Positions 1 to 64,000 of a stretch of DNA of 64,000 nt are shown here, piece by piece. Position 1 is the stretch's first letter. The number at the start of each line of letters is the position of its first letter. The notes beneath the pieces were generated by a model that was given only the letters and a program-made list of their open reading frames with translations, was not told where the DNA came from and searched no databases. This DNA comes from Microbacterium phyllosphaerae (lineage in GTDB: Bacteria; Actinomycetota; Actinomycetes; Actinomycetales; Microbacteriaceae), in contig NZ_JAGIOA010000001.1 in assembly GCF_017876435.1 (NCBI RefSeq), positions 3,472,001 through 3,536,000 of the forward strand. The letters run 5' to 3'. The translations under genes and the position numbers were made by a program.

Positions 1-1
1 C

Positions 2-595
2 ACACCGCTGCTGGTGCTGTTGCACGGCTACGGTGCCGACGAGCACGACCTGTTCGGACTGATGCCCTACCTGCCGAAGGGCATCGCCGTGGCATCCGTC
101 GCCGCGCCACTCGCTCCCCCGTGGCCGATGCCCGGTCGCTCCTGGTACGCGATCGAGGGCCTCGACGGGCGCAACTCCGACTCCGTCACCGCGGCCGCCG
201 AGGCGTTTCTGCGTTGGCTCGACGGCGCTGCGGCGAATGCTCCGACCGTGGCCCTCCTCGGCTTCTCGCAGGGCGCGGCCGTCGCGCTCCAGGCCATGCG
301 CCTCTCCCCCGAACGGGTCGCCACGGTCGTGGCGCTCAGCGGATACGTCGCCGAGGGAGAGCTGCCGAACGACGACGCACTGACCGAGGCGAAGCCCCAC
401 GTCTTCTGGGGGCGCGGCACCAATGACCAGGTGATTCCCGAGGCGCGCGTCGCCCACACGGCGCAGTGGCTTCCGGCGCATTCCGAGCTGTCGGGCCGCG
501 TGTACACCGGGCTCACGCACAGCATCTCCGAAGACGAACTCCGAGACGTGCACACCTTCCTCGCGAAGTGGCTGGAGCGCGCGGCGAAGGGCTGA
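2..595 (+). CDS. alpha/beta hydrolase of the phospholipase/carboxylesterase type (5' end outside window)
   Basis: The reading frame is already open at base 2, so the N-terminus lies left of the window; 197 residues are visible. The first visible residues carry the strand-and-turn LLVLLHGYG that forms the oxyanion region. The nucleophile elbow is GFSQG (about residue 90 of the visible part), the acid is probably the Asp of GRGTNDQ, and the His is in GLTHSIS. This is the catalytic triad layout of PF02230 esterases, which cleave short acyl esters in the cytoplasm. No signal peptide can be judged. The substrate cannot be told from sequence. Confidence 0.85.
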   Translation, partial: TPLLVLLHGYGADEHDLFGLMPYLPKGIAVASVAAPLAPPWPMPGRSWYAIEGLDGRNSDSVTAAAEAFLRWLDGAAANAPTVALLGFSQGAAVALQAMRLSPERVATVVALSGYVAEGELPNDDALTEAKPHVFWGRGTNDQVIPEARVAHTAQWLPAHSELSGRVYTGLTHSISEDELRDVHTFLAKWLERAAKG

Positions 596-846
596 ACGAC
601 GACTGCGACACGCCCGGGGTTGCGGGAACGCGACACGCCCGGGTATCGTCGTGGAGTCCTGTCCGCCGTGTCTGGAAGTCCTTTGATCTGATCCGTCGCC
701 TCCGCGCCCACTCTTTCGCGCGCTGACCCGACGATCGCCGACTCCACGGCAGACCATCACCGCTGTCTCTTTCGACTGCGCGTCCCGCTCAGACGGGACC
801 ATCGGTGACCGGTGTCAGTGCACCCTCGCACTCGACAGGCGACACC
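596..846 (+). promoter_or_regulatory. long leader region of the ABC-F gene, possible attenuator
   Basis: This 251-base stretch has no convincing protein gene. It holds a direct repeat (605-643), a candidate 7-residue upstream frame (GTG at 668, TGA at 689-691, reading MSGSPLI, with GGAG eleven bases before it), a long-range pairing between CGTGGAGTC (650-658) and GACTCCACG near 739-747, and a hairpin GTCCCG/CGGGAC at 782-799. Ribosome-mediated attenuation through a short leader peptide is known for several antibiotic-resistance ABC-F genes. That it operates here is inference; neither a terminator nor a transcription start can be proved from the sequence. Confidence 0.4.
605..643 (+). repeat. 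14-bp direct repeat, period 25
   Basis: GCGACACGCCCGGG occurs at 605-618 and again at 630-643, directly behind the esterase stop codon. It lies at the upstream end of the ABC-F leader. Confidence 0.75.
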
Positions 847-2484
847 ATGTCAATCCCCACTCTTCATTCCTCGGTCACTCTCGACCGTCTCACCTTCACC
901 TGGCCCGACGGTACGACCGCGCTCGATGCGGTGTCCGGCTCGTTCGGCTCCGGTCGCACCGGTCTCGTCGGTCGCAACGGCGCGGGCAAGTCCACGCTGC
1001 TGCGCCTCATGGCCGGCGAGCTGACCCCGACCTCGGGGTTCCTCACCGCGACCGGTGAGGTCGCCTACCTGCCGCAGCAGCTCACGCTCGACGTCGATCG
1101 CAGGGTCGCCGATCTGCTCGGAATCGCCGCGCCTCTGGACGCGGTCCGGGCGATCGGCGCCGGCGACGTCGATCAGGCCCATTTCGATGCCGTCGGCGAC
1201 GAGTGGGACATCGAGGCACGCGCCGAGATGTCGCTCGCCGAAGCCGGTCTCGCACCCGAATTCCTCGACCGCACCGTCGGCGAGCTCTCGGGCGGTGAGG
1301 CCGTGCTCGTCGCGATCGCCGGCATCCGTCTGCGGCGCGCTCCGATCACCCTGCTCGACGAGCCGACCAACAACCTCGATCGCGACGCCCGCGCGAAGCT
1401 GGCGTCGATGGTCAGGTCGTGGAAGGGCACACTGATCGTGGTCAGCCACGATCTGTCGTTGCTCGAACTCATGGACGACACCGCCGAGCTCTATGCCCAG
1501 ACACTGAGCGTGTTCGGGGGCCCGTACTCCGAGTGGCGCGCGTGGCTGGACGCCGAGCAGGAGGCGGCGCGCCAGGCCGAGGTCACCGCGAAACAGGAGT
1601 TCCGAAAGGAGAAGCGTCAGCGAATCGAGGCCGAGGTGAAACTCGCCCACCGTGCCCGCACGGCGAAGAAGGCCGAGATCGAGAAGCGCGTGCCGAAGAT
1701 CATCGCGCACGGTCGCAAGATGGCCGCCGAGGTGTCGGCGGGCAGATTGCGCACCGAGGTCGGCGCGAAGGAGGATGCTGCGCGCACGGCTCTCGACGAG
1801 GCGGGGCGGCGCCTGCGCTCCGATGCCTCGATGAAGATCGAGCTGCCGGATCCGCAGGTGTCGCGCAGCCGCCGGATCGCCCAGATCGGCGACGGCGAGC
1901 ACTCGTGGATCATTCAGGGACCCGATCGCGTCGCGCTGATCGGGCCCAACGGTGCCGGCAAGACGACGCTGCTCGAACGGCTGATGGCGGATGCCGCTGA
2001 CGGAGGGCACGACTCCGCACAGGTGCCTCTCGGCACGGAACGTCCGGCTCTGACGGCGACGGCTCTCACCGACCGCGTCGGCTACCTGCCGCAGCGCGTC
2101 GACGGGCTCGATGAGCACCGTTCGGTGTTCGAGAACATCGCGGATGCCGCCCCGCAGGTGCCCGAGAAGGAGCTGCGCAACCGACTCGCGAGGTTCCTCA
2201 TCCGAGGTGCAACCGCCGAGCGGCCGGTCGCGGCGCTGTCAGGTGGCGAGCGGTTCCGCGTGGCGCTCGCGAAGCTGCTGCTCTCCGACCCGGCGCCACA
2301 CCTCGTGGTGCTGGACGAGCCGACGAACAACCTCGACATCGACACGGTCGACCAGCTCGTCGAGGCGCTCCGCGCGTACCGCGGCGCGGTGCTCGTGGTG
2401 AGTCACGACGACGCGTTCCTCGCGAGGCTCGGCCTCGATCTCACTCTCGAGATCCAGCCGGACGGCTCGCTCGCCGCGATCTGA
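847..2484 (+). CDS. ABC-F family ATPase (ribosome-associated, possible antibiotic protection)
   Basis: The 545-residue soluble protein has two ABC cassettes and no membrane segments. Domain 1 has Walker [10 protein letters not shown] (about residue 45), signature LSGGE and [11 protein letters not shown] charged alpha-helical linker rich in Lys, Arg and Glu (about 230-330) follows. Domain 2 has [14 protein letters not shown] and [14 protein letters not shown] proteins bind the ribosomal E site and either protect against ribosome-targeting drugs or act as translation factors. The ATG at 847 was chosen because the first ABC strand begins shortly after it; a GTG in frame at 805 would add 14 residues. 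The long structured leader favours an inducible resistance role, but which drug, if any, is unknown. Confidence 0.9.
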
Positions 2485-2486
2485 CG

Positions 2487-2897
2487 TCAGGCCCGCCGGC
2501 TCCGCATCGCCCGAGTGTGGGCGGTCGCGGGGTCGGCGGCGAGGACCGCGTAGTCCTCGGATTCTCGGGGCACGAGTGCGACCCGTCCCTCGGCGTCGTG
2601 AGCGATGCCCCAGCCGTATCGCTTGCCCAGGGGCGAGGAGCGCAGGCAGGGCTGCCCCTTCGAGAAGAACGCCTCACGTGCGGCGACGTCGTCGGGGTCG
2701 ATCCCGGTGCGCAGCGCATGGGTGGTGAAGATCACGTCGTCGGACGTGTGCACATACGGTTCCTGCGCGATCAGTCGGTAGTGAAGCGCGGCGATCGTGG
2801 GCTTCTCACCCGTCGGCGGCTCTTCGGCATGGTCGACGGGACAGTCGTCTGCCACCTCGATGAACGTGCTCACATAGTTCGTCGTGTGCGCTGCCAT
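2487..2897 (-). CDS. DUF6157 family protein
   Basis: The 136-residue cytoplasmic protein begins MAAHTTNYVSTFIEVADDCP, which matches the opening I recall for the DUF6157 family, small conserved proteins of unknown function in actinobacteria and firmicutes. Further features are a central acidic stretch and a basic C-terminus (RAMRSRRA). It is convergent with the ABC-F gene, only two bases away, and divergent from lhr. No catalytic motif is evident. Confidence 0.75.
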   Translation of the reverse strand: MAAHTTNYVSTFIEVADDCPVDHAEEPPTGEKPTIAALHYRLIAQEPYVHTSDDVIFTTHALRTGIDPDDVAAREAFFSKGQPCLRSSPLGKRYGWGIAHDAEGRVALVPRESEDYAVLAADPATAHTRAMRSRRA

Positions 2898-2966
2898 GCC
2901 TACAGCATGCCCTCACCCTCCGACAATGGCGACGCCGATGTCGGTGGCACGGGTGATGATGGAGGG

Positions 2967-5900
2967 ATGAGCGACGTGCTCGACCGTTTCACCCCTGCCA
3001 CTCAAGACTGGTTCCGGGGTGCCTTTCCCGCACCCACACCCGCTCAGGCCGGGGCCTGGAACGCGATCTCGGCGGGCAAGCACGCACTCGTCGTCGCTCC
3101 GACCGGGTCGGGCAAGACGCTCTCGGCCTTCCTCTGGGCGATCGACAGCGTCTTCCGCGAGCGCACGGCGAGCATCGAACGCGGCGACGCCGAGCGCTCG
3201 AAGGACTCATCGCGCACCCGCATCCTCTACATCTCCCCGTTGAAAGCACTCGGTGTCGACGTCGAGCGCAACCTGCGCTCTCCGCTGATCGGCATCGGAC
3301 AGTCGGCGCGGCGGCTGGGCGTCGAAGCTCCCGCCGTCGCGGTCGGCGTGCGGTCGGGCGACACGACGTCGAGCGATCGCCGCAAGCTCGTCTCCGATCC
3401 CCCCGACATCCTCATCACCACCCCCGAGTCGCTGTATCTGATGCTCACCAGCCGCGCCGGCGAGACACTGCGCGACGTGCACACGGTCATCATCGACGAG
3501 GTGCACGCGGTCGCGGCGACGAAGCGAGGCGCCCACCTCGCGGTGAGCCTCGAACGGCTCGACGCCCTGCGCCGCTCCCACGGTCACGAGAGCCCCGCTC
3601 AGCGCATCGGCCTCTCCGCCACGGTGCGCCCGATCGATGAGGTCGCGCGCTTCCTCGGCGGTGCCGCCCCGGTCGAGATCGTGGCCCCACCGGCGTCGAA
3701 GACGTTCGAGCTCGGCGTCGTCGTCCCCATGGACGACATGACGAACCCGCCGCCACCTCCCGGAGCGCCGAAGGATGCCGGCGACTCCGCCGACGCCGAG
3801 TACACGGAGGTCACGGGTTCGGTCTGGCCGCACGTCGAGGAGGCGATCGTCGACCGCATCCTGCAGAACAAGTCGACCATCGTGTTCTCGAACTCGCGCC
3901 GTCTCGCCGAGCGTCTCACCGGACGCCTGAACGAGATCTACTCCGAGCGCATCGGCGTCGCCCTGCCCGAGGCATCGGTGCCCGCGGCCATGATGGCGCA
4001 GGCCGGCGCGACCGCCGGGGCCGACCCCGTGCTCGCCAAGGCCCACCACGGCTCGGTCTCGAAGGAGCAGCGCGCCCAGGTCGAAGAAGAACTCAAGTCC
4101 GGCGTGCTGCGCTGCGTCGTCGCGACGAGCAGCCTCGAGCTCGGCATCGACATGGGAGCGGTCGATCTGGTGATCCAGGTCGAGGCGCCGCCGTCGGCCG
4201 CATCCGGGCTGCAGAGAGTCGGACGAGCGGGCCACCAGGTCGGCGAGATCAGCCGCGCGGCTCTCTTCCCGAAGCACCGCGGCGACGTGCTGCACACCGC
4301 GATCGTCACCGAGCGGATGCTGGCGGGCAAGATCGAGGCGATCCAGGTGCCGCGCAATCCGCTCGACATCCTCGCCCAGCAGACGGTCGCCGCCAGCGCC
4401 CTCGGCGAGATCGGCGTCGAGGAGTGGTTCGAGACCGTGCGGCGCTCGGCGCCCTTCCAGTCGCTCCCCCGGTCGGCATATGAGGCGACGCTCGACCTGC
4501 TCGCCGGGCGCTTCCCCTCTGACGAGTTCGCCGAGCTGCGGCCGCGGCTGGTGTGGGACAGAGATGCCGGCACACTGACCGGGCGCCCTGGCGCTCAGCG
4601 CATCGCCGTCACGAGCGGCGGCACGATCCCCGACCGCGGATTGTTCGGGGTGTTCGTGGCCGGCGAATCCACCGGCGCCCGTGTCGGCGAGCTCGACGAG
4701 GAGATGGTCTACGAGTCGCGGGTCGGCGACGTCTTCACCCTCGGCACGACGAGCTGGCGGATCGCCGAGATCACGCACGACAGGGTCAACGTCATCCCCG
4801 CGTACGGCCAGCCGGGCAAGGTGCCGTTCTGGCACGGCGACGGCATCGGCCGTCCGTTCGAGCTGGGCGAGGCGCTCGGCAAGTTCTCTCGAGAGGTGTC
4901 GGCGGCGACGCCCGAGAAGGCGGCGCAGCGGCTGATCGAGGCGGGGCTCGACGAGCAGGCGCGGATGAACCTCATGGCGCACCTGACCGAGCAGCGCGAG
5001 GCGACGGGCACGCTGCCGACCGATCGCACCCTAACGGTCGAGCGCGGTCGTGACGAGGTCGGCGACTGGCGGGTCATCCTGCATTCCCCCTACGGCATGA
5101 AGGTGCACGCGCCCTGGGCTCTGGCGATCAACGCGCGCATCCGCGAGCGCCTCGGTGTCGAGGGTTCCGCGGTCGCGAGCGACGACGGCATCATCGTGCG
5201 CATCCCGGATGCCGAGGCCGAGCCGCCCGGCGCAGAGCTGTTCGTGTTCGACCCCGACGAGCTCGAGCAGCTCGTCACGCAGGAGGTCGGCGGATCCGCG
5301 CTGTTCGCCTCCCGGTTCCGCGAATGCGCTGCCCGTGCCCTGCTGATGCCGCGCACGAATCCCAACCGGCGCACACCTCTGTGGCAGCAACGCCAACGGT
5401 CGGCGCAGCTGCTCGAGGTGGCGCGTCGGCACCCGACCTTCCCGGTGATCCTCGAGACGCTGCGCGAGGTCCTGCAGGACGTCTACGATCTGCCGTCGCT
5501 GCGCAGACTCGCGGTGTCGATCGCCGACCGCCGCATCCGACTCGTCGAGACCCAGCCGTCGCAGCCCTCGCCCTACGCACGCGATCTGCTGTTCGGCTAT
5601 GTGGGCGCGTTCATGTACGAGGGCGACTCGCCACTCGCCGAGCGCCGTGCGGCCGCCCTCTCGGTCGACCCCGCGCTTCTCGGTGAGCTGCTCGGCACGG
5701 TCGAGCTGCGCGAGCTGCTCGACCCCGACGTCATCGCCCAGTTCGAGCGCGAGGCGCAGCGCCTCGACCCCGAGCGGCGCGCACGGGGACTCGAGGGCGT
5801 CGCCGACCTGCTGCGGATGCTCGGTCCGATGGACGCTGCCGAGATCGACGCGCGGCTCGACCCCGAGACCGGGTCGGCCGCGGATCATCTCGATGCGCTG

Positions 5901-7556
5901 ATCGCCGCACGACGCGCGATCCCCGTCACGGTCGCCGGCACGACCCGCGTCGCCGCCATCGAGGATGCCGGGCGACTGCGCGACGCGCTCGGCGCGGCGC
6001 TGCCCACCGGCATCCCCGTGGCGTTCCTCGAACCCCTCGCCGACCCGCTCGGCGATCTCGTCGCGCGGTACGCCCGCACGCACGGCCCCTTCACCACGGA
6101 TGCCGTCGCGACGCGCTTCGGCCTCGGTGCGGCCGTCGCGCGACACACCCTGCAGCGGCTCGAGCACTCGGGGCGCCTCACCAGCGGATACTTCCTCCCT
6201 GAGGCCTCCGGCTCGGGAAATGAGACCGAGTGGTGCGACACCGAAGTGCTGCGGCGTCTGCGGATGCGGTCGCTCGCCGCGATCCGCGGCAGCGTCGAGC
6301 CCGTGTCGCCGGAGGCGTATGCGCGGTTCCTTCCCGACTGGCAGCACCTCGGCCGCCCGCTCGAAGGTCTCGACGGCGTCCTCGCCGTGATCGAGCAGTT
6401 CGCCGGCGTTCCCATCCCCGCGAGTGCCTGGGAGTCACTCGTGCTCCCCTCACGGGTGCGCGACTACTCCCCTGCCCTGCTCGACGAGCTGACCGCGTCG
6501 GGAGAGGTCATCTGGTCGGGTCACGGCACCCTGCCCGGTCGCGACGGCTGGGTCTCGCTGCATCCGGCCGATCTCGCGCCCTTCACCCTGCCCGAGCCCG
6601 ACGACGAGATCGCCGCCGACTCGCTGGAAGCCCGTGCGCTGGTCGCACTCGAGGCCGGCGGGGCCTACTTCGCCTCCCAGCTGAAGGAGATGACCGCCGC
6701 GGAGAACGAGCAGTCCGTGCTCGAAGCACTGTGGGCGCTCACCTGGGCGGGCCGAGTGACCAATGACACGTTCGCCCCGATCCGCTCGTTGCTCGCGGGC
6801 GGTTCGCAGGCGCACCGTGTCACGAGGCGCGCACCGCGTACGCGGACGTACCGGGGCATGTCGCTGGCCCGCACCGCAGTGCGACCGTCGTCGATCGGCG
6901 GACGCTGGTCGCTGCTCGCCTCGGTCGACACCGACGCCGCTCGCCGAGCGACCGTCACGGCGGGGCTGCTGCTCGACCGGTACGGCGTCGTGACCCGCGG
7001 TGCCGTGCAGGCCGAGGGTGTGCCCGGCGGCTTCGCCCAGACCTACCGGGTGCTCGCCGGATTCGAGGAGGCCGGGCATTGCCGCCGCGGCTACGTGATC
7101 GAGCGGCTGGGTGCCGCGCAGTTCGCAGCATCCGCCACCGTCGACCGCCTTCGCACCTTCGCCGGCCTCGCCGATCCACCCCCGCGGAAGGCCGTCACGC
7201 TCGCCGCGACCGACCCCGCCAACCCCTACGGAGCCGCGCTCGGCTGGCCGAAGCGCGACGACGTGTCGCACCGCCCCGGACGCAAGGCCGGCGGTCTGGT
7301 CGTACTCGTCGACGGATCTCTGACCCTCTACCTCGAACGCGGCGGGCGCACCGTGCTGTGCTTCACCGACGATGCCGACGTGCTGCGCGCCGCCGCGACG
7401 GATCTGGCCGCGACCGCTCGTGCACGACGCCTCGACACCCTCACGGTCGAGAAGGTCAACGGCGAGGGCGTGTACGGCACCGATCTCGCCCTGGCGCTGC
7501 AGGAGGCGGGGTTCGTCGCGACGCCCCGCGGCTACACACTCCGCAAGGCGATCTGA
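2967..7556 (+). CDS. lhr: Lhr-type ATP-dependent DNA helicase
   Basis: The 1,529-residue superfamily 2 helicase has the length usual for actinobacterial Lhr. Helicase motifs in order are APTGSGKT (motif I), IIDEVHAV (DEVH box), GLSATVRP (motif III), VATSSLELGIDMG (motif V) and QRVGRAGHQ (motif VI). Behind the two RecA-like domains are the winged-helix DEAD/H-associated region and the long C-terminal Lhr extension. Lhr enzymes move 3'-5' on single-stranded DNA, unwind RNA:DNA hybrids and serve in DNA repair. The ATG at 2967 opens MSDVLDRF just before the Q-motif-like region; the frame is open further upstream, where a second ATG at 2907 would add 20 low-complexity residues. Confidence 0.95.
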   Translation: MSDVLDRFTPATQDWFRGAFPAPTPAQAGAWNAISAGKHALVVAPTGSGKTLSAFLWAIDSVFRERTASIERGDAERSKDSSRTRILYISPLKALGVDVERNLRSPLIGIGQSARRLGVEAPAVAVGVRSGDTTSSDRRKLVSDPPDILITTPESLYLMLTSRAGETLRDVHTVIIDEVHAVAATKRGAHLAVSLERLDALRRSHGHESPAQRIGLSATVRPIDEVARFLGGAAPVEIVAPPASKTFELGVVVPMDDMTNPPPPPGAPKDAGDSADAEYTEVTGSVWPHVEEAIVDRILQNKSTIVFSNSRRLAERLTGRLNEIYSERIGVALPEASVPAAMMAQAGATAGADPVLAKAHHGSVSKEQRAQVEEELKSGVLRCVVATSSLELGIDMGAVDLVIQVEAPPSAASGLQRVGRAGHQVGEISRAALFPKHRGDVLHTAIVTERMLAGKIEAIQVPRNPLDILAQQTVAASALGEIGVEEWFETVRRSAPFQSLPRSAYEATLDLLAGRFPSDEFAELRPRLVWDRDAGTLTGRPGAQRIAVTSGGTIPDRGLFGVFVAGESTGARVGELDEEMVYESRVGDVFTLGTTSWRIAEITHDRVNVIPAYGQPGKVPFWHGDGIGRPFELGEALGKFSREVSAATPEKAAQRLIEAGLDEQARMNLMAHLTEQREATGTLPTDRTLTVERGRDEVGDWRVILHSPYGMKVHAPWALAINARIRERLGVEGSAVASDDGIIVRIPDAEAEPPGAELFVFDPDELEQLVTQEVGGSALFASRFRECAARALLMPRTNPNRRTPLWQQRQRSAQLLEVARRHPTFPVILETLREVLQDVYDLPSLRRLAVSIADRRIRLVETQPSQPSPYARDLLFGYVGAFMYEGDSPLAERRAAALSVDPALLGELLGTVELRELLDPDVIAQFEREAQRLDPERRARGLEGVADLLRMLGPMDAAEIDARLDPETGSAADHLDALIAARRAIPVTVAGTTRVAAIEDAGRLRDALGAALPTGIPVAFLEPLADPLGDLVARYARTHGPFTTDAVATRFGLGAAVARHTLQRLEHSGRLTSGYFLPEASGSGNETEWCDTEVLRRLRMRSLAAIRGSVEPVSPEAYARFLPDWQHLGRPLEGLDGVLAVIEQFAGVPIPASAWESLVLPSRVRDYSPALLDELTASGEVIWSGHGTLPGRDGWVSLHPADLAPFTLPEPDDEIAADSLEARALVALEAGGAYFASQLKEMTAAENEQSVLEALWALTWAGRVTNDTFAPIRSLLAGGSQAHRVTRRAPRTRTYRGMSLARTAVRPSSIGGRWSLLASVDTDAARRATVTAGLLLDRYGVVTRGAVQAEGVPGGFAQTYRVLAGFEEAGHCRRGYVIERLGAAQFAASATVDRLRTFAGLADPPPRKAVTLAATDPANPYGAALGWPKRDDVSHRPGRKAGGLVVLVDGSLTLYLERGGRTVLCFTDDADVLRAAATDLAATARARRLDTLTVEKVNGEGVYGTDLALALQEAGFVATPRGYTLRKAI

Positions 7557-7578
7557 CGGTGGCCGTGATCGCTGCTCC

Positions 7579-7584
7579 TAGGCT
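7579..7584 (+). promoter_or_regulatory. -10 box TAGGCT of a leaderless promoter
   Basis: TAGGCT is followed by six bases and then the ATG at 7591. In actinobacteria this spacing places the transcription start on the A of the start codon. No Shine-Dalgarno sequence is present. Confidence 0.6.
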
Positions 7585-7590
7585 GGACGC

Positions 7591-8451
7591 ATGATCGGGG
7601 AGTTCTTCGACGGCATCCGCACTCTGCTGCGCGGCTTCGGCACCTGGCGCCGCCGCCCCGGCCTGATGGCCCTGGGACTCGTTCCCGGCATCATCGCCGC
7701 GGTCGTCCTGCTCGCCGGACTGATCCCTCTGGCCCTCTCGCTCGGACCGATCTCCGACGCACTGACGCCGTTCGCCGACGGGTGGATCCCCGCCTGGCGC
7801 TCCGCACTCCGGGCCGCCGTGGGGGTCGTGATCTTCGCCGCCGCCCTCGCCCTCGCGAGCGCGGTGTTCAGCGCCCTCGCCCTCGCGATCGGCGATCCCT
7901 TCTATCAGCGCATCTGGCGCGCAGTCGAGACGGATCTCGGCGACGCACCTCCCTCCGACGGCGGCGGCTTCTGGATGGCGGTCGGCGAGGGCCTCCGCCT
8001 CGTCGTCCTCGGAATCCTGATCGCGATCCTCGTGCTGGTCGTGGGCCTCATTCCGCTCGCCGGAGGGTTCCTCGCGGCGGTGACGGGCGTCGTGCTGTCG
8101 GGGCGGATGCTGGCACGCGAGCTCACGAGCCGCGCTTTCGACGCCCGCGACCTCACCCCGGTCGACCGCGCCGCGCTGTTCCGTGGCAGCAGGGCGCGAG
8201 TGCTCGGTTTCGGCGTGGCCACCCAGCTGTGCTTCCTGATCCCCGGCGGCGCGGTCGCCGTCATGCCGGCCGCGGTCGCGGGTGCGACGGCCCTCGCCCG
8301 CACCATGATGCAGCGGACGCCCCTGCAGGCGGTCGCTCACGACACTCGCCCGCCTTCCTCGCCGGGCTCCGGCCAAGCGCCTCTCCCCCTGCCGCCCGCG
8401 ACCGGAGCAGCGTCCGCCCCTCTGCCGCCCCCTGGGCCGGGTCGCATCTGA
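7591..8451 (+). CDS. EI24 domain membrane protein (CysZ-like)
   Basis: The 286-residue integral membrane protein has hydrophobic segments near residues 26-50, 70-100, 130-165 and 205-235, matching the EI24/CysZ fold (PF07264). The C-terminal 40 residues are rich in Pro, Ser and Gly and look disordered. CysZ of enterobacteria conducts sulfate; actinobacterial EI24 proteins are mostly uncharacterised, so sulfate transport is only a possibility. Its stop codon overlaps the next start as TGATG, so it is probably translated with the glycosylase downstream. Confidence 0.85.
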   Translation: MIGEFFDGIRTLLRGFGTWRRRPGLMALGLVPGIIAAVVLLAGLIPLALSLGPISDALTPFADGWIPAWRSALRAAVGVVIFAAALALASAVFSALALAIGDPFYQRIWRAVETDLGDAPPSDGGGFWMAVGEGLRLVVLGILIAILVLVVGLIPLAGGFLAAVTGVVLSGRMLARELTSRAFDARDLTPVDRAALFRGSRARVLGFGVATQLCFLIPGGAVAVMPAAVAGATALARTMMQRTPLQAVAHDTRPPSSPGSGQAPLPLPPATGAASAPLPPPGPGRI

Positions 8452-9224
8452 TGCCCGAGGGCGATACCGTCTTCCGCGCCGCGAAGCGGCTCGATGAGGC
8501 GCTGGTCGGCGGCGAGGTAGCCCGCTTCGACCTGCGCGTCCCCCGCTTCGCGACCCTGGATCTGACCGGCCAGCCGATCCGCTCCTCCATCGCGCGAGGC
8601 AAGCACCTGCTGCTGCGCATCGGCGACAGCACCCTGCATTCCCATCTGCGCATGGACGGCGCATGGCTCGTCTACCGCGCGGGTGAGAAATGGCGGCATC
8701 CGGCGTTCAAGGTCCGTGCGATCGTCGGCACCGCGCAACGCGAGGCCGTGGGCATCGATCTCGCCGAGATCGAGGTCGTGCCGACGCGCGACGAAGACGA
8801 GCTCGTCGGCTATCTGGGTCCGGATCCGCTCGGTCCGGACTGGGATGCGGCCGAGGCGGCGCGGCGTCTGAGCGCCGACACCCGGAGCATCCACGTCGCC
8901 CTGCTCGACCAGCGCAACGTCGCAGGGTTCGGCAACGAATACGCGGCCGAGCTGCTGTTCCTGCGCGGAGTTCTGCCGACCACGCCTGCCCCCGAGGTCG
9001 ACGTCGCCGCCCTCCTCGACCTCGGCGTGCGCACGATCCGGGTGAACCGCGATCGGCGTCACCGCACCTTCACGGGCGTCGATCGCCCCGGCCAGGGCAC
9101 CTGGGTGTACGGCCGGGCAGGACGCCCCTGCCGACGGTGCGGCACCCTGATCCTCCGCGGGGAGCAGGGCGCGGATCCGACCCGAGAACGCATCACGTTC
9201 TGGTGTCCCGTCTGCCAGCGCTGA
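8451..9224 (+). CDS. Fpg/Nei family DNA glycosylase (Nei2-like endonuclease VIII)
   Basis: The 257-residue protein begins MPEGDTVFRAA; Pro2 and Glu3 are the catalytic pair exposed once Met1 is removed. A central helix-two-turn-helix carries DQRNVAGFGNEYAAE, and the C-terminal zinc finger has CRRC near 218 and CPVC near 250. These enzymes excise oxidised bases, mostly pyrimidines, and nick the abasic site by beta/delta elimination. The MPEGDTV start and the overall length favour the actinobacterial Nei2 group over MutM. The gene overlaps the EI24 frame by one base, and its stop codon opens a 22-bp duplication. Confidence 0.92.
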   Translation: MPEGDTVFRAAKRLDEALVGGEVARFDLRVPRFATLDLTGQPIRSSIARGKHLLLRIGDSTLHSHLRMDGAWLVYRAGEKWRHPAFKVRAIVGTAQREAVGIDLAEIEVVPTRDEDELVGYLGPDPLGPDWDAAEAARRLSADTRSIHVALLDQRNVAGFGNEYAAELLFLRGVLPTTPAPEVDVAALLDLGVRTIRVNRDRRHRTFTGVDRPGQGTWVYGRAGRPCRRCGTLILRGEQGADPTRERITFWCPVCQR

Positions 9225-9260
9225 CCCGCTTCCATGCTCGGAACGACCCGCTTCCATGCT
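9223..9260 (+). repeat. 16-bp direct repeat starting at the glycosylase stop codon
   Basis: GACCCGCTTCCATGCT is found at 9223-9238 and again at 9245-9260, period 22. The first copy starts on the last two bases of the TGA stop. Confidence 0.8.
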
Positions 9261-9328
9261 GGGGAATGAATCCGGCGACCCCGTGGTTATTGATATATCC
9301 GGAGCACTCCGGAACACGGGGAGGAATC

Positions 9329-9736
9329 GTGGGCAAGAACTACGTCGACATCGAGAACGACCAGGGAGCGACGCTGCGCTACCGCAAGCACGCCAACGGT
9401 CGAGGACTCGTCGCGCACGGCGCGAAGGTACACCCGAAGGCGCTCATCGAGGCGGGTGCGTACATCGAGCCCGGAGCACGCATCGGCGCCGGGGCGACGA
9501 TCGCCCGCGGCGCCTGGATCGAACCGGATGCCGTGATCGGCGAGGGTGCGCACGTCGACGCGCACGCACACATCGGCCAGGGTGCAGCCGTCGGTGATGG
9601 CGCGCACATCGGAGTCCGCACCGAGGTCGGCGCCGGAGCACGCATCGTCCGAGGCGCTCGTATCGGCGATGACGAGACCGTCGCCGCCGGCCTGACGGTG
9701 GCCACAGACCCGAAGGGCCTCTGGCTCGCAGCCTGA
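9329..9736 (+). CDS. left-handed beta-helix (hexapeptide repeat) protein
   Basis: The 135-residue protein starts with GTG at 9329 behind GAGGAA. From about residue 35 it consists of hexapeptide-type turns (for example IEAGAYIEPGARIGAGA), roughly ten imperfect repeats with an aliphatic residue at every sixth position, then ends in LWLAA. This is the LbetaH fold of acyltransferases and gamma-carbonic anhydrases. It is shorter than a full acyltransferase and shows neither a clear catalytic His nor an acyl-CoA loop, so enzyme activity is doubtful. The 5' flank is AT-rich (TTATTGATATAT near 9287), a possible promoter. Confidence 0.75.
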   Translation: MGKNYVDIENDQGATLRYRKHANGRGLVAHGAKVHPKALIEAGAYIEPGARIGAGATIARGAWIEPDAVIGEGAHVDAHAHIGQGAAVGDGAHIGVRTEVGAGARIVRGARIGDDETVAAGLTVATDPKGLWLAA

Positions 9737-9746
9737 CGACGGCGGG

Positions 9747-9752
9747 TACCCT
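9747..9752 (+). promoter_or_regulatory. -10 box TACCCT upstream of the LysR-substrate-domain gene
   Basis: TACCCT is followed by seven bases and the ATG at 9760, compatible with a leaderless transcript. GGAG within the spacer could alternatively serve as a close Shine-Dalgarno sequence. Confidence 0.5.
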
Positions 9753-9759
9753 GGAGCAC

Positions 9760-10500
9760 ATGGCGACTCAGGGACGACGACCGGCGGGGCGCGCCGGAAA
9801 GGGTTCGCCCGTGCGCCGCAACAAGGCCGCCCCGGCGCAGCGCTTCCCGCCGCCCAAGCCGCCGAAGAAGACCGCCAAGGTCGTCTTCGACGCCCCCGAG
9901 GCCGAACCCGAAGAGCCCCGCACGTTCCGCCTCGGCGTCGTGCCGGGAGCCACGCCGGGAAAGTGGATCGATGCCTGGAAGACGCGGATGCCCCACGTGC
10001 CGGTCGAGCTCGTGCCGATCGAGGTCGCGACCCAGACCGAGTCCCTCGACGACCTGGACGCGGCGATCGTGCGTCTGCCCCTGGCCGACGATTCGCTGCA
10101 TGTGATCACCCTCTACGACGAGGTGCCCGTCGTGGTCGCCTCGATCGAGTCGCACCTGCTCGCCGTCGACGAGCTCACCCTCGCCGACCTCGCCGGTGAG
10201 GTCGTGATGACGCCGATCGACGATCCGCTCGGTCCCCTCGACATCCCCGGAGCCGTCGCACCGACCTTCGCGCCGCTTCCTGTCGCCGACGCGATCGCGA
10301 CCGCCGCGACCGGCACGGGCATCGTGATCGTCCCGATGTCGCTGGCGCGTCTGCACCACCGCAAGGATGCCGGTCACCGACCCCTCATCGACGGACCGCT
10401 GTCGACGGTGGCGCTCGCCTGGCGTCGCGATCACACCACCCCCGACGTCGAGACCTTCATCGGAATCGTCCGCGGCCGCACCTCGAACTCCTCGCGGTGA
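9760..10500 (+). CDS. LysR-type substrate-binding domain protein without DNA-binding domain
   Basis: The protein has 246 residues. The first 45 are basic and Pro-rich (PPPKPPKKTAK) and probably disordered. Residues 50-240 resemble the periplasmic-binding-like effector domain of LysR regulators: FRLGVVPG start, VELVPIEV, DAAIVRLP, and GTGIVIVPMSLARLHHRKD near the end. No helix-turn-helix is present. It may act as a ligand-binding modulator or be a relic of a regulator. Its partner is unknown; the neighbours on both sides are unrelated. Confidence 0.65.
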   Translation: MATQGRRPAGRAGKGSPVRRNKAAPAQRFPPPKPPKKTAKVVFDAPEAEPEEPRTFRLGVVPGATPGKWIDAWKTRMPHVPVELVPIEVATQTESLDDLDAAIVRLPLADDSLHVITLYDEVPVVVASIESHLLAVDELTLADLAGEVVMTPIDDPLGPLDIPGAVAPTFAPLPVADAIATAATGTGIVIVPMSLARLHHRKDAGHRPLIDGPLSTVALAWRRDHTTPDVETFIGIVRGRTSNSSR

Positions 10501-10523
10501 CCGGAGAGCGACGAGGTCGTCGT

Positions 10524-10529
10524 TAGACT
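10524..10529 (+). promoter_or_regulatory. -10 box TAGACT of a leaderless promoter
   Basis: TAGACT ends six bases before the GTG at 10536, which supports that GTG over the one at 10533. Confidence 0.55.
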
Positions 10530-10535
10530 CTCGTG

Positions 10536-11258
10536 GTGGTCTCGCTTCTCTACGTCTGTGTGCGCCCCGAGCTGGGGGCGGCGGATGCCGAGCACGCCTC
10601 GTTCCGACGGGCGCTCGGCGTCGATGTCGTGGACCGCCTCGATCTGCTGACCGAGCGTCTGGACCCGGCCCGCCTCGCGCGATACGCCGGCGTCGTGGTC
10701 GGAGGCTCGCCGTTCAACGTGAGCGATGCGCACAAGTCTCCGGTGCAGCTGCGGGTCGAGGCCGATCTCGAGCAGATCGCCCGACGGGCGATCGCGAGCG
10801 AGATCGCCGCGTTCTTCACGTGCTTCAGCATCGGGGTCGTCACGCGGATGCTCGGCGGCGAGGTCACGTCGGACACTCCCGAGTCGGCGAGCGCCACCGT
10901 GATCGAGACGACCGAGGCCGGGGCAGCGGATCCGGTGTTCGGCCCGAGCGCCCCCGCACTCACCGTGTTCACGGCACACAAGGAGAGCGCTGCCGCCGTG
11001 CCCGAGGGCGCTGTGCTGCTCGCCACGAACGACACGTGCCCGGTGCAGGCGTACCGCGTGGGCACGCACCTGTACACGGCGCAGTTCCACCCCGAACCCA
11101 CGCCGCGCGACTTCGCCGACCGCATGACGTTCTACCGCACCACCGGGTACTTCGACCCCGACGAGTTCGACCTCGTGCAGGGGCAGGTGCTCTCGGCATC
11201 CGTGACCGAGGGCGCAGCGCTCCTCCGTCGGTTCGCGCAGACGTTCGCCGCGGCCTGA
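10536..11258 (+). CDS. class I glutamine amidotransferase-like protein
   Basis: The 240-residue protein has the flavodoxin-like GATase layout: an early strand VSLLYVCV, VVVGGSPFNV (about residue 63), a Cys elbow FFTCFSIGVV (about residue 93) and the His-Glu pair in QFHPEPTP (about residue 185). Stand-alone members of this group hydrolyse glutamine or gamma-glutamyl compounds, or act as GuaA-like domains. The elbow departs from the usual GxCxGxQ pattern: Ser-Ile replaces Gly-His/Gln after Cys-Phe, so activity should not be assumed. The GTG at 10536 was preferred because it sits six bases behind a TAGACT box. Confidence 0.75.
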   Translation: MVSLLYVCVRPELGAADAEHASFRRALGVDVVDRLDLLTERLDPARLARYAGVVVGGSPFNVSDAHKSPVQLRVEADLEQIARRAIASEIAAFFTCFSIGVVTRMLGGEVTSDTPESASATVIETTEAGAADPVFGPSAPALTVFTAHKESAAAVPEGAVLLATNDTCPVQAYRVGTHLYTAQFHPEPTPRDFADRMTFYRTTGYFDPDEFDLVQGQVLSASVTEGAALLRRFAQTFAAA

Positions 11259-11260
11259 GC

Positions 11261-11731
11261 TCAGCCTCGCAGCAGCTCGACGCGCTCGCGTAGGTAGGCC
11301 TCCAGCGGCATCCACCCGCCCGCCGTGCTCCAGTGCACCGACGGCACGCCGTCGATCAGCTTCAGGGGGCCGGACTCCCCGCCCGCGTCCACCGCCTCCA
11401 CGTCGATCACCGTCCAGCCGATGTGGGCGACCTCGCCCTCACCGAAGCCTCCGCGCAGCGCGAGCGCCCGCCGAGCGGCACGCTCACGTGCGGACTCGGC
11501 CGTGTACCCGCGCCGACCGGGATCGGCGGCGCGCAGCACCTCAGACGTGGCGAGCGTGTGGGTGTCGGTGAGCAGCAGCGCGCCGAGGTGCCAGGCCTCG
11601 CCGACGCGGACGATCCGCTGGCCGCGCCAGCGCGAGTCGCGCTCCTCGCCGAGCCCCTCTTTCGGAGCGCCCGCGAGCGCCTCCCTCGCGTCGGCGAGAA
11701 GCTGCGAAGCCGTACGGCCGATCTCCTGCAT
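11261..11731 (-). CDS. conserved hypothetical protein
   Basis: This 156-residue soluble protein is not assigned to a family with confidence. It starts MQEIGRTASQLL, has an Arg-rich centre (SRWRGQRIVRVGEAWHLGALLL) and an RERAARRALALRGGFGE helix, and ends in WMPLEAYLRERVELLRG. The ATG at 11731 was chosen over the farther upstream frame because a TACCCT box lies six bases before it. It is convergent with the amidotransferase, two bases apart, and divergent from purU. No membrane segment or enzymatic motif is visible. Confidence 0.6.
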   Translation of the reverse strand: MQEIGRTASQLLADAREALAGAPKEGLGEERDSRWRGQRIVRVGEAWHLGALLLTDTHTLATSEVLRAADPGRRGYTAESARERAARRALALRGGFGEGEVAHIGWTVIDVEAVDAGGESGPLKLIDGVPSVHWSTAGGWMPLEAYLRERVELLRG

Positions 11732-11737
11732 CCCTCC

Positions 11738-11743
11738 AGGGTA
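11738..11743 (-). promoter_or_regulatory. -10 box TACCCT of a leaderless promoter
   Basis: On the minus strand TACCCT is followed by GGAGGG and then the ATG at 11731. Either leaderless initiation or a very close Shine-Dalgarno is possible. Confidence 0.5.
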
Positions 11744-11807
11744 GGACCGCGATTCGCCCGGGGGTCGCATCCACGGCAGAATCGATGCACACCCCCGAGG
11801 AGTCCCC

Positions 11808-12659
11808 ATGTCTCAGCCCGACACCGCCCGCCTGCTGATCGCCTGCGACGATCAGCCCGGCATCGTCTCCGCCGTCGCCGGTGTGCTCGCAGCCCACGGC
11901 GCGAACATCATCTCGCTCGACCAGCACTCGACCGACTCCGAGGGTGGTCGGTTCTTCCAGCGCACGGTGATCCACCTGCCCGGCCTCTCGGCCGCGCGAC
12001 CCGCTCTCGAGGCCGACATCGCACAGGTCGCCGAACGGTTCGGTATGGAGTGGTCGCTGCATGACACGGCCCGTCGCAAACGCGTCGCGATCTTCGTGTC
12101 GAAGTACGACCACTGTCTGATGGAGCTGCTGTGGCGCACCCAGCGCGGCCAGCTCGACGTCGACATCACCATGGTCGTCTCCAACCATCCCGACCTCGCA
12201 GAGTCGGTGCGCTCGTTCGGCGTGCCGTTCGTGCACATCCCCTCGGGCGACAAGCAGGCGATGGAGCAGCGGCAGCTCGAGCTGCTGAGCGGCAACGTCG
12301 ACCTCGTGGTGCTGGCTCGCTACATGCAGATCCTCACCGACGGCTTCATCGAAGGCCTCGGCGCACCGATCATCAACATCCACCACTCGTTCCTGCCCGC
12401 GTTCATCGGCGCGAACCCGTACGCACGCGCGAAGGACCGCGGTGTGAAGCTGATCGGTGCCACCGCGCACTACGCGACGGCCGACCTCGACGAGGGCCCG
12501 ATCATCGAGCAGGATGTCACCCGCGTCACGCACTCCGAGTCCGCCGCCGACCTGCAGAGCCGCGGTGCCGACGTCGAGCGCCTGGTGCTCGCACGTGCCG
12601 TGCAGTGGCACGCCGAGGACCGCGTGATCGTGCACGGCCGGTCGACCGTCATCCTCTGA
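11808..12659 (+). CDS. purU: formyltetrahydrofolate deformylase PurU
   Basis: The 283-residue enzyme hydrolyses 10-formyl-THF to formate and THF, feeding formate to purine synthesis and balancing one-carbon units. Residues 1-85 form an ACT domain (LLIACDDQPGIVSAVAG). Residues 90-280 form the formyl-transferase fold with VFVSKYDHCL, NIHHSFLPAF (catalytic Asn and His), GATAHYAT and DLDEGPIIEQ (catalytic Asp). The length fits the family. The ATG follows GAGGAG at a normal distance. It appears to be a single-gene unit. Confidence 0.95.
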   Translation: MSQPDTARLLIACDDQPGIVSAVAGVLAAHGANIISLDQHSTDSEGGRFFQRTVIHLPGLSAARPALEADIAQVAERFGMEWSLHDTARRKRVAIFVSKYDHCLMELLWRTQRGQLDVDITMVVSNHPDLAESVRSFGVPFVHIPSGDKQAMEQRQLELLSGNVDLVVLARYMQILTDGFIEGLGAPIINIHHSFLPAFIGANPYARAKDRGVKLIGATAHYATADLDEGPIIEQDVTRVTHSESAADLQSRGADVERLVLARAVQWHAEDRVIVHGRSTVIL

Positions 12660-12690
12660 GTCGAGCAGGAGCGGGAGCTGTGCGGCGTAT

Positions 12691-13077
12691 CTAGCCGATC
12701 ACGTCGACAGCGAGCCCACGCGAGGCGGTCGCCAGACGCTTGTCATTCGTCCAGAGCTCCGTGCACTCCGAGAGCTGGGCTGCGGCGAGATGCACGGCAT
12801 CGGGGGTCTTGAGCCTGAAGTCCGCGCGCAATTCTGCGGCCCGGACGAACACGGCCACGTCCAGATCGACGATCTCGATCCGATCGAACAGCGCGAGGTA
12901 CCGGTCTCGCACCTCGACATTGCGATCTCGCAGTGGTCCGACGAGACATTCCTGCAGGGCGAGAGGGCTGGATGCCACTGGTGAGTCGACCGCTGCGAGC
13001 GCTCTTCTCACCGCGTCGCCGCGTGGGCCGGAGTCCTCGAGCGCATAGATGAGGATGCACGAGTCGAGATAGATCAT
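12691..13077 (-). CDS. vapC: PIN-domain toxin, VapC type
   Basis: The 128-residue protein has the acidic PIN active site: Asp5 in MIYLDSCILIY, Glu in LALQECLVGP (about residue 43), Asp in LKTPDAVHLAAAQ (about residue 94) and Asp in LWTNDKRL. VapC proteins are metal-dependent RNases that cut tRNA or rRNA when free of antitoxin. The gene overlaps the antitoxin frame by four bases (ATGA), so the two are translated together. All four acidic residues are present, so the toxin should be intact. Confidence 0.9.
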   Translation of the reverse strand: MIYLDSCILIYALEDSGPRGDAVRRALAAVDSPVASSPLALQECLVGPLRDRNVEVRDRYLALFDRIEIVDLDVAVFVRAAELRADFRLKTPDAVHLAAAQLSECTELWTNDKRLATASRGLAVDVIG

Positions 13078-13331
13078 TCCCAGGAATCTCGGCTGTCTTC
13101 GATCTGAGCATCGAGTTCCGACGCTTCGCGGGTGAGTCGCTCAGGAAGGGGATTCCCCTCGATCCACTCGACGAGAAGCCGTCCGCTGCGCACCACGTCG
13201 ACCGGACCGACAGGAACGATCCTGGCCACGGGTGTTCCCCGCTTGGTGATGATGACGTCTCCCCCGGCCTGGGATTCGGCGATCAGCCGGGAGAGGCTGT
13301 TCCGCGCCTCCAGCACGTTGTGCGTTGACAT
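13074..13331 (-). CDS. Phd/YefM-type antitoxin (VapB role)
   Basis: The 85-residue antitoxin carries the Phd/YefM DNA-binding fold NVLEARNSLSRLIAES followed by DVIITKRGTPVARIVP. The acidic C-terminal tail (about residues 55-85) would wrap the PIN toxin. It comes first in the operon, as usual. The start at 13331 lies six bases behind TAGGAT. Autorepression is likely, and paired CCTAGCCA sites over the promoter could be the operator. Confidence 0.88.
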   Translation of the reverse strand: MSTHNVLEARNSLSRLIAESQAGGDVIITKRGTPVARIVPVGPVDVVRSGRLLVEWIEGNPLPERLTREASELDAQIEDSRDSWE

Positions 13332-13337
13332 GAGGCC

Positions 13338-13360
13338 ATCCTAGCCATCTTCCTAGCCAG
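13338..13360 (-). promoter_or_regulatory. leaderless promoter and candidate operator of the toxin-antitoxin operon
   Basis: On the minus strand TAGGAT (13338-13343) lies six bases before the antitoxin ATG. CCTAGCCA (plus strand) occurs at 13340-13347 and 13353-13360, a direct repeat with 13-bp spacing covering the -10 box. Binding by the antitoxin is inference from the autoregulation usual in such modules. Confidence 0.5.
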
Positions 13361-13382
13361 GATCCACGGTCAGGGGCACCGA

Positions 13383-14429
13383 TCACAGCCTGGGCGGCAC
13401 CCCCGCCAGCAGCTCGGCGAACGCATCCGCCGCGGTGGCGTAGCGTGCGAGCGGTGCGCCTTGGCCCATCCACAGCGACTGCAGCTCGCCGAGGTTCTGC
13501 TGTCCGGCCGCCGCGCGGAACTGACCCGTGAGCCAGTTCTGCATCGGGAACCGTGCGATCGTTCCGCTGGCCTCGATCGCCCGCACGACGCGATTGCGGG
13601 CGCCGCGAGCGAGACGCCCACTCATCGCCCGGGTGAGCACGGTGGCGTCGGCGGCGGTCGTGCGGATCGCGTCGCGGTGCGCGTCGTTCGCAGCGGATTC
13701 GGCGGTGGCGAGGAACGCGGTGCCCACCTGCACGCCAGAGGACCCGAGCGCGAACGCCGCAGCGACTCCGCGCCGGTCGGCGATCCCGCCGGCGGCGATC
13801 ACCGGCACATCCACCGCATCGACGACCTGCGGGATGAGCGCGAACGTGCCGACGAGCGACTCCTCGGGAGGACGCAGGAACGACACCCGATGCCCGCCCG
13901 CCTCCAGCCCCGTCGCGACGACGACGTCGACCCCGACGTCGGCGAGCGCAGTGGCCTCGGTGACCGTCGTCGCTGCCCCCACGACCCGGATGCCGCGGCT
14001 GTGGGCCTCGTCGACGATCTCGACCGAGGGCGCTCCGAAGACGGTGCTGAGCACGGGCGGCGCGGACTCCCAGATGGCGTCCAGCTGCTCGTCGAGCGGG
14101 GGCAGGTAGCGGTCGGGCCTGCTCGGAACCTCGACGCCCACGGCCTCGAAGAACGGTTCGAGCGCCTGGGCGAACACAGTGTGCTGCGGATTCGGCGCGA
14201 CCTCGTCGCCGGTGGGCAGCCAGATGTTGACCGCGAACGGACGAGACGTCGCCGCGCGCAGGGCCGCCACGGTCGAGCGGATGCGATCGCCGTCGTAGCC
14301 GTAGAGGCCGTATCCGCCGAGGCCGCCGGCGTCGCTGACGGCGGCGGCCAGTGCCACGGACGAGAGTCCGCCGAACGGGCCGAGGAAGATCGGATGCTCG
14401 ATGCCGAGCAGCTCGCACAGGTCAGTCAT
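13383..14429 (-). CDS. nitronate monooxygenase family flavoprotein
   Basis: The 348-residue TIM-barrel FMN enzyme begins in the family style with LLGIEHPIFLGPFGGLSS. VVATGLEAGGHR (about residue 170) and VPVIAAGGIADRRG with FALGSSGVQVGTAFL (about 205-235) form the phosphate- and flavin-binding part. These enzymes oxidise propionate-3-nitronate and related nitronates, or act as enoyl reductase relatives. No partner gene suggests a specific pathway. The ATG at 14429 lies six bases after TAGCCT, so the transcript is probably leaderless. Confidence 0.85.
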   Translation of the reverse strand: MTDLCELLGIEHPIFLGPFGGLSSVALAAAVSDAGGLGGYGLYGYDGDRIRSTVAALRAATSRPFAVNIWLPTGDEVAPNPQHTVFAQALEPFFEAVGVEVPSRPDRYLPPLDEQLDAIWESAPPVLSTVFGAPSVEIVDEAHSRGIRVVGAATTVTEATALADVGVDVVVATGLEAGGHRVSFLRPPEESLVGTFALIPQVVDAVDVPVIAAGGIADRRGVAAAFALGSSGVQVGTAFLATAESAANDAHRDAIRTTAADATVLTRAMSGRLARGARNRVVRAIEASGTIARFPMQNWLTGQFRAAAGQQNLGELQSLWMGQGAPLARYATAADAFAELLAGVPPRL

Positions 14430-14435
14430 TCTTCG

Positions 14436-14441
14436 AGGCTA
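14436..14441 (-). promoter_or_regulatory. -10 box TAGCCT of a leaderless promoter
   Basis: On the minus strand TAGCCT is followed by six bases and the ATG of the nitronate monooxygenase gene. Confidence 0.55.
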
Positions 14442-14526
14442 TCGCCGCCCCGCTGCGTCGCGGCGGGCCCGCCAACCGATCCTGCTCCCGGATGCCGGTG
14501 TTACGCTCGCTGTGAGGGAGGCGCGC

Positions 14527-14799
14527 ATGAGCGAGTGGTTCGGGCAGATGCTCGGCTTCGTCGCGTCCGCGCTCGGCGTCGTCGCGATGCCCGATGCCGC
14601 CGCCCTCGGAGTCGCGATCGCGCTGATCGCTCTGACCACGCTCACGATCGTCGTCGCACTGAGTGTCGCACCGACCTCGCCGAGCACCGCCCCGCATCCG
14701 CTGCGGGCGATCGACGTCTCGACGCTACTCGCCCAGAGCGATCCGGATGCCGCCGGTCACCCGCGCCCTCGTGCGCCGGGAGTCGCCGTTCCCGCGTAG
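14527..14799 (+). CDS. small membrane protein, DUF6412-like
   Basis: The 90-residue protein has one or two hydrophobic segments (about 8-28 and 30-50) and a C-terminal tail with SDPDAAGHPRPRAPG. That tail and its place directly before yidC match what I recall of the actinobacterial DUF6412 family. The ATG follows GAGGGAGG. The pairing with a membrane insertase suggests a membrane-biogenesis accessory, but no function is known. Confidence 0.7.
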   Translation: MSEWFGQMLGFVASALGVVAMPDAAALGVAIALIALTTLTIVVALSVAPTSPSTAPHPLRAIDVSTLLAQSDPDAAGHPRPRAPGVAVPA

Positions 14800-14861
14800 T
14801 CCGTCCTCGTACGGGACTGCGCGGCTTTCGCCGACCCTTCCCGACACACGAACGGACTTCC

Positions 14862-15623
14862 ATGGACATCTTCGCCTTCCCTCCCCTGACCGCCCTTCTG
14901 GATGCGGCGTACGGCGCCCTTGCCGGGCTCGCCTCACTGCTCGACCCTCTCGCCGGAGCATCCGCCGCCGCTCTCGCGGTGGTGCTCGTCACGCTGCTCG
15001 TACGCGCCCTGCTCATCCCCGTCGGCTTCTCCCAGGCCAGAGCCGAGCAGACGAGGGCTCGACTCGCGCCGAAGCTGCGTGAACTGCAGCGCCGACACAA
15101 GAAGAACCCCGAACGCCTGCAGAAGGAGATGCTCGAGCTCTACCGCTCCGAGAACACGTCTCCGTTCGCCGGCATGCTGCCCGTGCTCGCGCAGGCACCC
15201 GTCGTCGGGCTGCTCTACACGCTCTTCATCCGACCCGAGATCGCCGGCCACCCCAACGACCTGCTGACGCACGACCTGTTCGGCGCTCCGCTGGGCACGA
15301 GCCTCATCTCGTCGGTGTTCGGCGGCACCGCGTCGCCGTCGACCCTGCTGGTGTTCGGCGTGCTGATCGTCATCATGCTCGTCGTGGCCGACATCACGCG
15401 TCGCGTCTTCACCCCGGCACCGGTCGAGGGCGACTCTCCCTCGAACTCGCCGACCATGGTGCGCGTCACGAGTGCGCTCCACTACCTGACGGCGGTGTTC
15501 GCGGTGTTCGTTCCGCTCGCTGCGGCGCTTTATCTCACCGTCACGGTCGTGTGGACGCTCGTGCAGCGCTCACTGCTGCGCCGCCGCTACCCTCTGCCCG
15601 TGCCCGCCACAGTCGCCGCCTGA
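14862..15623 (+). CDS. yidC: YidC/Oxa1 family membrane protein insertase
   Basis: The protein has 253 residues and about five membrane segments. It shows the amphipathic region RARLAPKLRELQRRHKKNPE between the first and second segments, the FAGMLPVLAQAPVVGLLY hydrophobic hairpin (about 100-120) and two C-terminal segments near 165-185 and 205-230. YidC proteins insert and fold membrane proteins with or without SecYEG. This short form, lacking the long C-terminal tail, located away from rpmH/rnpA and paired with DUF6412, is likely a second copy. Its stop codon sits inside a tandem 18-bp repeat. Confidence 0.92.
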   Translation: MDIFAFPPLTALLDAAYGALAGLASLLDPLAGASAAALAVVLVTLLVRALLIPVGFSQARAEQTRARLAPKLRELQRRHKKNPERLQKEMLELYRSENTSPFAGMLPVLAQAPVVGLLYTLFIRPEIAGHPNDLLTHDLFGAPLGTSLISSVFGGTASPSTLLVFGVLIVIMLVVADITRRVFTPAPVEGDSPSNSPTMVRVTSALHYLTAVFAVFVPLAAALYLTVTVVWTLVQRSLLRRRYPLPVPATVAA

Positions 15624-15660
15624 CGGGTGGTCGCCGCCTGACGGGTGGTCGCCGCCTGAC
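15612..15660 (+). repeat. 18-bp tandem repeat spanning the yidC stop codon
   Basis: GTCGCCGCCTGACGGGTG occupies 15612-15629 and 15630-15647, and its first 13 bases recur at 15648-15660, followed by a decayed copy. The yidC TGA (15621-15623) lies in unit 1 and each unit repeats CCGCCTGAC. Confidence 0.9.
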
Positions 15661-15688
15661 GCAGAACCGCCGCCTGGCGCGGACAGGG

Positions 15689-16645
15689 TCATTCCGGCAG
15701 CGGAATGGGAGCGGTGAAGGGCCCGGTCTCGTCGTCGGGTTCGCCCTCGTCGTCGCGGTCGTTCTCGGCATCCGCTCGGCGTCGCTGTCGACGCACCCCG
15801 AGCGTGGTGCCGACGCTGGCCGCGACCACGAGGGCGATCGCGAGCATCCGCAGCGGCGTCGCGCTCTGGCCGAGGATCAGCCATCCGGCGAGGGTCGCGA
15901 AAGCCGGCTCGAGGCTCAGCAGCACGCCGAACACGCGCTGCGGCAGGCGGCGGAGCGCCGCGAGCTCGAAGCTGTACGGGATGACCGACGACAGCACGGC
16001 GGTGACCGCGGCGAGCAGCAGCAGCTGCATGTCGCCGGCGACCGTGACCGCCGCAGGAACACCCACGGGGATGAGCAGCACGGCGGCCACGACGAGCCCC
16101 ACCGCGAGGCCGCTGCTGCCGGGGATGATCGCACCGACGCGCGCGCTCATCCGGATGTACATGGCCCAGAACCCCGCCGCGATCAGGATGAACACGAGAC
16201 CGAGCGGATCCAGCGGCTCGGAGCCGATCAGACCGTCGACGCCCAGAAGCACCATGCCCAGAAGCGCGACACCGACCCACGCCGCATCCGCGAGACGCCG
16301 CGTGAGCACCGCCGCCAGCACGAGCGGACCGAGGAACTCGATCGCGACGGCGGGACCGAGCGGGATGCGGTCGATCGCGGCGTAGAAGAATCCGTTCATG
16401 CCCGCGAGCGACAGCCCGAAGAACACGGCGGCGAGCCACTGCGACCGATTCCAGCGGATGGGTCGTGGCCGCACGATGACGACCAGCAGCAGCGCGGCGA
16501 TCGCGACGCGCAGCGAGGTCACACCCCACGGGCCGAGCACCGGAAAGAGCTGGGCTGCCACAGCGGCGCCGAACGGCAGCGAGAGACAGGAGCAGACGAC
16601 GAGAGCGACGCCCACGAGAGGACGGGATGACGCGGACTGCTGCAC
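15689..16645 (-). CDS. EamA/DMT family transporter (RhtA-like exporter)
   Basis: The 318-residue protein has ten predicted membrane segments arranged as two EamA repeats (about 10-140 and 150-285) and a charged cytoplasmic tail rich in Asp, Glu and Arg. ALRRLPQRVFGVLLSLEPAFATLAGWLIL near 230-258 resembles the second repeat of RhtA-type amino acid/homoserine exporters. Substrate is not determinable. The GTG start at 16645 is placed by TAGGCT six bases upstream. The C-terminal 35 residues are beyond the usual family length. Confidence 0.85.
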   Translation of the reverse strand: MQQSASSRPLVGVALVVCSCLSLPFGAAVAAQLFPVLGPWGVTSLRVAIAALLLVVIVRPRPIRWNRSQWLAAVFFGLSLAGMNGFFYAAIDRIPLGPAVAIEFLGPLVLAAVLTRRLADAAWVGVALLGMVLLGVDGLIGSEPLDPLGLVFILIAAGFWAMYIRMSARVGAIIPGSSGLAVGLVVAAVLLIPVGVPAAVTVAGDMQLLLLAAVTAVLSSVIPYSFELAALRRLPQRVFGVLLSLEPAFATLAGWLILGQSATPLRMLAIALVVAASVGTTLGVRRQRRRADAENDRDDEGEPDDETGPFTAPIPLPE

Positions 16646-16651
16646 CCGTCC

Positions 16652-16657
16652 AGCCTA
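16652..16657 (-). promoter_or_regulatory. -10 box TAGGCT of a leaderless promoter
   Basis: On the minus strand TAGGCT, six bases, then the GTG at 16645. It is the same hexamer and spacing as before the EI24 gene and the response regulator. Confidence 0.6.
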
Positions 16658-16694
16658 CGGGCCGGTCAGGTCAGCTCGACGACGGGACCGACTC

Positions 16695-17045
16695 TCAGAC
16701 GGCCGGGGCGGCGGGCGCCTCGTCGGCGCCCTGAGCCGAGCCCGGGGTGTCCTGCGGCTCGGGCACGAGGTACAGGCCGCTCGGTGCGTTCGCCGTGAAG
16801 GCGAGAGCCTCGATCCACGCCCGGTTGATCGACGGCTGCCGGCTGCCGAAGTACTTGAAGACGAGCGAGCTGCCCGGCTGCACCCACACGGTGGTGCGAC
16901 CGCCGCCGACGCTCGAATCCTCACGCCAGCTGAACGGGAACGGCTCCGCGCGGCGCAGCTTGGCCGTGATCACGAGCTGCAGGTGAGTGAGGGCGCGATC
17001 CTCGATCTCGGTCTTCACGCTGCCCTCGTAGATGAACTTGCCCAT
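16695..17045 (-). CDS. conserved actinobacterial small protein (DUF7882-like)
   Basis: The 116-residue protein starts MGKFIYEGSVKTEIEDRALT and has a conserved core FPFSWRED, GGGRTTVWV, SLVFKYFGSRQPSINRAWIEAL, ending in an Ala/Pro-rich tail. Close relatives in this group are, as I recall, often auto-labelled ATP-dependent DNA ligase although they are far too short and have no ligase KxDG motif; DUF7882 is the better name. The start was set at 17045, behind GGAGGAGAGGG. Function unknown, probably cytoplasmic. Confidence 0.65.
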   Translation of the reverse strand: MGKFIYEGSVKTEIEDRALTHLQLVITAKLRRAEPFPFSWREDSSVGGGRTTVWVQPGSSLVFKYFGSRQPSINRAWIEALAFTANAPSGLYLVPEPQDTPGSAQGADEAPAAPAV

Positions 17046-17242
17046 GCAGCCCTCTCCTCCCATGTTTCAGGTGCATCGCATCGATCATAAGCAGAACAGA
17101 CGACGTCTCCACGCCTCCGGTCCCGCCGGTGATCCGAGCTTCTCCGCAGGAGATCTTGCGGGTGGAGGGCGGCGAAGTCAACCCCCTCCGCCCGCTTCTC
17201 TCCGCCACATATTCTGGCGGGGATTGCGAGGAGGCGGCACCC

Positions 17243-17764
17243 ATGAACGCACGACACATCGACGACCGACCCGACGAGGGGTACACCCCCACGACGACTC
17301 ACGCGGAGTTCGGCGCGGGCAATCCTCGTCTGCGCGTCTCACGCGACGACCTGCGCTCCGAGTTCGCGCTCGAGGTCGACGTGGTGCGCATCGGATCCGG
17401 CGCGGACAACGAGCTGCGCCTCGAAGACGCCGACCCCGTGCACGCCACGATCACGCACGACGACCGCGACGAGTACGTCGTGGAGCTCCACGGCGAGGGT
17501 GAGATGAACACCAACCCCGACGCGGATGCCACGCATCCCGGCGAGCGCAAGCAGACCCTTCGCACGGGTGCGCGCTTCACGGTCGGCCCGTGGGAGCTCG
17601 TGTTCGCCCGCGACGAGTTCGCCGACCACGGACGCCCCTTCGGCGGTCGCCAGGGCGGCGAGTACTCTGACCAGCCGCTGCAGCCGTCGCGCCCCGGCTA
17701 CGACGAGGCGGCGAGCGTCGAGGCGGACGCACCGACGCACCCCGACTCAGCCGAAGAGAACTGA
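17243..17764 (+). CDS. FHA domain protein
   Basis: The 173-residue protein has an FHA-like beta sandwich at about residues 28-130, with VDVVRIGSGADNELRLED as the Arg-Gly-Ser phosphothreonine-binding loop region and DADPVHATITHDD in place of the usual SxxH stretch. The C-terminal 45 residues are acidic and disordered. FHA domains bind phosphothreonine, typically on targets of Ser/Thr kinases. The ATG at 17243 follows GAGGAGG. The Ser-His pair is altered to Pro-Val-His, so phospho-binding is plausible but unproven. Confidence 0.7.
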   Translation: MNARHIDDRPDEGYTPTTTHAEFGAGNPRLRVSRDDLRSEFALEVDVVRIGSGADNELRLEDADPVHATITHDDRDEYVVELHGEGEMNTNPDADATHPGERKQTLRTGARFTVGPWELVFARDEFADHGRPFGGRQGGEYSDQPLQPSRPGYDEAASVEADAPTHPDSAEEN

Positions 17765-17808
17765 GCGAAGAGGACTGAGCGACGCGAGCTGAGCGAAGAG
17801 GGCTGAGC
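17753..17808 (+). repeat. four 14-bp tandem repeats spanning the FHA-gene stop codon
   Basis: GAAGAGAACTGAGC and three variants lie at 17753, 17767, 17781 and 17795. The TGA of the gene (17762-17764) is in the first. TGA recurs at 17776, 17790 and 17804, which covers all three frames. Confidence 0.9.
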
Positions 17809-17818
17809 CCGCTACAGC

Positions 17819-18907
17819 TCAGCGCCCCGGCACGAGCCCGATCCGCAGTGGTGCCCCCGGTGCGGATGCGGCGGTGATCGCCTCGTCGATCGCCGCCAGC
17901 TGTCGCACCTCGCCGACCGCGTCCGCGAACGGATAGGCGCGACCGCGGCCGGCGAGGAATCCCACCGCGTCGGCCAGCTCGGCGCCGGTGTAGTTGTGCA
18001 CCCCGGTCACGGTGACCAGTCGTCGCACGATACTCTCGGCGTCGACCGGCACAAGGTCTGCGGGAAACACGCTGCCCACGAGCACGACCGTCCCGCCGGT
18101 ACCCACGCCCGCGAGCGCCTCGGACACCGCATGGCCCGATGCCTCGATGACGACGTCAGGGTCACGGTCGAGCTGCGCCGCACCGAACCGTGCGGCGAGC
18201 GCGAGACGGTCGGGCGCGGGATCGAGCACCTCGACGGTCGCTCCGTGCTCGACGGCGATCGCCGCGGCCGAGAGTCCGACGAGACCCGCGCCATGGATGC
18301 GCACCGCTGCACCATCGAGGTCGTGGTCGCGCGCGGCGCGCGCCACGGCGGCCCAGGCGGTGGCGGTCGCGCACGAGGCGGGTGCGAGGACGGATGCCGG
18401 CAGCGACTCGGGCACCCGCACGATCGTCGTGCCCGCTCGCACCTGCACGTGGGTGCCGAAGGCACCGGTGAGATCGCCGTGCACGCCGACCCGATCATGG
18501 CCGTACTTGCCGAGCGTGCGGCACTTCTGCGTCAGTCCGCGTGCGCATCGATCGCACGTGCCGCACGAGATCGTCACCGACCACACGACACGGTCGCCGA
18601 TGCGCAGCGGCGTGCCGTCGACCGCGGTCGCCCCCGCGTCGCCCGTCGCGATCACGCGTCCCACGCTCTCGTGTCCGAGCACCAGCGGCACGGGAGCCGA
18701 TCGGCGCCCCTGCACGGTGTGCACGTCGGACCCGCAGATCGTCGACATCTCCACCGCCACGAGCACGTCGTGATCCGCCAGAGCGACGCCGGGAACCGCG
18801 ATCATCTCGTGCGCGTGCCCCTCGCCGATCCACACCATGGCGGTCGCGGCCGGGCGCAGGGTGACGTCACGGCGATGGCCGGGAGGACGGATCAGCAGCG
18901 TTCCCAT
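17819..18907 (-). CDS. zinc-dependent alcohol dehydrogenase of phosphonate clusters (TIGR03366-like)
   Basis: The 362-residue medium-chain dehydrogenase has a catalytic zinc site in STICGSDVHTVQG (about residue 58) and LGHESVGRV, a structural zinc site CGTCDRCARGLTQKC (about residues 115-129), and a nucleotide-binding fold VRIHGAGLVGLSAAAIA (about 208-225). A clade of such enzymes (HpnZ, TIGR03366) is repeatedly found in phosphonate operons. As the last gene of this operon it probably oxidises or reduces an alcohol/aldehyde formed from a phosphonate. The exact substrate is unknown. It is separated by 13 bases from the HAD gene. Confidence 0.8.
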   Translation of the reverse strand: MGTLLIRPPGHRRDVTLRPAATAMVWIGEGHAHEMIAVPGVALADHDVLVAVEMSTICGSDVHTVQGRRSAPVPLVLGHESVGRVIATGDAGATAVDGTPLRIGDRVVWSVTISCGTCDRCARGLTQKCRTLGKYGHDRVGVHGDLTGAFGTHVQVRAGTTIVRVPESLPASVLAPASCATATAWAAVARAARDHDLDGAAVRIHGAGLVGLSAAAIAVEHGATVEVLDPAPDRLALAARFGAAQLDRDPDVVIEASGHAVSEALAGVGTGGTVVLVGSVFPADLVPVDAESIVRRLVTVTGVHNYTGAELADAVGFLAGRGRAYPFADAVGEVRQLAAIDEAITAASAPGAPLRIGLVPGR

Positions 18908-18920
18908 GTCATCGCCCGAT

Positions 18921-19664
18921 TCAGACGGTCGCGACGAGAGGCAGCAGACCGCGCTCGGCGAGTGCGCCGTGGAGCCCGGTCACATCCGCGAGCACTGCGT
19001 CTGCTCCGGCATCCGTGAGCGCCCGGACGTCGTGGGCGCCGGTGAGCACACCCGCGACGAAACCGGCCCCCGCACGGCGACCGGATTCGACGTCGCTGAC
19101 GGTGTCGCCCGCGACCGCGACCGCGGCGACCGAGGAGGTCTGCGTGCGGATCAGCGCCGTCAGCACGAGGTCGGGCGCGGGGCGCCCTCGGCCGGCATCC
19201 ACCGGCGACAGCACCAGGTCGACGAGACCGCCCCAGCCCAGGCCGTCGATCAGCGCATCCCGGGTCACGGGCGCGAACCCGGTCGTGAGGACGACCGAGA
19301 GACCGGCATCCTTCAGACCCTGGATCGCATCCGCCGCACCGGGGATCTCGGTGACCCCCTGCTCCGCGACGATCTCCGCGTAGGCGCCCTCGAACGCGGC
19401 GGTGGCACGCTCGGCCGCGGCGCGGTCGCCCCCGGCGAGATACGTGAACACGTCGATCTTCGACTGCCCCATGGTCGCTCGCACGTGAGCGAGTGCGTCA
19501 TCCCACGGCATGCGATCAGCGACCCCGGTGCGCTCGGCGGCGCGCTGGAACGCGGTCTCGACGACCCCGTCATCGAGCACGGTGGTGCCGGCCATGTCGA
19601 GGACGACGAGTTCGAGTGCACGGGCCTCTTCGAGTGCGCGGCTCTCTTCTTGTGCAGCGGTCAT
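18921..19664 (-). CDS. phosphonatase-like HAD hydrolase (TIGR03351-like)
   Basis: The 247-residue HAD enzyme has nucleophile motif VLDMAGTTVLDDG (about residues 24-36), motif II TTGFAPVTRD (about 125) and the motif III/IV region GRPAPDLVL then AVAGDTVSDVESGRRAGAG. PhnX phosphonoacetaldehyde hydrolases have the same DxAGT start. TIGR03351 describes a sister group tied to FAD oxidoreductases in phosphonate clusters. The likely reaction is C-P bond hydrolysis of an aldehyde product of the FAD enzyme. The ATG at 19664 overlaps the stop of the preceding gene (ATGA) and is preceded by GGAAGGA; the longer reading frame was rejected. Confidence 0.85.
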   Translation of the reverse strand: MTAAQEESRALEEARALELVVLDMAGTTVLDDGVVETAFQRAAERTGVADRMPWDDALAHVRATMGQSKIDVFTYLAGGDRAAAERATAAFEGAYAEIVAEQGVTEIPGAADAIQGLKDAGLSVVLTTGFAPVTRDALIDGLGWGGLVDLVLSPVDAGRGRPAPDLVLTALIRTQTSSVAAVAVAGDTVSDVESGRRAGAGFVAGVLTGAHDVRALTDAGADAVLADVTGLHGALAERGLLPLVATV

Positions 19665-20845
19665 GATGATCCTTCCATTGCGGGTGCCCACCCGAAGGCG
19701 GCGGTGAGATTCTCTTCGGCGAGCCCCAGACCCGTGGTCATTCCGATGCCGGTGGTCGCGGCGAGCACCAGCACCCCCTCATCGCCCCTGTCGATGAGGA
19801 AGTCCTGTGCAGCCTTCGCGTAGACGCCCTGCCAGCGCTCCAGCACGCGGGGTGCCGGCATGTCGAACAGCGCTTCCGCCTCAGCCAGGAAGGCGGCGAA
19901 CGCGGCCTCCGGCTGGAACGGGTCGGGCGCGGTCGACGTGGAGTGCGAGTCGCCGATGATGAGGGTGCCGTCCGGCAGCTGCGTGTACATCTGGTTCAGG
20001 TCGAGGGCGGCGAGATCGGGGCGCTCCGCATGCAGCCTCTCTCTCAGAGCGGCCGTCGCGGGCCCGTCGGCGAAGCGTCCGTACCGCACGAGCGACCAGC
20101 CGGTCAGCAATGGCGCGGCCAGCGGATGCCGCAGCGTCACCGCCGCGCGCATCATGTCGAGCGCGCAGCGGACGACGCCGACGCGCTCGGCGACCTCGGG
20201 CAGCAGCTGGTCGATGTCGTGATTGACCGCGACGACGACGGCACCCGCCGTGATCGCGCCCCGGGTCGTGTCGACGCGTCCGCCCGAGACCGCGGTCACG
20301 GCTGTGCGGAAGCGGAACTCGACGCCCAGGTGCGAGAGGTGCCGGACGATCGCCGAGGCCGCGGCGCGCGGGTCGGTCTGCAGGTCGGTCTCGATGTGGG
20401 CTCCGCCCACCAGTCCCTCCGCACGCAGCGGCGCCAGTCGCAGCAGCTCGTCGGTCTCGAGCATCCGGATGCCACCCTCGGCCGCCGCGTGTTCGAGCAC
20501 CGCGACCTCGTCGGCATGACGGGCCGCGACCAGGGTGCCGGATTCGCGCAGCCAGAAGCCTGCGTCACGTGACAGGCGCAGCCACAGGTCGCGGGAGGCA
20601 TCCGCATAGCGGCGCGCCTCCCCCGCCTGTGCTCCGATGCAGAGGTGGCCGAAGTTGCGGATCGTCGCTCCGACCGGAGCATCCGCTCTGTCCACGACGA
20701 TGACGCTCAAGCCCCGACGCGCGGCCGCGTAGGCCGCCCCGAGGCCGACGATGCCCGAGCCGACGACGACGAGATCCGCCAAGCCTGCGGGGGTGCCTGC
20801 GGGGGTGCCTGCGGGGCTGCCTGCGGGCGTGCCTGCGGGGCTCAT
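19661..20845 (-). CDS. FAD-dependent oxidoreductase of phosphonate catabolism (TIGR03364-like)
   Basis: The 394-residue DAO-type flavoprotein has the dinucleotide motif LVVVGSGIVGLGAAYAAARR beginning near residue 24, NFGHLCIGAQ, and a C-terminal GIGMTTGLGLAEEN. TIGR03364 enzymes neighbour phosphonatase-like hydrolases and are proposed to oxidise an aminophosphonate to an aldehyde. The N-terminus is unusual: residues 2-21 are five PAG[TS]-type tetrapeptides coded by a 12-bp tandem repeat directly behind the start codon. The ATG overlaps the phnE stop as ATGA. The chemistry is known only by family inference. Confidence 0.85.
   Translation of the reverse strand: MSPAGTPAGSPAGTPAGTPAGLADLVVVGSGIVGLGAAYAAARRGLSVIVVDRADAPVGATIRNFGHLCIGAQAGEARRYADASRDLWLRLSRDAGFWLRESGTLVAARHADEVAVLEHAAAEGGIRMLETDELLRLAPLRAEGLVGGAHIETDLQTDPRAAASAIVRHLSHLGVEFRFRTAVTAVSGGRVDTTRGAITAGAVVVAVNHDIDQLLPEVAERVGVVRCALDMMRAAVTLRHPLAAPLLTGWSLVRYGRFADGPATAALRERLHAERPDLAALDLNQMYTQLPDGTLIIGDSHSTSTAPDPFQPEAAFAAFLAEAEALFDMPAPRVLERWQGVYAKAAQDFLIDRGDEGVLVLAATTGIGMTTGLGLAEENLTAAFGWAPAMEGSS
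20783..20842 (-). repeat. five 12-bp tandem repeats at the phnE/oxidoreductase junction
   Basis: GCCTGCGGGGGT (plus strand) and variants fill 20783-20842 in five units. They code for the Pro-Ala-Gly-Thr/Ser repeats at the oxidoreductase N-terminus and start exactly at the overlap of the phnE stop with the new ATG. Confidence 0.9.
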
Positions 20846-22602
20846 CGGAACACCTTGCGCATCCACATCGCGAGCCCTTCGACCACGAGCACCGTCACGA
20901 GGATCATCAGCACGATCGCGGTGACCGTCTCGTACCGCGATCCCTGGCTGGCATTGAGCAGGTAGTAGCCGACTCCGCCGCCGCCCACGATGCCGAGGAT
21001 CGTCGCCGCGCGGATGTTCGTGTCGAGCATGTAGAAGCTGTGCCCGATGAGCGCCTGCATGCCCTGCGGCACCGTGGCCGAGGCGTAGGTCTGCAGACGG
21101 GTGGCGCCCACAGCGCGGAGCGCGCGCTCAGGCCCGCGATCCACCTCCTCGAACGAGTCGGCGATGAGCTTTCCGAGCAGTCCGATACCGCCGATCGCCA
21201 GGGCGATGACGCCCGCCTGCGCCCCCAGCCCGGTGATCACGACGAGCACGATCGCGAGGATCAGCTCCGGGATCCCTCGGATGCCGACGAGCAGGAAGCG
21301 AGCGGCGCCGCGGGCGCCGGAGCTCGGTGCGACGTTGCTCGCGGCGAGGGAGCCGAGGATCAGCGAGGGCACCAGCGTGAGCACGGTGGCGGCGAGCGCG
21401 ATCGCGACGGTGTCGCGCATGGCGGCGATCATCGCCGACGCCTCGTAGCTGCCGAACGACGGCGGCCAGAACTTGGCGGCGACGTCGGGGAGCTTGCCCC
21501 AGAACGTGAAGAAGTCCATCCAGTTGATCTGGCTGACGATCACGCTGCCGATCACGACCAGCACCGCGATCACGACACCGGTCGTGTTGCGCACGCGCTC
21601 TGCCGTCCACGGCCGACGTACGGCCGCCCGGGGAGATGCCGCCCACGCGGGGCTGGTGCTCGCGGAGTCACTCACCCGGTCGCCGAGGCGGGGGTGGATG
21701 AGGCGATCGATCCACGAACGGGTCTGCTTCTGCTGTCCGAGCATCGCGCCGCGCACCATGCTCGAGATGATCTCCATCGCGACGCAGAGCAGGAAGATGA
21801 CCAGCGCGATGCCGAGACCCTCGCCGTAGTTGAGCGCCTTGAACGCATACGACATCTCGAGTCCGAGACCTGCGACGCCGACATAGCCGAGCACGACACT
21901 GCCACGGAGGTTGATGTCATTGCGGTGCAGGACGGTCGCGACCCAGCTCGGCAGCACCTGCGGCAGGATGCCCGAGGCGAACTCCTGCATCTTCGACCCG
22001 CCTGCCGCGCGGATCGCGAGGCGGGGCCCCTCGTCGATCTGCTCGATCGCATCGGCGAACATCTTCGAGATCATGCCGATCGAGTGGATGCCGATCGCGA
22101 GGATGCCGGGGAGAGTGCCGAGCGAGAACATCAGCACGAACGCCATCGCGAGCACCACATCGGGGAGCGCTCGGGTGAGCACCCCGACGAATCGCGCTGC
22201 GGCACGCCATCCGTTGCCCGGAGTCGTGTTCGATGCGGCGAGGTAGGCGATGGGCACCGACAACACGGCGGCGAGCAGCGTACCGACCAGCACCAGCCCG
22301 ACAGTGAGGGCGATCAGCCAGGCGAGATCCCCGGGTTCGGGAAATGTGAGCCCTCCGACGCGGGCCATGAAGTTCTCGGCATTGCCCCAGCTCTGCACCA
22401 TCGCCGGGATCGAGATGCCCACCTCGTCGACGGCCAGGATCCCGAGCGCGACGAGAACGAGCAACGTGAGCCCGGCGGCGATCCGCTCGGGCGAGATCGG
22501 GCGTCGGGGAGCGCGATCGGCGACGGTCGCTGATGCCGAGCCCGCGCCGCGGGTGGCGTCGCGTGCCGGCCGTGCGGCCGGTGGGCCGGAGAGCAGGGTC
22601 AC
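20842..22602 (-). CDS. phnE: phosphonate ABC transporter permease, fused PhnE1-PhnE2
   Basis: The 586-residue protein contains two complete PhnE-type permease domains. The first (about 40-300) has its coupling helix in DEGPRLAIRAAGGSKMQEFA, the second (about 330-580) in DRGPERALRAVGATRLQTYA; each is followed by a stretch of membrane helices. Most organisms encode these as one homodimeric or two separate permeases, so the fusion guarantees a 1:1 heterodimer. The GTG at 22602 was chosen because it overlaps the phnC stop as GTGA; the long frame further upstream lies inside phnC. It works with PhnC and PhnD to import organophosphonates. Confidence 0.92.
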   Translation of the reverse strand: MTLLSGPPAARPARDATRGAGSASATVADRAPRRPISPERIAAGLTLLVLVALGILAVDEVGISIPAMVQSWGNAENFMARVGGLTFPEPGDLAWLIALTVGLVLVGTLLAAVLSVPIAYLAASNTTPGNGWRAAARFVGVLTRALPDVVLAMAFVLMFSLGTLPGILAIGIHSIGMISKMFADAIEQIDEGPRLAIRAAGGSKMQEFASGILPQVLPSWVATVLHRNDINLRGSVVLGYVGVAGLGLEMSYAFKALNYGEGLGIALVIFLLCVAMEIISSMVRGAMLGQQKQTRSWIDRLIHPRLGDRVSDSASTSPAWAASPRAAVRRPWTAERVRNTTGVVIAVLVVIGSVIVSQINWMDFFTFWGKLPDVAAKFWPPSFGSYEASAMIAAMRDTVAIALAATVLTLVPSLILGSLAASNVAPSSGARGAARFLLVGIRGIPELILAIVLVVITGLGAQAGVIALAIGGIGLLGKLIADSFEEVDRGPERALRAVGATRLQTYASATVPQGMQALIGHSFYMLDTNIRAATILGIVGGGGVGYYLLNASQGSRYETVTAIVLMILVTVLVVEGLAMWMRKVFR

Positions 22603-23471
22603 GAGACGCGCGCCTTCTCGGTCAGCACGGCGTCGATCTCGGACGCGTCGACGACGACATCCGTGGTGATGTCGGTGAGCTCGGCCCGCACGGCCTGGAT
22701 TTCGGCGGTCGTCGTGGCGACGCGGCCGTAGATCTCCATGACCTCGGCCTTGGTGAGGTCGGTGGTGGGGGTGTCGAGCACGATCTCGCCGTGACGGAGC
22801 CCCACGATACGGTCGGCCCACGAGATCGCGAGGTCGACCTGGTGCAGGCTGCAGACCACCGTGAGCCCCTCATCGGCGGCGATCTCGCGGATCAGCGCCA
22901 TCACCTGATCGCTGGACTCGGGGTCGAGAGAGGCGACGGGCTCGTCGGCGAGCAGGATGTCGGGCTTCTGCATGAGCGCTCGCGCGATCGCGACCCGCTG
23001 CTGCTGACCACCCGAGAGGGTGTCGCTGCGCTGGTAAGCACGGTCGAGCAGGCCGACGCGGTCGAGGTGCCCGAGCGCCCGCAGCTTCGCGGCTTTCGAG
23101 TAGCCCCACAGGCCGAGACGCGGGCCCCTGACCTCGGAGAGGGAGCCGGTGAGCACGTTCTCGAGAACGGTGAGCGAGGGCACGAGCTCGAACTGCTGGA
23201 AGATGAAGCCCACGCGGCTACGGAGCGTGCGCAGCGCCCTGCCCCTCAGGGCCGGCACCTGGGAGCCCAGCACCTCGATGTCACCGGAGGTCGGAGTCTC
23301 GAGTCCGTCGAGATGGCGGAGCAGCGTCGACTTGCCCGAACCGGAGAGTCCGAGCAGCACGACGATCTCGCCGCGTGACACCTGCAGCGACACATCCTTG
23401 AGTGCCGTCGTCGAACCGAAGTTCTTGGTCACGCCCGCCAGGCGGATCAGGGCATCGGATGCCGCATTCAT
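22599..23471 (-). CDS. phnC: phosphonate ABC transporter ATP-binding protein
   Basis: The 290-residue ABC ATPase has Walker A GLSGSGKST (about residue 41), Q-loop FIFQQFELVPSLTVLENV, signature LSGGQQQRVAIARAL (about 155), Walker B ILLADEPVASLDP and switch His in VVCSLHQVDLAISWADR. The sequence after the Q-loop (GSLSEVRGPR) is typical of PhnC. An extra acidic tail of about 45 residues extends beyond the usual ATPase end. It energises uptake through the fused PhnE. Confidence 0.93.
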   Translation of the reverse strand: MNAASDALIRLAGVTKNFGSTTALKDVSLQVSRGEIVVLLGLSGSGKSTLLRHLDGLETPTSGDIEVLGSQVPALRGRALRTLRSRVGFIFQQFELVPSLTVLENVLTGSLSEVRGPRLGLWGYSKAAKLRALGHLDRVGLLDRAYQRSDTLSGGQQQRVAIARALMQKPDILLADEPVASLDPESSDQVMALIREIAADEGLTVVCSLHQVDLAISWADRIVGLRHGEIVLDTPTTDLTKAEVMEIYGRVATTTAEIQAVRAELTDITTDVVVDASEIDAVLTEKARVS

Positions 23472-23555
23472 TGCATTCTCTCCAGTGGTGCGTCGTGTTC
23501 GGGTGTGCGGTGCTCGGTTGTTCGTCGTGCGGGGGCGATGCGCGTGGCTGCGGGT

Positions 23556-23606
23556 GAGTGCCCTTCGTCTCTCGCCGCTGCTGCGAAGATGCGACGAAGG
23601 GCGCTC
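23556..23606 (-). other. intercistronic hairpin between phnD and phnC
   Basis: Arms at 23556-23569 (GAGTGCCCTTCGTC) and 23593-23606 (GACGAAGGGCGCTC) pair over 14 bases with a single mismatch, separated by a 23-base loop. It lies in the 164-base gap after phnD. Such hairpins often protect the upstream mRNA or partly terminate it, giving more binding protein than transporter; no U-run follows, so a stabiliser is more likely than a terminator. Confidence 0.65.
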
Positions 23607-23635
23607 GAACCCGACCGGCGTTCAGTGGTCGGGGA

Positions 23636-24565
23636 TCAGCCCTGGCACTGCTCCGCTTCGGTCTCCTTGCAGATGTCGCGGATCAGGTCGTAGTACGCAT
23701 CGTCGACCGGCTTCGTGGCGTAGAAGACGCTGCGGAAGGCGTCGGTGTCGGCGCTGTCGATACCGGCGGCGATGATGTCGTCGATCGTGATCTCGGAGAG
23801 CCCGTCGATGAGCTTCTTCGAGACGTCATCCGGAAGCGTCGAGGAGTAGACGAGCGGAGCGCCCGGGACCATGGTCTCGTCGATGACCTTCACGGCATCC
23901 GACTTCTCGACCTCGGAGTCTTCGGCGAAGCCGACCTCGCACTCGACTCCCTCGCCGACCTTCTGCACACTCACGTCGTGCTTGCCCGCGAAGACGGGGG
24001 TGATGTCGGTCTTGGGGTCGATACCCGCCTCGAGCAGGTTGTATGACGGGAAGAGGTAGCCCGACGTCGACGACGGGTCGACGAAGCAGACCTTCTTGCC
24101 CTTGAAGTCCTCGATGCTCGAGATGTCGCTGTCGGCGGGGACGATCGCCTGGGAGTAGTAGCCGGGCTCCTGGCCCTCTTCGGTCACGATCGACGAGATC
24201 GGCGTGAGCTTCGCGCCGTTGTTCGTCGCGGTGACGTAGGTGAAGCCCGAGAACGAGGCGACGTCGACCTTGCCGGCGACGGCGGCCTCGATGAGAGCCG
24301 CGTAGTCGGTGGACTCGTGGTACTCGACGGTCTTGCCGGTGATCTCGGCGATGTAGTCCATGAGCGGCTGATAGTTCGTCTCGGTGTCGACCGAGTCGGG
24401 CACGACGCCGAAGACGAGGGTGTTCTCGTCGACGGCGAAGCCGCTGGTGGCGGACGACTCGTCAGCACCGGCACTGCCGGTTGCCTCGGCGGTGCCGGAA
24501 CAGGCGGCGAGGCCGAGCGCGAGGATCGCGGCGCCGGCGAGTACGGGGAGAGCGCGGAGCTTCAT
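23636..24565 (-). CDS. phnD: phosphonate ABC transporter substrate-binding lipoprotein
   Basis: The 309-residue lipoprotein has an N-terminal signal peptide ending in the lipobox LAAC at about residue 21, then a Ser/Ala/Glu linker. The mature PhnD-like fold begins TLVFGVVPDSVDTETNYQP, with VDVASFSGFTYV and KVCFVDPSSTSGYLFPS as binding-cleft segments. PhnD proteins bind 2-aminoethylphosphonate and related compounds outside the membrane. It is the first gene of the six-gene operon, so regulation acts on its promoter. Confidence 0.93.
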   Translation of the reverse strand: MKLRALPVLAGAAILALGLAACSGTAEATGSAGADESSATSGFAVDENTLVFGVVPDSVDTETNYQPLMDYIAEITGKTVEYHESTDYAALIEAAVAGKVDVASFSGFTYVTATNNGAKLTPISSIVTEEGQEPGYYSQAIVPADSDISSIEDFKGKKVCFVDPSSTSGYLFPSYNLLEAGIDPKTDITPVFAGKHDVSVQKVGEGVECEVGFAEDSEVEKSDAVKVIDETMVPGAPLVYSSTLPDDVSKKLIDGLSEITIDDIIAAGIDSADTDAFRSVFYATKPVDDAYYDLIRDICKETEAEQCQG

Positions 24566-24635
24566 GAGGACCTTTCAGAGTGGGAGGGGTGATCCAGAAG
24601 CCACTCTGACAGCCCGAAGCGGGAGATATATACCT

Positions 24636-24649
24636 AACTCGGCAGAGTT
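24636..24649. promoter_or_regulatory. inverted repeat in the phnD promoter, candidate GntR operator
   Basis: AACTC-GGCA-GAGTT is a perfect 5+5 inverted repeat, followed on the minus strand by an AT-rich TATATAT stretch (24625-24632) that would serve as the phnD -10. A repressor bound here would block the operon. Assignment to the adjacent GntR/UTRA protein is inference from position. Confidence 0.5.
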
Positions 24650-24723
24650 CAGCGTTCGTTCATCCGAGGTTTTCCGGGATGAACACGGTCAGAACATGCG
24701 AACATCCAGGGTGGTTGCCCAAG

Positions 24724-24729
24724 TAGTAT
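24724..24729 (+). promoter_or_regulatory. -10 box TAGTAT of the GntR gene
   Basis: TAGTAT is followed by six bases and the GTG at 24736, the leaderless arrangement seen elsewhere in the window. Confidence 0.6.
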
Positions 24730-24735
24730 GCCTAT

Positions 24736-25479
24736 GTGGCCGAAGCTGTATACACCCAGATCGCTGACGACCTGCGTGCCCGGATCGCGGAGGGCACTCT
24801 GCGCCCCGGCGATGACGTTCCCACGGAGTCGGAACTCGCCGACCGGTGGCACACCTCGCGTGGCCCGATCCGCAATGCGCTGGCCGCGCTGCGGAGTGAA
24901 GGCCTCATCGAGACGGGTCGCGGTCGTCCGGCTCGCGTCGTCGCCCGCAAGGCGAGTCAGGCCGTCGACATGTCGGTCCCGTTCACTCGCTGGGCCCGCG
25001 AACTCGGGGTCACGCCGGGTGCGCAGACCCAGGAACTGAGCCTGCGTCGCGCCGGCGATCGCGCCGAGATGCTCGGCGTCGCTCCCGACGACACGATCGT
25101 GAGCGTCGTGCGTCTGCGGCTGCTCGACGGCAGGCCGACGATGCTCGAGCGACTCTTCTACACGGAGGCCGTCGGACGACGACTGTTCGACGTGGACCCC
25201 GACGAGATCTCGATCACCGAGTACCTGGGCTCGGTCGGGCATCCGATCGTGGGACTGCAGCATCAGATCGACGCGGTCGCGGCGGACGAGCAGGATGCTG
25301 CGCTACTGCGCGTGCCGCAGGGGACGCCGATCCTTCGGTTGAGCAGGATCTCCAGAGACGCGGACGGGCACATCTTCGAAGCGTCGGAAGACCGGTACCT
25401 CAGCGAGGTCGTGCGCTTCACGGTCGCCGCATCCGGGATATCGACGGACGGCCACTACATGCGTGCGGTGGGCGGGTAG
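24736..25479 (+). CDS. GntR family regulator with UTRA domain (PhnF-like)
   Basis: The 247-residue protein has a winged helix at residues 5-72 (YTQIADDLRARIAEG, then TESELADRWHTSRGPIRNAL) and a UTRA effector domain at about 90-240 (DTIVSVVRLRLLDGRPTMLERLFY, ending in FEASEDRYLSEVVRF). HutC/PhnF-type regulators sense small metabolites and usually repress the adjacent uptake operon. It is divergent from phnD with a 170-base gap that holds a palindrome. Control of the phosphonate operon is therefore likely; the effector is unknown. Confidence 0.88.
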   Translation: MAEAVYTQIADDLRARIAEGTLRPGDDVPTESELADRWHTSRGPIRNALAALRSEGLIETGRGRPARVVARKASQAVDMSVPFTRWARELGVTPGAQTQELSLRRAGDRAEMLGVAPDDTIVSVVRLRLLDGRPTMLERLFYTEAVGRRLFDVDPDEISITEYLGSVGHPIVGLQHQIDAVAADEQDAALLRVPQGTPILRLSRISRDADGHIFEASEDRYLSEVVRFTVAASGISTDGHYMRAVGG

Positions 25480-25837
25480 AGCCGTAGGACCGGCACTGCC
25501 GGACGGCTGCACGCCGTCGCGCCGAATCCGACGTCCGTCTCCGGGACGCTGGGCTGCGGGCAGCTGGCTTCGACTCCTTGGGGAGGAGAGAAGCCGATCG
25601 CGAGCGCGATGGGGATCAGATTCCAAGGACCGCGCTCGCGATCACAGCGCTGGGGATGCGCTATTTCTGGGGTATACCCAATGTAAGCGCCCGGCTACAC
25701 CATCGAACACGGTCTATAGTCGAGATCTCACATAGACCTTTGTCTAGGATTCCGCTCGTGAAGCCCGGAATTCCGCGGATCTCGGATTGGATACCGGTAT
25801 TCCGCGACCGCGATGGGAGATCGTACGGGGTGCCGTG
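25480..25837. other. convergent intergenic stretch with several palindromes, no gene seen
   Basis: This 358-base gap lies between two convergent genes. It contains three short perfect or near-perfect palindromes: GGGTATACCC at 25670-25679, TAGAC-CTTT-GTCTA at 25733-25746 and ATACCGGTAT at 25791-25800, plus a -10-like TATAGT near 25715. Base composition from 25650 to 25760 is less GC-rich than the genes around it. No reading frame on either strand shows host-like codon use. It may hold terminators or a small RNA; nothing decides this. Confidence 0.45.
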
Positions 25838-26998
25838 TCAGGGGGTCGCGACGGACCGCGCGATCGGTAGACGAGCGGTCACGACCCATCGACCATCGTC
25901 CTCGCCGGCGGTGAACTCGCCGCTCGCTCCGAGCACGCGCTCAGCCATGCGGCCGATGCCGGTGCGACTGGAGGAGAGCTCGCGACGCGGAGTCACGGAG
26001 AGGGGGCTGCTGACGACCAGCCCCGCCATCTCGTCGTCGATGTCGAGTCGGATCTCGATCTCACCCGGACCGGCGTACTTGAGGGCGTTCGTCGCAGACT
26101 CGCGCATGATTCGCGCGAAGATGATCTCGGCCGCGCGCGGGATGCGCTCGTCCGTGGGGTCACCCTTGACGAGCACCGGATGCCCGGCGGCCTCGAATTC
26201 CTGCTTGGCCTCGTCGACAGACGCTGCGAGGTCGCCTGCCGGCATGCCCTCGGAGCGGGGGCCGTCGTCGGCGAGATCGATCACGAAGCGGAGATCGGTC
26301 ATCGCCTTGCGGGCGGCGATGCGGATCGCTTCCTGCGATTCGGTACTGGTGCGGTCGTCGTCGAGCATCTGCACGTGCAGCGACACCACCGTGAGGTGGT
26401 GAGCGATGCTGTCGTGCAGCTCGCCGGCGATCCAACGTCGTTCGGCGAGTACTGCTTGGCGTTCCTGCTCGGCCTTCTCAGCCAACTGCACTTCGAGCGT
26501 GCGTCCTCGGGCGAATGCCATGCGTAGCGCGAAGCCGACGGCTCCGGACACAACGGCGACGACGAGGTAGATGCCGATGTTGACCGCGACGCGCGTATCT
26601 GTGTACGCCGTCAGTGCGGTCGCGAGGAGGAAACCACCCGAATACGAGAGGACCAGTGAGGTCCAACCCAGTCGAACGATGAGGCCCGCCGCGAATGCGG
26701 CGACCGTCAACACCTGGGACTCGATGCCGGGGATGAAAGAGAGTGCGACGACGACGGCGAGCGCGTACGTCGCGATGAGAGGCGACCAGAGATAGAGGGC
26801 GAGAACCGCGGATGACGCGAGCCCAATCACCGCAGCCAACGGCTCCAACCCCGGAGGGAGGAACAGGCCGACGATGTCGAAGATCACGATCGTTCCGATG
26901 ACCGCCACGATGGCGATCCGTTCGATCGTGCTCAGCTTCTCGCCCTTGCCGAGCCGCGCGACATCAGACCTGTCACTGCTCGAAAGACTTAAAGCCAT
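25838..26998 (-). CDS. membrane sensor histidine kinase, HisKA_3/NarL type
   Basis: The 386-residue kinase has five or six closely spaced membrane segments in residues 25-165 with almost no extracellular loop, then a short coiled linker and a HisKA_3 dimerisation helix with the phospho-acceptor in GELHDSIAHHLT (about residue 196). The ATPase domain shows the N box ESATNALKYAG (about 295) and G box TGIGRMAERV (about 345). This is an intramembrane-sensing layout like LiaS or DesK. The ATG at 26998 follows AGGAGA by nine bases. Immediately upstream is a 15-residue peptide gene, and the partner regulator is divergent. Confidence 0.9.
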   Translation of the reverse strand: MALSLSSSDRSDVARLGKGEKLSTIERIAIVAVIGTIVIFDIVGLFLPPGLEPLAAVIGLASSAVLALYLWSPLIATYALAVVVALSFIPGIESQVLTVAAFAAGLIVRLGWTSLVLSYSGGFLLATALTAYTDTRVAVNIGIYLVVAVVSGAVGFALRMAFARGRTLEVQLAEKAEQERQAVLAERRWIAGELHDSIAHHLTVVSLHVQMLDDDRTSTESQEAIRIAARKAMTDLRFVIDLADDGPRSEGMPAGDLAASVDEAKQEFEAAGHPVLVKGDPTDERIPRAAEIIFARIMRESATNALKYAGPGEIEIRLDIDDEMAGLVVSSPLSVTPRRELSSSRTGIGRMAERVLGASGEFTAGEDDGRWVVTARLPIARSVATP

Positions 26999-27027
26999 GC
27001 TTCAGTATCTCCTATCCGCCAGATATA

Positions 27028-27075
27028 TTAACGGTAGAAGCCGAAGAAGTATCCAACCTGGTTCCAGAAAGACAT
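27028..27075 (-). CDS. 15-residue aromatic peptide upstream of the histidine kinase
   Basis: The frame reads MSFWNQVGYFFGFYR and stops with TAA. Seven of 15 residues are aromatic. A strong Shine-Dalgarno GAGGTGA (27082-27088) sits six bases before the ATG, and most codons (TTC, TAC, AAC, CAG, GGC) are those preferred by this GC-rich genome although the surrounding DNA is AT-richer. It ends 29 bases before the kinase start. It could be a secreted or membrane-embedded signal, a leader peptide that couples kinase translation to aromatic amino acid supply, or a short coupling frame. No family is recognised. An overlapping 48-codon frame ending near 27002 uses rare codons and is less likely. Confidence 0.55.
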   Translation of the reverse strand: MSFWNQVGYFFGFYR

Positions 27076-27156
27076 AGAGATTCACCTCATTTCTTGCACT
27101 TTTGACTAGCGATGTATTCATCTTCTCGGTGATCTGCACGTCGCACATCTGTCTCT

Positions 27157-27185
27157 CGTCTAGACCTCGATAGCCAAAAGTCCAA
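27157..27185 (-). promoter_or_regulatory. candidate promoter of the peptide/kinase unit
   Basis: On the minus strand TTGGAC (27180-27185), a 17-base spacer and TAGACG (27157-27162) form a good vegetative promoter about 80 bases upstream of the peptide ATG. Confidence 0.5.
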
Positions 27186-27212
27186 TACATCGCGGCTGAG
27201 GTCACCCCCGGT

Positions 27213-27218
27213 TAGGCT
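27213..27218 (+). promoter_or_regulatory. -10 box TAGGCT of the response regulator gene
   Basis: TAGGCT, six bases, then ATG at 27225. Leaderless arrangement; no Shine-Dalgarno is seen. Confidence 0.6.
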
Positions 27219-27224
27219 TCCTGC

Positions 27225-27878
27225 ATGTCCCAAATCCGCGTTGTGATCGTCGATGACGATCCCCTGGTGCGCTCCGCGCTCTCTCACTTCGTCTCGCGAG
27301 ACCCCGAGATCACGGTGATCGCCGAAGCCGAGTCGGGGCTGGAGGGCATCGAGGTCGTCGAACGCGAGCGCCCTGACGTGGTCATGATGGACGTGCAGAT
27401 GCCCGAGATGAACGGCATCGAGGCGACGGCCGTGATCAGCGAGCGCTGGCCCGAGATCAAGATCCTCGCGGTCACGACTCTCGACGGCAGTGACACCGTG
27501 CTTCCGATGCTCAGCGCCGGCGCGTCGGGCTACCTGCTGAAGGACTCGAGCGCAGCGAGCATCCTCGAGGGCGTCCGCGAGGTGTACAGCGGTGCGAGCT
27601 CGCTTTCGCCGCGGATCGCTTCGCTGCTGATCAAGCACGTGCGTGACACCGAACCTGTGGCGAGCGACGGCACTCTCGAGGTGCTCACCGATCGCGAGCA
27701 GGAAGTCTTGCAGCGTCTCGCACAGGGCATGTCGAACGCGGAGATCGCGCGGACGCTCATCGTCTCGGAGGGGACGGTGAAGGCCCATCTGGGACGCATC
27801 ATGTCGAAGTGGCATGTGCGCGACCGTGTGCAGATCCTCGTCACCGCAGCGCACGCCGGACTGGTCGAGTTCCGCTGA
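27225..27878 (+). CDS. NarL/LuxR-type response regulator
   Basis: The 217-residue regulator has a receiver domain (residues 4-120) with the acidic pair DDD near residue 11, phospho-acceptor Asp in VVMMDVQMPEMNG (about residue 54), Thr in AVTTLD and Lys in GYLLKDSS. A LuxR-type helix-turn-helix fills 150-215 (LTDREQEVLQRLAQGMSNAEIA, VSEGTVKAHLGRIMSK). It is divergent from the histidine kinase, its probable partner. Its last codon runs into nine 17-bp tandem repeats. Confidence 0.93.
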   Translation: MSQIRVVIVDDDPLVRSALSHFVSRDPEITVIAEAESGLEGIEVVERERPDVVMMDVQMPEMNGIEATAVISERWPEIKILAVTTLDGSDTVLPMLSAGASGYLLKDSSAASILEGVREVYSGASSLSPRIASLLIKHVRDTEPVASDGTLEVLTDREQEVLQRLAQGMSNAEIARTLIVSEGTVKAHLGRIMSKWHVRDRVQILVTAAHAGLVEFR

Positions 27879-28026
27879 GTCGGGTATCTCGCTGAGTCGG
27901 GTATCTCGCTGAGCCGGGTATCTCGCTGAGCCGGGTATCTCGCTGAGCCGGGTATCTCGCTGAGCCGGGTATCTCGCTGAGCCGGGTATCTCGCTGAGCC
28001 GGGTATCTCGCTGAGCCGGGTCTGCG
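27874..28026 (+). repeat. nine 17-bp tandem repeats starting at the regulator stop codon
   Basis: Units of GCTGAGCCGGGTATCTC (early ones GCTGAGTCGGG...) start every 17 bases from 27874 to 28010; the last is diverged. The gene's TGA (27876-27878) is in the first unit and each unit repeats CTGAG. There are no spacers, so this is not a CRISPR array. Confidence 0.95.
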
Positions 28027-28070
28027 GCTGAGCCTGTGCTGGGCGTGCGTAATCCTCTGACTATCGGTGC

Positions 28071-28140
28071 AGGTCAGCCGGTGTAGTTCGGCCTGTGCAA
28101 GTCAGTCGCCGCAGGTCAGCCGGTGCAGTTCAGCCGGTGC
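28071..28140 (-). repeat. five 14-bp tandem repeats spanning the HNH-gene stop codon
   Basis: On the minus strand GCACCGGCTGAACT and four variants lie end to end from 28140 down to 28071. The HNH gene's TGA (28130-28132) is in the first, and most later units keep TGA. Confidence 0.88.
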
Positions 28141-29869
28141 GGGCAAGCGCCATCGAGCGGACGGGCGTCTTCGGGAGGCTGAGTCGCGGGGTGCGCCACC
28201 GCTGTTCGGGGTCCCACCATCTCGGACCCCGCACCTGCGGGACACCATCATTCATCCGGATCTCCCACCCGGAGGAACCGAGACTTCGGTGATGCCACCA
28301 GCACAACGGCACGCCGTTATCCGTATGGGTGGGCCCGCCCCGCGCGTGTTCGGTGACGTGGTGGATCTCACACCACGACGCCGGCACATGACACCCGGGG
28401 ATCAGACACTCCTTGTCACGAGCGACGATCGCGCGGCGTTGGTGCACGGTGAACACCCGGTCGGTGGTCGTGATCCCGATGATCCGCCCCTCATCGAACA
28501 GCACCCGTTGGATCACCCCGCTGCATGCGACCTGCGCGGCGACCGACACGGGGACATGCGCGCCGGATCCGGGGATCGTCCCCCACCCGCCATTGCCGCG
28601 ATTGCGGCTCGCTCCGTATGCGTTGCCTCCGAAAGCGGCACTGGCGGCACCCCCGGAATAGACGGCAAGATCTCGTGCATCGACGTTCACGACCAGAACC
28701 GGTGACGACCCACCGAGAGTGGGCGTGTCTTTGTGGCGGGCGGCGATCGCGAGAGCCATGGCGAGAGCGTCGTGACGTTTCTGCGCCGCGGTGCGGTCAT
28801 CGAGCACGCAGCGCGGGTCAGAGTTGAACGGATCAGAACCCTCGCCGTCGTCACCTGCACCTGCACCTGCACCTGCACCCGCACCCGCACCCGCACCCGC
28901 ACCCGCACCCGCACCAAAGTCGGCACCAGCACCAGCACCAGCACCAGCACCAGCACCAGCGCCAAAGTCCGCGCCCGCATTCGCGCCATCGTCCGTGCCC
29001 GCGTCAGAGTGCGCATCCGCATCGAAGTCCGTATCGGCATCAACACCGCCGCTCGGGGCGAAGCGCACGCCCGGCATCGGTGGGCCATCGCCTTTCGGGT
29101 TGAGGATCGCGTCCAGGATGAGTTGCAGCTGTGCGGCCGCGTCCGGGGTCAGGTACCCCCGGATCGCATGCATGCCGTCTTTCAACCGGCCGATCGTGAT
29201 CCCCCGCCGACGACGCGCGTCTTCATCTTTGGGTTCTTCCCCGTCAGGGTCGAACATCGACGCGAGATCCTCCGCGAGAGCCTTCAAGTCCTGCACCGTC
29301 GGCGCCGGACCCGATTCCCCGTCCTCAACATCCGCGTCCGCGTCCGCGTCCGCGTCCGGACCATCATCCACGTCGGCCGCGAGGCCGTGACCCCGGGCAC
29401 ACCCCGCCAACGCGACGTCCGCCGCCAACCGTTGATCGATCGTGAGTCGATCCCACACTCTCTCGATCGGACCCGTCGCCGCCACAAACCCGGCCACCCC
29501 GACCACCCCGTCCAGCAACGCGAGCCGCAACTCCGCCCACCGGGCCGGCATCCGCTCCCCCGCCAAACTCACCGGACGCCGCACCAGATCGACGACCCTG
29601 TCGACCCGCGACGCACCCCGCACATCCACCCGCAGCATCCGCTGCAACAACTCATTCAGACCCCGACACCCCGCCACATGCGGAAAATCCCCCGCATCCC
29701 CCGTCGCGACGGTCTCCACGATCACCGCCTCGACCCGCCGGAACGCCGCCCCCGCACCCTGCAACACCGTGATCCGCTGCGCATCGGTCAGCCCCGCGAG
29801 CGCGTCGTCGGACAGCACAGTGTCGAGGTCGGCGATGACCCGATCCAGAAGCTCGACAGTGCTGTTCAT
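28130..29869 (-). CDS. DUF222/HNH endonuclease-signature protein
   Basis: The 579-residue protein has an N-terminal DUF222 (13E12-like) region (about 1-260) and a C-terminal HNH fold with CLIPGCHVPASWCEIHHVTE and NGVPLCWWHHRSL (about 500-545), containing paired Cys and the catalytic His-Asn-His set. Such genes are multi-copy in actinobacteria and may derive from intervening mobile elements; their role is not settled. Two low-complexity inserts are notable: DADADADAD near residue 175 and a long Gly-Ala run (about 297-345) coded by a hexanucleotide array. The ATG at 29869 is preceded by TTGACT. Confidence 0.88.
   Translation of the reverse strand: MNSTVELLDRVIADLDTVLSDDALAGLTDAQRITVLQGAGAAFRRVEAVIVETVATGDAGDFPHVAGCRGLNELLQRMLRVDVRGASRVDRVVDLVRRPVSLAGERMPARWAELRLALLDGVVGVAGFVAATGPIERVWDRLTIDQRLAADVALAGCARGHGLAADVDDGPDADADADADVEDGESGPAPTVQDLKALAEDLASMFDPDGEEPKDEDARRRRGITIGRLKDGMHAIRGYLTPDAAAQLQLILDAILNPKGDGPPMPGVRFAPSGGVDADTDFDADAHSDAGTDDGANAGADFGAGAGAGAGAGAGADFGAGAGAGAGAGAGAGAGAGAGDDGEGSDPFNSDPRCVLDDRTAAQKRHDALAMALAIAARHKDTPTLGGSSPVLVVNVDARDLAVYSGGAASAAFGGNAYGASRNRGNGGWGTIPGSGAHVPVSVAAQVACSGVIQRVLFDEGRIIGITTTDRVFTVHQRRAIVARDKECLIPGCHVPASWCEIHHVTEHARGGPTHTDNGVPLCWWHHRSLGSSGWEIRMNDGVPQVRGPRWWDPEQRWRTPRLSLPKTPVRSMALARTG
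28852..28962 (-). repeat. hexanucleotide minisatellite coding Gly-Ala repeats
   Basis: GCACCT, GCACCC and GCACCA-type hexamers run from 28852 to 28962 in two blocks separated by a GADFG-coding spacer that recurs near 28963. They code a (GA)n tract in the HNH protein; length variation between strains is expected since units are in frame. Confidence 0.9.
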
Positions 29870-30518
29870 ACCCGCAAGTCAACACGGAACCACCGACATT
29901 CAAGACCCGAAACCACCCCGATTTACCCCAGATCAGAGCACGTATCCCAGCCTTCCGGAATGCCGCAGAGAGACAGGCGTAACGGTGGGATGGAAACGGC
30001 GAAGCGAAGACACGAGAACAGGAGATGAGAAAACGAGAAGACACGAGAACGGGAGAGGAGAGAACGAGAAGACACGAAAACGGGAGAGGAGAGAACGAGA
30101 AGACACGAGAACAGGAGATGGGAGGAGTGAAGAAGAAGACACGACTCGAGTCGAGAGGAGAAGAGCAGAGCAGAGCAGATACGAACGCGATGGGTCTCCG
30201 GACCCTGGGAGCAAAGGTGAGACAGGTGCATGGGCTCAGGGGCCAACCGGCGGATGGCATCGGCGAGCGGGACAGGAGGTGGAACAGCGGGCGAGAACGG
30301 GCAGACGGGACCGGAGGCGGAACAGGCCGATGCGACCTGTAGGCCAGCGCAGGTGAGACCCTGGGGGCTGGCCGCAGGTGGGACAGGAGGTAGGCCAGCG
30401 CGGGTGAGACTCGGGGCGGGGGCCGGTGGCCGCGGGCGGGACCGAAGGTGGCCAGCACAGGTGAGAAGTGGGGCGGGCGGGAGCTCCGCGCAGAAAAGAA
30501 GCACGAGCGAGCGGACGA
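29870..30518. other. 649-base non-coding region, purine-rich with repeats
   Basis: No frame here looks like a gene. From about 29990 to 30190 the plus strand is almost entirely A and G, including four 31-bp tandem repeats. From 30330 to 30480 the motif CCAGCGCAGGTGAGA recurs in degenerate copies (near 30348, 30393 and 30453). Both neighbouring genes are on the minus strand, so the HNH promoter should lie near 29880 and the end of the GNAT gene is at 30519. Confidence 0.7.
30002..30125 (+). repeat. four 31-bp polypurine tandem repeats
   Basis: Units start at 30002, 30033, 30064 and 30095. The core is ACGAGAAGACACGAGAACGG followed by GAGAGGAGAGA. The second and third units differ at one base; the outer two are more diverged. 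Confidence 0.9.
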
Positions 30519-30965
30519 TCAGTTCCGCGGCGATGCCGCCTTCATGAACACATCGACCTCGTCCTCGGTGTCGAGGGCGAACCCGTGCCTCTCATACAGG
30601 CGCCTCGCGGGGCTCCCCTGCAGCACGTTGAGCCGAAACTGGTGCTCCTGGCCGCCGTCCGCGAGCAGCTTCGCGAGAACCGCAGACCCGAGCCCTCGCC
30701 CCTGCACGGCGGGGTCGAGATAGAAGTGCTCGATCCACACTCCGTCGTTCTCATGCCGGACCGCGACGAGACCGACGTCCTCTCCGTCGACGACGATCAC
30801 ACGCGTGTTCTCGGGAACGAACGCATCGAGGAACCGCTGCCGCACGCGCACCGGATCGTATCGATCCAGCCGCTCGAGATCGGGGCGCATGACGATCGCG
30901 CGCAGTTCCGCCATCCACGCGGCATCCGACGCACTGCTCGCTCGAAGACTCCATGCGACTGGCAC
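30519..30965 (-). CDS. GNAT family N-acetyltransferase
   Basis: The 148-residue protein has the GNAT core: VIVVDGEDVGLVAVRHEND (strands 2-3), WIEHFYLDPAVQGRGLGSAVL (acetyl-CoA pyrophosphate loop QGRGLG, about residue 90) and LNVLQGSPARRLYERHGF (motif B). Substrate unknown. The GTG at 30965 gives a usual family length; the frame remains open upstream, so the start is uncertain. It follows the riboswitch-controlled transporter by 53 bases on the same strand and may be read from the same transcript. Confidence 0.82.
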   Translation of the reverse strand: MPVAWSLRASSASDAAWMAELRAIVMRPDLERLDRYDPVRVRQRFLDAFVPENTRVIVVDGEDVGLVAVRHENDGVWIEHFYLDPAVQGRGLGSAVLAKLLADGGQEHQFRLNVLQGSPARRLYERHGFALDTEDEVDVFMKAASPRN

Positions 30966-31018
30966 GGCATCAATCCAATCACCCCATCTCACGCACGAAG
31001 AATGCTCACGCCACGTGC

Positions 31019-31885
31019 TCACAACGCGAGCAGCACGATGCCGACCGCGACCACAGCGGAGGCGGCGATCCGCCATCCCGGCCTGCTCTCCTTCAGCGCG
31101 AAGACGCCGAACAGTGAGACCAGCACGACGCTGACCTCGCGCAGCGGCGCGACGAGGGCGACGGGCGCGATCTGGATGGCTGTGAGCACGAGGATGTACG
31201 ACAGCGGCGACAGGATGCTGAATGCCGCGATCCGGCGCCACTGCGTGCGTCCGAGAGTGCGTACGGCGGCCCACCGACCTCGCACGCCGATCGAGTAGAA
31301 CGGGATCTCGAGCAGCATCGTGCCGACCATGAACGCGACGGGCGACAGGTTCCAGGTGCGCACGGCGTTCGCGTCCCAGATCGTGTAGATCGCGATTGCC
31401 ACGCCGGTGAGCAGGCCGAACAGAAGCCCCGGATCGATGCCCCGTCGCGAGCCTGCTGAGCGACCTCGGTCGACGACGCCGATCGCGACGACTCCGAGGA
31501 TGATCGCGCCGACGCCGACGAGCGCGAGAGCCGACGGACTCTCCCCCAGCAGCACGACGGCGATGATGACCGACAGGAAGGGTCCGGTTCCCCTCGCCGT
31601 CGCATAGACCGTCGAGAGGTTGCCCTCCCGGTATCCGCGCTGAAGCACCGCCATGTAGACCACATGCAGCACAGCAGAGACGCCGACCCCCAGCAGGAAC
31701 CCCTGCACGTCGTCGGTGCCGAGTCCCCCGGTGAACGGGATGACTCCGATCCACACGGCCGTGCCGCCGACCGCACCCCACCACAGGAACGGCATCCCTG
31801 CCCTGCTCACGCCATGGGCGATGACGTTCCACGCGGCGTGGGTGATCGCGGCGGCGAAGACGAGAGCGAAGGCGAGAGCGGACAT
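31019..31885 (-). CDS. EamA/DMT transporter under ykkC-class riboswitch, candidate guanidine exporter
   Basis: The 288-residue protein has ten membrane segments forming two EamA repeats (about 1-135 and 148-288), beginning MSALAFALVFAAAITHAAWNV and containing GNLSTVYATARGTGPFLSV and SPLSYILVLTAIQIAPVALV. Its 5' leader contains a ykkC-class aptamer. Genes under guanidine-I aptamers typically export or degrade guanidine, most often small SMR pumps such as SugE. Here the family is the larger EamA type. Export of guanidine or a guanidinylated compound is inference from the leader; the sequence alone gives no substrate. Shine-Dalgarno GGAAGGG lies six bases before the ATG. Confidence 0.85.
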   Translation of the reverse strand: MSALAFALVFAAAITHAAWNVIAHGVSRAGMPFLWWGAVGGTAVWIGVIPFTGGLGTDDVQGFLLGVGVSAVLHVVYMAVLQRGYREGNLSTVYATARGTGPFLSVIIAVVLLGESPSALALVGVGAIILGVVAIGVVDRGRSAGSRRGIDPGLLFGLLTGVAIAIYTIWDANAVRTWNLSPVAFMVGTMLLEIPFYSIGVRGRWAAVRTLGRTQWRRIAAFSILSPLSYILVLTAIQIAPVALVAPLREVSVVLVSLFGVFALKESRPGWRIAASAVVAVGIVLLAL

Positions 31886-31921
31886 GCGAGACCCTTCCGT
31901 CCGTCGCGAGGCGCGACGAAC

Positions 31922-32024
31922 AGGGTCCTCCGGGCTTTTGTCCTGTCAGATGACGGCACCCCTGCGGAGAGGCGCCGTGGCGCCGCTCGGACCAGACGGG
32001 ACGAACCCCGGAACCCTAGGCGCT
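31922..32024 (-). promoter_or_regulatory. ykkC-class riboswitch, probably guanidine-I
   Basis: Read on the minus strand the conserved blocks appear in order: CTAGGGTTCC (32019-32010), GTCTGGTCCGAG (31997-31986), a variable hairpin ending in GCCGTC, and AAAAGCCCGG-AGGA (from 31939). These are the hallmark segments of the ykkC motif. A small hairpin GTCGCG-CCT-CGCGAC (31903-31917) lies between the aptamer and the Shine-Dalgarno sequence and may be the expression platform. Guanidine-I is favoured because a transporter follows, but the related ppGpp and PRPP subtypes share these blocks and were not excluded. Confidence 0.8.
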
Positions 32025-32097
32025 ATCGAGAGCGACAGTACCCGGAGACGGTGACCAGCAGGTGAACAGACACCGGGAGCAGGATGCCCGGAGAACC

Positions 32098-32137
32098 GTG
32101 AAGCGCCCGGCACGGGGATCCGTACCGGGCGCTTCAC
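32098..32137 (-). terminator. strong terminator hairpin behind the wall-protein gene
   Basis: GTGAAGCGCCCGG (32098-32110) pairs perfectly with CCGGGCGCTTCAC (32125-32137), a 13-bp stem. It sits directly after the stop of the wall-protein gene on the minus strand. No long U-run follows, as is common in actinobacteria. Confidence 0.85.
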
Positions 32138-32145
32138 ATCAGTTC

Positions 32146-35100
32146 TCAGTCCGTCAGGCTGTGCTCGGTCTCCCGGCGACGCACGCGTGACACGAAGAGC
32201 ACGAGCGCACCGACCGCCAGCAGCGCGAGCGCCCAGCCGAGCCCGGTGATGACGCCACCGGTCACTGCCAGCACGTCGAGATCGACCGTCGCGGTCGCCG
32301 CGGCCGTGACGACGACGGTGCCCGCGGCACCGCTCACCGTCGCCACGTTCACGACCTTGCCGCTCGCGACATCGGCCGTGGTCAGCGTGTAGCCGATCGG
32401 TCCGCAGGCGGCGGTGTCACCGGGCGCGAGGTCGGCGATCTCGCAGGCGAGCGTCGCGCCGAGTTTCGGATCGTCGATGGCGATGGCCGTCAACGTCCGC
32501 GCACCGGTGTTCGTCACAGTGAAGCGGAACTGCACGGTGTCGCCGGCATCCACCTTGCCGTTCCCGTTCACATCGGCGTACTCGCCTCCGGTCTTCGCGA
32601 GCGCGATCGCCGGCTGCACCTCGAGAGGCGTCGTGACCGTGTCTTCGGCGGACGGTGGCACGTCTCCTGTTCCTGTGCCGGTCGCCGTCGCGGTGTTGAC
32701 GATCTGCCCGGCGTCGATCTCGGCCTGAGTGATCACCGCGGCAGGGCCGGTGCACAGCGCCGAGTCGCCGGGGGCGAGGTCGGTCGTGTCGCACACCACA
32801 TCGCCGTCCAGGCGCGGATCGGACACCGCGACGTCGGTGAGACGTGTGGTTCCCGAGTTCGTCACGGTGAACGTGTAGGCGATGGTGTCGCCGGCATCCG
32901 TCCGTCCGTTGCCGTTCGCGTCGACGACCGCAGCCGCAGACTTCAGCAGGGTGAGCGCATCGGTGCCGATCACGGTCACATCGGCATCGTCGGCGCTCTC
33001 GGCGCTTCCGGCGACCGACTGACCGGTCACCGTCGCCGTGTTGCGGACGATGCCTGCGTCGACGTCGTCCTGAGTGAGCAGGTACTCGACCGGTCCGCAA
33101 TCGACGACGTCGGTCGGCACGAGTGCGAGACCGTCGAGAGCGGGGCAGTCGACGATGCCGCCGAGCAGCGGGTCATCGAGCACGATGTCGGTCAGCACGG
33201 TCGTGCCGGTGTTGCGGATCCGGAACGAGTAGGCGATCGTGTCGCCCGCGCCGATCATGCCGTCGTCGTTCGCGTCGACCGGCTCCCCCGGGGTCTTCGT
33301 CAGCGAGATGCCGGGGGTTCCGACGAACACGATCTCGGCGGAGGCATCGTCACGCACCGCGCCCAGCGGCCCCGTGCCTGTCGCGGTCGCCGTGTTCGGT
33401 CGGCTGCCGTTCTCGATATCGGCCTGCGTGAGCGTGTACGTGAAGGGTCCGCAGTCGTTCGCTGCGCCGACTGCGAGCTCGTCGACCGCGCACAGCGCAT
33501 CGTCGCCGAGCAGCGGGTCGGTGATCTCGACGTCGTCCAGGGTCGTGTTGCCCGTGTTGCGCACCGTGAACGAGTACTGGACCGTGTCACCGGCGCCGAT
33601 GAACCCGTCGCCGTTCGCATCCTGCACCTGACCGACGTTCTTCTGCAGATCGATGCCCGCGGTGCGCTCGATGTCGGCTGAGGCGGATGCCGTGTCTGTC
33701 ACCGTTCCGACGGGGGCGTCGGCGGTGACGGATGCCGTGTTGCGCACGATCCCCTCGTCGATGTCGCCCTGCGTCAGCGTGTAATCGACCGGCGCGCACG
33801 TCACAGACGCCCCCGGGGCCAGCGAGGCCCCCGCGAGAGCCGCGCACACGACCGGTCCGCCCAGCATCGGGTCGCTGATCTGCGCATCCGTGAGCGTGGT
33901 CGTCCCGGTGTTCGTGACGGTGAACGTGTAGGCGATGGTGTCACCGGCTGTGACATCCGAGCTGCTGTCGGCGTCGTCGACCAGGCTCGGCACCTTGGTC
34001 AGCACGACGCTGTTCACGGCAGGGACGATCACGTCCGCCTCCGCGCCGTCGGTCGCCGTGCCCAGCGCGGACTCGGCGGTGACGGATGCCTCGTTGTGCA
34101 CCGTGCCCTCATCGATGTCCTGCTGCGTGAGCACGTAGTCCACAGGAGCGCAGGTCACCGACGCCCCCGGCGCGAGCGGTGCGCCGAAAGCCGCGCAGGC
34201 CACCGCTCCCCCGAGCAGGGGGTCGGTGATCGCGGCGCTCGTGAGCGTCACGTCGCCGGTGTTACGCACCGTGAACGTGTAGGCGACGGTGTCGCCGACG
34301 TCGGTGCGTCCGTTGCCGTTCGCATCGACCGGAGCCCCGGCCGTCTTGACGAGCTCGACGCGAGGGGTCCCCGACACGGGGACCTCGACCGTCGAGCTGT
34401 TGTCGGACGGATCGGGATCCGGCGTCGTCGATGTCACGGTCGCGGTGTTCGACAGCGCGGCGCTCGCGATCGCGGGGTCGACCGTTCCGCTGACCGTCGC
34501 GGTGAACGTCGCGCCGACGGCGAGCGCGCCGACCGCGCAGTCGAGCTGCGCGGCGGTGATCGAGCATCCGGCTGTCGGAGTCGTCGGGTTCAACAGGCCG
34601 GCCGGCAGGGAGTCCGCGATCGCGACGGCGGATGCCGGGCTCGGTCCGCCGTTCGTCACGACGATCGTGTAGGTGATCGACCCGTTCACGGGAGCCGGAT
34701 TCACCGAGCTCGTCTTGACGATCGACAGGTCGGCCGACGGCGTCACGATGACCGTCGAGGTGCCGGTGTTGTCGGAAGGATCGGGGTCGGGCGTCGGCGA
34801 GGTCGCCGTCGCCGTGTTGGTGAGCGTGCCGACCACGGTCGCGGTGGCCGTCACGGCCAGGGTGGCGGACTCGCCGGGCAGCAGAGTGCCGACCGTCCAC
34901 TGATGATCGGCGGGCGACCATGTGCCCGCCGACGGCGCCGCCGAGGTGACCTCGAGCCCGGCCGGCGCGACCTCGGTCACGACGACGCCCGCAGCGGCGG
35001 ACGGGCCGTCGTTGCGCACCGTGATCACGAAGCTCGCCTCACCGCGAAGCGGGATGCTCGGAGTCGACGTCGTCTTCACCACGCTGACATCCGCACTCGG

Positions 35101-37737
35101 CGTGAGCGCCACGTCGACACTGGACGTGTTGTTCGCCGTGCTCGGGTCCGGCGTCGCAGAGGTGGTCGTCGCGGTGTTGCGGATCGTGCCGGAGGCAGTC
35201 GCCGCCCACGTGCCTGTGACGTTCACCGTGACGGAGTCCCCCGGTGCGAGATCGCCCACCGAGCACGTCACCGCGCCTGCGCCGATGGAGCAGCCCGCGT
35301 CGTCGACCGACGTGGCGGTGAACCCTGCCGGCAGGGTGTCGGCGAGGGTCGCGCCGCGCGCCACCGACGGACCGTCGTTCGTCACGACGAGCGTGTAGGT
35401 GAACGCGCTGCCGGGGGTCCCCGTGGCGGGAGCGGACTTCTGGATGCTCAGGTCGGCGCTCTGCACGATCTCGACATCGACCGAGTCGGAGTTGTTCGCG
35501 GTGTTGACGTCATCCGCAGGCGACGCGATCGACGCCGTGTTGGTCGAGACGCCCACGGGCGCGTCGGAATCGACGACCGTCGAGACGACCACATCGACGG
35601 GGCCGCCGACCACGAGATCGGCCCAGGTGCACCGGATCGATCCGGCGGTGAACGAGCAGTCCGAACCGGCGGGTCCTGTGACCCCGGTCACGGTGAACCC
35701 GGCCGGGAGGGTGTCGTCGAGCACCGCGTTGACGGCATCCGAGTCGCCGAGGTTGCTGACGGCGAGGGTGAAGTCGACCGTGTCACCGGCGGCGACCTGA
35801 GCAGCGGATGCAGTTTTGGTGACCGCCAGGTCGGCGATGATGTCGGGCTGGAAGCTGGTGGAGTCGACGTTGTTGGTGGGGTCGGAGTCGGGCGTGCTGC
35901 TCGTGACGCTCGCCGAGTTCTGCACGACGGCGGCGGCATCCGCATCGATCTCGACGACGATGGTGGTGGTCACCACGGCGCCGGGAGCGAGGGTGCCGAT
36001 GGCGCAGTCGACGATTCCGGATGCCACGGTGCATGTGCCCTGATCCGACAGCACGCTCACGAAGGCGGTCTCGGGGTCGAGCGGGTCGGTGAGCCGCACA
36101 TCGCGGGCCTCGGACGGGCCGTCGTTGCGCGTGATCAGCGTGTAGGTGACGTTCTGACCCGCGACGGGAACCGCCGGGAAGAACGACTTGGTCACCGACA
36201 CATCGCTGATCGCTGTCAGGGAGCCCGACGCGGTCGCGGTGTTGTTCGCGAGGTTGACGTCGAAGCGCGTGCCCGACACCGAGGCGGTGTTCGTGAGCGC
36301 CGCCCCCGGCTCGAACGAGGGTGAGACCGTACCGGTCACGGTGATCGTCGCGCCGGCCCCGACCGCGAGGTCAGGAAGGGCGCACGAGATCGTCGCGCCG
36401 ACGGTGCAGGATCCACCACTCGGCGTCGCCTGCACGGCTGTCAGCCCGGCGGGCACGGCATCCGTCACGGTGACCCCTGTTGCGGTCTGGGGTCCGTTGT
36501 TCGTGACCCCGATCGTGAAGGTCACCGGCTGGCCCGCGACCAGCGGACTCGTGTCGAGCGTCTTGGTGATCGCCAGGTCGGCCGCCTGATTCACCGGTGT
36601 GAGTGCCTCCTGCGTGGTCGACGTGCGGTCGATGTTGGTGACCGGTTCGCGGAAGGCGACCCGCGCCTCGTTGACGATCGTGGTGCCGGCAGCCTCCGTC
36701 CTGACCTTGGCGTCGAACGTGTACGACGTGACCGCATCCACGCCGACGGAGCCGCCCGCCGTGGCGGTTCCCCCATCGCCGAGGCGTACCCTCAGCGTGC
36801 GGTTCCCGCTCGTGTACTCGCCTCTGTCATCGCCTGTCGCGTCGGTGAGCGTTCCAGCGCCGGGTCCGCTCACGATGCGGATCGAGCCCGGCACGAAGTC
36901 GATTCCGGCGGGCAACACGTCGGTGGAGACCGACTGGAGGGCCGGGTTTCCGCCGTCGTTGCGGGTGGTGACGGTGTAGCGAAGCGTGTCGCCGATCTCG
37001 GCCGACGTGCCGCCACGGGTGAGGTTGGCGACCGATTTGGTCGAGATGAGGCAGGGCCCGGTGCCGAACGCGATGTCGTCGAGCAGGTTGCCGACGGACG
37101 CGTTGCCGGTCGCGCTGCTGACCGCCTGGAATCCGAAGCGCGTCGTGGTCTGACCTGCCGGAACCGTGTACGAGCCCGTGTGGGTCCCCCAGGCCGCGGT
37201 GCCGTCGGTGAGCGAGCCGCTGACGTTCGTGAGGGTGCTCCCCGGCACGCCGATCACGACGCGCATCGTGTCATTGCCCTCACGTCCGCGGTGCTTGAGC
37301 GACCAGTACAGGGTCTGCCCCGGTGTCGTCGCGACATCCTGGTAGAGCGTGCTCGCCTGCGTGGCGTTGAGCTCGGCGAACTGCGAGCCCTGCCCTGCCG
37401 GGTAGTTGCGGGGGTTGCCGGGGGAACGCCACAGCTCGATCTGGTTGTCGGTCGCGGTCGTGAACCAGCCGGGCACGAGGGCTTCGTCGGCGATGATCAC
37501 CCCTGAGGCGAACACCGGCTGCTCGAAGCTGCCGTTGTCGAGCGAGAGCGAACCTGCGCACTGGGTCGGGTTCTGCGCCGCGGATGCCGGCGTCGGCGCC
37601 ACGGTCTCCGTGACGACCGTGAGCCCCACCGCGATCAGAAGTGCGGCCGTCGCACCGGCGATGGTGCGACGAATGGACGAGTGAGCGTGTGCGGCCACAG
37701 CTGTACCCTGCGTTTCTCCCCCGAGGTCTCCCCGCAT
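32146..37737 (-). CDS. giant cell-wall protein with DUF11-type repeats and LAVTG sorting signal
   Basis: The protein has about 1,863 residues. A signal peptide (hydrophobic core AALLIAVGLTVV) ends at PASAA. Next is a lectin-like domain starting LDNGSFEQP, a DUF11-like unit, six more DUF11 units from about residue 386 (ADLAITK, SDVSVTK, ADLAVTK and so on), then six repeats from about 1122 of the form VxLxKxxG...DANGNGRTDxGDT...FTVxNTG. The C-terminus has LAVTG (about 1820), a membrane segment and an Arg-rich tail, the layout of sortase E substrates. It is probably an exported stalk or adhesin. ATG at 37737 was used; GTG at 37698 gives a more typical signal peptide and is equally possible. Confidence 0.9.
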   Translation of the reverse strand: MRGDLGGETQGTAVAAHAHSSIRRTIAGATAALLIAVGLTVVTETVAPTPASAAQNPTQCAGSLSLDNGSFEQPVFASGVIIADEALVPGWFTTATDNQIELWRSPGNPRNYPAGQGSQFAELNATQASTLYQDVATTPGQTLYWSLKHRGREGNDTMRVVIGVPGSTLTNVSGSLTDGTAAWGTHTGSYTVPAGQTTTRFGFQAVSSATGNASVGNLLDDIAFGTGPCLISTKSVANLTRGGTSAEIGDTLRYTVTTRNDGGNPALQSVSTDVLPAGIDFVPGSIRIVSGPGAGTLTDATGDDRGEYTSGNRTLRVRLGDGGTATAGGSVGVDAVTSYTFDAKVRTEAAGTTIVNEARVAFREPVTNIDRTSTTQEALTPVNQAADLAITKTLDTSPLVAGQPVTFTIGVTNNGPQTATGVTVTDAVPAGLTAVQATPSGGSCTVGATISCALPDLAVGAGATITVTGTVSPSFEPGAALTNTASVSGTRFDVNLANNTATASGSLTAISDVSVTKSFFPAVPVAGQNVTYTLITRNDGPSEARDVRLTDPLDPETAFVSVLSDQGTCTVASGIVDCAIGTLAPGAVVTTTIVVEIDADAAAVVQNSASVTSSTPDSDPTNNVDSTSFQPDIIADLAVTKTASAAQVAAGDTVDFTLAVSNLGDSDAVNAVLDDTLPAGFTVTGVTGPAGSDCSFTAGSIRCTWADLVVGGPVDVVVSTVVDSDAPVGVSTNTASIASPADDVNTANNSDSVDVEIVQSADLSIQKSAPATGTPGSAFTYTLVVTNDGPSVARGATLADTLPAGFTATSVDDAGCSIGAGAVTCSVGDLAPGDSVTVNVTGTWAATASGTIRNTATTTSATPDPSTANNTSSVDVALTPSADVSVVKTTSTPSIPLRGEASFVITVRNDGPSAAAGVVVTEVAPAGLEVTSAAPSAGTWSPADHQWTVGTLLPGESATLAVTATATVVGTLTNTATATSPTPDPDPSDNTGTSTVIVTPSADLSIVKTSSVNPAPVNGSITYTIVVTNGGPSPASAVAIADSLPAGLLNPTTPTAGCSITAAQLDCAVGALAVGATFTATVSGTVDPAIASAALSNTATVTSTTPDPDPSDNSSTVEVPVSGTPRVELVKTAGAPVDANGNGRTDVGDTVAYTFTVRNTGDVTLTSAAITDPLLGGAVACAAFGAPLAPGASVTCAPVDYVLTQQDIDEGTVHNEASVTAESALGTATDGAEADVIVPAVNSVVLTKVPSLVDDADSSSDVTAGDTIAYTFTVTNTGTTTLTDAQISDPMLGGPVVCAALAGASLAPGASVTCAPVDYTLTQGDIDEGIVRNTASVTADAPVGTVTDTASASADIERTAGIDLQKNVGQVQDANGDGFIGAGDTVQYSFTVRNTGNTTLDDVEITDPLLGDDALCAVDELAVGAANDCGPFTYTLTQADIENGSRPNTATATGTGPLGAVRDDASAEIVFVGTPGISLTKTPGEPVDANDDGMIGAGDTIAYSFRIRNTGTTVLTDIVLDDPLLGGIVDCPALDGLALVPTDVVDCGPVEYLLTQDDVDAGIVRNTATVTGQSVAGSAESADDADVTVIGTDALTLLKSAAAVVDANGNGRTDAGDTIAYTFTVTNSGTTRLTDVAVSDPRLDGDVVCDTTDLAPGDSALCTGPAAVITQAEIDAGQIVNTATATGTGTGDVPPSAEDTVTTPLEVQPAIALAKTGGEYADVNGNGKVDAGDTVQFRFTVTNTGARTLTAIAIDDPKLGATLACEIADLAPGDTAACGPIGYTLTTADVASGKVVNVATVSGAAGTVVVTAAATATVDLDVLAVTGGVITGLGWALALLAVGALVLFVSRVRRRETEHSLTD

Positions 37738-37809
37738 CGTTCGGAACGACACACCTCGCGACTCGACCATAGACCCGGACCCCGCCTGGATTCGGTCCCG
37801 TATCGAACG

Positions 37810-37840
37810 CCGATATCGGATCGAGACCGGTATTCCGGTC
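37810..37840. promoter_or_regulatory. palindromes between the wall-protein and aminopeptidase genes
   Basis: CCGATATCGG (37810-37819) and GACCGG-TATT-CCGGTC (37825-37840) lie side by side in the divergent gap. They could be operator sites for either gene. A -10-like TACGAT at 37906 serves the aminopeptidase side. Confidence 0.4.
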
Positions 37841-37939
37841 ATATCGGCTGTGGTGACCTGCGGCCGCTGACGGGCGGTTCGACGAGGTGCCCCGGCCTCG
37901 CCGATTACGATCGAAGGACCCCCTTCAGGAAGGTCGCTC

Positions 37940-39223
37940 ATGCCCGTCACCCCGGATGCACTCGCCCACGCCGAGGACCTCGCCGACTTCGTCGCCGCCT
38001 CGCCCTCGAGCTATCACGCCGCCGCCGAGGTGGCCAGGCGGCTGGAGGATGCCGGATTCGAGCCTCTCGCCGAGGAGGACGCGTGGGACGTGACTCCCGG
38101 AGGACGCTACCTCGTCGTCCGCGACGGGGCCGCCATCGCGTGGACCGTTCCAGCGGATGCGACGGCCGTGACCCCCGCGCACGTGCTCGGCGCCCACACC
38201 GACTCCCCCGGGTTCAAGCTCAAGCCGCAGCCGACCACCGGGTCGAAGGGCTGGCTGCAGGTGGCCGTCGAGGTCTACGGCGGCCCGCTCCTCAACTCCT
38301 GGCTCGACCGAGAGCTGCGCCTCGCCGGACGCCTCGCCCTCGCCGACGGCCGCGTCGTGCTCGCCGACACAGGTGCGCTGCTGCGCCTTCCCCAGCTCGC
38401 CGTGCACCTCGACCGCGAGGCGAACAGTGGACTCGCGCTCGACAAGCAGTTCCAGACGCAGCCCGTCTGGGGGCTCGGCGACCCGACACAGGAGGACATC
38501 CTGGCGGAGCTCGCGGACTCTGCCGGCGTCTCGGCATCCGAGATCCGCGGCTACGACGTCGTGATCGCCGACTCGGCGCGCGGCGCGGTGTTCGGCAAGG
38601 ACGACGCGTTCTTCGCCTCCGGCCGTCTCGACGACCTCGCCTCCGTGCACGCGGGAGTTGTGGCACTGGAGGCTCTCGGCACGCCCGCGACCGGCCCCAT
38701 CGCGATCCTCGCCGCCTTCGACCACGAGGAGCTCGGCTCCAACTCGCGCTCCGGCGCGGCGGGTCCTTTCCTCGAAGACATCCTCGGCCGCGTGTACGAC
38801 GCCCTCGGCGCCGACTCGTCCGAGCGTCGCCGCGCCTTCGCCGCATCGTGGTGCCTGTCGAGCGACGTCGGCCACTCCGTGCACCCGAACTACGTGCACA
38901 AGCACGACCCGGTGGTGCAGCCCGTGCTCGGCTCGGGACCGATCCTCAAGCTCAACTCCAACCAGCGCTACGCGACGGATGCGGTCGGCTCCGCCGCTTG
39001 GCGCAACTGGTGCGAGGCGGCCGACGTCGTCACGCAGGAGTTCGTCTCGAACAACAATGTGCGGTGCGGGTCGACGATCGGCCCGATCACGGCGACGCGT
39101 CTCGGCATCCGCACGGTCGATGTCGGCATCCCGATCCTGTCGATGCACTCGGCGCGCGAGCTCGCCGGAGTCTCGGATCTGCACGACCTCGCCCGCGTGG
39201 CGGGAGCATTCTTCGCCGGCTGA
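37940..39223 (+). CDS. M18 family aminopeptidase
   Basis: The 427-residue metallopeptidase has zinc-ligand regions GAHTDSPGFKLKP (His, about residue 86), SGRLDDLASVHAG (bridging Asp), DHEELGSNSRSGA (catalytic Glu-Glu) and SMHSARELAG near the C-terminus (last His). M18 enzymes form large cytoplasmic dodecamers that remove N-terminal Asp, Glu or neutral residues from peptides. Start ATG follows AGGAAGG at a good distance. The length fits the family. Confidence 0.93.
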   Translation: MPVTPDALAHAEDLADFVAASPSSYHAAAEVARRLEDAGFEPLAEEDAWDVTPGGRYLVVRDGAAIAWTVPADATAVTPAHVLGAHTDSPGFKLKPQPTTGSKGWLQVAVEVYGGPLLNSWLDRELRLAGRLALADGRVVLADTGALLRLPQLAVHLDREANSGLALDKQFQTQPVWGLGDPTQEDILAELADSAGVSASEIRGYDVVIADSARGAVFGKDDAFFASGRLDDLASVHAGVVALEALGTPATGPIAILAAFDHEELGSNSRSGAAGPFLEDILGRVYDALGADSSERRRAFAASWCLSSDVGHSVHPNYVHKHDPVVQPVLGSGPILKLNSNQRYATDAVGSAAWRNWCEAADVVTQEFVSNNNVRCGSTIGPITATRLGIRTVDVGIPILSMHSARELAGVSDLHDLARVAGAFFAG

Positions 39224-39270
39224 GCCACCGGAGCGCCCCCGCAGCGCTCCTGCAGTGCCAGGATGATGGC

Positions 39271-40716
39271 ATGACGGACATCAAGCCTGCTCTCATCGAG
39301 CGCGCGGGCATCGAGATCATCCCCGAATCCGAGCGCACGGCGAAGCCGCGCGACCTGTTCTGGCCGTGGTTCGCGGCGAACGTGTCGGTGTTCGGCATGT
39401 CGTACGGATCGTTCGTGCTCGGCTTCGGGATCTCGTTCTGGCAGGCCACGATCGTGTCGGTCATCGGCATCGTCGTGTCGTTCCTGCTGTGCGGGCTGAT
39501 CGCGATCGCCGGCAAGCGCGGATCCGCGCCGACCATGGTGCTCTCCCGCGCCGCCTTCGGCGTGCAGGGTCAGAAGGTGCCGGGCATCGTCTCGTGGCTG
39601 ACCTCGATCGGCTGGGAGACGTTCCTCGCGATCATGGCGGTGCTCGCCACAGCCACCGTCATCACCCAGCTCGGCGGCGACGGCGACAGCATCGCGCTGA
39701 AGATCATCGCCACCCTGATCGTCGCCGCCCTCATCGTGACGGCCTCCGTGCTCGGCTATCACACGATCATGAAGCTGCAGTCGGTGCTCACCTGGGTGAC
39801 CGGCGCCGTGACGATCCTCTACATCATCCTCGCGGCCCCGACCATCGACATCGCCGCCGTGATGGCCCGGCCGGACGGCGGCATCGGACAGGTCATCGGC
39901 GCACTCGTCATGGTGATGACGGGCTTCGGCCTCGGCTGGATCAACATCGCCGCCGACTGGTCGCGGTATCAGAAGCGCACGGCATCCGACGGTGCGATCG
40001 TGCTGTGGAACACGGTGGGCGGTTCGATCGCCCCGGTGGTGCTCGTGGTGTTCGGCGTGCTGCTCGCCGGCTCCGACGACGAACTCAGCACCGCGATCGC
40101 GGCCGACCCGATCGGTGCCCTCGCGACGATCCTGCCCCTCTGGGTGCTCGTGCCGTTCCTGCTCACCGCCGTGCTCGCCCTCGTCTCGGGCGCCGTGCTC
40201 GGGATCTACTCCTCCGGCCTCACGCTGCTGAGCCTCGGCATCCGCATCCCCCGCCCGTCGGCCGCGGCGATCGACGGAGTGATCCTGACCATCGGCACGA
40301 TCTACGTCGTGTTCTTCGCCACCGACTTCCTCGGCCCGTTCCAGAGCTTCCTCATCACGCTCGGCGTTCCGCTGGCGTCGTGGGCCGGCATCCTGATCGC
40401 CGACATCCTGCGCCGCCGGAAGGACTACGACGAGGAGGCCCTCTTCGACAGCCGGGGTCGCTACGGCGCCTGGGACTGGATCTCGATCGGCACCATGGTG
40501 GTCGCGAGCGTCATCGGCTGGGGCTTCGTACTCAACGGCTTCGCGGATGCCGCGCCCTGGAACAACTGGCAGGGCTACCTGCTCGGTCTCGTCGGCGGAG
40601 TCGACGGAGACTGGGCGTACGCGAACCTCGGGGTGTTCTTCGCGCTGGTGCTGTCGTTCGTCGTGACGTGGTTCGCCAGGGCAGGCAAGATCCGTCGCCA
40701 GGAGCAGACGGCGTGA
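39271..40716 (+). CDS. NCS1 family permease (cytosine/purine/allantoin type)
   Basis: The 481-residue membrane protein has about twelve segments. NCS1 features are RDLFWPWFAANVSVFGMSYG (about 26-45), GSAPTMVLSRAAFG, and GLGWINIAADWSRYQKR (about 225-240). These transporters take up nucleobases, hydantoins or allantoin with Na+ or H+. Its stop codon overlaps the start of an isochorismatase-type hydrolase as GTGA, so import and hydrolysis of one nitrogen compound are probably linked. Confidence 0.9.
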   Translation: MTDIKPALIERAGIEIIPESERTAKPRDLFWPWFAANVSVFGMSYGSFVLGFGISFWQATIVSVIGIVVSFLLCGLIAIAGKRGSAPTMVLSRAAFGVQGQKVPGIVSWLTSIGWETFLAIMAVLATATVITQLGGDGDSIALKIIATLIVAALIVTASVLGYHTIMKLQSVLTWVTGAVTILYIILAAPTIDIAAVMARPDGGIGQVIGALVMVMTGFGLGWINIAADWSRYQKRTASDGAIVLWNTVGGSIAPVVLVVFGVLLAGSDDELSTAIAADPIGALATILPLWVLVPFLLTAVLALVSGAVLGIYSSGLTLLSLGIRIPRPSAAAIDGVILTIGTIYVVFFATDFLGPFQSFLITLGVPLASWAGILIADILRRRKDYDEEALFDSRGRYGAWDWISIGTMVVASVIGWGFVLNGFADAAPWNNWQGYLLGLVGGVDGDWAYANLGVFFALVLSFVVTWFARAGKIRRQEQTA

Positions 40717-41285
40717 GCGGTAGCCCTTCGGCGTCGGCGGAGGACTCCTGGCTGGTCGTGATCGACCCGCAGGCGATCTTCGCATCGCCCGACTCGGCGT
40801 GGGGATCGCCGTTCTTCGCCGATGTGATCCCCCGCATCCGCGAACTCGCCGACTCGTTCGGCGAGCGGGTCATCGTGACGCGCTGGATGCCGACCGCCGA
40901 CCGCTCGACCTCCTGGGGCGAGTACTTCGCTGCCTGGCCGTTCGCCGACCAGGCCACGAGTGACCCGCTCTTCGCCCTCGTATCCGACGCGGTCGGTCTG
41001 TCGCCGCATCCGACCCTCGATCTGCCCACGTTCGGCAAGTGGGGTGGCGAGATCGAGGCGATCGTGGGTCGCGGGGCTCGCGTCGTGCTCACCGGCGTCT
41101 CGACCGACTGCTGCGTCATCTCGACCGCGCTGGCCGCAGCGGATGCCGGAGCGCACGTCACGGTCGTCGTCGACGCGTGCGCCGGGTCTACGGCCGAGAA
41201 CCACGCGGCCGCGATGCAGGTGATGGGGCTCTACCCGCCGCAGATCACAATCAGCGACACGGCCGCGGTGCTGGCCGGGCGCTGA
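40713..41285 (+). CDS. isochorismatase-family cysteine hydrolase
   Basis: The 190-residue alpha/beta hydrolase has the family triad: Asp in VVIDPQAIF (about residue 17), Lys in TFGKWGGE (about 111) and Cys in GVSTDCCVISTA (about 134). Relatives hydrolyse isochorismate, nicotinamide or N-carbamoyl amides. Coupling to an NCS1 permease points to an N-carbamoyl or ureide substrate derived from nucleobase or hydantoin breakdown. GTG start by GTGA overlap with the permease. The stop is followed by 19-bp repeats. Confidence 0.85.
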   Translation: MSGSPSASAEDSWLVVIDPQAIFASPDSAWGSPFFADVIPRIRELADSFGERVIVTRWMPTADRSTSWGEYFAAWPFADQATSDPLFALVSDAVGLSPHPTLDLPTFGKWGGEIEAIVGRGARVVLTGVSTDCCVISTALAAADAGAHVTVVVDACAGSTAENHAAAMQVMGLYPPQITISDTAAVLAGR

Positions 41286-41308
41286 CGCAGAACTCCTGCC
41301 ACCCGCCG

Positions 41309-41365
41309 CAGCCCCCTGCCGCCGGCTCAGTCCCCTGCCGCCGGTGCAGTCCCCTGCCGCCGCCG
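41309..41365 (+). repeat. three 19-bp tandem repeats behind the isochorismatase gene
   Basis: CAGYCCCCTGCCGCCGGYK-type units start at 41309, 41328 and 41347; a degenerate unit begins at 41288, three bases after the stop codon. Confidence 0.85.
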
Positions 41366-41463
41366 CCCTGCGTCACGATCTGCGGAGCATGACCCGATCC
41401 GCGGACGAAGTGGCCGGATCCGTCCGCGAAACGTACGCGCGTCCGCACATCGGGCGCACGCGC

Positions 41464-42837
41464 CTACTTCATCGTGTCGAGGATGCCGACGAGGTCGTCG
41501 AAGGTCGTGAGCGGGTTGAGGATCGCGAAGCGCGTGTTCGGACGCCCGCGATGCGAACTCGGCACGACGAACGCGCGCTGCGAGTCGAGGAGTTCGTCGG
41601 ACCAGCGGTCGTAGTCCTCGCGCTTCCACCCTTCGCGCTCGAACACGACGACCGAGAGCTGAGGATCACGCACGAGGCGCAGCTCGGGGCGGGCGGCGAT
41701 CTCTGCGGCGATCGTCTTCGTGAGAGTGAGCGTCGCGCTCACGGCCTCGCGATAGGCGGTCACGCCGTAGGTCGCCAACGAGAACCACAGCGGGAGCCCG
41801 CGAGGGCGCCGGGTCAGCTGGATCGAGTAGTCCGACGGGCTGAAGTCGCCCGCGTCGGTGAGGGTGTCGAGGTACTCGGCGTGCTGAGTGTGCGCGCGGC
41901 GACCGGCCTCGGGGTCGCGGTAGATCAAGGCACAGCAGTCGAACGGCGCGAACAGCCACTTGTGCGGATCGACGATGACCGAGTCCGCGCGCTCGACGCC
42001 CGCGAAGATTCCTCGGGCCTCGGGGGCGAGCATCGCGGTGAGACCGTAGGCCCCGTCGATGTGCAGCCAGAAGTCGAACTCGTCCTTGAGCGCGGCGATG
42101 CCGGCGATGTCGTCGACGATGCCGAAGTTGGTCGAGCCTCCGGTGGCCACGACCGCGCAGATCTCGTCTCCGTGTTCGCGCAGCGCCTCGCGCACGGCAT
42201 CCGCCCGCAGCACCCCGTCGTCGCCCGCGGGCACGAGCAGCACATCGGCATCCATGACCTTCGCCGCCGACTTGTTCGACGAGTGCGCCTCGACGCTGCA
42301 GACGATCTTCCACCGCGTCGGCAGCTCTTTGCCCGCCTCGAGAAGCTTCGCCTTCGCGGACTCGCGAGCCGCGACCAGAGCCGACAGGTTGCCGATCGTG
42401 CCGCCCTGCACGAACACCCCGCCCGCGGTGTCGGGGAGGCCGAACTCGGAGGCGAGGAACGAGAGGACCTCGTTCTCGGCGTGCACGGCTCCTGCCCCTT
42501 CGAGCCAGCTGCCTCCGTAGAGGCCGGATGCCGACACCACGAGGTCGAACGCGATCGAGGCGATCGTCGGCGCGGTGGGGATGAACGACAGGTACGACGG
42601 GTGGCTCGTCGTCAGGCACGCGGGAGCGAGGATGTGCTCGAACACGCTCAGAGCGCGCTGCGAGCCGAGGCCTGCATCGGTGATCGTCGTGCCGACCAGC
42701 CGGTTGAGCTCGGCTGGGCTCTGCGGCTTGTCGAGCGGCACGTCGGCGGCGAGCATCCGTCGTCGCGAGTAGTCGAGCACCGCATCGACGATCGCCGTCG
42801 ATTCGGCCGAGGCCGCGTGCATGCGTTCTGCTCCCAT
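41464..42837 (-). CDS. PLP-dependent group II amino acid decarboxylase
   Basis: The 457-residue fold-type I enzyme has GGVFVQGGTIGNLSAL (phosphate-binding part, about 138-153), EAHSSNKSAAKVM, WLHIDGAYGL (PLP-ring Asp, about 255) and the Schiff-base Lys in VIVDPHKWLFAPFD (about 288). Group II decarboxylases act on aromatic L-amino acids, glutamate, aspartate or 2,4-diaminobutyrate. The gene follows a TetR regulator in the same unit and lies opposite an agmatine deiminase, so an amine-related role is likely; the substrate is not determinable. Confidence 0.9.
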   Translation of the reverse strand: MGAERMHAASAESTAIVDAVLDYSRRRMLAADVPLDKPQSPAELNRLVGTTITDAGLGSQRALSVFEHILAPACLTTSHPSYLSFIPTAPTIASIAFDLVVSASGLYGGSWLEGAGAVHAENEVLSFLASEFGLPDTAGGVFVQGGTIGNLSALVAARESAKAKLLEAGKELPTRWKIVCSVEAHSSNKSAAKVMDADVLLVPAGDDGVLRADAVREALREHGDEICAVVATGGSTNFGIVDDIAGIAALKDEFDFWLHIDGAYGLTAMLAPEARGIFAGVERADSVIVDPHKWLFAPFDCCALIYRDPEAGRRAHTQHAEYLDTLTDAGDFSPSDYSIQLTRRPRGLPLWFSLATYGVTAYREAVSATLTLTKTIAAEIAARPELRLVRDPQLSVVVFEREGWKREDYDRWSDELLDSQRAFVVPSSHRGRPNTRFAILNPLTTFDDLVGILDTMK

Positions 42838-42846
42838 GAGCTGTCC

Positions 42847-43518
42847 TTACCTGTGGGTTTCTGCGAGCTGTGAGGGGGTGACCGTTGCCGGAGCGACCGG
42901 CACGTCGAGCACGGCCGTGAGGGTGCGGCGGGCAAGGTCGGCGCGGTCGCGCGGGGCCCAGTGCACGAGCGAATGGGCACTCATGCCGTCGACCATGGCC
43001 AACAGCATCCACGCCGAGGATGCGGCGTCGATACGGGACGCAGGATCGACCGGGAGCGCCGAGTCTTCGGCGATCGCTCGGGTGATGAGGTCTTCGAGCG
43101 CACTGTGCCAGTGGTCCATCTCGGCCCGCACTCGCGCGCCGAGCGCCTCGTTCCGCGCACCGAGCGCCCACGACTGCACCCAGACCATCGCGACGTCGTC
43201 TCGCGAGTCGTCGAGCAGCGTCTCGATGAGGCGCAGGAGGTTCGCGCGCAGGTCGACGGCGGGGTCGTACGCGGCGATGACCTCGTCGCGCTCGGCCGCG
43301 ACGATCGCCGTGAACACCTCGGCGACGAACGACTCCATCACGGGCCTGTAGTGGGCCACGAGGGCGGGCGTCACGCCGACGTGCGCGGCCACGGCACGCA
43401 CCGTCAGCGCCTCGAGTCCGCTCTCGGAGGCCAGCGCGACGGCGCCGTCGAGGATCGAGCGCTCACGCTCCTCGGGCGGCAGCCGGCGGGGTGCGGCAGC
43501 TCTTGACGTCGTCTTCAT
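42847..43518 (-). CDS. TetR/AcrR family regulator
   Basis: The 223-residue protein has an N-terminal helix-turn-helix (ERERSILDGAVALASESG, then LTVRAVAAHVGVTPALVAHY, about 18-65) and an all-helical ligand domain. ATG at 43518 sits eight bases behind TACGGT, with TTGAAC 17 bases upstream. A palindrome overlaps that -35 element, so autorepression is likely. The position between a decarboxylase gene and the deiminase-amidase pair suggests control of both sides by an amine or related ligand. Confidence 0.88.
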   Translation of the reverse strand: MKTTSRAAAPRRLPPEERERSILDGAVALASESGLEALTVRAVAAHVGVTPALVAHYRPVMESFVAEVFTAIVAAERDEVIAAYDPAVDLRANLLRLIETLLDDSRDDVAMVWVQSWALGARNEALGARVRAEMDHWHSALEDLITRAIAEDSALPVDPASRIDAASSAWMLLAMVDGMSAHSLVHWAPRDRADLARRTLTAVLDVPVAPATVTPSQLAETHR

Positions 43519-43539
43519 CACGGGCTACCGTATCACTCG

Positions 43540-43555
43540 TTGGACACGTGTTCAA
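43540..43555. promoter_or_regulatory. palindrome in the tetR/deiminase divergent promoter, candidate TetR operator
   Basis: TTGGACACGTGTTCAA is a 16-bp palindrome except for one internal pair, centred on CACGTG. It contains the -35 TTGAAC of the tetR promoter (TTGAAC, 17 bases, TACGGT on the minus strand). Confidence 0.6.
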
Positions 43556-43610
43556 TAGCGATCGCGACTCCTCATCCGCGAGGTCGAGATCAGCAGCGAG
43601 GGAGACAATC

Positions 43611-44651
43611 ATGGCCTGGCACATGCCCGCCGAGACCGCACCGCACGACCGCACCTGGATGGCGTTCCCCGCCGAGGGGCCGACCCTCGGCGAGACCGCG
43701 GCCGAGCGCGAAGAGGGCTACGTCACCTGGACGGCCGTCGCCCACGCGGTCGCCGAGTTCGAGCCGGTCACGATGATCGTTGATCCGGCCGAGATCACCC
43801 GCGCCCGGCGGATGCTGGGCAGCGGCATCGACATCGTCGAGGCGCCCGTCGATGAATTCTGGATGCGCGACTCCGGCCCCACCTTCGTGATCGACGACCA
43901 CCGCCCCGGCGTTCTCGGCGCCGTCGACTGGATCTTCAACGGCTGGGGTGCCCCCGCCTGGGCGCAGTGGCAGAAGGCGGCGCAACATGCGCGAGTCATC
44001 GCGGGCGCGGTCGGCGCAGAGCTCGTCAGCTCGACGCTCGTCAACGAGGGCGGCGGTATCCACGTCGACGGCGAGGGCACCGTGTTGCTCACCGACACCG
44101 TGCAGCTCGACCCCCGGCGCAATCCCTTCGCCGACAGGCAGCGCGTCGAGGCCGAGATGGCTCGCACGATCGGCGCGACCAAGGCCGTCTGGCTGCCCCG
44201 CGGACTCACCCGCGACTACGACGACTTCGGCACGAACGGGCACGTCGACATCGTCGCCACCCTCGTCTCTCCCGGCCGCCTGCTGCTCCACGACCAGGCG
44301 AACCCCGACCATCCCGACCACGCGGTGACACGCGAGCTGCGCGCGCACCTCGCACAGCAGACGGATGCCGCCGGCCGCCGCTTCGAGATCATCGACCTGC
44401 CCGCGCCCGCCACGCTGCGCGACGAGGAGGGCTTCGTCGACTGGAGCTATGTCAACCACCTCGTGACGAACGACGGCGTGGTCGCCTGCGGCTTCGGCGA
44501 CGAGCAGGCCGACGCCACGGCCAGAGAGATCCTCGCCGACGCCTATCCGGGTCGACGCGTGGTCACGGTCGATGCCCGCCCGCTCTTCGACCGCGGCGGC
44601 GGCATCCACTGCATCACCCAGCAGCAGCCGAGCGTGGCGGTGCACTCATGA
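43611..44651 (+). CDS. aguA: agmatine deiminase family enzyme
   Basis: The 346-residue guanidino-group hydrolase has the start MPAETAPHDRTWMAFP, catalytic Asp in EFWMRDSGPTFV (about residue 88), His in TNGHVDIVATL (about 209) and the nucleophilic Cys in GGGIHCITQQQPSV (about 333). Agmatine deiminases convert agmatine to N-carbamoylputrescine and ammonia; the related peptidylarginine deiminases share the fold. ATG follows GAGGGAGA. The stop overlaps the amidase start as ATGA. Confidence 0.9.
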   Translation: MAWHMPAETAPHDRTWMAFPAEGPTLGETAAEREEGYVTWTAVAHAVAEFEPVTMIVDPAEITRARRMLGSGIDIVEAPVDEFWMRDSGPTFVIDDHRPGVLGAVDWIFNGWGAPAWAQWQKAAQHARVIAGAVGAELVSSTLVNEGGGIHVDGEGTVLLTDTVQLDPRRNPFADRQRVEAEMARTIGATKAVWLPRGLTRDYDDFGTNGHVDIVATLVSPGRLLLHDQANPDHPDHAVTRELRAHLAQQTDAAGRRFEIIDLPAPATLRDEEGFVDWSYVNHLVTNDGVVACGFGDEQADATAREILADAYPGRRVVTVDARPLFDRGGGIHCITQQQPSVAVHS

Positions 44652-46363
44652 TCGACGTCGTCGAGGCCTCGATCGCCGATCTGCGGCGAGCGCTCGAGAC
44701 CGGTGCAGCCACCGCCGTCGAGCTCGTCGACGCCTACCTCGCCCGCATCGCGGCCTACGACGAGCCAGAGACGGAGACGGCGCTGAACGCTGTCGTCGTC
44801 GCGAACCCCGATGCGCGCGCCGTGGCCACGGCATCCGATGCCCGCCGGGCACGCGGCGAGACACTCGGCCCGCTCGACGGCATCCCGTACACCGCCAAGG
44901 ACAGCTACCTGGTGCGCGGACTCACCGCCGCCGCCGGAAGCCCCGCGTTCGCCGACCTGGTCGCACAGCGCGACGCGTTCACGATCGAGCGACTGCGCGC
45001 GGGCGGCGCGATCTGCCTCGGGCTGACCAACATGCCCCCGATGGCGAACGGCGGCATGCAGCGCGGTGTCTACGGCCGCGCCGAGAGCCCCTACAACGCC
45101 GGCTATCTCACCGCGCCCTTCGCCTCCGGATCATCGAACGGCTCGGGCACCGCGACGGCGGCGAGCTTCGCGGCGTTCGGTCTGGGCGAGGAGACGTGGT
45201 CGAGCGGTCGCGGGCCCGCCACGAACAACGCGCTGTGCGCGTACACACCCTCACGCGGCGTGATCTCGACGCGCGGCAACTGGCCGCTCGTCCCGACCAT
45301 GGACGTCGTCGTGCCGCACGCGCGCACCATGGCAGACCTGCTCGAGGTGCTCGACGTGATCGTCGCCGATGACGCCGAGGTGCGCGGTGACTTCTGGCGC
45401 GCCCAGCCGTGGGTGGCGCTGCCGTCGTCGTCCGAGGTGCGTCCGGAGTCCTATCCGGCACTGCTCGAAGACGCGGGCGCGGCGCTCCGAGGCGCGCGCA
45501 TCGGCATCCCCCGCATGTACATCAACGCAGATCCGGATGCCGGCACGGGTGACGAGCCGGGAATCGGCGGCCCCACGGGGCAGCGCATCGAGACCCGCTC
45601 GTCGGTGGTCGCTCGCTGGGACGCCGCGCGCCGCGACCTCGAGGGCGCCGGCGCCACGGTGGTCGAGGTCGACTTCCCCGTGGTGTCGAACTACGAGGGC
45701 GACCGACCCGGTGCGCCCACGATCGCGACCCGCGGGCTGGTGTCTGCGGAGTACCTGCAGCGCGAGATCGTCGATCTGTCGGCGTGGGGCTGGGAGGACT
45801 TCCTGCAGGCGAACGGAGACCCCCAGCTGCACACGCTCGCGGAGGTCGACGGCGCGTCGATCTTCCCGCACCCCGAGGGGGCGCTCCCCGACCGCTATAC
45901 CGGCTTCGACGACGACATCGCCGAGTACCCCGGCTGGGTGCGTGACAACCCGGGCGTCGGATTCGCGGACATGCCTGAACTCCGCGACGGCCTTCGCGGA
46001 CTCGAAGAGACACGTCGGATCGACCTCGAGGCGTGGATGGACGAGCACGAGCTCGATGCCGTCGTCTTCCCGGCGGTCGCCGACGTGGGGCCCGCCGACA
46101 TGGACGTGAACGTGGCGTCCGCTGATCTCGGCTGGCGCAACGGCACCTGGATCGCCAACGGCAACCTGACCGTGCGTCACCTGGGCATCCCGACCGTCAC
46201 GGTACCGATGGGCCTCATGGCAGACATCGGCATGCCGATCGGCCTGACGTTCGCCGGTCGCGCCTATGACGACTCCGCACTGCTGCGCCTCGCGGCCTGC
46301 TTCGAGGCGATCGGGGCACCGGGCGAGCGACGCACCGCTCCTCCACGCACGCCGAGGCTGTGA
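44648..46363 (+). CDS. amidase signature enzyme
   Basis: The 571-residue protein has the Ser-cisSer-Lys triad: Lys in GIPYTAKDSYLV (about residue 83), the Gly/Ser-rich FASGSSNGSGTATAASFA (about 160-177) with both Ser, and conserved GVISTRGNWPLVPTMDVV. The C-terminal part (VPMGLMADIGMPIGLTFAGRAYDD) is typical. The middle contains an acidic insert near 290-330. Amidases cleave amide bonds of varied compounds. Translational coupling to the deiminase suggests it processes the carbamoyl product in place of a nitrilase-type AguB, but that is inference. Confidence 0.88.
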   Translation: MIDVVEASIADLRRALETGAATAVELVDAYLARIAAYDEPETETALNAVVVANPDARAVATASDARRARGETLGPLDGIPYTAKDSYLVRGLTAAAGSPAFADLVAQRDAFTIERLRAGGAICLGLTNMPPMANGGMQRGVYGRAESPYNAGYLTAPFASGSSNGSGTATAASFAAFGLGEETWSSGRGPATNNALCAYTPSRGVISTRGNWPLVPTMDVVVPHARTMADLLEVLDVIVADDAEVRGDFWRAQPWVALPSSSEVRPESYPALLEDAGAALRGARIGIPRMYINADPDAGTGDEPGIGGPTGQRIETRSSVVARWDAARRDLEGAGATVVEVDFPVVSNYEGDRPGAPTIATRGLVSAEYLQREIVDLSAWGWEDFLQANGDPQLHTLAEVDGASIFPHPEGALPDRYTGFDDDIAEYPGWVRDNPGVGFADMPELRDGLRGLEETRRIDLEAWMDEHELDAVVFPAVADVGPADMDVNVASADLGWRNGTWIANGNLTVRHLGIPTVTVPMGLMADIGMPIGLTFAGRAYDDSALLRLAACFEAIGAPGERRTAPPRTPRL

Positions 46364-46381
46364 CGATGCGGGCCCCGGGTC

Positions 46382-46436
46382 TACCCTGAGGGCATGGACA
46401 TTTCACTATTGTGACGCTCGGCACGATTGTTATATG
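46382..46436 (+). promoter_or_regulatory. kynA promoter region
   Basis: TTGTGA (46409-46414), a 16-base spacer and TATATG (46431-46436) form a good promoter. A second box TACCCT (46382-46387) lies six bases before an ATG at 46394 that opens the six-codon frame MDISLL, ending on the TGA inside the -35 element; this could be a second, leaderless start with an upstream frame. Confidence 0.5.
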
Positions 46437-46468
46437 TTCTTCCTGTCCCCCACGACAGGAAGCGACCC

Positions 46469-47323
46469 ATGAGCACCGAGAACAACGAGCGCGAGCTCGA
46501 GGCCGGCATCGTCACCGATCTGTCCGGACGCATGACCTACGGGTCGTATCTGTCGCTCGACCAGCTGCTCACCGCGCAGAACCCGGTCAGCGTTCCCGAG
46601 CACCACGATGAGCTGTTGTTCATCATCCAGCACCAGACCACCGAGCTCTGGCTCAAGCAGCTGCTGCACGAGCTGTCGTCCGCCCGCGAGCTGCTCGCGA
46701 GCGATGACCTTCGCGAGGCGCTGAAGCGCGTCGCGCGGGTCAAGCGCATCCAGGATGTGATGACCCAGCAGTGGGCGATCCTCGCCACGCTCACTCCCAC
46801 CGAGTACGCGCAGTTTCGCGGCGCGCTCGGCAACTCCTCGGGTTTCCAGTCGGTGCAGTACCGCGCTGTCGAGTTCGCGCTCGGCAACAAGAACGAGAAG
46901 ATGCTGAGCGTCTTCAGCGATCACCCCGCCAATCTCGCGCTGCTCACCGCCGAGTGGCACAAGCCCACCCTGTACGACGAGTTCCTGCGCTACGCGTCTC
47001 GCCGCGGCCTGCCGATCCCTGCCGAGATCCTCGACCGCGACGTGCGCCTCCCCTACCGCGAGACCCCCGAGCTGGTGCCCGCGATCCGCGAGATCTACCA
47101 GAATCACCAGCAGCACTGGGACCTCTACGAGGCGTGCGAAGACCTCGTCGACCTCGAGGACAACTTCCAGTTCTGGCGCTTCCGCCATCTGAAGACCGTC
47201 GCCCGCACGATCGGCATGAAGGTCGGCACCGGCGGCTCGAGCGGAGTCGGATTCCTGCAGCGCGCACTCGACCTGACGTTCTTCCCCGAGCTGTACACCG
47301 TGCGCACTGAGATCGGCGGCTGA
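46469..47323 (+). CDS. kynA: tryptophan 2,3-dioxygenase
   Basis: The 284-residue haem enzyme has the substrate-binding LSLDQLLTAQ, HHDELLFIIQHQTTELWLKQLL (distal His and Arg/Phe contacts, about 45-70), SSGFQSVQYRAVEF (about 125) and the proximal haem His in FWRFRHLKTVARTIG (about 240). It opens the indole ring of L-tryptophan to N-formylkynurenine. The first committed step is followed directly by an amidohydrolase and kynU. ATG at 46469 gives the standard N-terminus; upstream codons are not conserved-looking. Confidence 0.95.
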   Translation: MSTENNERELEAGIVTDLSGRMTYGSYLSLDQLLTAQNPVSVPEHHDELLFIIQHQTTELWLKQLLHELSSARELLASDDLREALKRVARVKRIQDVMTQQWAILATLTPTEYAQFRGALGNSSGFQSVQYRAVEFALGNKNEKMLSVFSDHPANLALLTAEWHKPTLYDEFLRYASRRGLPIPAEILDRDVRLPYRETPELVPAIREIYQNHQQHWDLYEACEDLVDLEDNFQFWRFRHLKTVARTIGMKVGTGGSSGVGFLQRALDLTFFPELYTVRTEIGG

Positions 47324-48477
47324 TGCACGCCGCCACATTCTTCGACGGAGAGGGATGGCGCGACGGGATCGTCGAGCTGCGTGACGGACGGATGCTGCTG
47401 CGCGAGGAGTCCCCCGCGCGCGATCTGCCCCGCCTCGACGGCGTGATCGTCGGCGGGTTCACCGACCACCACGTGCATCTGCAGCTCGTCGACCACGCTC
47501 TGCTGCACGGCTCGACACTCGGTCGCGTCGTCGATCTCGGCGCGAACCCGGCCGTCATCGCCACGATCGCCGCCCGCGCATTCCCCGCAGCGCCGATCCA
47601 TGGAGACCAAAACGCACCCGACCTCCCAGGCGGGGTCAAAAACGCACCCGAATCGAGGGTTTACGGTGCGTTTTCGACCCCGCAGAGCGAGCGAGGTGAG
47701 GTGAGCGGTGCGTTTTCGACCCCACACGCGGTCACCGTCGAGTTCGCCGGCGCGTTCCTCACCCCGGTCGGCGGCTACCCCAGCGACCGTGACTGGGCAC
47801 CCGCCGGCTCCGTCCGCGAGATCGCCGACGCCGCCGCGGCCGCGCGTGCCGTCGCCGAGATGGCGGATGCCGGAGCATCCTGCATCAAGGTCACGAGCAA
47901 CAGCGCCGCCGGCCCCGTCTTCACCGACGACCTGTTCCGCGCGATCGTCGTCGCCGCGGCCGAGCGCGGACTTCCGGTCGTCTCACATGCCGAAGGCGCC
48001 GGAGAAGCGCAGCGCACGGCAGGCCTCGGCGCCGCATTCCTCGCGCACGCACCCTTCACCGAGCGCCTCGACGACGCCGACATCGCCGCTCAGGCGGTCT
48101 CCGTCTCGTGGATCTCGACGCTGTCGGTCCACGACGGCGACGCCCAGAAGACAGCCGTCGACAACGTCCGCCGCTTCCACGCGGCCGGTGGCACGGTGCT
48201 CTACGGCACCGACATGGGCAACGGCCCCACCCCGGTCGGCGTGAACACGGCAGAGCTCACCGCGCTGCGAGCCGCCGGCGTCACCGGCACCGACCTGTTG
48301 CGCGCGCTCGCACCGCAGGATCCGCTCGATCCCGCATCCCTGCTCCTCCTCCTTCCCGGCACCGGCACCGGCACCGGCACCGACACCGACGCCGACTCCG
48401 GCACTCCGGCCGACACCGGCCACGACACCGACCCCTCTCTCGCCCGCCCGCTGACCAGCGCTGATCTGAAGGCATGA
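47323..48477 (+). CDS. amidohydrolase in the kyn operon, candidate N-formylkynurenine formamidase
   Basis: The 384-residue amidohydrolase-fold protein has GGFTDHHVHLQLVD (metal HxH, about residue 47), VVSHAEGAGE (metal His, about 223) and VLYGTDMGN (metal Asp, about 290). It starts on the TGATG overlap with kynA and ends one base before kynU. No KynB-type formamidase gene is seen in this operon, so hydrolysis of N-formylkynurenine is the parsimonious role. Two oddities: about 40 codons (47605-47725) are a REP-like palindromic element, and the C-terminus has a Gly-Thr repeat (GTGTGTGTDTD). Confidence 0.8.
   Translation: MHAATFFDGEGWRDGIVELRDGRMLLREESPARDLPRLDGVIVGGFTDHHVHLQLVDHALLHGSTLGRVVDLGANPAVIATIAARAFPAAPIHGDQNAPDLPGGVKNAPESRVYGAFSTPQSERGEVSGAFSTPHAVTVEFAGAFLTPVGGYPSDRDWAPAGSVREIADAAAAARAVAEMADAGASCIKVTSNSAAGPVFTDDLFRAIVVAAAERGLPVVSHAEGAGEAQRTAGLGAAFLAHAPFTERLDDADIAAQAVSVSWISTLSVHDGDAQKTAVDNVRRFHAAGGTVLYGTDMGNGPTPVGVNTAELTALRAAGVTGTDLLRALAPQDPLDPASLLLLLPGTGTGTGTDTDADSGTPADTGHDTDPSLARPLTSADLKA
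47605..47725. repeat. REP-like element with four palindromic arms inside the amidohydrolase frame
   Basis: Two copies of (G)GTCAAAAACGCACCCG-type sequence (47605-47623 and 47632-47652) face two inverted copies CGGTGCGTTTTCGACCCC (47664-47681 and 47706-47723). They can fold into a large cruciform or hairpin. The element is translated in frame (VKNAPESRVYGAFSTPQ). No other copy was noticed in the window. Confidence 0.85.
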
Positions 48478-48478
48478 C

Positions 48479-49732
48479 ATGACCGACACCCGCGACTCCA
48501 CCCGCATCGATGACGCTCTGCTCGAGGCAGCGCGCTCGCTCGACGCCGCCGACCCGCTGCATGCCCACCTCGCCGCGTTCGCTGACGCACCGGGTGTCGG
48601 CGCCTACCTCGACGGCAACTCGCTCGGCCGTCCGCTGCGCGACACCCCCGAGAAGCTCGCCGCCTTCGTCCGCGACGACTGGGGAACCCGACTGATCCGC
48701 TCGTGGGACGAGCAGTGGATGGCGCTGCCGATGGAGCTCGGAGACCGCATCGGCAGCCTCACCCTCGGCGCCGCCGCCGGTCAGACCGTCGTCGCCGATT
48801 CGACGAGCGTGCTGATCTACAAGCTGATGCGCGCCGCCGCGACCGCCGATCCGACGCGCACCGAGCTCGTGATCGAGGCGGGCAACTTCCCGACCGATCG
48901 GTTCATGGCCGAGGGCGTCGCCGCCGAGACGGGCATGACCGTGCGCTGGATCGAACCCGACCCCGTACTCGGCGTGCGGATCGCCGATGTGGTCGCCGTG
49001 ATCTCCGACAAGACCGCGCTCGTCTCACTGAGCCACGTCGACTACCGCTCAGGGGCCCTGGCAGACATGCCGGGGATCACGGATGCCGTGCATCAGGTCG
49101 GCGCGCTCATGATGTGGGACCTCTGCCACTCGGCCGGCATCATCCCGATGCAGCTCGACGCGTGGGGTGTCGACATGGCGGTCGGATGCACCTACAAGTA
49201 CCTCAACGGCGGCCCCGGGTCTCCCGCGTTCGCATACCTGCGGCGGGAGCATCAGGGCACGCTGCGGCAGCCGATCCAGGGATGGTGGAGCGCCGCCGAC
49301 ATCTTCGCGATGGGTCCGGAGTACGTGCCGGCGGGCGACATCCGCCAGCTCCTGAGCGGCACTCCCCCGGTGACCTCGATGGTCGCGATGCAGGGGATGC
49401 TCGACCTGATCGAGCAGGCCTCGATCGAGGCCGTCCGTGCGAAGGCCGTCTCACTCACCGACTTCGCCGTCCGGGCCTACGACGAGCTCCTCGCGCCTCT
49501 CGACGTGCGCCTGCTCAGCCCGCGCGACGCCGAGCTGCGCGGAGGCCACGTCACGATCGGACACCCCGATTTCCGCGCCGTGACGCAGCGCCTGTGGGCC
49601 GACGGGATCATCCCGGACTTCCGCTTCCCCGATGGCATCCGCCTGGGTCTCTCACCGCTGAGCACGTCGCACGTCGAGACGCTCACCGGCGTGCTCGCGG
49701 TGCGCGATGCGCTGGAGTCGCATGACCGCTGA
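48479..49732 (+). CDS. kynU: kynureninase
   Basis: The 417-residue PLP enzyme has YLDGNSLGRP (about 40-49), DSTSVLIYKLM (phosphate site, about 107), LSHVDYRSGALADM, MMWDLCHSAGIIPM (PLP-ring Asp) and the Schiff-base Lys in GCTYKYLNGGPGSPAF (about 240). It cleaves kynurenine to anthranilate and alanine. With KynA and the amidohydrolase it completes the tryptophan-to-anthranilate route. Its 3' end overlaps the PaaX-type regulator by 11 bases. Confidence 0.95.
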   Translation: MTDTRDSTRIDDALLEAARSLDAADPLHAHLAAFADAPGVGAYLDGNSLGRPLRDTPEKLAAFVRDDWGTRLIRSWDEQWMALPMELGDRIGSLTLGAAAGQTVVADSTSVLIYKLMRAAATADPTRTELVIEAGNFPTDRFMAEGVAAETGMTVRWIEPDPVLGVRIADVVAVISDKTALVSLSHVDYRSGALADMPGITDAVHQVGALMMWDLCHSAGIIPMQLDAWGVDMAVGCTYKYLNGGPGSPAFAYLRREHQGTLRQPIQGWWSAADIFAMGPEYVPAGDIRQLLSGTPPVTSMVAMQGMLDLIEQASIEAVRAKAVSLTDFAVRAYDELLAPLDVRLLSPRDAELRGGHVTIGHPDFRAVTQRLWADGIIPDFRFPDGIRLGLSPLSTSHVETLTGVLAVRDALESHDR

Positions 49733-50570
49733 GCCCTCCGGGGAGGTCGTGGAGAACCCCGTGCTCGACGACATCGATGCGCGGCCCGGCAGCACGGCCT
49801 CCCTTCTCCGCACGATCGTCGGACTGTATCTGCGCCCGATCGGCGGCTGGATCTCGGCCGCCGATCTCGTGTCGCTCGCGGGTGACCTCGACATCCCGAC
49901 GGCGCAGGCGCGCACCGGCATCACCCGTCTCAAGCAGAAGGGTCTGCTGCTCGCCGAGCGCGGGCACGCCGTCGGCTACCGGTTGAACCCTGATGCCGTC
50001 ACCATGCTGGAACGGGGCGATCGCCGCATCTTCGAGATGAGGGAGATGACGGATGCCGACAGATGGTGCCTCATCTCGTTCTCAATCCCCGAGAGCGCGC
50101 GCAGCATCCGCCATCAACTGCGCCGCCGTCTGCAGTGGATCGGTGCGGGAGTCGTGTCGCCCGCACTGTGGATCTGCCCCGGTCATCTGCAGGACGAGGT
50201 CCTCGAGATCGTCGCCGAGCTCGACGCCCGCGCCTGGGTGACGCTGTTCCAAGCAGGCGCTCCGACGACACCGCGCACGCTGCCCGAGGCCGCCGCCGAG
50301 TGGTGGGACCTCGACTCGCTGCGCTCCGAACACCTCGCCTTCCAGCAGTCCCTGACGACGCTTCCCTCCGAACCGTTCGCCGCCTACGTGCAGCTCATCG
50401 ACAGATGGCGGGTGCTGCCGTACGTCGACCCTGGCCTGCCCCCGTCGATGCTTCCGGCCGACTGGCCGGGGCGTCGCAGCGTCGCCGAGTTCACGCGGCT
50501 GTCGACGGAACTCGCGGATGCCGCGTGGCAACATGCGCGGGACGTCACCGCGGCGGCGCGGCCGTCGTAG
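49722..50570 (+). CDS. PaaX family transcriptional regulator
   Basis: The 282-residue protein has an N-terminal winged helix (LRTIVGLYLRPIGGWISAADLVSL, then ARTGITRLKQKGLLLAE, about 28-80), the PaaX central domain (RWCLISFSIPESARSIRHQLRRRL) and a PaaX C-terminal domain ending near LPPSMLPADWPGRR. PaaX represses phenylacetate catabolism and is relieved by phenylacetyl-CoA. Here the frame overlaps kynU, so it probably governs tryptophan catabolism in response to a pathway intermediate, possibly an anthranilate or CoA derivative; that effector is inferred. Confidence 0.88.
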   Translation: MTAEPSGEVVENPVLDDIDARPGSTASLLRTIVGLYLRPIGGWISAADLVSLAGDLDIPTAQARTGITRLKQKGLLLAERGHAVGYRLNPDAVTMLERGDRRIFEMREMTDADRWCLISFSIPESARSIRHQLRRRLQWIGAGVVSPALWICPGHLQDEVLEIVAELDARAWVTLFQAGAPTTPRTLPEAAAEWWDLDSLRSEHLAFQQSLTTLPSEPFAAYVQLIDRWRVLPYVDPGLPPSMLPADWPGRRSVAEFTRLSTELADAAWQHARDVTAAARPS

Positions 50571-51546
50571 CCCTCACGACCAGTCGCGTGGGCAGGATCA
50601 CGTTCATCTCGTCGATCTCGCCGCCCGAGAGCAGCGTGAACACCATGTCGGCCGCCACCGCGCCCAGCCGCCGCATCGGCTGCTGGATCGTGGTGAGCGG
50701 CAGAGCCCGCCTGGTCGCCTCTGGCACATCGTCGAAACCGACCACCGAGAGGTCCGCGGGCACGCGCAGACCCAGCTGATGGGCCACGTCGATGACCGCG
50801 ATCGCCGAGAGATCGTTCGCGGCGAACACCGCCGTGGGGCGCGAGTCGCTGCTGAGCATCACCCTCGCGGACTCGCGCGTCGCCTCGAGCTCGTAGCGGC
50901 CGATGCCGATCAGCGAAGGGTCGAGCGGGATGCCCGCATCGGCGAGCGCACGTCGATACCCGGCGTCACGCAGCCCCGCCGACCGCAGATCGGGCCGTCC
51001 GGCGAGGAACCCGATACGCCGGTGGCCGAGTTCGATCAGATGTCTGGTGGCGGCGAGCGCGCCTCCGAAGCTGTCGGATTCGACGGTCGGCAGGTCTGCC
51101 CGGCCGGTGTGCGGATCGACGGCGACGACCGGAATCTCGGTGCCGGCGTTCACGACGGTCGGTGTCACCATGATCGCGGCGTCGATCAGTGTGCCGGAGA
51201 GCCTGCTGAGCGACCTCCGCTCCCAGCCGTCGCTCGCGCCGTGGTGCGAGCCCGCGTAGGCGAGCAGGTCGAAGCCCGTGTCGTGCATGGCCGCACCGAC
51301 ACCCTTGAGGATCTCCGCGCTGAACGGCTCGAAGTCGGCGAGGAGAACCCCGATCACCCCCGTGCGCCGCGCCCGCATGCTGCTCGCGACGAGGCTCGAC
51401 TCGTAGCCGAGCTCCTTCACGGTGTCGAGCACACGCCGCACCGTGGCGTCCGCGATCCCGTATCGTCCGTTGACCGCCTTCGAGACGGTCGACACCGAGA
51501 CTCCGGCCGCCTTCGCGACGTCGTGGATCGTGGTCCGAGCCCCCAT
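50545..51546 (-). CDS. LacI family regulator
   Basis: The 333-residue repressor has the LacI DNA-binding head TIHDVAKAAGVSVSTVSKAV (about 5-24) with hinge helix SSLVASSMRARRTG, then a ribose-binding-type effector domain (GVIGVLLADFEPFSAEIL, VGFDDVPEATRR). It faces the ABC sugar operon. A palindrome 36 bases upstream of its start and overlapping the opposing promoter is the likely operator. Start ATG at 51546 was chosen to open directly before the helix-turn-helix. The 3' end overlaps the convergent PaaX gene by 26 bases. Confidence 0.92.
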   Translation of the reverse strand: MGARTTIHDVAKAAGVSVSTVSKAVNGRYGIADATVRRVLDTVKELGYESSLVASSMRARRTGVIGVLLADFEPFSAEILKGVGAAMHDTGFDLLAYAGSHHGASDGWERRSLSRLSGTLIDAAIMVTPTVVNAGTEIPVVAVDPHTGRADLPTVESDSFGGALAATRHLIELGHRRIGFLAGRPDLRSAGLRDAGYRRALADAGIPLDPSLIGIGRYELEATRESARVMLSSDSRPTAVFAANDLSAIAVIDVAHQLGLRVPADLSVVGFDDVPEATRRALPLTTIQQPMRRLGAVAADMVFTLLSGGEIDEMNVILPTRLVVRATTAAPPR

Positions 51547-51581
51547 GAGACGCCAGCGTAGCCCCGCTCGCAGTCCCGCGG

Positions 51582-51602
51582 AAACTGTTTTCGAAAACGT
51601 TT
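51582..51602. promoter_or_regulatory. LacI-type operator upstream of the sugar ABC operon
   Basis: The central GTTTTCGAAAAC is flanked by AAACT on the left and GTTT on the right, a 21-bp palindrome with one mismatched pair and the CG centre usual for LacI sites. It abuts TTGACG (51601-51606), a possible -35 for the operon. Confidence 0.75.
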
Positions 51603-51711
51603 GACGATCGTCCCTGCCGACTGAAGACTGCATCCCACTGCGGTCTCACCCGAGCTGCCGCAGGCGACCGCAGCGACGCGGTGCGCACATCTCGATGAGG
51701 AGAACGATCAC

Positions 51712-53010
51712 ATGAACAGCAGAAGGCTCCCCCTCGCCGCAGCGGTGTCGGTGCTGGCCGTCGGAGCGCTCACGCTCTCGGGCTGCACCGGCGACACGAA
51801 CGGCGGTGGCGGCGGTGACGGCACCACCACCATGACGCTCTGGCACAACTCGACGACCGGCCCCGGAGTGGAGTTCTGGGAGAAGACGGTCGCCGACTTC
51901 GAGGCGGACAACGAGGGCGTGACGATCGAGATCCAGTCGATCCAGAACGAAGACCTCGACGGCAAGCTCCAGACCGCACTCAACTCGGGCGACGCACCCG
52001 ACATCTTCCTGCAGCGAGGCGGCGGCAAGATGGCCGCGATGGTCAAGGCCGGCCAGCTCAAAGACCTCACCGACTCGATCGCCGGTGGAGCGAAGGACGA
52101 GATCCCGGATGCCGCGTACTCGGCCAGCAGCCTCGACGGCAAGGTCTATGCCATGCCCGTGGCCGTGCTGCCGGGAGGTCTCTTCTACAGCCAGGATCTG
52201 TTCGACGAGGCGGGCATCACCGAGAACCCGACGACCCTCGACGAACTCGAGGCTGCGACCGAGTCGCTGAAGTCCGCGGGCATCGACCCCATCGCCCTCG
52301 GCGCGAAGGATGCCTGGCCCGCCGCGCACTGGTACTACTGGCTTGCTCTGCGCGAGTGCAGCTCGGACACGCTCGCCACGGCCGCGGACGAGATGGACTT
52401 CAGCGACGACTGCTGGGTGCGCGCGGGCGAGGATCTGCAGGCGTTCGCCGAGACGGAGCCGTTCAACTCCGGCTTCCTGACGACCCCCGCGCAGCAGGGC
52501 GCCGGCAGCTCGGCCGGCCTCATCGCCAACCACAAGGCCGCCATGGAGCTGATGGGCGCGTGGAACCCCGGCGTCATCGGCTCGCTCACCCCCGACCAGA
52601 AGCCGCTGGCCGACCTCAGCTGGTTCCCGTTCCCCGAGGTCGACGGCGGCGACGGCGAACCCGGGTCCATGATGGGCGGCGTCGACGGCTACTCGTGCTC
52701 GGTCGATGCGCCCGACGCCTGCGTCGACTTCCTGAACTATCTCGGCACGTCCGCGGTGCAGACCGAGTACTACAAGGCGTTCAACGCCCCGCCGGTCAAC
52801 ACCGTCGCACAGGAGGCCGTCACGGAGCCGTACCTGCAGGACATCCTCGCCGCGTACAACGACGCACCGTACGCGACCCAGTGGCTCGACACGGTCTACG
52901 GGCAGAACGTCGGCAACGCTCTCAACGTCGCGGTCGTCGACCTGCTCGCCGGCAACAGCTCTGCGAAGGATCTCGTCAAGGCTGTGCAGGATGCCGCAGC
53001 GAAAGCGTGA
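51712..53010 (+). CDS. ABC transporter sugar-binding lipoprotein (family 1)
   Basis: The 432-residue lipoprotein has a signal peptide with lipobox LSGC at about residue 25, a Gly-rich linker, then a carbohydrate-binding fold: MTLWHNSTTGPGVEFW, GDAPDIFLQRGGGKMAAM, MPVAVLPGGLFYSQDLFDEAGI, AMELMGAWNPGVIG. Oligosaccharide-binding proteins of this group deliver sugars to two MalFG-like permeases, which follow directly. No ATPase gene is in the operon, so a shared MsiK/UgpC-type ATPase elsewhere is expected. Confidence 0.92.
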   Translation: MNSRRLPLAAAVSVLAVGALTLSGCTGDTNGGGGGDGTTTMTLWHNSTTGPGVEFWEKTVADFEADNEGVTIEIQSIQNEDLDGKLQTALNSGDAPDIFLQRGGGKMAAMVKAGQLKDLTDSIAGGAKDEIPDAAYSASSLDGKVYAMPVAVLPGGLFYSQDLFDEAGITENPTTLDELEAATESLKSAGIDPIALGAKDAWPAAHWYYWLALRECSSDTLATAADEMDFSDDCWVRAGEDLQAFAETEPFNSGFLTTPAQQGAGSSAGLIANHKAAMELMGAWNPGVIGSLTPDQKPLADLSWFPFPEVDGGDGEPGSMMGGVDGYSCSVDAPDACVDFLNYLGTSAVQTEYYKAFNAPPVNTVAQEAVTEPYLQDILAAYNDAPYATQWLDTVYGQNVGNALNVAVVDLLAGNSSAKDLVKAVQDAAAKA

Positions 53011-53980
53011 GAAGGGCGCCCGGCTGGAAGTGATCCTTCTGGCCGGGCCCGCCCTGCTCGTCTTCCTCGCCTTCGTCATCTTCCCGGTGCTGATGGCGGC
53101 GTACTACGGCTTCTTCAGCTGGCAGGGGTACGGCCCTCCCACCGAGTTCGTCGGACTGAAGAACTACCTGACGATCCTCCAGGATCCCCTGTTCCACGAC
53201 GCGCTCGCGCACAACGGCTTCATCCTGGTCTTCTCCCTCGTGCTGCAGGGACCGATCGCCGTCCTGCTGGCGCTGCTGCTGAACAGGAGGATGCGGGGAC
53301 AGTCGCTCATCCGGGTGCTGATCTTCGTCCCCTACGTGATCTCCGAGGTCGTCGTGGGCACCGGGTGGAGTCTGATGCTCCAGACCAACGGCGCGCTCAA
53401 CGCAATGCTCACGAACATGGGACTCGGATTCCTCGCGACCGACTGGCTGTCGGATCCGGGCATCGCGATCTGGACGCTGATGGCGATCATCACGTGGAAG
53501 TACATCGGCTTCGCCGTCATCCTCTTCCTCGCGGGCCTGCAGGGCATTCCCGAGGAGCTGCACGAGGCGGCGGCGATCGACGGCGCGTCGTACTGGCAGA
53601 TCCAGTGGCGCATCACGCTGCCCCTGCTCGCACCGACGCTGCGCATCTGGGCATTCCTGTCGATCATCGGCTCGCTGCAGCTGTTCGATCTCGTCTACAT
53701 CATCTGGGGTCAGTACATCGCGTCCACCGCGGGCACCTCGACCATGGCGACGTACATGGTCTCGGAGGGGCGCAACGCCGGCAACTACGGCTACGGAAAC
53801 GCGGTCGCCGTCGTGCTCTTCCTGATCTCGCTCGTGGTCGCGCTGATCTACCAGCGCGCCGTGCTGCGCCGAGACACCGACGGCGCGCTCACCGGTGCCC
53901 CGACATCACGCAAGAGGTCACGGCATCCGGTCGACCCGCAGCCGACCACACCCGAACTCGAGAAGGAGCTGGTCCGATGA
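52991..53980 (+). CDS. sugar ABC transporter permease (MalF type)
   Basis: The 329-residue protein has six membrane segments and the EAA coupling loop EELHEAAAIDGASYWQIQWR (about 195-215). The N-terminal segment LLAGPALLVFLAFVIFPVLM and GLKNYLTILQDPLF are typical of MalF-like permeases for oligosaccharides. The gene overlaps the binding-protein frame by 20 bases and the next permease as ATGA. The C-terminal tail is unusually long and polar. Confidence 0.92.
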   Translation: MPQRKREKGARLEVILLAGPALLVFLAFVIFPVLMAAYYGFFSWQGYGPPTEFVGLKNYLTILQDPLFHDALAHNGFILVFSLVLQGPIAVLLALLLNRRMRGQSLIRVLIFVPYVISEVVVGTGWSLMLQTNGALNAMLTNMGLGFLATDWLSDPGIAIWTLMAIITWKYIGFAVILFLAGLQGIPEELHEAAAIDGASYWQIQWRITLPLLAPTLRIWAFLSIIGSLQLFDLVYIIWGQYIASTAGTSTMATYMVSEGRNAGNYGYGNAVAVVLFLISLVVALIYQRAVLRRDTDGALTGAPTSRKRSRHPVDPQPTTPELEKELVR

Positions 53981-54867
53981 CCGCCACCTCGGTACTCGTC
54001 ACCCAGCGGCCCGGCCGCTCGGGCCGCTCAGGCCGCACCGCGAAGGCTCGGCTGCCGTGGGCCAACCCCGCCGTGTACTTCGTCGCGCTGATCGCCATCG
54101 GCCTGATGCTGGCGCCGATCGCGTACATCATCACCGGCGGATTCCGCACGAACGCCCAGATCACGACGGATCCGGCGGGGCTCCCCCAGCCGTGGGTGGT
54201 GTCGAACTATATCGACGTGCTCACCGGCGACGTGTTCTGGCGCCTGGTGGGCAACTCGACGATCGTCGCCCTCGCGACGACCGTCGGCACGGTCGCCCTC
54301 GGACTCATGGCCGCGTATGTGCTGGCTCGTTATCGGTTCGCGGGACGCGGGGTGCTCTACGCGTTCTTCGCCGCCGGACTGATGTTCCCGCTGACCGTCG
54401 CGATCACCCCGCTCTACATCGTGGTGCGCAGCCTCGGACTCATGAACTCGCTCGGCGGCGTCATCCTGCCGCAGATCGCGTTCGCCCTGCCGACCACGAT
54501 CATCATCCTCGTGCCGTTCCTGCGGGCGATCCCCGACGAGATCCAGGAGGCCTCGTTCATCGACGGATGCAGTCGCCTCGGATTCTTCTGGCGGATGGTG
54601 CTGCCGCTCTCCCTGCCGGGCGTCATCACGACCGGCATCCTGGCCTTCATCGGCAGCTGGAACGGCTATCTGCTTCCGCTGTTCATCCTCAACGACCAGG
54701 CGGCGTTCACCCTGCCGCTCGGGGTGCAGTCGTTCGCCTCGCAGTACTCGGTCGACACAGCGAAGGTGCTGGCCTTCACCTCGCTGTCGATGATCCCCGC
54801 GCTGATCTTCTTCAGCCTGTTCGAGCGGCGCATCGTCGGAGGGCTCACCGGTGCTGTCAAGGGCTGA
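53977..54867 (+). CDS. sugar ABC transporter permease (MalG type)
   Basis: The 296-residue protein has six membrane segments; PIAYIITGGFRTNAQI near the start and EAA loop DEIQEASFIDGCSRLGFFWR (about 187-206) define the MalG partner. The N-terminus has an Arg/Ser/Gly-rich cytoplasmic stretch. It pairs with the upstream MalF-type permease. The glycosidase gene starts 53 bases downstream. Confidence 0.92.
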   Translation: MTATSVLVTQRPGRSGRSGRTAKARLPWANPAVYFVALIAIGLMLAPIAYIITGGFRTNAQITTDPAGLPQPWVVSNYIDVLTGDVFWRLVGNSTIVALATTVGTVALGLMAAYVLARYRFAGRGVLYAFFAAGLMFPLTVAITPLYIVVRSLGLMNSLGGVILPQIAFALPTTIIILVPFLRAIPDEIQEASFIDGCSRLGFFWRMVLPLSLPGVITTGILAFIGSWNGYLLPLFILNDQAAFTLPLGVQSFASQYSVDTAKVLAFTSLSMIPALIFFSLFERRIVGGLTGAVKG

Positions 54868-54919
54868 GCCGGTCGCACCCGCGACGCCCCCGGCCGAAGA
54901 GATCGAGAAGGAGAACACG

Positions 54920-57220
54920 ATGCCGCAGTCCCCCGGCTCCCCCACCCGCTCGCCCCGCGTCGAGGGGCTCCTCGCCCGGATGACCCTGGAAGAGAAGCAG
55001 GCACAGCTCGTCGGCTACTGGATCGACCAGGGCGTCGAGGTCGTCGCGCCGATGTCAGGAGAGAAGAAGAGCTCCACGCGCTACGAGGATGCGTCGGCGA
55101 ACGGCATCGGCCACCTCACCCGCGTCTACGGCACCAGGCCCGTCGACCCGGTCGAGCGGGCGGCATGGCTGTGGGCCGAACAGCGCCGACTGCAGCAGCA
55201 GACACGACTGGGCATCCCGGCGCTCGTGCACGAGGAGTGCCTGACCGGTCTCGCCGCGTGGAAGGCCGCGACCTTCCCGACCCCCCTCGCCTGGGGCGCC
55301 TCGTTCGACCCCGCGCTGGTCGAGGAGGTCGGGGCGGCGGTCGGTTCGTCGATGCGGGCTCTCGGCATCCATCAGGGGCTCGCACCCGTGCTCGACGTCA
55401 TCCGGGATCCCCGCTGGGGACGGGTCGACGAGTGCATCGCCGAGGACCCGCTGGTCGTCGGCACCGTCGGCACCGCCTACGTGCGCGGGCTGCAGTCCGA
55501 GGGCGTGCACGCGACGCTGAAACACTTCGTCGGATACTCCGCATCGCGAGCCGGACGCAACCATGCTCCGGTGAGTGCCGGACAGCGCGAGATCGAGGAC
55601 GTGCTTCTGCCGCCGTTCGAGATGGCGGTGCGCGAAGGCGGCGCACGCAGCGTGATGAACTCCTATTCCGACATCGACGGGCTGCCGCTCGCCGCGGACC
55701 CGCGCTATCTCACCGGCATCCTGCGCGAACGCTGGGGTTTCGACGGCGTCGTCGTCTCGGACTACTTCTCGGTCGACTTCCTGCACAGCATGCAGCGGGT
55801 CGCCGCCGATTCCGCCGATGCCGCGCGTCTCGCGATCACGGCGGGGATCGATGTGGAACTGCCCTCCCCCGATGCGTTCGAGACGCTCGCCGCGCAGGTG
55901 CGCGACGGACGACTGGCGCCCGAGGTCCTGGATCAGGCGGTTCGCCGGGTGCTCGGGCAGAAGGAGTCGCTCGGACTGCTGGATGCCGATTTCAGCACGC
56001 CGCCGACCGCGATCGACCTCGACCCGGCCGAGCACCGCGCGCTCGCCCGACGGCTCGCTGAGGAATCCGTCGTGCTGCTGAGCAACGACGGAGCGCTTCC
56101 GCTCGACACGGCCACCGCGTCGCGCATCGCGGTGATCGGCCCCAACGCCGACAGCGCCGAGGCGCTGATGGGCTGCTACTCGTTCGTCAACCACGTGCTC
56201 GCCACTCACCCGGGCACCCCCGCGGGTATCGAGCTGCCCACCGTCGTCGACGCGCTGCGCGCCGAGTTCCCCCGCGCCGAGTTCACGACCACGGCCGGGT
56301 GCGATGTCGAGGGCACCGACCGCTCAGCCCTCCCCGTCGCGGTCGAGGCGGCGGCGCAGGCGGACGTCGCGATCGTCGTGGTCGGCGACCGTGCCGGTCT
56401 GTTCGGACGCGGCACGGTCGGAGAGGGCAACGACGTGGAAGACCTGGAGCTCCCCGGCATCCAGCGCGAGCTCGTCGAGGCGGTCGTCGCGACCGGCACC
56501 CCGGTGATCCTGATCACGATGACGGGGCGCCCCTATGTGCTCGACTGGGCGCTGCCACCGCGCGCAGGTGCGGCAGGCACGACGACCGGGTTGGGAGTGG
56601 TGGATGCCGCCGGCGCCGCGACTCCATCTCCCGCTGCCCTCCCCGCAGCCGTGCTGCAGACGTTCTTCCCGGGAGAGGAGGGCGCGCCTGCCCTCGCCGG
56701 GTTGCTGAGTGGCCGCGTCGCTCCGTCGGGGCGGCTCCCGGTGTCACTGCCGCGATCGGCCGGTGCGCAGCCGTACTCGTATCTGCACCCGGTGCTCGGC
56801 GGACGCACCGATGTGACGAGTGCCGACCCGACTCCGACTCGGCCGTTCGGATTCGGGCTCAGCTACACGACGTTCACGCACGACGATCTCACGGTGCCCG
56901 CGACCGTCGCCGCGGGAGAGGCCTTCCGCGCGATCGTGCGGGTGCGCAACACGGGCCGCGTCGAGGCGACCGATGTCGTGCAGCTCTACGCCAACGACGA
57001 GGTCGCGAGCGTGACCCGCCCGGTCGCCCAGCTGGTGGACTTCCGACGGGTCACGCTCGCCCCGGGCGCCGAGGCCGTGGTCGAGTTCGACGTGCCGATC
57101 GATCGGCTCGCCTTCACCGGCCTCGACGGCGTGAAGCGCGTCGAGGCCGGGACGATCCGCCTCTGGGTCGGCGGGGCCTGCGACGACGAAGAGACGGTGG
57201 CTCGGCTCGAGATCGTGTGA
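54920..57220 (+). CDS. glycoside hydrolase family 3 exo-glycosidase
   Basis: The 766-residue enzyme has an N-terminal TIM barrel with the substrate-binding KHFVGYSASRAGRNHAP and catalytic nucleophile Asp in GFDGVVVSDYFSVD (about residue 285), an alpha/beta sandwich domain (about 375-600) and a C-terminal fibronectin III-like domain beginning around 655. No signal peptide is present, so it acts on oligosaccharides brought in by the adjacent ABC system. GH3 enzymes are mostly beta-glucosidases or beta-xylosidases; which applies is not clear. ATG at 54920 is preceded by AGAAGGAGAA. A Gly/Ala/Thr-rich insert near residue 553-575 is atypical. Confidence 0.9.
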   Translation: MPQSPGSPTRSPRVEGLLARMTLEEKQAQLVGYWIDQGVEVVAPMSGEKKSSTRYEDASANGIGHLTRVYGTRPVDPVERAAWLWAEQRRLQQQTRLGIPALVHEECLTGLAAWKAATFPTPLAWGASFDPALVEEVGAAVGSSMRALGIHQGLAPVLDVIRDPRWGRVDECIAEDPLVVGTVGTAYVRGLQSEGVHATLKHFVGYSASRAGRNHAPVSAGQREIEDVLLPPFEMAVREGGARSVMNSYSDIDGLPLAADPRYLTGILRERWGFDGVVVSDYFSVDFLHSMQRVAADSADAARLAITAGIDVELPSPDAFETLAAQVRDGRLAPEVLDQAVRRVLGQKESLGLLDADFSTPPTAIDLDPAEHRALARRLAEESVVLLSNDGALPLDTATASRIAVIGPNADSAEALMGCYSFVNHVLATHPGTPAGIELPTVVDALRAEFPRAEFTTTAGCDVEGTDRSALPVAVEAAAQADVAIVVVGDRAGLFGRGTVGEGNDVEDLELPGIQRELVEAVVATGTPVILITMTGRPYVLDWALPPRAGAAGTTTGLGVVDAAGAATPSPAALPAAVLQTFFPGEEGAPALAGLLSGRVAPSGRLPVSLPRSAGAQPYSYLHPVLGGRTDVTSADPTPTRPFGFGLSYTTFTHDDLTVPATVAAGEAFRAIVRVRNTGRVEATDVVQLYANDEVASVTRPVAQLVDFRRVTLAPGAEAVVEFDVPIDRLAFTGLDGVKRVEAGTIRLWVGGACDDEETVARLEIV

Positions 57221-57226
57221 GGCGGA

Positions 57227-57712
57227 TCAGCCCTTCACCGCGGCGATGAATGCGGCGACGTGCTCCTGCAGCCTGACGATCCGCATCTCCCGCGCGAGCT
57301 CGCGGTCGTACCCGTCGTAGGCGAGGGGCGGCAGCACCCGCGCGTTCTTCGAGCATCCGAACTCGGTGCAGACGAGGGTGCCGATGGTGTCGCCCTTGCG
57401 GCCGGCGGGCCCCGCCTTGCGGGCGACGTAGAGCTGCACGTCGTTGCGCAGTGTCACGTCCTCGCACCAGGAGCACTGGGCTCGGGCGATGACGCGCTGC
57501 TCGGCGCGCTGCAGGATCACGCCGGTGACCACGTCGTCGATCCACGCGACGACGTACGAGCGACGAGGGAGCTTGGGGTCGACCCAGCCCAGGTAGTCGA
57601 GCTTGTCGAACTCGAGCTCGGCGAAGCCGGGCGGCAGGGTGAGGTCGGAGACCTCTTTGCGGGAGGCGTTGAGGAAGGAGGCGCGAAGGGTGCGCTCGTC
57701 GATGGGACGCAT
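57227..57712 (-). CDS. FBP domain protein (EF-G-binding treble-clef zinc finger)
   Basis: The 161-residue cytoplasmic protein has zinc ligands in CSWCED (about residue 80) and CTEFGCSKN (about 115), the treble-clef arrangement of the FBP C-terminal domain (PF16571). Proteins with this domain, such as FusB, bind elongation factor G and free it from stalled ribosomes; actinobacterial single-domain forms are less studied. Convergent with the GH3 gene, six bases apart. Confidence 0.85.
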   Translation of the reverse strand: MRPIDERTLRASFLNASRKEVSDLTLPPGFAELEFDKLDYLGWVDPKLPRRSYVVAWIDDVVTGVILQRAEQRVIARAQCSWCEDVTLRNDVQLYVARKAGPAGRKGDTIGTLVCTEFGCSKNARVLPPLAYDGYDRELAREMRIVRLQEHVAAFIAAVKG

Positions 57713-58024
57713 GAGAGAGGTGCTTTCGTGAAGGCCGCGGAGCGCGACAGAAGGAGACGAGAGGGAGCATCCGCACGGGATGCCGGGTACGACGTGGCCC
57801 CGGGGACGGGATGTTCCGCCTCCGGCCGATCGTCAGCCTCTGCCTGCGGCGCGGAAAGCGCCTGCGGCTCCGTTCTGCGCTCGATCCGGCATCCGGAGAG
57901 CGCTCATCGACAACAGCACCCGGCGAGTCTACGCCCGTTTGTTTCACACCGTGTCGGCCCGGGTTCCCTCTGCCGCGGGGCCGACCTACTCTTGCCGGAA
58001 CGTCCGCTCATGAAGGAGACCACC
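57713..58024. other. 312-base divergent intergenic region
   Basis: On the minus strand TAGACT (57926-57931) lies six bases before a GTG at 57919 that opens a 28-codon frame (MLLSMSALRMPDRAQNG...) ending at 57833. This is the leaderless spacing seen before many genes here, so it could be a small gene or an upstream frame for the FBP transcript. On the plus strand TACTCT near 57987 may be the -10 for the 115-residue protein. No other feature stands out. Confidence 0.4.
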
Positions 58025-58372
58025 GTGTCCACGCCGCTGAACCACCTTTCGCCCCCCTCGGTGCGTGAGCGTTCTGCGTGCATGTGCCGGCACGGCTTCG
58101 CGTGCTCCTCGTTCGCGGCGGGTCATGCCCTGCACCTGATCCAGGCGCGCATCGCCTCTGCGACTCCTTCTGAGTGGATCGACGCGATCGTCGAGCACGC
58201 AGACGCGACGACGGGCGACCTGGTCGTTCGCACGCTCGACGGGGCTGCCCACGTGCTGTGGAACGGCGCAGGCGCAGCGCTCGAGGCGCCGGCGGGCACG
58301 CCGATCGCCCTGCACGTGCGCTACGGCGTGCTGGCCGTGGGCCGCACGCAGTTCAACGTCGCGCTCTCCTGA
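58025..58372 (+). CDS. conserved small protein of unknown function
   Basis: The 115-residue protein has a Cys cluster ERSACMCRHGFACSSF near residue 20, a short helix region, and an SH3-like beta part (GDLVVRTLDGAAHVLWNGAG, HVRYGVLAVGRTQFNVALS). The GTG at 58025 was chosen because AAGGAG lies six bases before it; an ATG at 58010 is possible. The three Cys and one His could bind a metal. No family recognised. Confidence 0.6.
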   Translation: MSTPLNHLSPPSVRERSACMCRHGFACSSFAAGHALHLIQARIASATPSEWIDAIVEHADATTGDLVVRTLDGAAHVLWNGAGAALEAPAGTPIALHVRYGVLAVGRTQFNVALS

Positions 58373-58396
58373 TCGCGACGGGTGATGCGAGGCTGC

Positions 58397-58798
58397 TCAG
58401 GCAGCCGCCATCATCATGTTCTTGACGGCCATGCACGCGTCCATGCAGGCCTGGCACGCCTGAGCGCACATCTTGCAGACCTCGCTGCTGTCGGCGTGCT
58501 GCATGCACTCGTCCATGCACGTCTGGCACATCGCGATGCAGGCGTCGAGCATCGCCATCATCGACGCGGGGGTCATGCCCTGCATCCGCATCATCGAGCG
58601 CATCATGGTGTTGCACATGTCGGCGCAGTTCATGCACGCCGGCGAGCAGTCCATCATCTGGGTCGAGCACACGGTGCATGCCTGCTCGCAGGCCGAACAC
58701 GCGTCCATGCACGCCTGCATGACGGACATGTCCATCATGGCCATGTCGGGCATCGACATCATGTTCGAGCGCATCGCGCCCATCATCATCGAATCCAT
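58397..58798 (-). CDS. Cys-rich four-helix bundle copper-binding protein (DUF326/Csp-like)
   Basis: The 133-residue protein has a Met-rich N-terminus (MDSMMMGAMRSNMMSMPDMA) and at least twelve Cys in CxxxC-type helical spacing (ACMDACSACEQACTVC, CSPACMNCADMCN, CIAMCQTCMDEC, VCKMCAQACQACMDAC). Csp proteins store many Cu(I) ions inside a tetramer of four-helix bundles. No signal peptide, so a cytosolic form. ATG at 58798 follows GGAGGCGG; the longer frame upstream was rejected. Confidence 0.88.
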   Translation of the reverse strand: MDSMMMGAMRSNMMSMPDMAMMDMSVMQACMDACSACEQACTVCSTQMMDCSPACMNCADMCNTMMRSMMRMQGMTPASMMAMLDACIAMCQTCMDECMQHADSSEVCKMCAQACQACMDACMAVKNMMMAAA

Positions 58799-59002
58799 CT
58801 CGTACCGCCTCCGTCGTCGGCCGCAGCCGAGGTGAGAGCGGGCAGGACCACCCGCCTGAGGCCAGGCTAGCCCTCGCGGTGGCCTGCGTCGATGACGGAT
58901 TCCGTCTGTCACGCGCGGTCGTCGTTGTCAATCCCGTGTGCAGGATTCCGGGCCCGTGCGACGGTGGTGATCCATTGACCGACGGATGAGAGGACGAAGC
59001 CC

Positions 59003-59209
59003 ATGAGTGGTGCAGACGACGTCAAGAACGCAGCAGAGAAGGCCGCAGGAAAGGCCAAGGAGGGCTTCGGAAAGCTCACCGACAACGAGAAGCTCGAGGC
59101 CGAAGGCCGAGCGGATCAGGCGAAGGCGTCGGCCAAGCAGGCCGGAGAGAACGTCAAGGATGCCGCGAAGAACGTCGGCGACAACGTGCGGGACGGCTTC
59201 AAGGAGTGA
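59003..59209 (+). CDS. CsbD family stress protein
   Basis: The 68-residue hydrophilic protein is rich in Ala, Lys, Glu and Gly with the CsbD pattern NAAEKAAGKAKEGFGKLTDN. CsbD-like proteins are general stress proteins of unknown biochemical role, probably disordered. Its stop codon lies inside the first arm of a terminator hairpin. Confidence 0.85.
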   Translation: MSGADDVKNAAEKAAGKAKEGFGKLTDNEKLEAEGRADQAKASAKQAGENVKDAAKNVGDNVRDGFKE

Positions 59210-59233
59210 GACCCGCCTCGGCGGGCCTCACTC
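59204..59233. terminator. bidirectional terminator between csbD and the 54-residue membrane gene
   Basis: GAGTGAGACCCGCC (59204-59217) and GGCGGGCCTCACTC (59220-59233) form a 14-bp stem with one mismatch and a two-base loop. The genes are convergent, so it can serve both strands. Confidence 0.8.
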
Positions 59234-59239
59234 CTCGGG

Positions 59240-59404
59240 TCAGCGGGTGCGGCTGCCGGTGATCGATCGGATCAGCCAGGCGATGACCGCAATGGCCAGC
59301 AGCACCAGTCCGACCCACAGCAGGAACTGCAGGGACTGAACCAGTCCGCCGGTGATCGCGAGAATGACGGCGACGACGATGACGATGATCAGCAGGATGT
59401 TCAT
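59240..59404 (-). CDS. 54-residue membrane protein
   Basis: The frame begins MNILLIIVIVVAVILAITGG and continues through VQSLQFLLWVGLVLLAIAVI to a short basic tail RSITGSRTR. Two membrane segments joined by a short loop are clear. AAGGGA lies upstream of the ATG at the right distance, and codons are host-like. Such two-helix proteins are common near stress genes in actinobacteria; function unknown. Confidence 0.8.
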   Translation of the reverse strand: MNILLIIVIVVAVILAITGGLVQSLQFLLWVGLVLLAIAVIAWLIRSITGSRTR

Positions 59405-59529
59405 CGGATTTCCCTTCTTGAGGACGCAGGGGGGGCGCCCGTCTACGGTGAATCAACCTAGACCCGCGCCCCCTGCGCCCCAGAGCCCCTTGACGCGGGG
59501 GTTCCCGACGTGCGAGAGGAGCACAGGAC

Positions 59530-59796
59530 ATGCCAGGACGCAGGAACGACTCCCTGAAGGACCCGGAGCTGTACGAAGAGCTCCGCAGCGACGGCGCCTC
59601 GAAGGAGAAGGCGGCGCGCATCTCGAACGCCGCGGCCAAAGAGGGTCGCAGCACCGTGGGACGCCGAGGCGGAGAGCACGGCGACTACGAGGACTGGACC
59701 GTCGCCGAACTGCGCGCCCGCGCGAAGGAGCTCGGCCTCACCGGGTACAGCGGCAAGCGCAAGGCCGAGCTCATCTCGGCACTGCGCGAGCATTAG
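59530..59796 (+). CDS. SAP-like domain small basic protein (DUF7218-like)
   Basis: The 88-residue protein begins [19 protein letters not shown] with an [17 protein letters not shown] helix, then a C-terminal SAP/Rho-N-like helix-turn-helix ([20 protein letters not shown] then [13 protein letters not shown], about 56-88). Proteins with such a module bind nucleic acids. It is probably a small chromatin or stress-associated protein; evidence for a specific role is lacking. Confidence 0.8.
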
Positions 59797-59807
59797 GGCC
59801 GCCCTCC

Positions 59808-60878
59808 GTGGCCCGGTTCGGCATCGAAGAGGAGTTCGTCCTTCTCGATGAGCAGACGCTCGTCCCGACGGCCATGAGCACGTCCACCCGCGAACGCCTC
59901 GCTGAGGAGGTGGGCGCGGGTCTCACTCCCGAGTACCTGACCTGTCAGATCGAGTCGGCGACAGCTCCGATCGAGAACAGAGCGGATGCCGAGGCGCAGC
60001 TGCGCCGCACGCGACATCTTCTCGGCACCTACGCCGCCGACCAGAATGCGATCATCGGCGCGACCGGCACACCCTTCATCTCCCCCAACCGCTTCGCGGT
60101 GTCGTCGTCAGCGCACTACGACGCCGTTTCGACACAGCTCGTCGAGATCACCCGCGAGCACGAGGTCAACGGCCTGCACGTCCATGTCGAGGTCACCGAT
60201 GACGAGGAGCGGGTCCGCGTGGTCAACCGCGTCCGCGCCTGGCTGCCGACCCTGCTCGCCCTCACCGGAAACGCGCCCTTCGCGCACGGACGCGATTCGG
60301 GCTTCGCGAGCTGGCGCAGCATCCTCATCCGCCGACTCCCCTCATCGTGGAGCCCACCGCACTTCCGCGATCTCGACGACTATCGCGCGCAGCTCGCTCG
60401 GCTCGTCGCCATGGGAGCGATCCCCGAGGCGAGCTCGCTGTCGTGGACGGTGCGGCTTTCGGAGCGATTCCCCACCGTCGAGGTGAGGGTGTTCGACGCG
60501 CAGTTGACGGTCGACGACACCCTGCTCGCCGCTGCCCTCACTCGCGCGCTCCTCGTGAGCGACGCGCTCGACGGTCTGCCCGAGCTGGGCGTCGACGCGA
60601 TCGATGCGTCGCTGTGGACGGCGGCGAGGTACGGACCCGAGGCGCTGCTCGTCGATCCCGCGAGCGGCGACCCGGCCCCTGCCTCGGCGATCGTCGATGA
60701 CCTCCTCCTGAGGCTGCATCCGACGCTCGAGAGCCTGGGCGACCAGGACTTCGTGACGGACGGGATCGCGCGCATCCGTGCCGAGGGTTCCGGAGCCCGG
60801 CGCCAGCGCGACGCGTATACCGAGAACGGAACCGCGGGCCTCCGCGAGCTCTACCGCCGGAGCAGCGCGACGGACTGA
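59808..60878 (+). CDS. carboxylate-amine ligase of the YbdK/GCS2 family
   Basis: The 356-residue protein has the ATP-grasp-related glutamate-cysteine ligase fold: start RFGIEEEFVLLD, EVNGLHVHVEV (about 115-125) and EVRVFDAQLTVDD (about 225). YbdK-type enzymes have weak glutamate-cysteine ligase activity in vitro, with uncertain roles; EgtA relatives make gamma-glutamylcysteine for ergothioneine. The GTG at 59808 follows the preceding gene by 11 bases, with TAGGGC eight bases ahead. Confidence 0.85.
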   Translation: MARFGIEEEFVLLDEQTLVPTAMSTSTRERLAEEVGAGLTPEYLTCQIESATAPIENRADAEAQLRRTRHLLGTYAADQNAIIGATGTPFISPNRFAVSSSAHYDAVSTQLVEITREHEVNGLHVHVEVTDDEERVRVVNRVRAWLPTLLALTGNAPFAHGRDSGFASWRSILIRRLPSSWSPPHFRDLDDYRAQLARLVAMGAIPEASSLSWTVRLSERFPTVEVRVFDAQLTVDDTLLAAALTRALLVSDALDGLPELGVDAIDASLWTAARYGPEALLVDPASGDPAPASAIVDDLLLRLHPTLESLGDQDFVTDGIARIRAEGSGARRQRDAYTENGTAGLRELYRRSSATD

Positions 60879-60904
60879 CCCGCCCGCGGCCCCTCCGACG
60901 GCAG

Positions 60905-60910
60905 TAGGGT
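60905..60910 (+). promoter_or_regulatory. -10 box TAGGGT of a leaderless promoter
   Basis: TAGGGT, six bases, then the GTG start of the MFS gene at 60917. Confidence 0.55.
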
Positions 60911-60916
60911 CGGCCT

Positions 60917-62311
60917 GTGGCATCCTCTCGCTTCGCGCCCCTGCAGCGGCTCGTGATCTCGGTCGCCGTGCTGGCCTCCTTCGTGACCTTCCTCGACGGC
61001 ACCGTCGTGACGGTCGCCCTCCCCGCCATCAGCCGGGAGCTCGGCGGCGGCATCACCACCCAGCAGTGGGTCGTCGACGCGTACCTCATCACGCTCAGCG
61101 CGCTCATCCTGCTCGCGGGCTCGCTGTCGGATGCCTACGGACGCGTGCTCGTGATGCGCGTCGGCCTCATCGCTTTCGGGGTCGCATCCGTCGCGGTCGC
61201 CGCCGCCCCCGATCCGCTGTTCCTGATCATCGCGAGAGCGGCCCAGGGCGCAGCGGGCGCCCTGCTGGTGCCCAGTTCGCTGGCGCTGATCACCGCGACC
61301 ATGCGCGCCGACGTGCAGTCGCGCGCGATCGGCATCTGGACCGCGTTCACGACCTCCGCCCAGCTGATCGGCCCGCTGCTCGGGGGCCTCTTCGTGGACT
61401 TCCTGTCGTGGCGGTTCGTGTTCCTCATCAATGTCTTCCCGATCGCGGTCACCCTCCTGCTGCTCTCCCGCCTGAAGCTGAAGGAGCATCCGAGCGGCGC
61501 CCGGGTCGACTGGGCCAGCGGTGCCCTGTGCGCGATCGGACTCGGTGCCGTCGTTTTCGCGCTGATCGAGCAGCCGAATCTCGGCTGGCAGTCCCCCGTG
61601 ATCTGGCTGCCCGGCATCGGCGGCGCCGCACTGTTCGCGTGGTTCCTCATCCGCCAGCAGCGCTCCTCCACCCCGCTGATGCCGCTGTCACTCTTCCGCG
61701 TGCGCGACTTCGCGTGGGGCAACCTCGCGACGCTCTTCGTCTATGCCGCGCTGTCTCTCAACGGCTTCGTGCTGGGCGTGTACCTGCAGCAGGGCGCCGG
61801 TCTCAGCGCCACCGCCGCCGGTCTCGCGAGCCTGCCGATCACGATCCTGATGATCCTCCTCAGCTCGCGCGCAGGCTCGTGGGCCGGGCGGTTCGGCCCG
61901 CGCATCTTCATGACCGTCGGACCGCTCATCATGGCGGTGGGAGCACTGATGCTGCTGCTCGTCGCTGAGGACTTCGACTACTGGTGGCAGGTGCTGCACG
62001 CCATGATCGTGCTGGGCCTGGGGCTCGCGCTCACCGTCGCCCCGCTGACCTCGGCCATCCTGGGGGCGATCGACGAATCGCGCTCGGGGATCGCCTCGGC
62101 CGTGAACAACGCCGTGTCCCGCGTCGCGGGCCTGCTCGTCGTCGCCATGCTGTCGACCATCATCGGCGGCATCCTCAACCTCGCCGGATTCCACAACGCC
62201 GCCATCGTCACCGCGGCGCTCCTGGTGCTCGGCGGAGTCGTGTCGTGGATCGGCATCCGCCGGAACCCCGCCGAAGAGGTGCCGAGCGAGGCCGTCGACG
62301 CACCCCGTTGA
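60917..62311 (+). CDS. MFS transporter, 14-segment DHA2 drug-efflux type
   Basis: The 464-residue membrane protein has about fourteen segments. TFLDGTVVTVALPAISRELG (near residue 20-39) is the DHA2 motif, followed by WVVDAYLITLSALILLAGSL and SDAYGRVLVMRVG (motif A). DHA2 proteins export drugs and other amphiphiles by proton antiport. No adjacent regulator is evident. The GTG start is set by the leaderless -10. Confidence 0.9.
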   Translation: MASSRFAPLQRLVISVAVLASFVTFLDGTVVTVALPAISRELGGGITTQQWVVDAYLITLSALILLAGSLSDAYGRVLVMRVGLIAFGVASVAVAAAPDPLFLIIARAAQGAAGALLVPSSLALITATMRADVQSRAIGIWTAFTTSAQLIGPLLGGLFVDFLSWRFVFLINVFPIAVTLLLLSRLKLKEHPSGARVDWASGALCAIGLGAVVFALIEQPNLGWQSPVIWLPGIGGAALFAWFLIRQQRSSTPLMPLSLFRVRDFAWGNLATLFVYAALSLNGFVLGVYLQQGAGLSATAAGLASLPITILMILLSSRAGSWAGRFGPRIFMTVGPLIMAVGALMLLLVAEDFDYWWQVLHAMIVLGLGLALTVAPLTSAILGAIDESRSGIASAVNNAVSRVAGLLVVAMLSTIIGGILNLAGFHNAAIVTAALLVLGGVVSWIGIRRNPAEEVPSEAVDAPR

Positions 62312-62372
62312 CCGTGTCGGTGGCCGAGCGCAGACTGAGGGGACCGTCTCTCTGAGCATCCGGAGGTCCACC

Positions 62373-63068
62373 GTGAGCACGACCCAGACGCCCCTTCCGC
62401 CCGTCGTCGACGCCGAGACCTGGCGACGAGAACTCGATGTGCTGCGCGTGCGCGAGAAGGCGGCGACCCGAGAGCTCGATGCGATCGCGGCCGAGCGACG
62501 ACGCCTGCCGATGGTGGAGCTGCCGGAGTACACGCTGGTCGGTGAAGAGGGCGCGGTGCGGCTCTCGGACGTCTTCGACGGGCATCCGCAGCTCATCGTC
62601 TACAACCACATGTGGAGCGACGGCAACGAGTGGCAGTGCCCCGGATGCACGGGGTTCACCTCGCAGTTCACGCGGCTCGACGTGCTCGAGCGGTACTACG
62701 ACGCCCGGTTCGTGATCGTGACCAACGGCCCGATTGACGAGGCCCTCGCCTATCGCGATCGAGTGGGCAATCGGATGCCGTGGTACTCGAGCGCCGACAG
62801 CCCGTTCGGGGCCGACATGGACGCGGGGCCGAACGAGGGCTTCGGCGTGAACGTGTTCGTGCGCGACGGCGACACCGTCTACCGCACCTGGCACACGAAC
62901 GGGCGGGGCACCGAGCGGCTGAGCCATCTGCAGGGGCTCGTCGACCTGCTGCCGTACGGACGCCAGGAGCAGTGGGAGGACTCCCCGGTCGGCTGGCCGC
63001 AGCACGGCACGTACGATCGGGGTATGGGTTCGAAAGAGATCGCCGCGCTGTACGGAGCGGGCAGCTGA
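62373..63068 (+). CDS. DUF899 family thioredoxin-fold protein
   Basis: The 231-residue protein shows the DUF899 features: RELDVLRVREKAATRELDAI N-terminal helix, YNHMWSDGNEWQCPGCTGFT (paired CxxC-like Cys, about 75-94) and FGVNVFVRDGDTVYRTWHT. The family is thioredoxin-like and of unknown reaction. GTG start behind CGGAGGT. Its final TGA overlaps the next frame's CTG start. Confidence 0.85.
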   Translation: MSTTQTPLPPVVDAETWRRELDVLRVREKAATRELDAIAAERRRLPMVELPEYTLVGEEGAVRLSDVFDGHPQLIVYNHMWSDGNEWQCPGCTGFTSQFTRLDVLERYYDARFVIVTNGPIDEALAYRDRVGNRMPWYSSADSPFGADMDAGPNEGFGVNVFVRDGDTVYRTWHTNGRGTERLSHLQGLVDLLPYGRQEQWEDSPVGWPQHGTYDRGMGSKEIAALYGAGS

Positions 63069-63880
63069 GGCGGGCGACGGCGGTCTTCGCCGCTGCCGCC
63101 GCGCTGGCCCTCGCACTGTCGGGGTGCGCGACGACCGCCTCCGATGCCACCTCCACTTTCGTGCTTCCGCCCGCGGGAGCGACCCCCGACTATCAGCTCG
63201 GGGGTGCGTACGACCCCGCCGACGGCGTCGGCATCGTCGGCCGCGATCGCTCGGACGATCCCGCAGGCGGCCTGTACTCGATCTGCTACGTCAACGGTTT
63301 CCAGACCCAGCCGGGCGAGCTCGACTCGTGGCCCGATGACCTGCTGCTGCAGAGCGACGGCACGCCCGTGTTCGACCCCGACTGGCCCGACGAAGCCCTG
63401 CTCGACAGCTCGACCGACGACCGTCGCCAGCGCATCGCCGAGACGGTCGGGCCGTGGATCGACGGTTGCGCGGATGCCGGTTTCGACGCCGTGGAGTTCG
63501 ACAACCTCGACTCGTACACGCGCTCGGACGGCGCGCTCACGCTCGACGACAACCTGGCCCTCGCCGCGCTGCTCGTCGACGTCGCTCACGACGCTGGCCT
63601 GGCCGCCGGGCAGAAGAACGCGGCGGAGGATGCGGCGGTGCTCCACGAGCGCGCCGGCTTCGACTTCGCGGTGGTCGAGGAATGCGCCGCCTACGAGGAG
63701 TGCGCCGCGTTCACCGATGTCTACGGCGACGCGGTGGTCGACATCGAGTACTCCGACGAGCTTCCTCGCACGTTCGCCGAGATGTGTGCCGACGACGAGT
63801 CACCGGCATCCATGGTGCTGAGGGACCGCGATCTCGTCACGCCCGGCCATGCGGAGTACGTGTTCGAGACGTGCTCGTGA
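63065..63880 (+). CDS. GH114-type lipoprotein (endo-alpha-1,4-polygalactosaminidase-like), CTG start
   Basis: The 271-residue protein has a lipoprotein signal LRRATAVFAAAAALALALSG-C, then a TIM-barrel GH114 region with YQLGGAYDP, YSICYVNGFQTQPGELDSW (about 78-96), GFDAVEFDNLDSYTRSDG (the Asp/Glu pair expected at the active site) and GLAAGQKNAAEDA. No ATG, GTG or TTG lies in frame before the signal peptide. CTG at 63065 overlaps the preceding stop as CTGA and is preceded by GGAGCGGG, so CTG is the most likely start. It acts at the cell surface on galactosaminoglycan-type polymers, by family inference. Confidence 0.8.
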   Translation: MRRATAVFAAAAALALALSGCATTASDATSTFVLPPAGATPDYQLGGAYDPADGVGIVGRDRSDDPAGGLYSICYVNGFQTQPGELDSWPDDLLLQSDGTPVFDPDWPDEALLDSSTDDRRQRIAETVGPWIDGCADAGFDAVEFDNLDSYTRSDGALTLDDNLALAALLVDVAHDAGLAAGQKNAAEDAAVLHERAGFDFAVVEECAAYEECAAFTDVYGDAVVDIEYSDELPRTFAEMCADDESPASMVLRDRDLVTPGHAEYVFETCS

Positions 63881-63905
63881 GCACCACCGCCTGAACGCCC
63901 CTCGC

Positions 63906-63911
63906 TAGGCT
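63906..63911 (+). promoter_or_regulatory. -10 box TAGGCT of a leaderless promoter
   Basis: TAGGCT, six bases, then GTG at 63918, the arrangement seen before other genes in the window. Confidence 0.55.
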
Positions 63912-63917
63912 GACCCC

Positions 63918-64000
63918 GTGAGGAAGACGGGGGATCACGAGCGCGCCGCGCCGAAGGTCGCCGCGCGCGCGATCGTGAGGCGCTGGGTGCGTTCCCTCGC
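63918..64000 (+). CDS. start of a protein gene cut by the right edge
   Basis: From the GTG at 63918 the frame reads MRKTGDHERAAPKVAARAIV and continues RRWVRSL to the window end without stop. The placement behind TAGGCT supports a real start. Too little is visible to assign a family. Confidence 0.5.
   Translation, partial: MRKTGDHERAAPKVAARAIVRRWVRSL

Follow-up and report, generated by a model that had tools for sequence, protein, structure and literature searches.

The window, by which we mean the whole stretch of 64,000 nucleotides of Microbacterium phyllosphaerae DNA that was analyzed, contains on its minus strand a ykkC-type RNA followed by the gene of an EamA/DMT transporter (Table 1). 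The reading frame of the latter matches PF00892 with 53.6 bits (cut-off 28.2), so the EamA gene that the earlier note had placed downstream of the aptamer on this strand is indeed there. An aminophosphonate operon lies 6 to 14 kb downstream of the aptamer on the same strand, and a GntR-type regulator faces it. The operon is new here, and absent from the earlier note. The true start of PhnE lies inside the open frame given in the table. Two-component genes and a DUF222/HNH gene separate EamA from GntR in the window; since EamA adjoins GntR in other loci, we infer that these are insertions.

Table 1. Features of the riboswitch locus and the phosphonate operon in the window.
Feature	Coordinates	Strand	Basis
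Predicted −10 element TACTGT (TANNNT)	32035..32040	−	Conserved box spacing
ykkC subtype 2d aptamer, putative (P1, P1a/b, P2, P3)	31926..32030	−	RF00442 49.6 bits; R2 103.6 bits; covariation
Expression platform, hairpin over Shine-Dalgarno	31890..31927	−	Folding energy and covariation
Shine-Dalgarno GGAAGGG of EamA gene	31892..31898	−	6 bases before ATG
EamA/DMT transporter, regulated gene, 288 residues	31019..31885	−	PF00892
GntR-UTRA regulator	24736..25479	+	Resembles HutC and PhnF, under both cut-offs; same neighbor at other loci
PhnD-type binding protein	23636..24565	−	TIGR01098 166 bits (cut-off 112); PF12974
PhnC ATPase	22599..23471	−	TIGR02315 298.5 bits (cut-off 266)
PhnE permease, two domains in one frame	20842..22821	−	TIGR01097 414 bits (cut-off 217), two stretches
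FAD oxidoreductase, HpnW type	19661..20866	−	TIGR03364 374.5 bits (above cut-off 285.1)
Phosphonatase-like HAD hydrolase	18921..19691	−	TIGR03351 (PhnX-like) 210.1 bits (just under cut-off 218.9)
Zn alcohol dehydrogenase of phosphonate clusters (HpnZ)	17819..18907	−	TIGR03366 325.8 bits (just under cut-off 328.1)

A GNAT reading frame follows on the same strand, as previously noted, but the proposal that it acts on the same compound does not fare well. It is not part of the core, and a relative is present in only 8 of 150 loci (L001, L048, L086, L099, L113, L146, L149 and L152), whose EamA proteins are 84–100% identical to that of the window; some other loci are too short to judge. Between the GNAT and DUF222/HNH genes there is a pyrimidine-rich stretch with repeated units (about 29900–30500). 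On the other side of the riboswitch, positions 32146–37950 encode a 1934-residue protein of DUF11/DUF7507 repeats, and a strong hairpin after its stop codon (about 32085–32150; −48 kcal/mol for 66 nt, z −7.5) may end that transcript before the riboswitch. Further away, at 46427–49732, are genes resembling tryptophan 2,3-dioxygenase and kynureninase, named by eye; a similar dioxygenase-like gene stands just upstream of the RNA at locus L061.

The minus strand contains CTAGGGTTCC, then GTCTGGTCCGAG, then AAAAGCCCGG, all within a full-length match to RF00442 (Guanidine-I), so the earlier report of three conserved blocks in order ahead of the EamA gene is confirmed. That note also assigned the RNA to the guanidine-I class and suggested a covariance-model search against it. 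The search returns 49.6 bits (E = 5e-7 for 4 kb), and the Rfam gathering cut-off for Guanidine-I is 63 bits. Because the score falls below this, the default Rfam scan of the window lists no riboswitch. When RF00442 is run over the 3.73 Mb genome at E ≤ 10 the aptamer is the sole match. The base at the pocket marker, position 31985, is C. The marker of the guanidine-I pocket is A (A46), and subtype 1 has A where subtypes 2a and 2b have a pyrimidine, according to the available portions of PMC6031431. In the RF00442 alignment of the window RNA the pocket C-G pair of guanidine-I is unaligned. The marker is C in all 32 RNAs of the family to which this genome belongs, and these were found by the Rfam model with no requirement for C. 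The pattern used to scan the named genomes did require C at the marker, and loci from that scan are therefore no test of it.

A covariance model, R2, was built from 18 RNAs that precede TSUP (TauE) genes only. R2 scores the window RNA at 103.6 bits (E = 1.7e-22), and the seven EamA-type family loci of a 30-locus set, the window's own included, at 64–105 bits. Guanidine-I loci, defined by their Rfam score or by an A marker, score 30–51 bits with R2 (thirteen rows, twelve of them distinct, L032 and L180 being the same place). Conversely the Rfam model gives 77–85 bits on four guanidine-I loci of the same phylum, which precede other gene types, against 49.6 for the window. The EamA-type RNAs of the family and the TSUP-type RNAs therefore form one class apart from guanidine-I, and guanidine-I membership of the window RNA is rejected on the RF00442 score, the marker base and the TSUP-only model. 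In two genomes of family f6 a guanidine-I RNA lies about 0.1 kb from a guanidine-III RNA on the opposite strand (L032, 1501–1604(−) and 1723–1788(+); L181, 1501–1597(−) and 1711–1774(+)), and a gene of an SSS-like transporter, named by eye, follows the guanidine-I element in each.

Subtype 2d of ykkC is an orphan riboswitch candidate found before EamA (phn_DUF6) and TauE genes (PMC5912903, PMC7266159), which the 2020 review, in its available portions, lists with no known ligand (PMC7266159). By sequence, model scores and gene association the leader is very probably a riboswitch of this subtype. The authors of the class placed 2d closest to guanidine-I and guessed at a guanidine-like compound as its ligand; in the accessible text phosphonate use is named solely as the description of the transporter family (PMC5912903). 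No later literature naming subtype 2d was found in a search of mostly open-access papers.

The gene types agree with this assignment. Motif loci were collected from the pattern scan of named genomes (at least 119 stretches) together with the family loci, some genomes carrying two identifiers. The sources of all 80 scan matches listed are Actinomycetota. Among the matches listed plus the family loci, the motif is present in 150 of 165, and the gene that follows is EamA in 124 and TSUP in 21 of 150; five are too short, so that every one of the 145 resolvable loci has EamA or TSUP next, in keeping with subtype 2d. With R1, a model made from 61 of these RNAs, more distant relatives came to light in 394 genomes of the class. 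Ten divergent RNAs have the C marker and all precede transporters, namely another EamA subfamily (L044, L045, L193, L194, L233, L234, L236), other EamA proteins (L179, L185) or an MFS protein (L188). Seven of them (L044, L045, L185, L188, L193, L194, L233) have pocket blocks that fit by eye and score 37–51 bits with R2, within the range of guanidine-I loci; L179 reaches 64 bits, and L234 and L236 were left out. At L188 (genome G996) the RNA spans 1501–1615 and scores 44.8 bits before an MFS-like gene, and a PhnE gene is present on another contig. Two further loci, L042 and L046, stand before a HAD/NUDIX-like gene and by gene type look like subtype 2c.

In 135 of 137 distinct leaders the CTAGGG block is preceded by a TANNNT box at a distance of 20 or 21 bases. 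Given this fixed position, transcription probably begins at GAYAG, a conserved stretch at the edge of the aptamer; in the window that would be near 32027. On the 3′ side of the aptamer, the 53 nt with the platform hairpin fold at −27.5 kcal/mol (z −2.85). In 136 sequences its three stems are paired in 84–91% of cells, and 12 of its 15 pairs have changes on both sides. GAAGG of the Shine-Dalgarno is nearly invariant in alignment A1, and in 116 of 135 genes the distance from the AAAAGCC block to the first start codon is 44–49 nt. Over the same 136 sequences the whole leader structure has standard pairs in 91.7% of cells, against 81.0% when shuffled and 33–46% when slid. Both sides change in 25 of 40 pairs, and none of 500 shuffles equals the leader on any of five measures, in a test that took the structure from the window's own sequence and ignored kinship among the sequences. 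A closing pair for P3, beneath its two G-C pairs, was rejected, as 122 of 136 sequences have no standard pair there.

In the mechanism we propose, the hairpin would hide the Shine-Dalgarno of the EamA gene when ligand is absent. Bound to its ligand, the aptamer would use its own 3′ edge (GGAGGA), which is also the base of the hairpin, and the Shine-Dalgarno would be freed. As the base of the hairpin shares the 3′ edge of the aptamer the two states should be mutually exclusive. A covarying hairpin over the Shine-Dalgarno makes it probable that this is a translational ON switch; the hairpin has the backing of covariation, and the switching is our deduction from the shared edge.

The best NCBIfam match of the EamA protein is TIGR03340, phn_DUF6, whose title is ‘phosphonate utilization associated putative membrane protein’. 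In the PDB the AlphaFold model (pLDDT 91.6) comes nearest to LicB, a choline importer, with a TM of 0.82, and to 5i20, nucleotide-sugar transporters and the triose-phosphate/phosphate translocator. LicB is matched by the EamA profile too (E = 1.4e-5), as is EmrE, though weakly (E = 7e-4 to 7e-3). Acidic D171 and E250 and basic R98, R249 and R272 are invariant in 118 EamA proteins, as are E165, R57, R111, R112 and K176 in 17 TSUP proteins.

Genes like those of the window's operon recur near other EamA-type loci. PhnD, PhnC or PhnE was seen at 32 of the 58 named EamA-type loci with at least 4 kb downstream, and at 20 of the 58 none of the seven genes sought was within reach, matches to PhnC and GntR below 40% identity having been discarded. 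At L047 and L085 the three enzymes directly follow EamA with no transporter genes between. At L206 (aptamer end 13405) two different PhnDCE-like sets flank the EamA gene; the upstream set is divergent, and the downstream one is codirectional with a TIGR03364 gene. The genes of these sets were named by eye. In the available flanks of 19 TSUP loci no phn genes were found, and no gene besides TSUP is common to more than four of the 19.

Independently of adjacency, the FAD oxidoreductase TIGR03364 was followed over 299 genomes of the family. The RNA was found in 32 of these by a search with strict filters, which may miss weak matches, and TIGR03364 in 88. All 32 genomes with the RNA have TIGR03364 (P = 9e-20, kinship ignored). 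Counted by genus it is present in 15 of 15 with the RNA against 36 of 85 (P = 3e-7, again ignoring kinship). The neutral gene hutU occurs in 19 of the 32 and in 164 of the 299 (P = 0.36). The two lie within 13 kb of each other in 22 of the 32 genomes. In six, including the TSUP-type G285, they are 0.18–2 Mb apart on one contig, and in four they are on different contigs. The converse does not hold, as 56 of the 88 family genomes with TIGR03364 are without the RNA.

Outside the family the picture is different. TIGR03364 occurs in 2 of 13 genomes with 2d-like RNAs and 6 of 26 others (G574, which is 2c-like, was excluded from both groups), and for TIGR03351 the figures are 4 of 15 and 10 of 14; neither is enriched, and no general link of the RNA with enzymes of aminoethylphosphonate (AEP) oxidation was found there. 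PhnJ is present in 2 of 23 genomes. PhnE is found in 9 of 13 2d-like genomes and 2 of 10 others, but those ten come from two families only and the comparison is therefore unmatched. The nine are all of EamA or MFS type, TSUP types giving 0 of 4: the four TSUP-type genomes (G737, G678, G951, G981) have no PhnE, TIGR03364, PhnJ or TIGR03351.

The matched comparison is family f96, with eight RNA matches in the 22 genomes searched, that of G834 being placed by the model alone. Six of the loci have a different EamA subfamily, and all six stand 2–9 kb from PhnE, a gene found in 8 of the 22 genomes (association by genome P = 4e-4, kinship ignored). The other two RNAs, in G737 (TSUP) and on contig 21 of G856 (another EamA), have no PhnE nearby. 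At the f96 loci PhnD-PhnC-PhnE is divergent from the RNA and 27–47% identical to that of the window, and the substrate of these transporters is therefore not fixed as phosphonate. R2 gives the f96-type RNAs 37–38 bits, not above guanidine-I loci, and their subtype is therefore uncertain.

Phosphonates are carbon-phosphorus compounds that bacteria can use as a source of phosphorus. The known roles of TSUP proteins mostly concern organic anions, among them sulfonates, which are analogues of phosphonates. We tentatively suggest as ligand a small phosphonate from the AEP route, which the EamA or TSUP protein would export when it piles up. Candidates would be AEP, N-methyl-AEP, hydroxy-AEP, phosphonoacetaldehyde and phosphonoacetate. 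Besides the operon in the window, the co-occurrence in the family and the f96 loci, three lines converge on it: the chemistry of the FAD enzyme, the metal and phosphate contact of the PRPP aptamer and the role of TSUP with sulfonates. AEP clusters contain FAD enzymes, among them one with the annotation TIGR03364, that oxidize N-methyl-AEP, and in some cases AEP too, to phosphonoacetaldehyde (PMC10590968, available portions). In the PRPP aptamer (2b) a phosphate is held by a metal that the subtype-2 pyrimidine coordinates (PMC6031431, available portions). The reading as a whole, a 2d riboswitch acting as a translational ON switch with a small-phosphonate ligand and its exporter, has in our judgment a little under an even chance. 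Its most specific form is a shade more speculative than the ligand suggestion above: orphan 2d might be a phosphonate riboswitch that responds to a C-P compound from the (N-methyl)aminoethylphosphonate route and opens an exporter as a relief valve, with the unrelated EamA, TSUP and perhaps MFS proteins recruited to the role. The export of a phosphorus source counts against the proposal, and is unexplained. So do the lack of enrichment outside the family, the TSUP-type genomes without phosphonate genes, the EamA loci with none of the seven genes in reach, the family genomes with TIGR03364 but no RNA, the failure of R2 to split the divergent RNAs from guanidine-I and the guanidine-like guess by the authors of the class.

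The alternative that survives best, though we think it rather unlikely, is that 2d senses a small, toxic guanidine-like cation, for example methylamine from N-methyl-AEP oxidation, the operon being the source of the ligand and not the ligand's own pathway. Methylamine is the amine expected from that reaction (PMC10590968, available portions), and the proximity of 2d to guanidine-I drawn by the authors of the class is joined by their placing its transporters in the superfamily of guanidine exporters (PMC5912903, available portions). The weak EmrE match, the match to a choline importer and the invariant acidic residues of both protein types suit a cation; the invariant basic residues, four of them in TSUP, the organic anions of TSUP proteins and a marker that is the pyrimidine of phosphate-binding subtypes do not. 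Less probable again is that the RNA responds to phosphite, phosphate or some other indicator of phosphorus status; PhnDCE genes nearby would be expected then as well. TIGR01098 spans phosphate, phosphite and phosphonate, and the low identity of the f96 PhnDCE fits such a signal, but the partner in 32 of 32 family genomes is an FAD enzyme of the amine-oxidizing type, which phosphite use does not need.

Elsewhere the ykkC fold reads guanidine, ppGpp, PRPP or nucleoside diphosphates. The RNA has the ykkC scaffold, and that it reads some ligand other than guanidine, which the earlier note had entertained, is probable; the examples of the note, ppGpp and PRPP, are favored by nothing at this locus. 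Membership of subtype 2a, 2b or 2c, sensing ppGpp, PRPP or a nucleoside diphosphate, would agree with the pyrimidine marker, yet is very improbable, as the genes are transporters and not amino-acid, purine or NUDIX/HAD genes, and with a start predicted about 4 nt before P1 a P0 strand like that of the PRPP aptamer would hardly fit. That the RNA is a genuine guanidine-I riboswitch in control of an EamA protein that exports guanidine is scarcely credible in spite of the common scaffold, with the sub-threshold score, C in place of A, the unaligned pocket pair and the higher-scoring guanidine-I loci of the phylum all against it.

If the small-phosphonate proposal is true, organophosphonates would have a riboswitch, and aminophosphonates both a sensor and an exporter. 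As the RNA co-occurs with one named pathway, guesswork about the ligand can give way to a short list of testable compounds.

The window RNA folds overall like Guanidine-I (RF00442) and shares its CUAGGG, CUGGUCCGAG and AAAAGCC blocks; it differs in the marker base and the score, its pocket strand is longer by 1 nt in the Rfam alignment (2 nt by eye), and its 3′ side is shorter by 1 nt. With the PRPP (2b) and ppGpp (2a) riboswitches, as described in the available portions of PMC6031431, it shares the pyrimidine at the marker, but from its predicted start the P0 helix, formed in those subtypes by conserved 5′ and 3′ ends, would have little space, and it precedes transporter genes in place of biosynthesis genes. 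The transporter is matched by TIGR03340 over nearly its full length, yet at 99.9 bits is well under the family cut-off of 288.15. The operon resembles the AEP clusters with PbfB, PbfC and PbfD in its FAD oxidoreductase and phosphonatase-type hydrolase; TIGR03364 is named there for one PbfD, and EamA appears nowhere in that main text (PMC10590968). The closest likeness is to the published 2d candidate (PMC5912903, PMC7266159, available portions), with which it shares the ykkC scaffold, the non-guanidine marker and EamA or TauE genes downstream, and to which the present analysis adds the phosphonate operon, the genome-wide co-occurrence and the covarying hairpin over the Shine-Dalgarno.
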